Part shown: positions 1 to 25,598 of the stretch, in pieces | Numbering within the stretch: the stretch's first letter is position 1 | How the letters are laid out: the number at the start of each line of letters is the position of its first letter | Origin: a virus | Virus record (IMG/VR): IMGVR_UViG_3300008050_000279 | Coordinates: 1 to 25,598 of that record | Direction: 5' to 3' (one strand) | Length of the DNA stretch: 25,598 nt | Notes under the pieces: model-generated | Database searches by the model: none | The model's input: the letters and a program-made list of their open reading frames with translations, nothing else | Told to the model about the DNA's origin: nothing | Made by a program: the position numbers and the translations under genes

Positions 1-3000
1 ATGCCTATACTTAGTAAACTAGAACCGGGTCAAGCTACGGACATTGCTTTAAGAACTGTTGCTGGTGGTCTGGTTCAAGGTATGGTAGCCCAAGGAATGA
101 GTGATGAAGAACTTCCATTAGAGGACCAAGTTTATAACTATATACTTGGTGGCTATTTCGGACTAAATGAATCTCCACTCCATTTAAGAATATCAAGACA
201 AGCTATTGCTGAAACATTTAAGAATCCTTCTTATAATAGAAAAGGAGTTCCTGACCCCGAGTTAAACCCTAAGTGGGATACTTGGACAGAACAAACACAG
301 AAGATAGTTAAGGAAGATTTTGCCCACGTTTTTGGTCACGGTGATGAGGCTAAGTTTGCAAATTTTCAAGTAATTAAACAGGCTATGGAGAATGAAGGCT
401 TTGTAGATGTTAAACAAATAGAAAAAGCATTAGTTGAAAAGTATCTTGAAGTTGATATAGACCCAGCAACTGGTGAACCATATAAAAAGGTTACTGAAGC
501 AGAGATAAAAGCAGTAAAAGATTCTATTAAAGACAATCCTAATAATGAGGAATATCAAGACCTTGATATGCACCTTAATGAAATAGGGAAGTTGCCCGGT
601 AGAATAGCCGGGAGTAATGGTTTTGTTGCTAGATATTTAGAGCCACGAATAAAAGACTTTGATACAGTTAAAAGACTTAAGGAATCTATTAAGGTTAATA
701 AGGCTTGGGACGCATTACACGAAATAAAGAATGGTGTCAGAGTCCCTAAAAAAGGTGCTATTGAAGAGATGAATCAATGGCTTAAAAATACTTATAAATT
801 AGATAAAATATCCGATAAAGAAACAGACTTCTGGAGAAACTGGGCTGAGCAAACCAGAAAGAAAAAGTTAGTTTTACAGGCTTATTATGTTGATGGTAAG
901 GTTGCATATATAAATGACGGCGTAAATGTAATTGGTAATAAAAAAGAGTTAGCATTTGAACCACCTACTATACAAAGTATTTTTGAAAACGTATTCAAGG
1001 TACGCAATAAAACAGAAGATGCTCCAAATTTCTATGTATTAGTAGACCACTTCGTAAGAAAAGGTAAAGAATATAAGTTAAATGATGTAATGGCTCTCCA
1101 ACAGCAACTGAATAAAGAAGCTGTAAAGTCTGGGGACCCTGATATGGCGGCTAGTGCTGAAGCTGTTATTAAAAGAATGAGAGCAAAAGTTTCAATGGAG
1201 CTAGAAAAGGATGGTTACTACTATGCTGGTGGTAGAGGCGATAAGAACGCTATGTACTTTGTACAAAAACATCCAGATTTAAATACTGGCAATAGACATA
1301 AGCAATTAAGAGAGATTAGAGAAGCTTTTAAAGATAATGGAGTTTCAGAAGAAGATTTTGACGCCCATATCAAAAGAGGTATTGATAAGTACAAGTTTAG
1401 ATTCAGAGGTATGAAGGAAGATGCTGAAAAGTACTACCTCGACAGTTTTATTAGTAATGCTTTTTATGAGGTCAATAATAATTTGGGTTCACAATACCCA
1501 ATAGAACAGATGGGAACTGGGTTGAGGAAAGTTCTGGGCAAAGGCTATATCAAAGGTGCTAAGGCTTATAATAAGAGGGCACAGATTTGGTTTAATTCAG
1601 GACTTTCCACAAACCCTGAGGTATCAGAATACTTTATGAATAAGTATTACGGTAGATACAGAAAAGAGTTAGGGTTAAAAGCAGGATTTGAGCCACTACC
1701 TTTAAGAGGTAAAGGCTTAATGAAAAAATTTAGAATGGCTATATGGGATGATACAATTCCCGGTCCTGAGAGTTTCAAATGGAAACGACCTAATATAGAA
1801 AGACCTGAGTCTTTTGATGGTGCTATTATTGCTTTGCCCGAATATATATACGGCTTAAATAAGGCGGCTGGATTAACAAACGAAGGTAATGTTAATAAAT
1901 CATTTATCGTGGCTCCTGATGCTAATTATGGGGCTTTATTGGGTAAGTATATGTTCTTCGAAGCATCTCCTAATATGGCAAAGGCTATGAGAGCAAGGGG
2001 TATACACGCATTGGCACCAAAATCTGCAATAAAGCAGATGGGCGATAGGCAATTTGCTCAAGTTAAAGTTCCGGGACAAAGTGATGTATTCACTTCTAAA
2101 ATGTTTAGAGACGAAGTTGCTAAAATGCCAATAGAATATGTGCCTCATACATTACAGAGAAGTAGAATTGGTGAAATATATGTACCTAAAGAAGCACAAG
2201 GTAGTGGGGTTGGTGAAAGATTTGTAAAGGCTTTAGAAAGATGGAGAAGATATAGAGGTGACCAGTTTATTGATATTGAAGCAATAGGTGGCAGAGAGTC
2301 TTTTGGTAGTAAAAATTTAGACAATGTAGAGTTCTGGAAAAAGATGGGTTATAAAGTAGCTCCAGAAAATCTACAAACAAAAAACGCTGAGATTCTTCCT
2401 GAGACTGCTCTAAATCCCGAGGCACGGGGCAAGAAAGTAATGAAGATTCGTATGTATAAAGAATTAAAACCCCGTGATAATGATTCATTTAGAATAGAAG
2501 GTGATACTTACGATATACAACAAAGGCACGTTAGGACCATACTTAGTGAAGTTACATCTAATCACGATATAGTAAATGCAAAGTGGGCTAAACAGTTATG
2601 GTCCACAATATCTCACTTTGGTCAGAATAAAACAGACCCTAAGATAGTAAAAGATATGGCTAATGAATTAATTGGTAAGGCTGTAAAGGGTGAGAAAGAA
2701 GCTAATCTTCAATGGGATGAACATTTAAAGAGTCCTAATGCAGTATCTGAAAGAAAGGTACTTGAGAATATAGATGTGGTATCACTTGATAGAGTTTTAA
2801 GTGCGGCGACTGATACCCATAATCAGGATTTTGCATCAAAAGTTTACGAAAGAATCTTAGGTAGAGCAGAAGCAATTAAACTTGAGTCTGCAAATGAAGC
2901 AGAGATTTCAAGAGAGCAGATGTTTGAATTAAGACAAGATATAACAGAATTTGAAAGCATCATTGATAGACTCCAAGAAATATATCCTAAAGGGAACTTA

Positions 3001-6000
3001 GGTTTTTGGATGCACAAATTTGCTAAGAATTACAGACAGTCTTCTGTACGAAATTATATAGTAGACAGGATTTCAAGACCAGTTATACAGAATGGTGGTA
3101 AGGCAAGAATGAGACCTTGGGACCAAGGAATGATATTTGATAAGAATATGAGTAGACTAAATACAGAACAGGATATATTCTTTTTAGATAACAACTGGAA
3201 ACAGAAAAGAATTTATGACCCGTTCTTTACTGGTGGCTCTGAAAAACTTGGCACTATCTGGAAGAACAGACAGTTAGGTGAAAAAGGTCCTTATAAAGAG
3301 AATTTAGAATTAGTAGACGGGATTCTTGAAGCATTAAATATGAGAGTTCCTATGGATTCTCAAAGTGGTGCCCATATTTTAAAGTTCCAAGGCTTTACTG
3401 GTATGAGAGGTAACGGAGTCTTACTTCACGGTAGAGCTATGGAAGCATTAGGAGGGGCTGACCTTGACGGTGATAAAGCCTTTATATTCTTTGGTGGTAG
3501 AGGTGGTGTTTTAAATAAGTGGAAATCTATTTATAGAGACCAAGTGAATGAGTTCGTAAAGGGAGAAGAAATGACTCCTGCAAAAACACAAGAGGCTAGG
3601 GATAAATTTGTTAAGAAAGATAAAGAAGTATCCGCTTTTGGTGACAATGCAATGTCTAAATTTGATTCTCATTGGAGAGGTCATATGTCTGAAGCCGCCG
3701 TTGATGGAAGAGACACTCTAAAGGGAGCTGTCACTACGAGACAAGCTTTATTATCTGCTTATGACTCTATTAGACTTGCTAATAAAGGGGTTCAATATGA
3801 AGGTCCTACAAGATATGTTAATAAAACACACGTTCCTATCATTATACAGGATGGTTCTTACTATTATCCAATAGAAATCCCAGGCTCTAAGAAGATTTGG
3901 TATATGAAACAAACACCTAAAGTAGCTAGTGGAGCTTTGCAAAGGTTTAAAGAGCTGTCAAGAGCCGCAATAAACTTAGGTGCTGACCCTATGGATGAAT
4001 CGGGTATCGTTCCTATGGCAAAGATAAAGGAAATTTTAACAGATTCCTTATTTAATTTTGATATACATCAAGGTATTAAGACTAAAAAGGGCGTTAAGTT
4101 TACAAGAAGTGACAAATACAACTCACGTTCGTACTATAAATTAGTTAATAAGAATAAAAAATGGGGATTACACGGGGCATACGGAAAAGTTAACAATGTT
4201 TTATATGGTAGAAATGTAGAATCTGGTAATAAATGGAGCCTTGGAGAAATTCAAGATGGTATAAACTCTATTAATTGGCTACCTAAAGAGAGTCAGAACA
4301 ATTTAATGAGCTTTCTTGCTAAGGAATATAGACAAATACCTTATGAAGATAATATTTTCAGGAGATTAAATAAAAAGAACCTAGAAGATTTATACAAATT
4401 CAATAGAGAGCATTTTAAAGACAACCCAGAGGTTGCAGAATTGTTTGAAAGAACATCTATGACGAGCCGTATGGGTAAAATGATGGACCATATAATCAGA
4501 GAACGTATATTTGACCAAGCATCTAGAGAGGCATTAGCAAAAAACCCACATAAATTCTGGGACTTATTCTCTCGTAATTGGCATCCGCAATTTGATGAGA
4601 CTGTAACTGGGAAGAGGTCAGAAATGGGTACTATTCCTTGGCACTTATATAAAAAGTTTAAGTATCAAGGTAAGAAAACTAGCTATCTTACTAGATTGCA
4701 ATATCTAGAGTATAAATTAAATCAAGCTGAGGACTTCTTAGTCAACGACCTTTCCGATATGGCGTCAATGAAGCATATATTAGGAGTTCGTGATAAACAC
4801 AATATACCAGATAAGGTATTTAAAAAGATTAATAAGATGGTTAATAAAGTCAAGGCATCGTCTTATTGGGTTAAAAAGAACAGAGACCAAGCTATAAAAG
4901 ACTTAAGAGAAGTAGATAACAATGAGACTGCTGAACAGTTAATCCGTGAACTTAATAAAAAAAATAAGCAAGGTGCTGGTGCTAATCAAGCTGATATAGA
5001 TAAGATGATTGTCCTTGATAAGAGACAGCTTTCAGCTAAGGCTGGTCAGCAAGAGCTTTATGATGCCCTAATGCTAGGTACTTTTCAAAGAACAGAATTA
5101 AATGCCCTTAAAGGTTTACTTAATACATCTAAAAATCTTAGTGCAAAATTATTAAGATTAAAAAATATATACCTTAAGCACGGACAAAATACATCCTTAC
5201 TAAGGCTCGGTTTTGGTTCTAAAAGTATAAAGGATTCTAATATCCGTAAGCACCTTGATGAATATAATAAGTTGTTTGAGATTATTAATAAACCTAATGG
5301 TAAGGAAGTAGAGCAAATACTTAAAGAGTCTACTAAGAATGAAAATGAAATTAATGAGTACAGAAATGAAATAGGTGAAGTTGTTGAAGATAGAATTATA
5401 GAAGCATCTGATTTGTCTCAAGCCGATAGATTGTATATGGACCAAATAGAACCTTTTAAAGGAATAACTGAAGGTAAGGTTAAGGACCCAGAGCTAAGGG
5501 AGATTTATCACAAGTTACAAGGACATTTAAAACACTATAACAATGCTACTACTAGAGAGTTAAGTGGGTTTTTTCGCTACTTATTTAAAAAGAATTTGAA
5601 CCAAGCTACAAAGTATGATTTAAAAGTCCTTGAAAGAGCATTTCAAGATATGAGAACCGGAAGTTGGTGGTCTAACTTTATGAGCTTTGTTAATGGTAAA
5701 TCAGAACTTCCTGATATTCAAAGAAGATATTGGAATATTTTTCCTGCCGCAGTAAATAGAGATATGATGAAAAATCCTCGCCTTATGAATTGGAAAAAAG
5801 ATGTTGCTCCTTATATGGATAGGTTTGGTAATTCTATTGTAGGTGAGGTTGTTAGACCTACTGCTTTGATTGGTGAGTTACAGAATTTTGCACACAAAAC
5901 ATCAGAATTTGCTATTCAGCAGAGCGAAGAAGAGACACAAAGATTAAGAGACGAGTTAGCTCCTTTGATAAAGTCCACAGAAGAAGGAGATATTCTACAT

Positions 6001-8469
6001 AAGATTGCTGTTGCTGTAAGAGAAAGAGGTATGGTCCACGCACTTGCAGAGCAAGAAGGTCAGTCATCTTTACTTTCGCATAAGCAGTTAAATTATATTA
6101 AGAACCTTGATTTAGTTAAAGCTGATATGGAAAAGTTTGGCAATAAACACTATGTTGTACAAACTAAAGAAGGGGCTGTCAAGATGACAGGTGAAGAGGT
6201 TTGGACTAAGATAAATGAAATATATACTAAGCAGAATGAGAAAATGGATAGGTGGATTAACGGTGATGTTGATTATTTAGAAAAAGAATGGTTCTCTCTT
6301 GCTCGTAATAAGTATGGAAAGATTACTTGGAGAGGTTTAGATAACTTAAGAAATAAGTTTGTTTCATTTAGTAATGAGGCTTTTAGAAAAGGTGAAAGAT
6401 ATGATATAGAGAAGTTTGGTGTCAATGGTATGCAAGAAATATCTAAACATATTATATTAAGTCTTACACCTAAGACTCGAGGAAAGAATGTAAGATTAAG
6501 AACTGAAAAACTCCTTAATCAAAGAATCAAAGATATAGGTCTTGGTTATTCAAGGACTGAATTATGGGACAAAGACGCTTATTTCCCGCACGTTTCTTTT
6601 GATAGAAAGAATGTAACTGACCAATTAATTAAAGGGTTAAAACATATCTTTGATGATAAGAAACTGACTAAATCAGAGAAGAAGAAATATGCTCAGAAGT
6701 TAGTTTATCAATCAAAAGCTATGACTGGTGACTGGGTTCATAAGAGTGCTTTAAGTGATAATTATGAATTAATGGAAGATATTTATTTAGGTCTTGCCAA
6801 CAAAGAAAGGATTAAGGACATACAAATCCTTAAGGGTGGTTTTAAAAAGGCTTATAGTCAGCATCAAAGAGATGCTCATCTATCAGGATGGGACACTACA
6901 CCTGAAGCATATGAATCTTATATGAAGAATTTGTCAGATACTTTTTATAAAGAGTCTATGCAAATGTTAAGTAGGGTTCATATTAAAAAGTTCCATAGAA
7001 ATTTCTTAAGAAAAAATCCTAAAGAAAGTGCTTTAGCTAAAAGATGGGGGAATTTCTTCCAACTATTTACACAGTCTGCTATGGGTTACCCTATTGATAT
7101 ACCTGAAGCTGTAATGAATGACCCTAAGATGAAGATAAAAGGTACTCCTTATAAGTGGTTTGCTGATAATAGAGCAAGGAATAGAATTGATTCTATAAGA
7201 AAGACTTTAGGTGTTACTAGTAAAGCCCTGAAATCATACGATTTAGAACAAGCAGATATTGATGCTCTTTCTGGCGTTCATCAAAGTACTCTACAATATT
7301 GGGGTGGCTTAGAAGCTAAATGGCAAATGGCATCACTACTTGCTCACCCTAAAAGTTCAATAACAAATTTATATGGTGGTACTATACATACTGCGATAAG
7401 TGCCGGTGTAGATAATCTTAAGAAGGCAAGGGATATAGACTGGTTAAGAGCTAATATTAATCCTAATTGGAAAAGTATGAAAGATGTTGATAGGTGGGTT
7501 GTCGACTTAGGTATAATAGAGGAATTTCTAATTCACGAAGCTGGATTAAACAGACAGCTAAAAGGTAAAAGATTTGAAGAATTTCTTGCTGAAGCAAAAA
7601 AAAGCATAAGCAATGACCCTGCTTACGCTGATACTTCGCTTAATCAGTTAAGAAGAAAATACAAAATCACTGATGGTATATGGGAAAAAGCATCGTGGTT
7701 TATGAGAAAGCCTGAAAGAATACTTCGTAGAGATGCGTTTATGTCTCACTTAATACAGGCTAAAGAACAATTTGGTGGTGCAATCAAACAATTTGACCAC
7801 CCGTTTTTAATTGAGATGGGTAAACGAGGTGTAAAGGGGACACAGTTCTTATATTCTGCTCCTTTTAGACCTATGTGGACCAATAGTGTATTGGGTAGGG
7901 TGTTTTCTCGTTTTCAATTATGGAGTTGGAACTCAGTGCGTTTTAGAAATGACACTATTCGTGAACTTAGGATAAGGGGCTATCAACCCGGTACCCCAGC
8001 ATTTGAGAGAGCAAAAAGATTAGCAATAGCTGATTTATTTATGCTTTCAATGGCTTCAATGTTCCAGTATAGTTTATTCGACAACGCACTTCCAGCCCCT
8101 TGGAATTGGTTCCAAGATACTGCTAATTGGTTAATGGGAGATGAAAGCGAAAGGGAGAAGGCTTTCTATGGGAATGCTCTGGGTCCATTATCAATAGCAC
8201 AGCCACCTATAGCAAGATTTATTCAACCTACTTTTGAAGGTCTTGTAAATGGGAAATGGGATAAATTAGCTGATTACTATGGCTGGACGGCACTTCCTTT
8301 TGGAAGATTTATGAAAGATGTTATTGGAAAAGGCGGGATGTTAGAGAATCCATTCTATTCTGTAGAAAAGATGACCGGTTTTCCGTTGATAGCTGGTAGT
8401 AGGTATATACAAAAAGCAAAGGAAAATGAAGAAGAATCTTTTGGATTATTTAAGCCTAGTAATACTTAG
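1..8469 (+). CDS. Giant phage protein with GNAT-like and RNA polymerase DPBB-like segments
   Basis: A single uninterrupted frame of 2822 residues. The ATG is the first base of the window, so an upstream extension cannot be excluded. Around residues 700-790 there is a GNAT acetyltransferase-like segment: Q733-G-S-G-V-G738 matches the acetyl-CoA loop (Q/RxxGxG/A), and F778-W-K-K-M-G-Y784 matches the usual late GNAT strand. Around residues 1114-1160, R1115-V-P1117 is followed by G-G-A-D1154-L-D1156-G-D1158, which parallels the RAP...NADFDGD catalytic loop of multisubunit RNA polymerase beta-prime and the DxDGD loop of the single-chain polymerases of crAss-like phages and QDE-1. The rest is charged and largely helical; residues about 2670-2695 are hydrophobic. 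Size and place beside late genes suggest a virion protein ejected with the DNA, possibly a virion RNA polymerase. The catalytic roles are inferred from short motifs; a second polymerase barrel was not identified. Confidence 0.85.
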   Translation: MPILSKLEPGQATDIALRTVAGGLVQGMVAQGMSDEELPLEDQVYNYILGGYFGLNESPLHLRISRQAIAETFKNPSYNRKGVPDPELNPKWDTWTEQTQKIVKEDFAHVFGHGDEAKFANFQVIKQAMENEGFVDVKQIEKALVEKYLEVDIDPATGEPYKKVTEAEIKAVKDSIKDNPNNEEYQDLDMHLNEIGKLPGRIAGSNGFVARYLEPRIKDFDTVKRLKESIKVNKAWDALHEIKNGVRVPKKGAIEEMNQWLKNTYKLDKISDKETDFWRNWAEQTRKKKLVLQAYYVDGKVAYINDGVNVIGNKKELAFEPPTIQSIFENVFKVRNKTEDAPNFYVLVDHFVRKGKEYKLNDVMALQQQLNKEAVKSGDPDMAASAEAVIKRMRAKVSMELEKDGYYYAGGRGDKNAMYFVQKHPDLNTGNRHKQLREIREAFKDNGVSEEDFDAHIKRGIDKYKFRFRGMKEDAEKYYLDSFISNAFYEVNNNLGSQYPIEQMGTGLRKVLGKGYIKGAKAYNKRAQIWFNSGLSTNPEVSEYFMNKYYGRYRKELGLKAGFEPLPLRGKGLMKKFRMAIWDDTIPGPESFKWKRPNIERPESFDGAIIALPEYIYGLNKAAGLTNEGNVNKSFIVAPDANYGALLGKYMFFEASPNMAKAMRARGIHALAPKSAIKQMGDRQFAQVKVPGQSDVFTSKMFRDEVAKMPIEYVPHTLQRSRIGEIYVPKEAQGSGVGERFVKALERWRRYRGDQFIDIEAIGGRESFGSKNLDNVEFWKKMGYKVAPENLQTKNAEILPETALNPEARGKKVMKIRMYKELKPRDNDSFRIEGDTYDIQQRHVRTILSEVTSNHDIVNAKWAKQLWSTISHFGQNKTDPKIVKDMANELIGKAVKGEKEANLQWDEHLKSPNAVSERKVLENIDVVSLDRVLSAATDTHNQDFASKVYERILGRAEAIKLESANEAEISREQMFELRQDITEFESIIDRLQEIYPKGNLGFWMHKFAKNYRQSSVRNYIVDRISRPVIQNGGKARMRPWDQGMIFDKNMSRLNTEQDIFFLDNNWKQKRIYDPFFTGGSEKLGTIWKNRQLGEKGPYKENLELVDGILEALNMRVPMDSQSGAHILKFQGFTGMRGNGVLLHGRAMEALGGADLDGDKAFIFFGGRGGVLNKWKSIYRDQVNEFVKGEEMTPAKTQEARDKFVKKDKEVSAFGDNAMSKFDSHWRGHMSEAAVDGRDTLKGAVTTRQALLSAYDSIRLANKGVQYEGPTRYVNKTHVPIIIQDGSYYYPIEIPGSKKIWYMKQTPKVASGALQRFKELSRAAINLGADPMDESGIVPMAKIKEILTDSLFNFDIHQGIKTKKGVKFTRSDKYNSRSYYKLVNKNKKWGLHGAYGKVNNVLYGRNVESGNKWSLGEIQDGINSINWLPKESQNNLMSFLAKEYRQIPYEDNIFRRLNKKNLEDLYKFNREHFKDNPEVAELFERTSMTSRMGKMMDHIIRERIFDQASREALAKNPHKFWDLFSRNWHPQFDETVTGKRSEMGTIPWHLYKKFKYQGKKTSYLTRLQYLEYKLNQAEDFLVNDLSDMASMKHILGVRDKHNIPDKVFKKINKMVNKVKASSYWVKKNRDQAIKDLREVDNNETAEQLIRELNKKNKQGAGANQADIDKMIVLDKRQLSAKAGQQELYDALMLGTFQRTELNALKGLLNTSKNLSAKLLRLKNIYLKHGQNTSLLRLGFGSKSIKDSNIRKHLDEYNKLFEIINKPNGKEVEQILKESTKNENEINEYRNEIGEVVEDRIIEASDLSQADRLYMDQIEPFKGITEGKVKDPELREIYHKLQGHLKHYNNATTRELSGFFRYLFKKNLNQATKYDLKVLERAFQDMRTGSWWSNFMSFVNGKSELPDIQRRYWNIFPAAVNRDMMKNPRLMNWKKDVAPYMDRFGNSIVGEVVRPTALIGELQNFAHKTSEFAIQQSEEETQRLRDELAPLIKSTEEGDILHKIAVAVRERGMVHALAEQEGQSSLLSHKQLNYIKNLDLVKADMEKFGNKHYVVQTKEGAVKMTGEEVWTKINEIYTKQNEKMDRWINGDVDYLEKEWFSLARNKYGKITWRGLDNLRNKFVSFSNEAFRKGERYDIEKFGVNGMQEISKHIILSLTPKTRGKNVRLRTEKLLNQRIKDIGLGYSRTELWDKDAYFPHVSFDRKNVTDQLIKGLKHIFDDKKLTKSEKKKYAQKLVYQSKAMTGDWVHKSALSDNYELMEDIYLGLANKERIKDIQILKGGFKKAYSQHQRDAHLSGWDTTPEAYESYMKNLSDTFYKESMQMLSRVHIKKFHRNFLRKNPKESALAKRWGNFFQLFTQSAMGYPIDIPEAVMNDPKMKIKGTPYKWFADNRARNRIDSIRKTLGVTSKALKSYDLEQADIDALSGVHQSTLQYWGGLEAKWQMASLLAHPKSSITNLYGGTIHTAISAGVDNLKKARDIDWLRANINPNWKSMKDVDRWVVDLGIIEEFLIHEAGLNRQLKGKRFEEFLAEAKKSISNDPAYADTSLNQLRRKYKITDGIWEKASWFMRKPERILRRDAFMSHLIQAKEQFGGAIKQFDHPFLIEMGKRGVKGTQFLYSAPFRPMWTNSVLGRVFSRFQLWSWNSVRFRNDTIRELRIRGYQPGTPAFERAKRLAIADLFMLSMASMFQYSLFDNALPAPWNWFQDTANWLMGDESEREKAFYGNALGPLSIAQPPIARFIQPTFEGLVNGKWDKLADYYGWTALPFGRFMKDVIGKGGMLENPFYSVEKMTGFPLIAGSRYIQKAKENEEESFGLFKPSNT

Positions 8470-8539
8470 TATAATCGTTTTGATTTTAATAAGTGGTTGT
8501 GATGGTGGTTGGTCTATATGTGGTTGGGACGTTAAATAG
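8426..8539 (+). CDS. Tiny lipoprotein overlapping the end of the giant gene
   Basis: A 37-codon frame in +1 relative to the giant gene. It begins 44 bases before that gene ends and runs 70 bases past its stop. An AAAGGA ribosome binding site lies just before the ATG. The product starts MKKN, has a hydrophobic stretch at residues 9-22, then the lipobox L21-I-S-G-C25, followed by a 12-residue tail with one more cysteine (C32). This is a textbook bacterial lipoprotein signal, so the mature product would be a 13-residue lipidated peptide on a membrane. Phages use small lipoproteins as outer-membrane spanins and as receptor-blocking superinfection-exclusion proteins (the T5 Llp type). No inner-membrane spanin partner was identified next to it. 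It is probably translated from the same message as the giant gene. Confidence 0.6.
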   Translation: MKKNLLDYLSLVILSIIVLILISGCDGGWSICGWDVK

Positions 8540-8652
8540 TCGCTTCCTGTCACTGTCCTTTCTTTTTTGCACAGCCGTAGGGACTGCCTGTAACAATCCC
8601 TACGACCTTAGGAGAAGTACCAACCTTGACTATGACTTACTGTAGTGGTACA
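8540..8652. other. Gap between converging genes, with one perfect inverted repeat
   Basis: This 113-base gap separates the plus-strand lipoprotein from the 3' end of a minus-strand gene. It holds a perfect 7-base inverted repeat, CGTAGGG at 8576-8582 and CCCTACG at 8598-8604, with a 15-base loop. Neither strand has a T-run after the stem, so it is not a standard intrinsic terminator. It could block readthrough between the converging units or be part of a small RNA. No ORF with a credible start was seen here. Confidence 0.4.
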
Positions 8653-8847
8653 TCAATAATCTGTGGCATATCTACCCATAGCTATATAAAACAGCTCAGG
8701 CGTTAACCTTTTTAGGTTGCCTTCTTTACATCGTTTAGCCATTCGTTTTACAACTTGAGCTAATTCATATTCAATGCCTTCCATACTACCGGCACCTAAT
8801 TGGATGCCTTCGTCTTTGAAGGCTTTCTTTATCTCACCTTTTGTCAT
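8653..8847 (-). CDS. Small helical protein, possible histone-fold or DNA-binding
   Basis: A 64-residue protein starting at MTKGEIKK. This ATG has an AGAGGT ribosome binding site 8 bases upstream; the frame stays open to a GTG at 8889, but that start has no such site. Three helices can be predicted: a short one around residues 3-12, a long amphipathic one around 18-42 that ends basic (KRMAKRCKEGNLKR), and a short one around 44-54 (TPELFYIAMGRY). Short-long-short helices with a basic loop before the third is the plan of archaeal and bacterial histones, and the KRLTPELFYIA segment resembles the histone RKTI..EDI.LA segment. This is a fold guess, not a family match. The start overlaps the stop of the upstream zinc-finger gene by 14 bases, so the two are probably translated together. 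It is the last gene of this minus-strand pair. Confidence 0.55.
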   Translation of the reverse strand: MTKGEIKKAFKDEGIQLGAGSMEGIEYELAQVVKRMAKRCKEGNLKRLTPELFYIAMGRYATDY

Positions 8848-9007
8848 TTCGTTTACCTCTTGCTTTAACAAGTGAACGGCATCGTCCACAATTTTTGTTC
8901 ATCTTAAAATATTGAATACCCCAAAACTTCCCGCATTTACAACGGATATCTCTTTCGAGTTTCTTTTGTTCTACTTTCTTCCAGTGATAAGGATGACTTT
9001 TTTGCAT
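8834..9007 (-). CDS. Short basic zinc-finger protein
   Basis: A 57-codon gene with a strong AAGGAG ribosome binding site before its ATG. The product is very basic and has two cysteine pairs, C23-K-C25 and C40-G-R-C43, which could bind one zinc ion as a small treble-clef or ribbon finger. Basic tails flank the finger, which suggests nucleic-acid binding. It overlaps the following small gene by 14 bases. Its ribosome binding site and leader lie against the first stem of the structured region to the right (9028-9855), so the gene may be transcribed from a promoter inside or beyond that region. Not recognised as a known phage family. Confidence 0.6.
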   Translation of the reverse strand: MQKSHPYHWKKVEQKKLERDIRCKCGKFWGIQYFKMNKNCGRCRSLVKARGKRNDKR

Positions 9008-9027
9008 TGTTTTTTACTCCTTAATTA

Positions 9028-9855
9028 AATACAGGGTCCTCCTACTATCTTGTCAATGGTGAGGGAATCGTGTTAAGAGCCTTATACACCTCTTACACTT
9101 GTAGATGAATGTCCGTGTATTGCCACTCATCTTATCCTGTGACGTAAACCTCTTTATTGACCATCATACTTCGGTCAGACCCTGTATTATGTTCAAAACA
9201 TTGAAGTGAGTGGTAGCTACTATGTCGACCTTCACTACCCCTCGTATCTGCGTCCAGTTTGTAGATAATTTGTATTTCCCGACAGTTGCAGTTCACGGAA
9301 AAGCCGTTTCTCTACTCAGGGTAAGTATCACCTTAACTTAGAGCATATCTTCTGTTATGCTACTCACTTCAAAACTTATGGGGATTGATGCCGCACCAAT
9401 TATCGGCAACTTTTAAGAGATACACGTGTAACGATTAACCAGTTTAATGTTATATCTCAGGATAATGAAATCCCCAATGATATGGATACCCTACAGATTT
9501 TCACTGCACTTACCTTATGTGGACCAACCCATTGGCAAAAGGTACCCAACAATTTTTGAGAGGTTCGCTAGATGTATTAGTAGGAATGTGTTTATACTCA
9601 CGTTTTATAGCAGACTTCAACTGCTTCCATACCTCTCAATAAAAAGGCGTAAATGTTTACTACCCATTTGAATGACACTTCAATCGAAGATTTCATCGTG
9701 TCGCCCAGTGGTGTTCTGGGACACCTACGCCTAATTTAAATCTAAGACAGGAGCAGTCAAACCCAGTAGCGAGGGAAAAGGACCCTTCTACTTCAAAGAC
9801 TGCCCCTATCAATTTATTAGGGTAGCTCACTCAACGCCAACCGAGTGATTTTTAT
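9028..9855 (+). ncRNA. Candidate giant structured RNA (GOLLD/ROOL-like size and setting)
   Basis: About 830 bases with no convincing gene but a chain of nested inverted repeats. Long-range stems: 9028-9038 with 9178-9188 (11 bp); 9201-9210 with 9363-9372 (10 bp); 9556-9564 with 9631-9639 (9 bp); 9645-9651 with 9726-9732 (7 bp); 9753-9758 with 9798-9803 (6 bp). Hairpins inside or between them include 9070-9098, 9342-9361, 9389-9408, 9511-9544, 9610-9624, one in the 9696-9722 area (CCCAG/CTGGG and GTGT/ACAC), 9765-9792 and 9804-9822. The chain ends in a 6-bp hairpin followed by TTTTTATT, and the 9771-9775/9783-9787 stem contains a G-T pair; both favour transcription of the plus strand. GOLLD RNAs are about 800 nt, ornate and often phage-borne, and ROOL is a similar class. 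Membership was not tested. Confidence 0.65.
9827..9855 (+). terminator. Intrinsic terminator-like hairpin ending the structured RNA
   Basis: TCACTC at 9827-9832 pairs perfectly with GAGTGA at 9843-9848 across a 10-base loop and is followed at once by TTTTTATT. The stem is short at 6 bp, but the U-run is good. It gives the likely 3' end and strand of the structured RNA. Confidence 0.5.
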
Positions 9856-9974
9856 TCATTTGTCAGTCCTGTTTCTATTTTTGATATTAATAACTCTAAG
9901 TAATTTCTTACTATCCTTGAGTACATAAAATCTCAGAGACAACATAGTCTCAATCAACAGTGACGCTACCCCAA
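9856..9974. other. Gap at the end of the long minus-strand operon
   Basis: No ORF was seen in these 119 bases. A 5-bp inverted repeat (GAGAC at 9936-9940, GTCTC at 9947-9951) followed on the minus strand by a T-rich stretch could be a weak terminator for the minus-strand operon. Nothing else stands out. Confidence 0.3.
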
Positions 9975-10403
9975 TTAATCACAGTTACTACCTTCTATAC
10001 ATTTAGAAGGACCATCACGATGTACTGAAATTCTCTTATCGTCTTCTTCATTCCATTTACAGCTTCGCTTAATATTATTAATAAGTTCTAATGTATTACT
10101 CGCAACTTGTACTTGATTTTCTCTGTACATTTCTTCGTGATACATATGTAAACCCTTAAGAATGAGACTGATTTCTTCTACTCCTATTTTATAGGTATTC
10201 TTTTTCTGATTTTCGTCTCTTTCGTTTTTTACTTCAAGCAATACTGCTCCTAGGTAAACTGTTAAATCTAATATTTCTTCTACTGATTCTTTTAGATTGT
10301 CCCTGTTCCCCTCACCTTTTAATGGTATGTCTTGTCCGTATTTTTTCTGTCCTAACTCAAGGCGTTCTTTGACTAATTCTAATACTTTTTCATTAGTCTT
10401 CAT
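9975..10403 (-). CDS. MazG-like nucleotide pyrophosphohydrolase
   Basis: A 142-residue protein. I chose the ATG at 10403 because it has an AAGGAG site 9 bases upstream and overlaps the previous gene by only 11 bases; a longer frame runs to 10460. Residues 4-60 resemble phage MazG-like all-alpha NTP pyrophosphohydrolases: a leading helix (VLELVKERLELGQKKYGQD), then E-S-V-E-E-I-L-D-L-T-V-Y-L-G, the ExxED-type helix that binds magnesium in this superfamily. Such enzymes hydrolyse dNTPs or other nucleotides to monophosphates and can shift the nucleotide pool or alarmone levels for replication. The last 60 residues, with three cysteines (C118, C138, C144 counted approximately), are unassigned. It is the last gene of the minus-strand block. 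Confidence 0.6.
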   Translation of the reverse strand: MKTNEKVLELVKERLELGQKKYGQDIPLKGEGNRDNLKESVEEILDLTVYLGAVLLEVKNERDENQKKNTYKIGVEEISLILKGLHMYHEEMYRENQVQVASNTLELINNIKRSCKWNEEDDKRISVHRDGPSKCIEGSNCD

Positions 10404-10719
10404 AATTTGAGACTCCTTCATACAATTCATTTCTGTATTGGTCGTTTTCAAATTTTTCATAACTAAATTCTGGTGGAGTTACCATTGTATTCTTTTGACT
10501 TAACTTATCCTTAAAGTATCTCCAAGGAGTTAGCACGTTATTAAAGAACAATGTTAGATTGTTCGTTCCCCCAAATAACATTCCGTCATCTTGTGCCGCA
10601 CTATATCCGTGATGATAGCCCCGTCTATAATTCATTTCCAAATCTCTAAAATGTTCTTTTTGTTTTTTGGTTAATGGTTTTGATAGTTCTTCTATTGTAA
10701 ATACTTTTACTTTACTCAT
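10393..10719 (-). CDS. Unrecognised 108-residue phage protein
   Basis: The start has a GGGAGG ribosome binding site and overlaps the stop of the HNH gene in a TAATG arrangement, so translation is probably coupled. Residues 14-45 are charged and helical, with a Tyr/His/Gly-rich run (RRGYHHGYSAAQDD) that recalls short helical phage proteins of unknown role. The middle is aromatic (LTLFFNNVLTPWRYF) and the tail is acidic. There is no signal peptide or clear catalytic motif, and I cannot assign a function. It sits between a nuclease and a nucleotide-pool enzyme in the early block. Confidence 0.6.
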   Translation of the reverse strand: MSKVKVFTIEELSKPLTKKQKEHFRDLEMNYRRGYHHGYSAAQDDGMLFGGTNNLTLFFNNVLTPWRYFKDKLSQKNTMVTPPEFSYEKFENDQYRNELYEGVSNYED

Positions 10720-11153
10720 TAGTATCTGCCTCCCTTGGCTAATTTTCTCATTACATATTTATTTAATTCTTCTGGTAGTCCTTCTACCAGTTGAATCAGT
10801 AATTCAAAGTCTCTTTCATCTAGTGGACCCTTACGAGTGTTACAGGTTTTACATATTAACTGCAAATTCCTTACGCTACTCGGTCCTTTTTTAGTAAGTG
10901 GTATTATATGGTCACAGGCTATACTTCTGTAATCTAACCTTCTATCACAGTATCTACATCCTTTTCCATATACATCATAGAACATCTTTCTTATTTGTTC
11001 TTTAGTTATTGGACACTTTACTCCAGCTTCTTCCGACCTTCTCTTCAGAGATGACTTTAGTGCTGACATTTTAGCCGATAATCTTTTGTACGCTTGGTTC
11101 CAAAAGGTCTTATGTATTGGCTCTAGTTTTTCTTTGAATTGTTCTTTCTTCAT
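10719..11153 (-). CDS. HNH endonuclease
   Basis: A 144-residue protein. I chose the ATG at 11153; the frame can be extended to a TTG at 11162, but that codon lies in the T-run of a terminator. The C-terminal half carries a complete HNH domain: C-R-Y-C, then C-D-H-I-I-P-L with the catalytic His, S-V-R-N-L-Q-L-I-C with the Asn, and C-K-T-C-N with the second zinc pair, followed by K-G. The first 60 residues are basic and helical and probably bind DNA. Such proteins are homing endonucleases or processing nucleases in phages; which one this is cannot be told. The ribosome binding site is weak, and an intrinsic terminator sits directly upstream of the start, so expression may depend on readthrough. 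Confidence 0.8.
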   Translation of the reverse strand: MKKEQFKEKLEPIHKTFWNQAYKRLSAKMSALKSSLKRRSEEAGVKCPITKEQIRKMFYDVYGKGCRYCDRRLDYRSIACDHIIPLTKKGPSSVRNLQLICKTCNTRKGPLDERDFELLIQLVEGLPEELNKYVMRKLAKGGRY

Positions 11154-11160
11154 ATATACC

Positions 11161-11184
11161 AAAAAGGGGAGGATTGACCTCCCC
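11161..11184 (-). terminator. Strong intrinsic terminator just ahead of the HNH gene
   Basis: On the minus strand a perfect 7-bp GC-rich stem (GGGGAGG at 11178-11184, CCTCCCC at 11166-11172, 5-base loop) is followed by TTTTT at 11161-11165. It ends the upstream HTH gene, whose stop is at 11199, and lies 8 bases before the HNH start codon. The last three genes of the block would thus be expressed at a lower level or under antitermination. Confidence 0.8.
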
Positions 11185-11198
11185 TCATTTGTTTGTAA

Positions 11199-11408
11199 TT
11201 ACACTAAGCTATACTCAGCATATTTATTGCCAGTGTGTGATGCAGTTCTATTAGTTTCAATCTTATAACCATCTTTCCGTAACTGACATATTACTGCGGC
11301 TAGTCTGAAACATCCACAACTATTTAATGCTAACATTGATGTTACCTTAACACCTTGTTTGAGCATATCAAGAATCATAGTTTTCTGACTTACTTTATTT
11401 CTCGGCAT
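11199..11408 (-). CDS. Small winged-helix or HTH regulator
   Basis: A 69-residue protein. The start at 11408 (MPRNKVSQ) has an AAAGGAG site 6 bases upstream and is preferred over the open frame reaching 11456. The layout is K-x-x-Q-K-T-M-I-L-D-M-L-K-Q-G, then V-T-S-M-L-A-L-N...F-R-L-A-A-V-I-C-Q-L-R-K-D-G-Y-K-I-E-T, then a tail ending Y-A-E-Y-S-L. This is the pattern of the small phage helix-turn-helix family that includes Pfam HTH_55: three helices and a beta wing. It probably binds DNA and controls early transcription. A strong terminator follows its stop, so it may be expressed as the end of one transcript. Confidence 0.7.
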   Translation of the reverse strand: MPRNKVSQKTMILDMLKQGVKVTSMLALNSCGCFRLAAVICQLRKDGYKIETNRTASHTGNKYAEYSLV

Positions 11409-11599
11409 ATATTCTCCTTTGATAATACCAAATGCAGATGAATACCGAATCTCCATATTGAAATTGATATATTTATATTAGTGGACCCCTGCTTTGCTTC
11501 TTGCAGGAATAACATACCTATTCTAAATATATTGAACAAGGTTAAGTAAAAACCTTTGTTGTATTTATTGTCAATTAAATGACCTTTACAACCTAGCAT
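11390..11599 (-). CDS. Doubtful 69-residue ORF
   Basis: The ATG overlaps the Gp157-like stop in a TAATG arrangement and has a GAGGAG site 6 bases upstream, both normal for real genes here. The frame ends inside the HTH gene, overlapping it by 19 bases. The product has a modestly hydrophobic middle (FYLTLFNIFRIGMLFL) and no recognisable domain. A CCTGC/GCAGG hairpin in the DNA at about 11490-11510 suggests that part of this stretch may instead be a non-coding spacer. I keep it with low confidence. Confidence 0.35.
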   Translation of the reverse strand: MLGCKGHLIDNKYNKGFYLTLFNIFRIGMLFLQEAKQGSTNINISISIWRFGIHLHLVLSKENICREIK

Positions 11600-12138
11600 T
11601 AACTTCTCCTCACTCTTTTTACTTTTTCAATGTGGAATCCCGGAATCTCTTCACCTGCTGTTAAGTCCTTACGAGCAGTCTTCTTATCTACCTTCTCAAT
11701 ATACTCCATAATTTTATACTCATCAGGAATATGTTTCTCGTTAGTGACTATTACTGGACCATAAGTTTCGTACAACTTATATCGTGCTGTATTAGTTTCA
11801 TAAACACCGTTTTCGTCTCCCAGCTCATCAACAATCATAGGCAATAGATTCTTCTGAAAGAAATCTTTCATACCTTCTACTGCTTTCTTCCGTACTCTTA
11901 ATCTCGTCTGTTCGGTTTTTATGGCTTCAATTTCAGCATCAATAAGATGGTCTCTTCTTGACAGCTCTAACATAAAGTGGTCAATACCATCAACTTTCTT
12001 TTTGATTTGTTGCTGGATTTTAGTCAGTGAACTTTCAAGTTCAAGTTGCTCTTCATTATCTTGAGTTAACTCTAGCTGTGTATGAACATCGACATACTCT
12101 CCAACTAAATCCCGTGTTGTCTTTTTAGGTACTACCAT
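11599..12138 (-). CDS. Siphovirus Gp157-like coiled-coil protein
   Basis: A 179-residue protein with an AAGGAG site at its start, directly after the stop of the RHH gene. Residues about 30-100 form a long charged coiled coil, including D-A-E-I-E-A-I-K-T-E-Q-T-R-L-R-V-R-K-K. A C-terminal part follows with V-I-V-T-N-E-K-H-I-P-D-E-Y and K-K-T-A-R-K-D-L-T-A-G-E-E-I-P-G-F. Coiled coil, then (V/I).....IP.EY, then D.......K.G..I.G is the signature of the Gp157 family (Pfam Siphovirus_Gp157), common in phage replication regions next to Sak4-like ATPases and SSBs. Its biochemical role is not settled. The helicase, SSB and recombinase genes just upstream fit this context. Confidence 0.75.
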   Translation of the reverse strand: MVVPKKTTRDLVGEYVDVHTQLELTQDNEEQLELESSLTKIQQQIKKKVDGIDHFMLELSRRDHLIDAEIEAIKTEQTRLRVRKKAVEGMKDFFQKNLLPMIVDELGDENGVYETNTARYKLYETYGPVIVTNEKHIPDEYKIMEYIEKVDKKTARKDLTAGEEIPGFHIEKVKRVRRS

Positions 12139-12279
12139 TTAGTTCTCCTTACTATCAAGGGCTTTAGCTATAATCCACTCTACCTGTTTCTTAACAGAGC
12201 GTTTACAAGCCTCAGCCATTTTCTGTAACATAACTTTCTGTTCTGATGTTACTTCGGCTTTTACTATATGGGTTTTCAT
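12139..12279 (-). CDS. Ribbon-helix-helix (Arc/CopG-like) protein
   Basis: A 46-codon gene. AAGGAGG lies 8 bases before the ATG, inside the 3' end of the helicase gene, and the helicase stop overlaps it as ATGA. The product has a short N-terminal strand (HIVKAEVT), helix one (SEQKVMLQKMAEACK), a turn (RSV) and helix two (KKQVEWIIAKALDSK). This is the Arc/MetJ/CopG ribbon-helix-helix plan at about the usual domain length. Such proteins dimerise and bind operator DNA. It likely represses its own block or another phage promoter. Its stop abuts the next start with no spacer. Confidence 0.7.
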   Translation of the reverse strand: MKTHIVKAEVTSEQKVMLQKMAEACKRSVKKQVEWIIAKALDSKEN

Positions 12280-14069
12280 ATTACATTCCTCCTTGGAAGT
12301 CTAAACGATGGTGTCCAATTCAAATCAACTGTGAATAAGTCTCCATCTGAGTTTTTGAATAGTTCTACAGTCTTTTCTGAACTATCTTGTTTTCCATTGA
12401 TACCAATTACTTTCCTTGATGCGTTTTCTATTGCACCACTACCCTTACCAGCGTAGATGTCAAGTATTTGATTTCTGCTGTATTCTCGACTAACCTGTGA
12501 TACTTGTATTATGATTATGTCCATATTAACAGCTAAGTTCGATAAGTAATGAGATATATATTTTATTTGTTCATATTCGCCTCTTATGTGTCTGGGCGTC
12601 TCTACTAAGTCTATATAATCTACTACTACTAAACTAGGCTGTAAGTCTCTGACCTGTTTTTGAATCAAATCAGGAGATGGACTTATAGTTTGCATAACAA
12701 TATGTTCTAGGCTCTCTTTGTATTGTTCACCTATAATCTTGCTATCATCACTAACCTCATCTTTAGTTAAACCACTTACTATCTGAAGATTGCGTCTGTG
12801 CATATACCAACCACTTAATTCAAGAGATAAGAATAAAGTCGGCATAGTCCACTCTTTACGAATAACATTTTCAGCAAAATCATAACCTAAGGCAATGTTT
12901 TGTGCTAATGTTGTCTTATTCGCTCCAGTCGGACCAAATATGGTAACTAACTCTCCCGGATATACTGTACAATCTTTATCCCCTAAGCCAAAACTTTTAC
13001 TTAGGTCTATGGCTCTTCCGGAGAAGTCGCTTGTTAGACGTTCTTCTAAATCAGCCTGTAATGTAGACTGAGTTTTAACATCAACTAGATAGTCTTTGTT
13101 TTTGTAATATATACATTTAGGACTACAAACCTTTGCTAATAACTGGTCACTACAACCATACTTATACCCATAGTTATATGTGCTTTCGACCTTATCTGTA
13201 ACTATTTGCGGGTGTAATTGATTGTTATTCCAGTACAGCAAAGCGGCTTTAGTTGCACTACTCGGTATTCCGTGTCTTCTCATATGAGAAGCTATCCTCA
13301 TAACCGAATGGTTTCTACTGCCTTGTTCTGGTCCTCTATTGTATAGTGTTTGTATACAAGGTACTACAGTGGTTGGTTCAGATACCTTTACCATTTCTCG
13401 AACATTAGGGACATTTAACTGAATGGTATGACCCATACTTTCATCGCCCCATAGTTCTGCTCCTAACCACTTTAACCTTCTATCCTGTGCTAACATTTGG
13501 ATTTCTTTATACGAGCCTAATGCTAATTCGTCTCTACTCAATGGTATTTTGAATAGTTGACTCTTAATATTCAAGGTATGAGCCATTCTTATTATGGCTG
13601 TTCTCGTATAAACGCTAGGGTCAAGTCTTAGATTATCAAACGCTGTCATCATAGTTTCTTTAACTATAAATGGTAGGTCTGGTCCAGCTTGAAAACCAAA
13701 GTTATCTGCGGCTAACATTATATGATAACCGGTCCCACTGAAAAAGCATTGATAGTTGCCATCTTTTAGATTGTACTCACTTTCAATGAACATAAGTATA
13801 TCTTTTGCCATTTTATGTGTGTAATCATCAGTATTCTGACCTTTATCAATGTCTATTGGAATTTCGTCTATATCTCTGTAACCCATAAAGGATTTCATAC
13901 TTCTGTTTTTATCAACGAAGTCCTTTCCTTCTTGGTCATAGAGATAAACACTTCTATAGATAGCGGCACTTGCACCGTTCTCATATACTATATCCCACAA
14001 ATCATCCAATGGGACTAAGGTCCCCCGCCGAGACGGAGAACCTATAGCCACTTCGACAAACTTACTCAC
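12276..14069 (-). CDS. Primase-helicase: AEP-like primase fused to DnaB-like helicase
   Basis: A 597-residue protein with a GTG start directly after the SSB stop. The N-terminal half looks like an archaeo-eukaryotic primase: P71-I-D73-I-D75 supplies metal-binding acidic residues, S111-G-T-G-Y-H116 matches the sGxGxH nucleotide motif, and residues 155-176 (TRTAIIRMAHTLNIKS...IPL) match its basic third motif. A cysteine cluster, C306, C315 and C319, follows. The C-terminal half is a RecA-fold helicase: Walker A G379-P-T-G-A-N-K385-T, catalytic Glu in L-S-L-E417, Walker B V-V-V-D484-Y, and a Q-V-S-Q segment. It would unwind the replication fork and make primers. Walker A has Asn where Gly is usual before the Lys. 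It sits downstream of the Sak4-like and SSB genes. Confidence 0.85.
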   Translation of the reverse strand: MSKFVEVAIGSPSRRGTLVPLDDLWDIVYENGASAAIYRSVYLYDQEGKDFVDKNRSMKSFMGYRDIDEIPIDIDKGQNTDDYTHKMAKDILMFIESEYNLKDGNYQCFFSGTGYHIMLAADNFGFQAGPDLPFIVKETMMTAFDNLRLDPSVYTRTAIIRMAHTLNIKSQLFKIPLSRDELALGSYKEIQMLAQDRRLKWLGAELWGDESMGHTIQLNVPNVREMVKVSEPTTVVPCIQTLYNRGPEQGSRNHSVMRIASHMRRHGIPSSATKAALLYWNNNQLHPQIVTDKVESTYNYGYKYGCSDQLLAKVCSPKCIYYKNKDYLVDVKTQSTLQADLEERLTSDFSGRAIDLSKSFGLGDKDCTVYPGELVTIFGPTGANKTTLAQNIALGYDFAENVIRKEWTMPTLFLSLELSGWYMHRRNLQIVSGLTKDEVSDDSKIIGEQYKESLEHIVMQTISPSPDLIQKQVRDLQPSLVVVDYIDLVETPRHIRGEYEQIKYISHYLSNLAVNMDIIIIQVSQVSREYSRNQILDIYAGKGSGAIENASRKVIGINGKQDSSEKTVELFKNSDGDLFTVDLNWTPSFRLPRRNVI

Positions 14070-14696
14070 TTAGAATTGAGTTTGCGAATTTGCATTACCT
14101 TCTGGCATACTGCCATTAGGTGTTGCGTTAGGGGTACTACCAACCTCCTTGATGAGATTCTTAGTCTTGAGGAATTGGATAAATGATTCCAACTCTGCTC
14201 TACCCTTTTCATTATTCTCAGTTATACGAGGATATACTGTGGTATATGCTGTGGAAGGGTCTTTCTTAGACGGCTCCTTGTATAAATAAGCATAATATTT
14301 CAAAGGTGGGTCCAACGGCGTAGTTGATATATGATGTTTATTAAGATAGTGCTGTAAGTTTTCAATTTCATTACCATCTTTATCAACAATATTACCAGTT
14401 ACGTCAGGACCACCTTCAAAGCCAATAGCATCGAAGAATCTGTACACCTTCTTTAAAAGGCTACAGGTCTTAATGTTACCATTAGGTTCTCTGTCATAAG
14501 AGCCCAATATCTTCATTTCCTGAGGATACTGAGAGTCTTTCAACTTTAGATTGACCACTAAGAATATATCAGCCCAATCATAATCGGCTGTTTTATCTTC
14601 ATAGTCCATCACTCCTACTTCACAAAACCCTATGAACTTAGAACCACCTTCACTGGAAGTATCTAAGTCGCTTGGTCTGAATGGTGCATTACTCAT
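14070..14696 (-). CDS. Probable phage single-stranded DNA-binding protein
   Basis: A 208-residue protein whose start overlaps the Sak4-like stop by four bases (ATGA). The body has alternating strands (KFIGFCEVGVMDY, WADIFLVVNLKL, MKILGSY) that fit an OB fold, then a conserved-looking KYYAYLYKEP region. The last 25 residues are low-complexity, Asn/Thr/Pro/Gly-rich, and end in Phe. A disordered tail with a terminal aromatic residue is typical of SSBs, although this tail is less acidic than usual. Position between a Sak4-like ATPase and the primase-helicase is the standard phage arrangement. No residue motif proves it, so the call rests on fold impression and context. Confidence 0.6.
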   Translation of the reverse strand: MSNAPFRPSDLDTSSEGGSKFIGFCEVGVMDYEDKTADYDWADIFLVVNLKLKDSQYPQEMKILGSYDREPNGNIKTCSLLKKVYRFFDAIGFEGGPDVTGNIVDKDGNEIENLQHYLNKHHISTTPLDPPLKYYAYLYKEPSKKDPSTAYTTVYPRITENNEKGRAELESFIQFLKTKNLIKEVGSTPNATPNGSMPEGNANSQTQF

Positions 14697-15559
14697 TCGC
14701 TTTTCTCCTTATACTGTTTTATTTCAGTTACAATACTCTCATAATCAAATGGTAGTACTTTCTGACTTAATGGTTTTAAGCGTGAGCCTACAACCCTTTC
14801 ATCATATGCCTCAAATGAAACATAGTATTTACCATCATCTTTCTGAGCAGTAGAATAACCTATTACATCGGCTTTGGCGGCTAAACTATAGCCTAACCCT
14901 CGTGGTAACTCTGGACTTAGTTGAGCTTTACCATCCGTGACTGTTGTAGTCTTGGAATGCGAAACTAGTACTAAGTTACCACCTTTCTTTTTAATGAGAT
15001 TCTGGAACCTCTTAATGATGTCAACATTCTTCCGTCTGGCTTTACCCCAGTCGGCTCCCCATTGACCTTCACCCATTGCAGAGATTCCTAACTCATTCAA
15101 TACAGTTTCTTCTACCCACTCGTTCACTTGACCAAGTGTATCAATACAAACTGTATCGTACGGTAAGTTGTCCCACTCTTTTTCCAACCATTGATAAGCC
15201 TCTATCAGTGAATACACTGGCATTGGCTTACCTAGGTCTTCTCCAGAACGATAGACGAATCCTCGTTCTAAGGGTGGAATCATTTCAAACTGTGCTATAC
15301 CTTTTTGCGTGACTTGCTTACCATCTTTCATCACAGGTCTCATTGGGGCGTTAAGAGAAGAAATAGTTACTACATTTGCATTATCAACAAATTCAGCTCC
15401 TAAATCAGTATCTAACATTAAGACACCTTCTTCTCCCTTACCGCTCCAACTAGCACAGGCTGTCGTTTTGCCCGTCTTGGGCTGTCCGATAAAGAAATAT
15501 GTCAAACCAGTTGGTAAACCTTCTGACCAATCAGTAGACACTTTTCTGACTTCTATCAT
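14693..15559 (-). CDS. Sak4-like RecA-fold ATPase (phage recombinase, AAA_24 type)
   Basis: A 288-residue protein with an AGGAG site, overlapping the E1-like stop by four bases (ATGA). Walker A is G25-Q-P-K-T-G-K31-T-T, the next strand ends L-M-L-D-T-D, and Walker B is Y-D-T-V-C-I-D140-T. V-L-V-S-H-S-K at about residues 197-203 is the usual sensor-like strand of this group. The length and layout match Sak4 single-strand annealing or RecA-like recombinases of phages, which work with an SSB in recombination-dependent replication and repair. The next gene is the probable SSB and the one after is the primase-helicase. Its tight coupling to the ubiquitin-like E1 gene ties the conjugation genes to replication. 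Confidence 0.85.
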   Translation of the reverse strand: MIEVRKVSTDWSEGLPTGLTYFFIGQPKTGKTTACASWSGKGEEGVLMLDTDLGAEFVDNANVVTISSLNAPMRPVMKDGKQVTQKGIAQFEMIPPLERGFVYRSGEDLGKPMPVYSLIEAYQWLEKEWDNLPYDTVCIDTLGQVNEWVEETVLNELGISAMGEGQWGADWGKARRKNVDIIKRFQNLIKKKGGNLVLVSHSKTTTVTDGKAQLSPELPRGLGYSLAAKADVIGYSTAQKDDGKYYVSFEAYDERVVGSRLKPLSQKVLPFDYESIVTEIKQYKEKSE

Positions 15560-16284
15560 ACAGACTCCTGTTCTATTAACCCTATATCGGGTCTTATTAA
15601 TGTTCCAAATTGTACTGAATTTGGACTCAAGCAGGACTGAATATAGTCATAATACCCTAGATTTGCAACAAGATTATACACTTGAGCAACTGCTAGAGAC
15701 GCAATATGCTGAGCCGCAAACACAGTATGTTTCTGTGAACACGGGGCTTTTGGTACACTATCCGTAGGAATCCAAGTCTTCATATACTCTGAGTCTAAAT
15801 AACTCTCTGTTTCCTTGGCTCTGTAGGATTCTGTTACCAGTTCTGTTGTAGTGGCACCCATACGGGCATCAATAAACCAGTCTCTCTTTTGATTCTCTTG
15901 ATTATACCAAGATTCGAAAGCGGCTTTTCTTGATTCCATATCGTCTGTGCATACAATCATTCTTGCGTGAGGCTTTTCGTTTTGGTCCCAGCGTCTCATC
16001 TTATAGATAAACTCTTGGTCCGTTCCATCATACATACTGTGTAGTACTGATGCCGCCTCAGCTTTAGGTCTATCAACCATATTTGTTGGATACGCTGTAC
16101 TACTCAAGTTATGAGTTGACATTGTATCTGGGTCATAGACATACATTGACTTATAACCCATTATAGTTAGACCTTGTATTATAAAGGAGCCAATTCCACC
16201 AGCTCCTATAATAATAACATCACTTAGTTTACTTTGGTCAATGAGGTCTTTATTCCTCAAGAACCTACTATTGGCTTTTTCCAT
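15556..16284 (-). CDS. E1-like ubiquitin-activating enzyme (ThiF/MoeB/E1 superfamily)
   Basis: A 242-residue Rossmann-fold adenylating enzyme. It shows V-I-I-I-G27-A-G-G-I-G32-S (ATP loop), Y-D51-P-D53...H-N59-L-S-S, R72-P-K74-A-E-A and C112-T-D114-D-M-E-S-R119, which line up with the D, N, R, K and D residues that bind ATP and magnesium in ThiF and E1 enzymes. C182, in A-P-C-S-Q-K-H-T, is the best candidate for the thiol that takes the activated Ubl; there is no separate Cys domain. It would adenylate the C-terminal glycine of a Ubl such as the product of 19589-19795 and pass it to an E2-like partner. GGAGG precedes the start, which lies inside the preceding membrane-protein gene (17-base overlap). 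The Sak4-like gene follows through an ATGA overlap. Confidence 0.85.
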   Translation of the reverse strand: MEKANSRFLRNKDLIDQSKLSDVIIIGAGGIGSFIIQGLTIMGYKSMYVYDPDTMSTHNLSSTAYPTNMVDRPKAEAASVLHSMYDGTDQEFIYKMRRWDQNEKPHARMIVCTDDMESRKAAFESWYNQENQKRDWFIDARMGATTTELVTESYRAKETESYLDSEYMKTWIPTDSVPKAPCSQKHTVFAAQHIASLAVAQVYNLVANLGYYDYIQSCLSPNSVQFGTLIRPDIGLIEQESV

Positions 16285-16411
16285 TTGTCCTCCAGTCAGT
16301 AAATGCTGATATGATTAATACAAAGAAGAACGACCCTATCCCCATTAATAGTACGCCACAGCCTACTAAGAATAGATTTATTGACCATTCCCATAAATCC
16401 AGTATAATCAT
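16268..16411 (-). CDS. One-helix membrane protein within the Ubl operon
   Basis: A 47-codon gene whose ATG overlaps the stop of the coiled-coil gene (ATGA) and whose end overlaps the E1 start by 17 bases. Residues about 11-37 form one long hydrophobic helix rich in Gly, Leu and Phe, preceded by an acidic aromatic start (LDLWEWS) and followed by a short basic tail (DWRTNGKSQ). It would be a single-pass inner-membrane protein. No family was recognised. Being translated between the coiled-coil protein and E1, it may anchor or assist the conjugation enzymes, or it may simply be an unrelated small gene carried in the operon. Confidence 0.6.
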   Translation of the reverse strand: MIILDLWEWSINLFLVGCGVLLMGIGSFFFVLIISAFTDWRTNGKSQ

Positions 16412-16839
16412 ACCTTCATCTCTACGAATTGATTTAACATCTCATAAGCTTCCTGCTCAGAACCGAACATAGCTTGGTCCTTAATTCTGGTAGCTTCTTC
16501 ATTAATTAACTGACGCTTTTCGCTGATTTTATCATTTTCAGCCGCCAATTCAGCGTTAACTTGTTTTTCATAGACTTCGAAACCTTCTATTAGGTCTCTA
16601 ACATCTACGGTACCTAGATTACTTCCAGACCAACCGTTTCTTGCTCTATCTAAGCTTTTATCTATCATACTTTTCATCTTATCAAAGTCAGTATACTGAA
16701 TATCTCCACTCTTTAATCCTTGCTTAGCGATAATACATTCTGAACTTGATTGGTTGTCTTGTAACTTTCTTACTTTTTGACTTGCTACTTCATCTATTCT
16801 TTTAATGAAGTACTTTTTTTGCGGTATAGTCATACTCAT
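16408..16839 (-). CDS. Unrecognised coiled-coil protein between JAB and E1 genes
   Basis: A 143-residue protein with AAGGAG 9 bases before the ATG. It is mostly helical: charged heptads run from residues 5-30 and again from about 85-125 (VYEKQVNAELAAENDKISEK...). A glycine-containing break lies near residues 68-76 (NGWSGSNLG). There is one cysteine (C35) and no catalytic motif. It lies between the JAB protease and the E1-like gene, after a 152-base spacer that is itself structured. It could be an adaptor, a target, or an E3-like scaffold of the conjugation system; this is speculation from position only. Confidence 0.65.
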   Translation of the reverse strand: MSMTIPQKKYFIKRIDEVASQKVRKLQDNQSSSECIIAKQGLKSGDIQYTDFDKMKSMIDKSLDRARNGWSGSNLGTVDVRDLIEGFEVYEKQVNAELAAENDKISEKRQLINEEATRIKDQAMFGSEQEAYEMLNQFVEMKV

Positions 16840-16859
16840 TTCACATCACTCCTTAATTA

Positions 16860-16987
16860 AAGGGGGACTGGTCCGGCTTTATAAGCAGACCGAATCCCAG
16901 TTATCGGAGCTTTAACAACTCCTGATAGGATTCTTTTCCTCTTTCACGTACTCGGTTTTATTATGTACTGGCTTCACAGCCCCCCTT
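16860..16987 (-). ncRNA. Structured multi-stem element between JAB and coiled-coil genes
   Basis: The spacer is closed by a 7-bp stem (16860-16866 with 16981-16987, AAGGGGG/CCCCCTT) and contains three hairpins: 16870-16891 (GGTC and GCTT arms, 8 bp with small bulges), 16902-16927 (8 bp with one bulged base) and 16948-16968 (GTAC/GTAC, weak). It therefore folds like a cloverleaf of about 128 nt. It directly precedes the AAGGAG of the coiled-coil gene on the minus strand. It could be a 5' regulatory RNA, an RNA-processing site or an independent small RNA. I saw no tRNA signature. Confidence 0.5.
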
Positions 16988-16991
16988 AGGT

Positions 16992-17909
16992 TTATTTTGT
17001 TGTTGATAACTGGTCCACATATAAATGCGGGTCAAGGTCAGGACTTAACTTCCTTACTTCTTCACCAAAGTCTGCTTCTGTTAGTTCATTTGACTCTAGT
17101 TTATTGTAAAGTTCAGCTAATTTGTCCTGCATATCCGGTTCGAAACTATCATTGTATGCTTTTGTTACAGCATCCTCAATATCCGGAATATCTTCAATGT
17201 CCTTTCCTTTAATGTACCTAGTTGTTGTCTTGTCTGATTCCACTTTATCCATACCCCCGAACATATTATGTTGACCATAATAGCCGCCGTGAGTATAGCC
17301 TCTGAAACCACCACTGTAACCACCATAGGTTGTCGTAACCTCTTTCTTCTTATTCTCTTCAATAAGGTCTGCCTCTTTTCTCCATAATTTATCAGATTTG
17401 TTTCTGAACATAGATTTGACATCACCTTCTATGTAGTTTGGCAATCCAAATTGGTCCCGATATGAAACTGCTGTTACAAACGGGTCTTTTGCAGATGCCA
17501 CTACTGTTGAAAAGAATAGTCCTTGTTCAGGTGCTTGTTCCAGCAGAGCCTTTTCATCGGTCCCACTAAAGAATGCACCCATTGTATGGTGACTATGTAT
17601 TAATCCCAAATGACACTTTAAGAGCTTTGGATGTTTCTTGTAAGTTGCGGGTAATATCTCACCCAGCTTCTCACCGTCCATTTCCGTCTCTGTATGGCTA
17701 CCTAAATCAATAGGTGTAAAGTGTTCAAGTGTTACTTCAAGTGGAAATCCCCTATCGCTTGATTTAACAATTCTGTACCACGCTGGTCCAGACCATTCGG
17801 TATTGTTAAAACGTCTCAATAGATAGTTGATTTTCTCCACTATCAACGAAGGTATTGATACGGTCAGTTCCGTTAATACCTGCTCTTCTGATTGCTCTTC
17901 CTTCTTCAT
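16992..17909 (-). CDS. JAB/JAMM metalloprotease (deubiquitinase-like)
   Basis: A 305-residue protein with AAGGAG 8 bases before its ATG. The N-terminal 150 residues form a JAB/MPN domain with the complete zinc motif: H105-S-H107, seven residues, S115-G-T-D118. E38 (N-T-E-W-S-G) is a candidate catalytic Glu. JAB enzymes cleave after the C-terminal glycine of ubiquitin-like proteins, either to mature a precursor or to remove it from targets. Here the neighbouring Ubl ends Gly-Cys, so removing one residue would expose the glycine. Residues about 195-225 are Gly/Tyr-rich (YGGYSGGFRGYTHGGYYGQ), a flexible linker, followed by an acidic helical tail. The start lies 104 bases inside the E2-like gene in another frame, an unusually long overlap. 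Confidence 0.88.
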   Translation of the reverse strand: MKKEEQSEEQVLTELTVSIPSLIVEKINYLLRRFNNTEWSGPAWYRIVKSSDRGFPLEVTLEHFTPIDLGSHTETEMDGEKLGEILPATYKKHPKLLKCHLGLIHSHHTMGAFFSGTDEKALLEQAPEQGLFFSTVVASAKDPFVTAVSYRDQFGLPNYIEGDVKSMFRNKSDKLWRKEADLIEENKKKEVTTTYGGYSGGFRGYTHGGYYGQHNMFGGMDKVESDKTTTRYIKGKDIEDIPDIEDAVTKAYNDSFEPDMQDKLAELYNKLESNELTEADFGEEVRKLSPDLDPHLYVDQLSTTK

Positions 17910-19533
17910 AGTCGATACTCCTTATCGCTTCTTTTAGTTGTTTATTGATTTTACTGTAGACCATAGACCTGATATATGCTTTCCATTTGTGCATAACATA
18001 TTCATATTCTTCAGCCTGTAGTATTTTATCACAAGTGTCGATTGCAATAGCTATTCTTTTGCCTATAGCAATCCTTAGCTCTTGGTTTTCTTGTTCATCT
18101 CGATTGATACCTTCTGAGTAATGCTTGAACAATGCCCAGATTTGTTTACAATCAAATACCTCATCAAATGACCATTGAACGCCATCAATATCAGGTAAAT
18201 GCTTATCAGTATCCTTTTCAAGAACAAGTTTAACAAAGAATGCTAAGCTCCGTAATACATAGAGATAGCAACTCTCGTGATACAGGTAATCGTGACTACT
18301 TCGTCCAGAGTTTACATAAACTCTTTCATAATATTCATCATCACTCAACACTCCTTGATATTTCTTAAATACCCTATCTGTATTGTAAAAGCCTCTGCGA
18401 ATATCATTGAATTGGCTAATCGAAATTGGCGGTCCATCACTTCTTAATCCGGCGTCATCTATATTTCTTAACCTTCTGAACTTAGTATTAGCCGTTTCTA
18501 AAGAAGATAACATTGCTCCACCAGAACCAAACTCTGTTATGTTAAGGTTTTCTTCCGTGAAACTAGCTCTACAATCGTCCTTGTCATTTACTATCGCTTC
18601 ATCAATCAAGGTTTGATAATTTACACTCTTCAATAATTTTGAAGCACTATGTAGTCCACCTATCTCTCGCACCGTTTGATTCAGATTAATAGTAATTTGA
18701 CAAGCGTTTGCTATGTGTAATTCCTCTGTATCCTGATACTTACCAGTCAACAGGTCGTGTAACTTCCAACATATGAAAAGGTCTTCCTTGGACCATCCAA
18801 GTTTCAAACACTTTTGATATGTAGGGTGACTAACCATACCCTGTTCCCAGTAGCTTCGTCTAAAGCTACCTTGCATTGACACTCGAGCTAACTCATTCAT
18901 AACGTGTTTCAATAGCAAATACTGTTTAAAATCACCGGTCTTATGAATCTCATAAGTTTGGTAGACTCTATTGATGTCCCAATAGCAATCTCTCCTAGTC
19001 CAGTTATTTAAAAACGAATTGGCTACTTGTACCATCGTTAATAGATTGTTTGTTTGCAAAGACATACTCCAAGGACCACTGAAATCCCCTAAGCACGGAT
19101 TACCATCACTACTAACGTGTGGATGTATGGCTATCCTTTGTTCTTTTATTAGTCTCTTATAAAACAAACTATCATCTCCCCCTGTGCAAAATCTATCAGC
19201 AAGACTGCTGAATAGTGCATAAGGCTTCTCCATTTCATCCGAAAAATCAGTAAAGATACTTCCATTACTTTGATTACTCGTAAATGCAAGAGACATCATC
19301 GGTAGCTTATACCTTCGGCTACCTTTCAAGACTGGATTCTTCAGTTTAATCCTGAAGTCACCAACCCATCTTCCACTGGCTCTTCTCATAATTGGAGAAT
19401 GAAAATGCAATTTCTTTGAGAACATCTCATACAGGTTAATTGCATCATCCTTTTTAAGGGTCTGCTCATTGGTCCTAGCATTGTGCATCAACCAACGAGG
19501 TACTAAGTATCTTAACTTACTTACTTCATTCAT
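17806..19533 (-). CDS. E2-like ubiquitin-conjugating domain with long C-terminal extension
   Basis: A 575-residue protein with GGGAGT before its ATG. Residues about 40-190 read as an E2/UBC-like domain: strands around 58-66 and 78-98, then H137-P-H-V-S-S-D-G-N-P-C147-L-G-D-F with W155, followed by a helix (NNLLTMVQVANSFLNNW). This matches the E2 pattern HPN...G..CL......W.......L..I..LL, with C147 as the thioester cysteine. The roughly 385 residues after it are helical and unrecognised, including a Cys/His/Tyr-rich stretch around 400-425 (SSHDYLYHESCYLYVLRS). Ordinary E2s are 150-200 residues, so this is a fusion; the extension could select targets or act as an E3. It follows the Ubl gene by 55 bases and overlaps the JAB gene by 104. 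Confidence 0.75.
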   Translation of the reverse strand: MNEVSKLRYLVPRWLMHNARTNEQTLKKDDAINLYEMFSKKLHFHSPIMRRASGRWVGDFRIKLKNPVLKGSRRYKLPMMSLAFTSNQSNGSIFTDFSDEMEKPYALFSSLADRFCTGGDDSLFYKRLIKEQRIAIHPHVSSDGNPCLGDFSGPWSMSLQTNNLLTMVQVANSFLNNWTRRDCYWDINRVYQTYEIHKTGDFKQYLLLKHVMNELARVSMQGSFRRSYWEQGMVSHPTYQKCLKLGWSKEDLFICWKLHDLLTGKYQDTEELHIANACQITINLNQTVREIGGLHSASKLLKSVNYQTLIDEAIVNDKDDCRASFTEENLNITEFGSGGAMLSSLETANTKFRRLRNIDDAGLRSDGPPISISQFNDIRRGFYNTDRVFKKYQGVLSDDEYYERVYVNSGRSSHDYLYHESCYLYVLRSLAFFVKLVLEKDTDKHLPDIDGVQWSFDEVFDCKQIWALFKHYSEGINRDEQENQELRIAIGKRIAIAIDTCDKILQAEEYEYVMHKWKAYIRSMVYSKINKQLKEAIRSIDYEEGRAIRRAGINGTDRINTFVDSGENQLSIETF

Positions 19534-19552
19534 ACTTGACTCCCTAATTATG

Positions 19553-19578
19553 AAAGGGCTGAGTTTCCCCAGCCCCTT
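19553..19578 (-). terminator. Hairpin between Ubl and E2-like genes, possible attenuator
   Basis: On the minus strand a 9-bp stem (AAGGGGCTG with CAGCCCTTT, one G-T pair, 8-base loop) lies between the Ubl stop at 19589 and the E2-like start at 19533. Only three T bases follow immediately, so termination would be partial. Such a hairpin could keep the small Ubl more abundant than the E2-like enzyme, or protect the Ubl message from decay. Confidence 0.5.
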
Positions 19579-19588
19579 CGGTTACCCG

Positions 19589-19795
19589 TTAACAACCAGA
19601 AGTTACCTTGTTGGTTGTAAAAGACAGAAAGTCGTCATCACGTAGTGACACACTTGCATCTGCCTTCTTTGAGTTTACAGATATTGTAACATTGTCGAGT
19701 GACATTTCTAGTTGTCTTGCCGCATCGGCAGGGTTAGAAACATTCTCTAGTGTTTTAGGAACACCACCTATTGTCTGTACTAAGACCTTTGCCAT
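19589..19795 (-). CDS. Ubiquitin-like beta-grasp protein ending Ser-Gly-Cys
   Basis: A 68-residue protein with TAGGAG 7 bases before its ATG. Its pattern fits a ThiS/MoaD/ubiquitin beta-grasp fold: strand 3-9 (KVLVQTI), a second strand, helix around 21-31 (NPADAARQLEM), strand 35-40 (NVTISV), then L51-R-D-D-D-F-L-S-F-T, which matches the L.DGD.V.F segment before the C-terminal tail of ThiS-like proteins. The tail ends T-S-G67-C68. Ubls are activated on a C-terminal glycine, and many are made as precursors trimmed by a protease, so trimming of C68 by the JAB enzyme is a natural idea. The following genes encode E2-like, JAB and E1-like proteins, which supports the call strongly. A hairpin follows the stop. 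Confidence 0.75.
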   Translation of the reverse strand: MAKVLVQTIGGVPKTLENVSNPADAARQLEMSLDNVTISVNSKKADASVSLRDDDFLSFTTNKVTSGC

Positions 19796-19841
19796 AAAGG
19801 ACTCCTATTTTCCTGTAGTTAATTCCACCAAATGAGACAGG

Positions 19842-20156
19842 TTACTCATCTGGTTCGGTCGGTTCAAACCGTTTATTCAGTTCGTCTGGGTCTTCTTGGT
19901 GAGAGCAGTCTTCGCATATAATGCCAAGTTCGGATACTGCCGCCATATAATCGTTTAACGGATTAGATGATGCGTATTCTTCGAACACTGTATTTACTGA
20001 TTCACATTCCGAACACTCATAGCCTGAATAATCGCCTGATGTAGGCTCCTTAATTGTAGAGCCTCTTGTCTTTATTAAAATCCAAAGCTTTTTGTCTCCA
20101 ATATTCCATCTTATCCTCTGTGTCTGCAATCTTGTCACCAAGATTCTGTAACACAA
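19842..20156 (-). CDS. Zinc-ribbon protein with unclear start
   Basis: The convincing part is residues from about 36 onward: Y-E-C48-S-E-C51 and, about 30 residues later, C81-E-D-C84, two CxxC pairs that make a zinc ribbon, then an acidic Pro/Glu-rich tail. The frame opens at a TTG (20156) that lacks a ribosome binding site and lies inside the preceding membrane-protein gene. A good AAGGAG at about 20044-20049 is not followed by any usual start codon in frame. Either a rare start codon is used, or the TTG is real and coupled to upstream translation. It stands immediately upstream of the Ubl gene, 46 bases away. A partner role is possible but unproven. Confidence 0.5.
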   Translation of the reverse strand: MCYRILVTRLQTQRIRWNIGDKKLWILIKTRGSTIKEPTSGDYSGYECSECESVNTVFEEYASSNPLNDYMAAVSELGIICEDCSHQEDPDELNKRFEPTEPDE

Positions 20157-20220
20157 ATATCAACATTACCATTGTTAAGAGTAAAAGCATTACAAATACT
20201 GCAAGTAATACATCTAACAT
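20050..20220 (-). CDS. Small membrane-anchored protein
   Basis: A 56-codon gene with a GGGGGTGG site; its ATG overlaps the preceding stop as TAATG. Residues 1-24 form one very hydrophobic helix (Leu, Val, Met, Phe), followed by a charged amphipathic helix around 26-53 (NLGDKIADTEDKMEYWRQKAL). A membrane anchor with a short coiled-coil domain resembles inner-membrane spanins and other small phage membrane proteins, but it lies in the early block rather than next to a lysin. I cannot assign a function. Confidence 0.6.
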   Translation of the reverse strand: MLDVLLAVFVMLLLLTMVMLIFVLQNLGDKIADTEDKMEYWRQKALDFNKDKRLYN

Positions 20221-20402
20221 TATTTCCACCCCCTTCCTGCGTCTTCCATAGATACAAGTTTAGGGTGTATCTTAGCTAGTTCTTTGTACTCTTCTTCTTC
20301 GAGTTGCTTAGCTTTAGTTAACATTTCTTCAACCGTTTTAAACGATTTTTCTGTGAAGCCGTGCCTTTGCAGGATAGCCCACACTTCCTTTACTTTACCC
20401 AT
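20220..20402 (-). CDS. Unrecognised 60-residue helical protein
   Basis: The start at 20402 has AAGGAG 6 bases upstream and overlaps the previous gene's stop by 8 bases; an open frame continues to 20477 without a better site. The product is helical throughout: E-V-W-A-I-L-Q-R-H-G-F, then a charged helix V-E-E-M-L-T-K-A-K-Q-L-E-E-E-E-Y-K-E-L-A-K. There are no cysteines and no membrane segment. Helix-helix charged proteins of this size in phages are often adaptors or inhibitors of host enzymes, but nothing here shows that. Confidence 0.6.
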   Translation of the reverse strand: MGKVKEVWAILQRHGFTEKSFKTVEEMLTKAKQLEEEEYKELAKIHPKLVSMEDAGRGWK

Positions 20403-20640
20403 TTGTTTCTCCTTCGATACATAATGGACACACTTCCTTAGTCTTACCATAAGACGGGAAATTTTGATACCTTTCAACCTTACTTGGGTTACGAGTCGTA
20501 TCCAACTCCCAACAACAGTTACAATTACGGCAATGCTTTACTTCTTTATCACATTGTCTTGCATCTCTAAGGTTTCTTCCAGTAATAGCCTTCTTTGGTT
20601 TGCTTATTCCAACAGCATTGAATCTTTCATACCAATTCAT
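20395..20640 (-). CDS. Cysteine-rich zinc-finger-like protein
   Basis: An 81-residue protein with AAGGAGG before its ATG. C30 is followed by C37-R-N-C40-N-C42-C43-W and, near the C-terminus, C71-P-L-C74; the spacing fits a zinc-binding domain built from two pairs about 30 residues apart. The N-terminal 28 residues are basic (GISKPKKAITGRNLRDAR). It probably binds nucleic acid or protein. No family was recognised. It lies between a structured element upstream (20664-20750) and the small helical gene downstream. Confidence 0.65.
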   Translation of the reverse strand: MNWYERFNAVGISKPKKAITGRNLRDARQCDKEVKHCRNCNCCWELDTTRNPSKVERYQNFPSYGKTKEVCPLCIEGETNG

Positions 20641-20663
20641 TTCTTAGTCCTCCTTAATAGGAC

Positions 20664-20750
20664 AAGGCGACAGCACCGCCGGTTTATACTCCGGTGCAAT
20701 ACAAGATTTGAGGTCGAGCCATCTGTTACTTGCAAAGCAACTGTCGCCTT
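20664..20750. ncRNA. 87-base three-way-junction element
   Basis: A perfect 10-bp closing stem (AAGGCGACAG at 20664-20673 with CTGTCGCCTT at 20741-20750) encloses a 6-bp hairpin overlapping its inner end (20673-20678 with 20692-20697) and a second arm around 20702-20735 built from CAAG/CTTG and AGAT/ATCT. It lies between the 52-residue gene and the zinc-finger gene, in the leader of the latter. Size is close to a tRNA, but the acceptor length and the lack of a T-loop motif argue against one. It may be a small RNA or leader regulator; the strand is not decided. Confidence 0.5.
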
Positions 20751-20783
20751 TGGTTTAGGGATGCGGAGTCCCAGTAGACTAAA

Positions 20784-20942
20784 TCAATTAACTTCGAGAA
20801 GACTTCTAATGTGTTGTTTCTTCGAGCTATCTGATAGTCTGTTTGTTAAATAAATGGCTCTAGCATAACCTGCTGAACCCTTAGTTATTATACCCTTTAG
20901 GTATAAGTCAACATATGTCAATATAACTGGTTTAAGTACCAT
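20784..20942 (-). CDS. Unrecognised 52-residue protein
   Basis: The ATG overlaps the stop of the 44-residue membrane gene by one base (TAATG), and AAGGAG lies 9 bases upstream, inside that gene. The product is basic: a first part V-L-K-P-V-I-L-T-Y-V-D-L-Y-L, then a Ser/Gly turn, then a helix S-A-G-Y-A-R-A-I-Y-L-T-N-R-L-S and a charged end. No motif was recognised. About 120 bases of non-coding sequence containing the 87-base element follow its stop. Confidence 0.55.
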   Translation of the reverse strand: MVLKPVILTYVDLYLKGIITKGSAGYARAIYLTNRLSDSSKKQHIRSLLEVN

Positions 20943-21076
20943 TATAACTTCTCCTTACTTGCTAAGTTGTTAAGGTATTCTTTAGTCCAGATGTGTCTAT
21001 CTTGGTATAATAAAGTGCAAAATGCTCCTAATATCATACATAGTGATATAACTATTAATACGCCTAATGTCTCCAT
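20942..21076 (-). CDS. Tiny one-helix membrane protein
   Basis: A 44-codon gene with AAAGGAG 6 bases before the ATG. Residues 3-24 form a hydrophobic helix (LGVLIVISLCMILGAFCTLLY), followed by a short charged tail (QDRHIWTKEYLNNLASKEKL). The N-terminus is short, so the tail is probably cytoplasmic. It resembles the other single-helix proteins of this genome at 16411, 20220, 23595 and 23737 (start positions). Its function is unknown. Confidence 0.6.
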   Translation of the reverse strand: METLGVLIVISLCMILGAFCTLLYQDRHIWTKEYLNNLASKEKL

Positions 21077-21130
21077 TATGACTCCTTTCTAAAGCCGTGA
21101 CATTTCACTGTTTCCTGTTAGTGGGTGTGA

Positions 21131-21162
21131 TAAAATAGAAGCCCCCGCATAAGCGAGGGCTT
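21131..21162 (-). terminator. Intrinsic terminator after the first minus-strand gene
   Basis: On the minus strand AAGCCCTCGC pairs with GCGGGGGCTT (21153-21162 with 21139-21148, 4-base loop, one mismatch), then CTATTTTAT. It lies 8 bases past the stop of the 123-residue gene. That gene would thus be made as a short abundant transcript, with the rest of the block reached by readthrough or antitermination. Confidence 0.8.
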
Positions 21163-21169
21163 ACTACTC

Positions 21170-21541
21170 TTAACCCAACTCTATGTCTACTGCATCCATC
21201 GGAACGCTGTAGTAATAGGTAATGACCTGTCTTCCGGCTTTGTCGGTAGATTCTTCGCCAGTAAACTTTGGCGACAGGACATATTCCTTATCTTGGATAA
21301 CCATCTCTCCAATGCCTACGGCTTTGGCAAGATTAGCGACACTTTTGGCTGTGAGAACATCAGGCAAAGTATCAGGGAACTCAGCGGGTACGTTGAGCCC
21401 TATCTTATTGGAAGACCTCCCACCGTTAGGTGCGGACGGGTCAACAATACGCTCTCCTTGAGCATTCTCGAGTGCTTCGCCAGAAGCATCTCGAAGGAAC
21501 TTGCGTGTATTCCACGCACAGTATACAGGGAACTTAGTCAT
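21170..21541 (-). CDS. Unrecognised 123-residue protein, first gene of the minus-strand block
   Basis: AAGGAGT lies 8 bases before the ATG, and a strong terminator follows the stop. The product begins with an aromatic strand (FPVYCAWNTRKFLRD), continues with a Gly/Pro/Asn-rich loop (DPSAPNGGRSSNK), a helix (TAKSVANLAKAVGI), and two strands near the end (EYVLSPKF, QVITYYYSVPMDAVDIEL). Mixed alpha/beta, with one cysteine and no membrane segment. Codon use is visibly more GC-rich than in neighbouring genes, which could reflect high expression or a different origin. Placed first after the divergent control region, it is probably an immediate-early protein. No family was recognised. Confidence 0.7.
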   Translation of the reverse strand: MTKFPVYCAWNTRKFLRDASGEALENAQGERIVDPSAPNGGRSSNKIGLNVPAEFPDTLPDVLTAKSVANLAKAVGIGEMVIQDKEYVLSPKFTGEESTDKAGRQVITYYYSVPMDAVDIELG

Positions 21542-21568
21542 AGTCTTGACTCCTTACTAATTTCCTAC

Positions 21569-21722
21569 CAAAGGTTTATCCTTTGCTAGTCTGGTAACAC
21601 CAGAAACTAGCAGGGGACGGCAGAGCGGGAGGGGGAGCCGTAGGCTGTTGAGCCAACAGAGGGGAGGCGGAGCGATGGTTCAAGGGACGCAGAACCAACG
21701 GTCTGCACCCCCTATGGGGGTG
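21569..21722. promoter_or_regulatory. Array of six GC-rich hairpins in the divergent control region
   Basis: Six consecutive inverted repeats: 21569-21585 (6 bp), 21585-21611 (GCTAGT and CTGG arms, 10 bp with a 2-base bulge), 21617-21641 (5 bp), 21645-21659 (5 bp), 21676-21697 (6 bp) and 21706-21722 (7 bp, 3-base loop). Loops and linkers on the plus strand are purine-rich (AGAGCGGGAGGGGGA, AGGGGAGGCGGAGCGA, AAGGGACGCA), unlike the AT-rich genome around them. It sits upstream of the first minus-strand gene, so it could be that gene's long 5' leader, a replication origin or a packaging or recombination site. No iteron set was seen. Confidence 0.6.
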
Positions 21723-21818
21723 AAAACAACCCCACCCGGTCAACGTGTATACCACGTACTCCCATTCTACAGTAATTTTTCAAATGTTTTTATTCCTTAT
21801 TTATTATAATTTTCGGGT
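21723..21818 (+). promoter_or_regulatory. AT-rich promoter-like stretch before the plus-strand genes
   Basis: It contains a perfect TATAAT (21805-21810) 8 bases before the ATG at 21819. No good -35 box is at the right distance and there is no ribosome binding site, so the first message would be nearly leaderless. A small ACGTG/CCACGT inverted repeat lies at about 21743-21757. The -10 assignment is tentative. Confidence 0.3.
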
Positions 21819-22067
21819 ATGAAAATCATCATAATTTTACTGATTTCGTCATCTGTGCTAAGTTTTACGACAACTGAAACTGACGGGACAAGAGTTGAAA
21901 ATACTGTGTTTACTGAGATAGTAGACCAAGATTCAGTGACTCATTGGTACCGTAATTTATACGAAGGGGAGAACTGGTGTTATCTCCATAGTATGACCGA
22001 AGAAGTTAGGATAGTTCGCTCTAAATTAGGATACAGAAGGCGTGAAGAAACGCTAAACGACATATAA
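21819..22067 (+). CDS. Small secreted protein
   Basis: An 82-residue protein starting with a typical short signal peptide: MK, then a hydrophobic core of Ile, Leu and Ser to about residue 16, then Thr-rich sequence. Cleavage could occur around residues 16-20. The mature part is charged, with one cysteine (C53) and a basic segment near the end (YRRREE). It would act in the periplasm or outside the cell. The ATG has no clear ribosome binding site but lies just after a TATAAT, so leaderless translation is possible. It is the first gene of the plus-strand unit. No family was recognised. Confidence 0.5.
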   Translation: MKIIIILLISSSVLSFTTTETDGTRVENTVFTEIVDQDSVTHWYRNLYEGENWCYLHSMTEEVRIVRSKLGYRRREETLNDI

Positions 22068-22194
22068 TTATATACTGTTAGACTTAGGCGATTTGCCTTA
22101 AAGTAAATAATAACTATTGTATATTGATTAAAAAGGTTTTACATTTTTTTTAATATTTTGTTCTATTCGAATTTATTAAGGGGTAGGTCGCTGA
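22068..22194 (+). promoter_or_regulatory. AT-rich spacer, possible terminator and promoter
   Basis: A weak hairpin (AGGC gattt GCCT at about 22087-22099) follows the small secreted gene. Further on, TTTACA at 22138-22143 and TTCTAT at 22161-22166, 17 bases apart, form a weak sigma-70-like promoter. An AAGGGG ribosome binding site precedes the ATG at 22195. No ORF was seen in the spacer. Confidence 0.3.
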
Positions 22195-22851
22195 ATGAAT
22201 GATATTGATATAATTAAGTATATAACTGACGGCAAGTTAGACTATAGTATCTTATGGAAGGAACTTGCTGAAATGACTGGATTCCGTGCTGAAGAAAGGC
22301 GTGGATACCGTATGAAGGAGGTCCAAGATGCTTACAATCATTGGAAGATTACTAAAGATAATAAAGATGCTGATAGACCTACAGGTCTTGAAGATGAAGT
22401 ACTACATAAAACTAACGATAAAGTACCTGTTTCTCTTATTTTAAGTGAGGACTATATAATAACTTATTTAAATCGTGAGGCTAAATCAGATTTTATAAGT
22501 ACAAAGGACGATAAGTACTGTCATTACGATGCAGAAGAGCCTAGATATATAGCAGAAATAAAGGTTCGTAATAAACATTACGATGACTGTATCATAGAAT
22601 ATGATAAATATATGTCTAATCTGGGTACTTCAGCGATAGAAGGTAAAGAATTTCTTTACATAGTAGCTACAAAGTCTAATATATATGTATTTAACATAAC
22701 TAAGCTACACGAAGGGATGTATCCTTTTGGTTGGATTAAGAAGGAATTACCTGTAAATTCCCATTTTGGCGGGTATAATGACAAAAAAATGAAAAGAATT
22801 GGCTATATTAACATAAAGGACGCTAGTGTTTGTTATAACCATAAACCATAA
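22195..22851 (+). CDS. Putative PD-(D/E)XK nuclease
   Basis: A 218-residue protein with AAGGGG upstream of the ATG. The N-terminal 50 residues are helical and HTH-like (ILWKELAEMTGF...YRMKEVQDAYNHW). The core has R-Y-I-A-E121-I-K123-V-R, matching the (D/E)xK half of a PD-(D/E)XK active site, preceded by acidic residues (D105, D106, D112) that could supply the first Asp. It is followed by a helix (DDCIIEYDKYMSN) and a strand pair (FLYIVATK, IYVFNI) typical of the fold. Such enzymes cut or trim DNA; in this place it might help packaging or attack host DNA. The start of the next gene overlaps its end by 26 bases. The assignment rests on one motif and the strand order. Confidence 0.5.
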   Translation: MNDIDIIKYITDGKLDYSILWKELAEMTGFRAEERRGYRMKEVQDAYNHWKITKDNKDADRPTGLEDEVLHKTNDKVPVSLILSEDYIITYLNREAKSDFISTKDDKYCHYDAEEPRYIAEIKVRNKHYDDCIIEYDKYMSNLGTSAIEGKEFLYIVATKSNIYVFNITKLHEGMYPFGWIKKELPVNSHFGGYNDKKMKRIGYINIKDASVCYNHKP

Positions 22852-23602
22852 AGACATTGGAAAGACTGAATATCCCATATATCGGGAAGAGGAAGCAAAG
22901 GAAAAGGGTATAAAGTACCTATATTGGCAAAAAGCCAATAGAGGACAATACGCTTTGACTGATGATGGATGGGTAGCAAAGGTTATAAGTAAGAAAAACT
23001 ATAGTGATAAGCAAAAAAGAATGTCCTATTATTATAGGATGCCTTTTGGTTATATTATGTGGGACCCTAAATATCCAAATAAGAAGTTTAATTGTGGGGG
23101 TAGGGTAGCAAATAATACATTCAGTGGTAAATCTTGGCTAAATGTTAAGGTAAACTCAGAGGATTATCAAGCATTAGCTATGTGGGCGGCTTTAACTGAA
23201 GATAGAGATGTTGCTATTGACCAAGTATACGGTCCAGTAAGCGATACAAAGCGTAGAAAGTTAAGACGTCATATGAGAACGGAGGTGTTCAAAAGGATGA
23301 AAAGGGACGAAGCACAGAAATTATTAACAGATAATATGATGGATGCGGACTATTTCATAGATTTGATGAAAAAGGGCGTAGATATTGCATTAAAGAAGGA
23401 AGATGTTAACGGTATTCGTGGATTTGTTAACGATGGTATGGAAATTCACGGTATGAAGGACAAAGAAACAGTAACAATAACCGATAAACTAGAAGCAACT
23501 CAAACAAGGAAGTTAATAGACAATATTAACGCTGAAGAGGACAAACTTGTAGCATCTAGGGTAACTAAAATGCCAGTCAAGGAGGCAAAAAAGGATGATT
23601 GA
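22826..23602 (+). CDS. Terminase-associated protein, possible small terminase subunit
   Basis: A 258-residue protein with a GTG start and AAAGGA a few bases upstream, overlapping the previous gene by 26 bases. Residues 1-110 are basic and aromatic (YYYRMPFGYIMWDPKYPNKKF). From about 110 on it is helical, with a basic patch R-R-K-L-R-R-H-M-R. The C-terminal part has T-V-T-I-T-D-K-L-E-A-T-Q-T-R-K-L-I-D-N-I, then a charged tail. Position just before TerL, length and a basic DNA-binding-like middle are what one expects of a small terminase subunit, and several TerS proteins end in a similar linker and TerL-binding helix. No HTH could be firmly placed, so the call is mainly positional. Confidence 0.5.
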   Translation: MFVITINHKDIGKTEYPIYREEEAKEKGIKYLYWQKANRGQYALTDDGWVAKVISKKNYSDKQKRMSYYYRMPFGYIMWDPKYPNKKFNCGGRVANNTFSGKSWLNVKVNSEDYQALAMWAALTEDRDVAIDQVYGPVSDTKRRKLRRHMRTEVFKRMKRDEAQKLLTDNMMDADYFIDLMKKGVDIALKKEDVNGIRGFVNDGMEIHGMKDKETVTITDKLEATQTRKLIDNINAEEDKLVASRVTKMPVKEAKKDD

Positions 23603-23744
23603 ATCAATTATGCTCTATTGGGAGACTTTATTAGAAGTGCATAACTTTCCGGGATGGGAGTTATATATTTTTTTACAAACGATACTATGGATTAGTGTCA
23701 TTTTTAGGTTACATCGAATAGAAAGGGAGGTCACAAATGATTGA
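23595..23744 (+). CDS. Tiny one-helix membrane protein
   Basis: A 49-codon gene with a perfect AAGGAGG site 9 bases before its ATG, overlapping the preceding stop by 8 bases. An acidic N-terminal part (IESIMLYWETLLEVHNFPG) is followed by a hydrophobic segment around residues 21-38 (WELYIFLQTILWISVIF) and a charged end (RLHRIEREVTND). It is a single-pass membrane protein of unknown function; a holin role is conceivable but unsupported. Confidence 0.55.
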   Translation: MIESIMLYWETLLEVHNFPGWELYIFLQTILWISVIFRLHRIEREVTND

Positions 23745-23853
23745 ATTTTTAATGCTAATAGTCTTAGGATTAGTTTTACTAAATAGTAAATTATGGGAGA
23801 ATGGATACTGGGATACATATGGTAAATATGGACACATCTTCAAAATTAGATGA
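23737..23853 (+). CDS. Tiny membrane peptide overlapping the terminase start
   Basis: A 38-codon gene with GGGAGG 6 bases before its ATG, overlapping the preceding gene by 8 bases. Residues 2-16 are hydrophobic (IEFLMLIVLGLVLLN), followed by an aromatic and basic tail (KLWENGYWDTYGKYGHIFKIR). It overlaps the terminase start region by about 50 bases in a different frame. It pairs with the preceding tiny membrane protein; function unknown. Confidence 0.5.
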   Translation: MIEFLMLIVLGLVLLNSKLWENGYWDTYGKYGHIFKIR

Positions 23854-25336
23854 CTACGAAAGTAGATATGCTCAGGAACTAGCACTAAAGAAGCTAAGGA
23901 AGAACATAGGTCTTTTTGGGAAGACTATGTTTCCGACAGCTTTAAACAAGGATGTCCCCCCATTTCACCACGAGATTTACAGGAATCTGTCGGATGACGA
24001 AGAAAAGCGTGTACTAATAGCGGCACCTAGGGGTACTGCGAAAAGTACAGTGACCTCCTTGATTCTACCCCTTCATAGAATCGCTTTCAAACCATCCGAC
24101 AGAGACCTTTTTATAGTTATTATCTCAGAGTCTCAATCTCAGAGTATAAACTTTCTTTCTCGTATAAAATATCACTTAACTCATTCAAAAAACTTTATTG
24201 AAATGTTTGGAGATTACGGACCAAATACAGCAAAGAGGTGGACTAATAATGATATTGTTTTGGCTAATGGAGCAAGAATTATTGCTGTTGGTACTGGTCA
24301 GCGAGTCAGGGGATTCATTGAAGGTGATACTCGTCCCAATCTTATCATCGTAGATGATTATGAATCTGAATTAAATGCGGCAACCGCAGAAGCTAGAGCC
24401 AAGAATAGAAAATGGATTACCGAGGCAGTTATACCATCATTAAGTGATGAAGGAAGGATTGTTATGATTGGAACTGTTATTTCTGAGGATTGTTTCTTAT
24501 ATTGGGCTAAGGAATCTCCAGCGTGGAAGACATTATGGTATAGTATCTATAATGATGATGGCAAGAGCATATGGGAGGAGAGGTTCCCTCAGAAGAGAAT
24601 CCTACAAATTAAAGCTGAATTTGAATCAGTTGGTAATCTTAATGGATTTTATCAGGAGTATATGAATGAAGCACAATCACCAGACAATGCACCCTTCAAG
24701 CCAGAATATATCCGACTACATCACTATGACATTAGATACGTTGACGGACAAAATATCTTATTCCGTTCAGTGGATTCGGAAGAAGAAAAGAAACCTGTGG
24801 ACGTCTATTGTGGTATCGACCCTGCTTCCAGCTTATCTGCTCGTAGTGACTTTTTTGTTATCGCAACTATTGCTGTTGATAGTGATGGTTCATTCTATAT
24901 CGTGGATATACTACGGGATAAAATCGACCCTGCACTCCAACCTGAAAAAATTATTGAAGTTTTTAAAAAGTATCACCCAAAAAGGATGAAAATCGAGACA
25001 GTGGGCTACCAAGAGGCACTGAGGAGTAACGTAAGAAAGATGATGCTTGAACAATCCTTGTATATACCGGGATTGGAAAAAGGCGTAAAACCAAGACAAA
25101 GAAAATCCGAACGATTGTTGTCCTTGGTTGCCCCACTCGCACGAGGTGAATTTTTCTTTAGACCGCAAGATATTCACGCTCAACAAGAGTTTCTATCCTA
25201 TCCGAGAGGAAAACACGATGATATACTCGATGCTATCTATTATGCTGTTGATGGCGTAAAAAAATGTACTAGGAAAGAGTTTATCCCATATGATAAAAAT
25301 AAGCCTAAGAAAGTACTTGACTGGCTAACACTTTAA
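23801..25336 (+). CDS. terL: Terminase large subunit
   Basis: A 511-residue DNA-packaging motor. The ATPase has Walker A A-P76-R-G-T-A-K81-S-T, the adenine-side segment near residue 60, G164-T-G-Q-R-V-R-G171 (the GxGxxxRG loop of large terminases), Walker B L-I-I-V-D185-D186-Y and the coupling motif M-I-G-T (222-225). The C-terminal RNase H-like nuclease has Y-C-G-I-D340-P-A-S for the first metal ligand and K-H-D-D-I-L-D-A near the end for the last. It cuts concatemers and pumps DNA through the portal encoded next door. Starts at 23801, 23819 and 23828 are all possible; none has a clear ribosome binding site, so the N-terminus is uncertain. Confidence 0.95.
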   Translation: MDTGIHMVNMDTSSKLDDYESRYAQELALKKLRKNIGLFGKTMFPTALNKDVPPFHHEIYRNLSDDEEKRVLIAAPRGTAKSTVTSLILPLHRIAFKPSDRDLFIVIISESQSQSINFLSRIKYHLTHSKNFIEMFGDYGPNTAKRWTNNDIVLANGARIIAVGTGQRVRGFIEGDTRPNLIIVDDYESELNAATAEARAKNRKWITEAVIPSLSDEGRIVMIGTVISEDCFLYWAKESPAWKTLWYSIYNDDGKSIWEERFPQKRILQIKAEFESVGNLNGFYQEYMNEAQSPDNAPFKPEYIRLHHYDIRYVDGQNILFRSVDSEEEKKPVDVYCGIDPASSLSARSDFFVIATIAVDSDGSFYIVDILRDKIDPALQPEKIIEVFKKYHPKRMKIETVGYQEALRSNVRKMMLEQSLYIPGLEKGVKPRQRKSERLLSLVAPLARGEFFFRPQDIHAQQEFLSYPRGKHDDILDAIYYAVDGVKKCTRKEFIPYDKNKPKKVLDWLTL

Positions 25337-25354
25337 AGTATAACTTTAACTGGG

Positions 25355-25598
25355 ATGGCTTACAATGAATCAGATAACAAATCTAAAGATAATTTAGTAC
25401 AGGACACTCACAGCCTTTTTAAGAGTTACTCTTCTAAGCGTGAGCTTTGGGCTCAACAAGCACAGGAAGATGCAGAATTTAGGTTGGGTAGACAATGGTC
25501 TGCCGAACAGCAAAGGATTCTTTTAGAAAGGGGTCAAGCACCGTTAGTAGTTAACCGAATCCATCCAGCCGTTGAAGCCGCAAAGGCTTTACTCACAT
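25355..25598 (+). CDS. Portal protein, N-terminal fragment (P22-like)
   Basis: The first 81 codons of a gene cut by the window edge, starting 18 bases after the terminase stop. The start of the product is charged and helical. A segment W-A-Q-Q-A-Q-E-D-A-E-F-R-L-G-R-Q-W follows, then R-G-Q-A-P-L-V-V-N-R-I-H-P-A-V-E-A-A, which matches the conserved N-terminal helix and (R)G.P.LVINR..P.V motif of P22-type portal proteins. Portals form the dodecameric DNA entry ring at one capsid vertex and dock with TerL. The family call implies a podovirus-like or related virion but does not prove it. Confidence 0.85.
   Translation, partial: MAYNESDNKSKDNLVQDTHSLFKSYSSKRELWAQQAQEDAEFRLGRQWSAEQQRILLERGQAPLVVNRIHPAVEAAKALLT

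Follow-up and report, generated by a model that had tools for sequence, protein, structure and literature searches.

The window analysed here, itself a virus record of 25,598 bases (IMGVR_UViG_3300008050_000279), raises the question of what is encoded by a long stretch of phage DNA that contains no convincing gene. Between positions 9028 and 9855 only short, mechanically called ORFs are present, and the sequence folds better than its shuffled versions on both strands (z -4.4 on the plus and -3.8 on the minus strand; 0 of 20 shuffles were as good on either). An earlier note had described this stretch as gene-free and densely folded, which these values bear out, and had proposed that it specifies one giant structured RNA of about 830 nt, read from the plus strand and akin to the GOLLD and ROOL classes. 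Its view of the region as structured non-coding RNA was upheld by covariation in homologues, the test that the note itself had named. The structured unit, however, spans positions 9032-9973 and reaches to within one base of the stop codon of a 161-aa gene. In relatives its elements are found alone or combined differently, which argues against one giant RNA. The explanation that we favour, with a probability of roughly 45%, is that the array is composed of exchangeable cassettes of small, independently folding RNAs, carried in phage early operons, that act as separate accessory RNAs.

The proposed kinship with GOLLD or ROOL found no counterpart in RNA catalogues. At the Rfam gathering threshold no family, these two included, matched either strand of the window, and at a relaxed threshold (up to E 10, over positions 8900-9980) only four weak matches to eukaryotic or plant-virus families appeared, all far below the cut-offs and none of them credible. 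Rfam searches of the relatives likewise gave no credible match; none of the RNA families found here is a catalogued (Rfam) RNA. ARAGORN detected no tRNA or tmRNA gene in the window, and among the scanned array-bearing loci a tRNA gene was identified only in L197 (one tRNA-Met). No prior description of such arrays was found in the part of the open-access literature searched, and an earlier description may exist.

Anatomy and strand of the array

The array lies on the minus strand, which is also the strand of both flanking genes, and comprises eight stem-closed elements in the order 5'-I-G-F-E-D-C-B-A-3' (Table 1). Pairs within a single element account for 261 of the 277 predicted, pairing between elements is negligible, and the folding energies of the separate elements sum to -251 kcal/mol, versus -269 kcal/mol for the whole. 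The five long-range stems reported previously do exist, but they are the closing stems of separate elements and not contacts within one RNA. Similarly, the hairpin and U-run seen at the plus-strand end correspond, on the minus strand, to the GGUUGGCGU hairpin conserved in element I. The terminator scan called no site at this hairpin, whose loop is larger than the limit of the scan. That simple scan, which called one site, elsewhere, placed no terminator after any element, and none was evident by eye.

Table 1. Predicted RNA elements of the window and the genes flanking the array.
Feature	Position	Strand	Characteristics
Element I	9817-9973	-	First in the array, 1 nt past the stop of the 161-aa gene; P1 AUUGGGGUAGC/GCUACCCUAAU; conserved GACAAAUG; hairpin with loop GGUUGGCGU; z -4.4
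Element G	9743-9809	-	Closing stem (about 12 bp) enclosing UUUGAAGUAGAAGGGUCC...GGUUU; z -3.9
Element F	9645-9733	- (presumed from neighbours)	Closing stem AGGCGUA.../...UACGCCU; z -3.6
Element E	9557-9643	-	Closing stem UUGAGAGGU/ACCUCUCAA; near-identical copy elsewhere
Element D	9485-9549	-	Closing stem UGGGUACC/GGUAUCCA; weak fold (z -0.9), placed by analogy
Element C	9374-9481	- (presumed)	Closing stem UGGGGAUU/AAUCCCCA; z -1.7 on minus, -2.9 on plus
Element B	9203-9372	-	P1 UGAAGUGAGU/ACUCACUUCA; conserved hairpin CCG-UGAACUGCAACUGU-CGG and GGACGCAGAU
Element A	9024-9192 (stem-closed core 9032-9187)	-	Alignment, covariation, CM
Element Q	16846-16986	-	P1 AAGGGGGGCUG/CAGUCCCCCUU; early operon, upstream of a 143-aa gene; z -3.4
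Element R	20662-20750	-	P1 AGGCGACAG/CUGUCGCCU; between two minus-strand genes; z -3.4
161-aa protein	9975-10460	-	Upstream of the array; phrog_11184
57-aa Cys-rich protein	8834-9007	-	Start about 18 nt past element A

The single-sequence folds of elements B, C, D and E are weak (z -0.9 to -1.7 on the minus strand), and the case for B and E comes from their homologues. Elements C, D, F and R were placed by fold and position only, and searches of relatives revealed no homologue of any of the four. Element B has a homologue in contig L119 (positions 4238-4425, minus strand; 66% identity, nhmmer 1e-8), in which both sides of P1 are changed (AUGAGUGUAAAC/GUUUACACUCAU) and which occupies a different intergenic gap, about 3 kb from that contig's own copy of A. 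Element G shares 88% identity over 74 nt with L066/L067 (L067:7312-7386, plus strand), where it immediately precedes a gene. Scans for exact patterns of B and G recovered only the window's phage and relatives already known. Family I comprises 27 sequences, that of the window included, with differing complementary P1 arms, while element Q shows weak similarity to sequences in L080 (5e-5) and others. The L119 homologue of B is part of another array without genes, about 840 nt long (L119:4208-5045), which contains further stem-closed units; a relative of one of them, a unit of 280 nt, lies close to a tRNA-Met gene in L197 (10365-10605).

The strand of the array was determined on element A. In the minus-strand reading, 286 of the 288 cells of the first eight P1 pairs (36 sequences) are paired, whereas swapping partners between sequences left 172 paired on average and 213 at most. 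Over 11 positions of P1 this reading contains 15 G-U and two A-C cells and, because every G-U there would become an A-C mismatch on the opposite strand, the asymmetry rules out the plus-strand reading favoured in the earlier note. The fold of element A points the same way (z -4.4 on the minus versus -1.1 on the plus strand). A previous strand comparison of our own agreed, but in it the two orientations had been aligned and folded separately and their registers differed; the P1 count from a single alignment is the fair test.

Wobble cells of family I number 11 G-U versus four A-C. In family M they show no clear asymmetry (six G-U versus three A-C in P1, three versus five in P2), so the strand of this family is taken from its constant orientation with neighbouring elements and genes. 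Elements B, C and E fold slightly better on the plus strand. For B and E the orientation of neighbouring elements and the coding strand is kept in both known places, and the minus strand is the probable one for C, judged from its neighbours. Families with homologues lie on the coding strand wherever this was checked. We are highly confident in the anatomy and strand of the array.

The 161-aa protein encoded upstream of the array has no significant Pfam match and appears MazG-like by eye. The 57-aa Cys-rich protein on the other side has an 80% identical homologue at the same place in L063. Among the nearest genes, only that of an HNH protein gave a Pfam match at E 1e-3. Elsewhere in the window, a 2,822-aa open reading frame with homologues in relatives occupies positions 1-8469 of the plus strand. 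On the minus strand, positions 15556-19795 bring together genes for a ThiF/E1-like protein (PF00899), a JAB-like protein (Prok-JAB, E 1e-4, under the cut-off) and two proteins with no significant Pfam match, of 575 aa (with a HPHVSSDGNPCLGDF stretch) and 68 aa, and the group resembles a phage ubiquitin-type conjugation operon. A long conserved stretch of 669-702 nt, found upstream of a Sak4-like gene in L036, L067, L080 and L088, was called a gap by our crude ORF rule, which may simply have overlooked the ThiF gene there.

Element A and the distribution of the families among phages

Element A is built of P1, internal loops CUGACCGAAGUAUGA / GAUAGUAGGAGG, P2 and a variable apical part. In 36 aligned copies both internal loops are nearly invariant and the stems covary strongly. 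These sequences were collected by a scan for one loop, which gave 78 stretches, many of them unrelated coding sequence, and by a looser scan; spurious pattern matches, which made up most of those from a further pattern scan, were dropped by eye or by demanding the second loop and P1. The first scan fixed one loop exactly; the other was left free, yet it is almost as constant. In this alignment 96.7% of the cells pair, 12 of the 21 consensus pairs show changes on both sides, and the covariation score is 0.486, versus 0.151 for shuffles and at most 0.114 for slid partners. Both covariation controls are biased towards the structure, since the alignment tested is also the one that yielded it and the shuffle test is inflated by related sequences; the difference is large even so. 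None of 500 shuffles reached any of five measures, and the CM match is 88 bits. The loops fit a loop-E-type (GAA/AGUA) motif between CC/GG pairs, which would be their putative three-dimensional arrangement.

Element A was present as a single copy in 15 of the 20 records checked and absent from five, an absence that is not proven as the records are linear and possibly fragments. Its identity as a dispersed repeat was rejected, since it is single-copy and the weak second match in one record sits inside a reading frame. It precedes at least 15 unrelated downstream gene families, counted as BLASTP clusters of short ORFs, among which some relatives could be missed. A CAUA-UAUG pseudoknot considered for A was abandoned, as it shows no covariation at the upstream bases, and four pattern matches in bacterial or archaeal genomes were judged on inspection to be due to chance.

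Relatives of the locus were fetched via the flanking proteins (11 loci with the 161-aa protein and 80 with the HNH protein); record 3300025103_000513 (L002/L013/L092), a near-identical copy of the window's phage, was excluded from all counts. Profile matches were limited to E values of 1e-4 to 0.02, P1 was demanded for A, and one loop was fixed in the scans. Families and thresholds were settled during the work; combinations are reported only from matches within these limits, on which the counts of distinct copies depend.

By blastn, the intergenic region contains strong islands at 9146-9193 (many relatives) and 9744-9816 (L066/L067, 88%), and element A or G is present in relatives without most of the remaining array. 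Five of the eight array elements (I, G, E, B and A) have homologues in other uncultured viral contigs, in other combinations and at other sites. The gap adjoining the 161-aa gene holds, in different relatives, I, I+A, I+K, I+K+A, I+K+N, I+N, I+J+A, I+M or I+M+A, and X+M+A, X+A+Y, A+M+X+Y, M+Y+A, M+K and M+E were found in other gaps. An element scored as absent may be a divergent, unrecognised copy, and L016, with A alone, may carry such an I.

Gain and loss affect an element as a whole. The alignment of L004 with L010 runs uninterrupted through I and A except for J, which is cleanly present in one and absent from the other, and three loci with 97-98% identical HNH genes carry I+J+A (L015), I+K+A (L018) and A with no recognised I (L016). 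Positions 9553-9640 of the window (element E) are 98.9% identical over 88 nt to L234, L241 and L244. Both ends of the match coincide with the closing stem of E, which in these contigs directly follows an M element, and no further DNA is shared with the window at E 1e-3; the terminases of the respective phages are 29% identical where both are present. Since the three contigs are near-identical around M and E, they represent one transfer event.

Family M was recovered in 20 contigs by way of an exact 31-base core, with P1 and P2 varying between copies, and K looks like a three-way junction with possible loop-junction pairing. Family X (L127:2037-2084, L142:8226-8274 and others) and the 3' part of Y appear by eye to be H-type pseudoknots (AAGUGU..GGCAGU..ACACUU..ACUGCC). 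In a phage from a different lineage, a gap of 883 nt without genes (L247:11180-12062) contains M, Y and further, unassigned folded sequence. Searches of cultured phages recovered neither a homologue of A, I or M nor a close relative as judged by HNH, helicase or terminase.

Candidate roles of the elements

The array sits between two genes of the minus-strand (early, replication-type) set. As separate accessory RNAs, its elements would be transcribed together with the early genes, and would then either be released by processing at the A/U-rich linkers or work while still part of the transcript. Each might act separately by means of its invariant loops, the most likely mode being the binding of a protein or RNA of the host or its defences, and could serve as a decoy, an inhibitor or an antitoxin-like part, with a repertoire that would vary between phages as anti-defence or tRNA sets do. 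The function of the elements is probably independent of the neighbouring gene. A role in counter-defence or host takeover, suggested by the accessory, permuted pattern and by phage RNA precedents, is a more tentative proposal. Several observations speak against accessory RNAs: homologues of C, D, F and R were not found in relatives, no close relative was found among cultured phages, the elements match no known defence target, and A often sits only 11-19 nt ahead of a start codon, where a cis element would be expected.

The last of these leads to the main rival, according to which the elements act in cis to protect, process or insulate the adjacent polycistronic early mRNA (as a 5' stabiliser, nuclease stop or ribosome spacer). 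They are located on the coding strand between genes, and Q and R are similarly placed in the window. The distance from the end of element A to the next start codon is usually 11-19 nt, and in several phages 4-21 nt separate its beginning from the previous stop. A cis function nevertheless fits poorly with eight different elements in a row that serve no extra gene, with the near-invariant loops retained by every family as its own, with a single copy of A per genome, and with some relatives in which the same gene junction lacks elements. We regard it as a possible but doubtful explanation.

The compact size of the elements (70-170 nt), their closure by P1 and their invariant internal loops with free helices are typical of aptamers, and K, with its apparent three-way junction, adds to this resemblance. 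Riboswitches for metabolites are unlikely all the same: no terminator was called after the elements by the simple scan or is evident by eye, P1 does not include the downstream Shine-Dalgarno region (as read by eye from the sequence after A), different elements stand in tandem before one gene, and no downstream gene is preferred, the families that follow A being mutually unrelated. Self-cleaving ribozymes that cut the polycistronic transcript, which the invariant cores, the compact multi-stem folds and the pseudoknot-like units (X, part of Y) between genes might suggest, are quite unlikely as well, given that no Rfam ribozyme family is matched, that several different designs would be required and that no cleavage site is evident.

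One giant GOLLD/ROOL-like RNA would agree with the length of near 940 nt, the phage setting and the dense folding, but is highly improbable in view of the missing Rfam match, the near absence of inter-element pairing, the single and permuted occurrence of the elements elsewhere and the independent movement of E. Chance folding or decayed coding sequence, to which the plus-strand 74-aa ORF at 9447-9671 and other short ORFs might point, is refuted for A and I and of negligible probability overall, as the covariation of A exceeds that of all shuffles and an indel breaks the ORF in 99% identical copies of E.

If the elements are indeed separate accessory RNAs, phages would exchange folded RNAs as modular cargo, like small accessory genes, and other long phage regions without genes that have been taken for "giant RNAs" would have to be looked at again as possible arrays. 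Permuted arrays would make the use by phages of RNA parts, instead of proteins, on their hosts directly testable. Families A, I, M, K and Y have conserved loops between variable stems and no Rfam entry, and are thus ready for structure and partner searches. More speculatively, uncultured marine phages (marine being the sample types that we take the IMG/VR names to denote) might draw on a common stock of numerous small RNA families not described before, arranged in tandem stem-closed cassettes and shuffled between unrelated phages. Such an RNA-based accessory arsenal would be the RNA counterpart of anti-defence gene islands.

Comparison with known systems

GOLLD and ROOL are single RNAs that form homo-multimeric cages and are often encoded near tRNA islands in phages; GOLLD, often over 800 nt long, has a universally conserved 3' region (PMC12286853). 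The array shares with them the character of a large, ornate, non-coding phage RNA region whose function is not known (PMC12286853). It differs in being composed of separate elements of 65-170 nt that are permuted between phages, with homologues carrying subsets, and in having neither an Rfam match nor a tRNA in the window, although tRNA proximity is often true of these classes and not strictly defining.

Racr are small phage RNAs that block host defence, mimicking CRISPR repeats (PMC10651486). Like them, the elements described here are small phage RNAs carried as accessory units, but they are larger and structurally diverse. Type III toxin-antitoxin RNAs (ToxI, CptI; PMC5086642, PMC8860590) also consist of tandem folded units in one transcript, which in those systems is cut to protein-binding monomers, and their pseudoknot units resemble X and part of Y. 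However, ToxI-type arrays repeat one unit, whereas the units here belong to different families. ToxI-type arrays also adjoin their toxin gene, while beside this array none was recognised among the Pfam matches of the nearest genes at E 1e-3. Phage tRNA arrays (PMC5966550) offer a further parallel, as tandem small structured RNAs whose content varies between relatives; no element of the window is a tRNA, and each family has its own fold and its own conserved loops.

Follow-up and report, generated by a model that had tools for sequence, protein, structure and literature searches.

Ubiquitin-like (Ubl) conjugation systems of bacteria can combine a Ubl with E1, E2 and JAB activities. In the anti-phage, ISG15-like BilABCD operon, BilA has two consecutive Ubl domains, BilB carries a CEHH motif, and BilD has an inactive and an active adenylation domain plus a Cys domain (PMC11354881); its gene order is probably Ubl, E2, JAB, E1. 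The plasmid and chromosomal operons of Iyer type 6d (Iyer 2006, PMC1779556), which probably correspond to PRTRC, encode a small single Ubl, a stand-alone JAB with an N-terminal extra domain, a single-domain E1 and a separate E2. In type II CBASS (Cap2/Cap3) and in the 6A-MBL protein, E1 and E2 are fused (PMC1779556), and a Ubl gene does not appear to be part of the CBASS operon. SAMP/TtuB/Urm1-type systems, in which the Ubl may double as sulfur carrier and protein modifier, have a ThiF-type E1 but lack an E2 (PMC11354881 states this for SAMP). In phages, the lambdoid tail proteins TAPI and TAPK pair a Ubl with a JAB, without E1 or E2 in the published description (PMC1779556).

Here we examine a viral locus with Ubl, E2-like, JAB and E1-like genes. 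It shares the four predicted activities and the probable gene order of Bil, although the E2 assignment rests on a motif, a model and weak matches, and it is encoded by phages, not by hosts against phages.

A predicted Ubl conjugation operon in a phage genome

The window (the whole stretch of 25,598 nucleotides analysed) is a viral record with a terminase and a P22-type portal. The operon and its neighbours comprise the following features:

19589..19795, minus strand: Ubl modifier (68 aa), predicted single beta-grasp domain, with a conserved K-V-T-S-G tail followed by one extra residue (Cys)
17806..19533, minus strand: E2-like conjugating enzyme (575 aa), with a UBC-like domain at about residues 25-181, then a long helical region
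19093..19125, minus strand: HPHVSSDGNPC active-site stretch of the E2-like protein (residues 137-147)
16992..17909, minus strand: JAB/JAMM metallo(iso)peptidase (305 aa), E38...H105-S-H107...S115..D118
16408..16839, minus strand: 143-aa helical protein between JAB and E1
15556..16284, minus strand: E1-like activating enzyme (242 aa), an adenylation domain with C182 in P-C-(T/S)-x-K-x-T
14693..15559, minus strand: Sak4-like single-strand annealing/recombination ATPase, starting within the E1 stop (4-nt overlap)
14070..14696, minus strand: 208-aa conserved protein between Sak4 and primase-helicase, with a 4-nt overlap with Sak4
12276..14069, minus strand: primase-DnaB-type helicase

The four genes (19795-15556) had been recognised in a preliminary description from the sequence alone, and their positions, strand and listed active-site residues were confirmed. 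Two corrections were needed. The start of the JAB gene overlaps the E2-like gene by 104 nt, and two ORFs that had not been mentioned lie between JAB and E1: the 143-aa protein, present in about half of the marine relatives (22 non-redundant sequences with highly conserved ends), and a 47-aa membrane-like ORF. The same operon was found at 99-100% identity on two further IMG/VR contigs from other metagenomes, so it is not an assembly artefact. No megablast match was obtained in GenBank phages.

The Ubl and E1-like proteins

The AF2 model of the Ubl (bb-a-b-b, pLDDT 84.8) is a beta-grasp. Its nearest folds are TtuB (Z 9.0), MoaD (Z 8.8) and SAMP2, with ubiquitin also matched, and profile searches of the PDB reached ThiS, SAMP2 and MoaD. 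The top hit of this profile (8vd6, 1e-8) is a CAP REPEAT chain hit through many short pieces and was set aside. The window protein ends in KVTSGC; S66-G67 was invariant in 31/31 non-redundant relatives and is followed by 0-9 residues.

The E1-like protein matched Pfam ThiF (2.7e-11) and, in PDB profile searches, UBA5 (4e-12), UBA3, UBA6, Cap2 and BubCD. Its nucleotide-binding site (GxGGIG, D51/D53, N59, K74, D114) is strictly conserved, G27/G29/G30/D51/D53/N59/K74/D114 and C182 being present in 74/74 non-redundant relatives. The cysteine C182, not listed in the preliminary description, aligns to UBA6 residue 625, presumably the catalytic cysteine of that enzyme. The protein nevertheless lacks the separate Cys domain of BilD and eukaryotic E1s.

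Both proteins also resemble sulfur-carrier systems (MoaD-MoeB, TtuB), which thiolate small molecules or tRNA. One could therefore propose that the E1 converts the Ubl into a thiocarboxylate donating sulfur to a small molecule, tRNA or DNA base, with JAB recycling the carrier and the E2-like protein being the sulfur-using enzyme. The nearest folds of the Ubl, the single-domain E1 like ThiF/MoeB and the known Ubl-JAB pairs of sulfur metabolism (PMC1779556) would fit this reading. However, no rhodanese, cysteine desulfurase, ThiG/MoaE or tRNA thiolase was seen next to the genes, the E1 has a catalytic-type cysteine, and the conserved HPH..C site described below matches E2s, if weakly. We consider this alternative unlikely, although TtuB itself may also be attached to proteins, so that the two readings overlap.

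The JAB and E2-like proteins

The JAMM residues are conserved: S115 and D118 in 67/67 non-redundant relatives, and E38, H105 and H107 in 66/67. Prok-JAB was detected in 30 of 30 family members, and the best PDB matches were Rpn11-like and CSN5.

In the E2-like protein, H137, H139, C147 and G149 were invariant in 44 relatives. Over the non-redundant relatives, C147 and G149 were found in 52/52 non-gap cases and H137/H139 in 51/52; P138 is conserved as well. None of these residues, nor those of the other three proteins, is a chance feature. The two PDB sequences reached with E<10 are both the human E2 Ube2W (best E 0.13), aligned across HPH and Cys. Ube2W independently tops the structural list (Z 5.3 over residues 25-181), which also includes TSG101 UEV and Cdc34. 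Each of these matches is weak alone; the only Pfam hit of the core is UQ_con (E 0.19), and Foldseek gave nothing significant for the full 575-aa model (E>0.001). A UBC fold around C147 is thus suggested rather than established.

The E2-like proteins end in Q-x-x-L-(S/F), which looks like a beta-clamp binding motif and is strongly enriched (37/55 tails against 35/1200 other ORFs). In 36 of 37 cases, however, it lies exactly 28 nt before the EWSG codons of the overlapping JAB frame. It can therefore be a by-product of JAB coding and was not used as evidence.

Comparison with Bil, PRTRC, CBASS and tail systems

The preliminary description had pointed out that the gene order is that of Bil. The proteins nevertheless fail the defining features of Bil. 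The window Ubl has one domain (a distant phage, L081, does have two), and the 242-aa E1 has one adenylation domain. No CEHH motif (E at +6, H at +8 and +13 from Cys) was found, the commonest residues at these positions being N, W and S. The same order does not, therefore, mean Bil.

The E2 of type 6d lacks the upstream His and has a conserved one downstream of Cys, whereas here HPH is upstream and no conserved His follows C147. The Ubl did not match PRTRC_C (TIGR03738), and the scores for PRTRC_ThiF (36 bits versus 144.75) and PRTRC_A (14.8 versus 101.8) were far below the NCBIfam cut-offs. No helical 6d partner was identified. In contrast to type II CBASS, E1 and E2 are separate genes, and no nucleotidyltransferase was present among the proteins of the operon or its annotated neighbours, nor is a cyclase or MBL gene near.

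A structural or tail-assembly role like that of lambda TAPI/TAPK was also considered, since TAPI Ubls carry a C-terminal glycine and pair with JAB (PMC1779556). The neighbours here are replication genes, with neither TAPK (JAB + NlpC/P60) nor TAPJ tail genes, and TAPI/TAPK gene sets have no E1 or E2 in the published description. This role appears very unlikely.

The gene set is linked and nearly restricted to viruses

The four genes are nearly always neighbours. In 73 distinct viral loci, E1 follows JAB in 70/70 testable cases, an E2-like gene lies beside it in 52/52 and a Ubl was found in 45/45 (four by eye). We confirmed 341 relatives in viral contigs, against one hit in 84,980 bacterial and archaeal genomes and none in plasmids. 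The system occurs in many ocean phages, in Crassvirales (crAss001 gp79-gp76), in Flavobacterium phages and in very large phages. The structural prediction and this linkage are the two tests on which the preliminary description had staked a complete conjugation pathway; it survived the linkage test and, for the beta-grasp, the structural one, whereas the UBC fold around C147 has only the weak matches noted above.

BLAST between the window and crAss001 E2 or Ubl found nothing useful. Profile comparison links the Ubls well, up to the SG end (hhalign E 7e-8), but the E2s only at the active site (probability 28%). For the crass-group Ubls, five of the six best PDB sequences are ubiquitins, ubiquitin fusions or ubiquitin-like (best E 0.0019), while the crass-group E2 profile has no E2 hit in the PDB.

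The operon lies among DNA-metabolism genes

In the window, the operon is followed by the Sak4-like gene (phrog_124, 8e-27; Pfam AAA_24, 3.8e-19), a conserved neighbour, and by the primase-helicase (phrog_19, 2.3e-27; phrog_16345, 4e-16; Pfam DnaB_C, 6.3e-15). Sak4, primase and helicase accompany it in the marine group, primase/helicase/UDG/exonuclease in crAss001, bajarodcaudo virus and FpV4, DnaB/Sak4/primase in one further virus (L082) and topoisomerases in a Xanthomonas jumbo phage. Gene neighbourhood is indirect evidence for a target, and the roughly 100 marine loci are one related lineage.

Two other roles should be weighed against this context. The set could jam or reverse host Ubl immunity (Bil, Bub, type II CBASS), for example as a decoy Ubl or by deconjugating host targets. 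The enzyme classes are those of host defence systems, and the E1 matches the E1 parts of CBASS proteins in PADLOC-DB as well as BubCD/Cap2 in the PDB. However, a full conjugation pathway is more than a decoy or a protease needs, and it is conserved and placed with replication genes in phages of very different hosts, whereas anti-defence genes tend to be patchy. Such counter-defence seems unlikely. Alternatively, the Ubl could be attached to host replication, transcription or metabolic proteins to redirect or inactivate them. This sub-case of conjugation, which overlaps with the model below, is compatible with all the anatomy, and the large non-UBC part of the E2-like protein differs between lineages, as might be expected if target recognition follows the host. 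Co-location with the phage's own replication genes equally suits phage targets, and in the absence of direct evidence on substrates host attack is a possibility but a doubtful one.

A model for the phage system

Taken together, these results are best explained by a complete, phage-owned and virus-specific Ubl conjugation cycle acting during phage DNA replication or recombination. We consider this probable, although no biochemistry exists and the target is inferred. In this model, JAB would cut off the short tail after Ser66-Gly67 of the Ubl and could later remove the Ubl from targets. The E1, as inferred from its conserved sites, would bind ATP, adenylate the exposed glycine and take the Ubl onto C182 as a thioester. 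The Ubl would then move to C147 of the E2-like protein, whose HPH motif would play the part of the HPN motif of eukaryotic E2s, while its long helical part would select the target in the absence of an E3. Least certain is that the targets are proteins, phage or host, at the phage replication or recombination site; this is inferred because the operon is set among DNA-metabolism genes in several unrelated phage lineages. The preliminary description had left the choice between a system adopted for the phage's own proteins and one turned against host targets; this remains open, and the replication-gene context favours phage DNA metabolism as the place of action.

More tentatively, the system may be a virus-specific branch of Ubl signalling, old enough to be shared by crAss-like, marine and very large phages, that modifies replication or recombination proteins at the phage replication site. 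It would then be a phage counterpart of SUMO/ubiquitin control of replication, with E2s carrying their own target-selecting parts.

In public records the genes are named 'thiamine biosynthesis protein', 'metalloprotease' or 'hypothetical', so the system appears to have been overlooked. No paper linking crAss-like or other phages with a Ubl/E1/E2 operon was found in the open-access literature examined. Its presence in cultured phages (crAss001, DAC15, FpV4, Xanthomonas PhiXhv-15) makes it directly testable. Ubl conjugation in bacteria is known mainly as a weapon against phages. Here, phages appear to own the whole pathway, which is conserved across distant lineages, including the crAss-like phages common in the human gut, and is set among the replication genes. 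It bears on the origin of ubiquitin signalling and on what phages do to their own or host proteins during infection.

Organization of the conjugation-type gene set

The 25,598-base virus record carries a terminase and a P22-type portal. On its minus strand, the following genes lie in order of transcription:

19795-19589 (minus strand), Ubl, 68 aa
19533-17806 (minus strand), E2-like protein, 575 aa
17909-16992 (minus strand), JAB protein, 305 aa
16839-16408 (minus strand), helical protein, 143 aa
16284-15556 (minus strand), ThiF/E1 protein, 242 aa
15559-14693 (minus strand), Sak4-like recombinase
then (minus strand) a 208-aa protein and a primase-helicase

The E1 and Sak4 genes, and the Sak4 and 208-aa genes, overlap by 4 nt, and the primase-helicase starts directly after, so the set reads as one operon. 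The same operon was found, at 99-100% protein identity, on two other IMG/VR contigs from other metagenomes. The preliminary description, which had proposed that this phage operon contains all parts of a ubiquitin-like conjugation pathway (Ubl, E2-like, JAB and E1-like), was right in substance.

The 143-aa helical protein (16408-16839) carries strictly conserved N-terminal TxPQKKY..R and C-terminal KD..MFG motifs. It is inserted between JAB and E1 in about half of the marine phages and gave no family match of note. A 47-aa ORF with a long hydrophobic stretch (16268-16411), possibly a small membrane protein, overlaps the E1 start. An open reading frame of 2822 aa (1-8469), running from the window's first base, is almost without family matches, with only a weak match to GNAT acetyltransferase (E 7e-4).

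The Ubl is predicted to adopt a beta-grasp fold

AlphaFold2 modelling of the Ubl gave a strand-strand-helix-strand-strand arrangement with a pLDDT of 84.8. The closest solved folds were TtuB (Z 9.0), MoaD in the MoeB complex (8.8) and SAMP2 bound to its JAMM enzyme (8.2), with ubiquitin at about 7, while Foldseek retrieved sulfur carriers, SUMO and ubiquitin. In 31 non-redundant relatives the Ser-Gly at the end is invariant and is followed by 0-9 variable residues, most often one. This is the pattern of a modifier that needs trimming before its glycine can be activated.

Conserved active-site motif of the E2-like protein

Across 44 relatives with 9-29% identity to the window protein, only H137, H139, C147 and G149 are invariant, with P138 nearly so. 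The profile of the first 194 residues reached two PDB sequences at E<10 among 177,635. Both were Ube2W, with VHPHisadgePCL aligned to VHPHVYSNGHICL, although the E values (0.13 and 0.16) are not significant alone. Independently, structural alignment placed Ube2W first for residues 25-181 (Z 5.3, 108 residues), with TSG101 UEV and Cdc34 also listed, and the sole Pfam match of the window core was UQ_con (E 0.19). We consider the E2 assignment as probable, not proven. The remaining 390 residues are helical in the model and differ between lineages.

The E2-like and JAB genes overlap out of frame by 104 nt (17806-17909). Such overlaps (4-170 nt, usually 50-125 nt) occur in 51 of 52 relatives, and the E2 tail sits at a fixed distance from the JAB EWSG codons. 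This tail looks like a sliding-clamp binding motif but may be a by-product of the overlap.

JAB and E1 carry conserved catalytic-type residues

All 30 JAB family members match Prok-JAB, with Rpn11-like and CSN5 as the best PDB relatives, and residues E38, H105, H107, S115 and D118 are conserved. The E1 profile retrieved UBA5 (4e-12), UBA3, UBA6, Cap2 and BubCD. In addition, C182 of the E1, a residue which the preliminary description did not list, is invariant in 74 of 74 sequences. In the profile, C182 is at about position 172, and UBA6 is aligned over profile positions 20-186 to residues 457-639. Assuming no gap in the last 14 aligned positions, C182 thus falls on residue 625, which would be the catalytic cysteine of UBA6.

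The gene set is linked in viral contigs and nearly absent from cellular genomes

Scans of viral contigs gave E1 relatives and 341 JAB relatives. Among 73 distinct JAB clusters, every one with enough flanking sequence has E1 downstream (70/70) and an E2-like ORF with the H-x-H..C-x-G motif in the neighbourhood (52/52). The Ubl was found by pattern in 41 of 45, and the other four (loci L006, L072, L081 and L145) have one as judged by eye.

By contrast, the JAB family was found only once in 84,980 bacterial and archaeal genomes, on a 6.8-kb contig of a Spirochaetia MAG (L145, RZYO01000145.1). This contig has the crass-like order primase-Ubl-E2-JAB-E1 and may be phage DNA binned with a bacterium. 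Neither JAB nor E1 was found in 72,556 plasmids.

Variants in distant phage lineages

In crAss001 the set consists of gp79 (Ubl at the N-terminus of a longer protein, ..KKIKSGA..), gp78 (E2-like, MHSHVSS..PCTG), gp77 (JAB) and gp76 (E1, annotated thiamine biosynthesis). It lies next to a primase on one side and to uracil-DNA glycosylase, resolvase and exonuclease on the other. DAC15, bajarodcaudo virus 1 and Flavobacterium phage FpV4 keep the order. In GenBank records of crAss-like and Flavobacterium phages (L004 7254-8405 and similar records), the E1 is annotated ‘thiamine biosynthesis protein ThiF’ and the JAB ‘metalloprotease’, which hides the system. The crass-group Ubls have ubiquitins, ubiquitin fusions or ubiquitin-like proteins as five of their six best PDB matches, and align to the window Ubls up to the SG (hhalign E 7e-8).

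Phages of 125-175 kb (L075, L076 and L081) keep E2(HPH..C), JAB and E1. L081 has a 138-aa tandem Ubl (4498-4914) whose two units end KGG and EGG(Q), a phage polyubiquitin-like precursor, and the first unit passes the Pfam ThiS cut-off. A jumbo-phage variant is present in Xanthomonas phage PhiXhv-15 (L147, PV764602.1, 1817-5696). It includes a Ubl ending exactly at SGG, an 892-aa protein with HPH..CLG and cysteine-rich N- and C-terminal ends (possibly zinc-binding and E3-like), and an E1 which keeps the cysteine. No JAB was detected in this genome by two searches. A Ubl that needs no trimming and a missing JAB fit together, but this is one case.

Comparison with known systems

Composition and order resemble those of Bil and type 6d/PRTRC operons. 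Nevertheless, tested defining features separate the phage set from both. With respect to Bil (PMC11354881), it has one Ubl domain, no CEHH and a single-domain E1. With respect to PRTRC (PMC1779556), the HPH is upstream, no PRTRC_C match was observed, and the E1 and JAB scores are far below cut-off. CBASS Cap2 is a fused protein. As far as the inferred mechanism goes, the phage set works like these systems but is not a member of any of them. No earlier description was found in the open-access literature, to which our search was restricted. Compared with the preliminary description, the new points are the invariant E1 cysteine, the spread to crAss-like and other cultured phages under misleading names, the near absence from cellular genomes, the constant replication-gene setting, and the features that separate the set from Bil and PRTRC.

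Inferred mechanism and genomic context

The simplest reading is that JAB trims the Ubl, the E1 adenylates it and forms a thioester at C182, and the Ubl is transferred to C147 and attached to targets chosen by the variable part of the E2-like protein, in a manner reversible by JAB. All these steps are inferred from conserved sites and established enzymology rather than from assays. Concerning the target, the operon is coupled to Sak4/primase-helicase in the marine phages, to primase/helicase/UDG/exonuclease in crass-like and Flavobacterium phages, to DnaB/Sak4/primase in the locus L082, and to topoisomerases in PhiXhv-15. This favours, with moderate confidence, an action on phage or host proteins during DNA replication or recombination.
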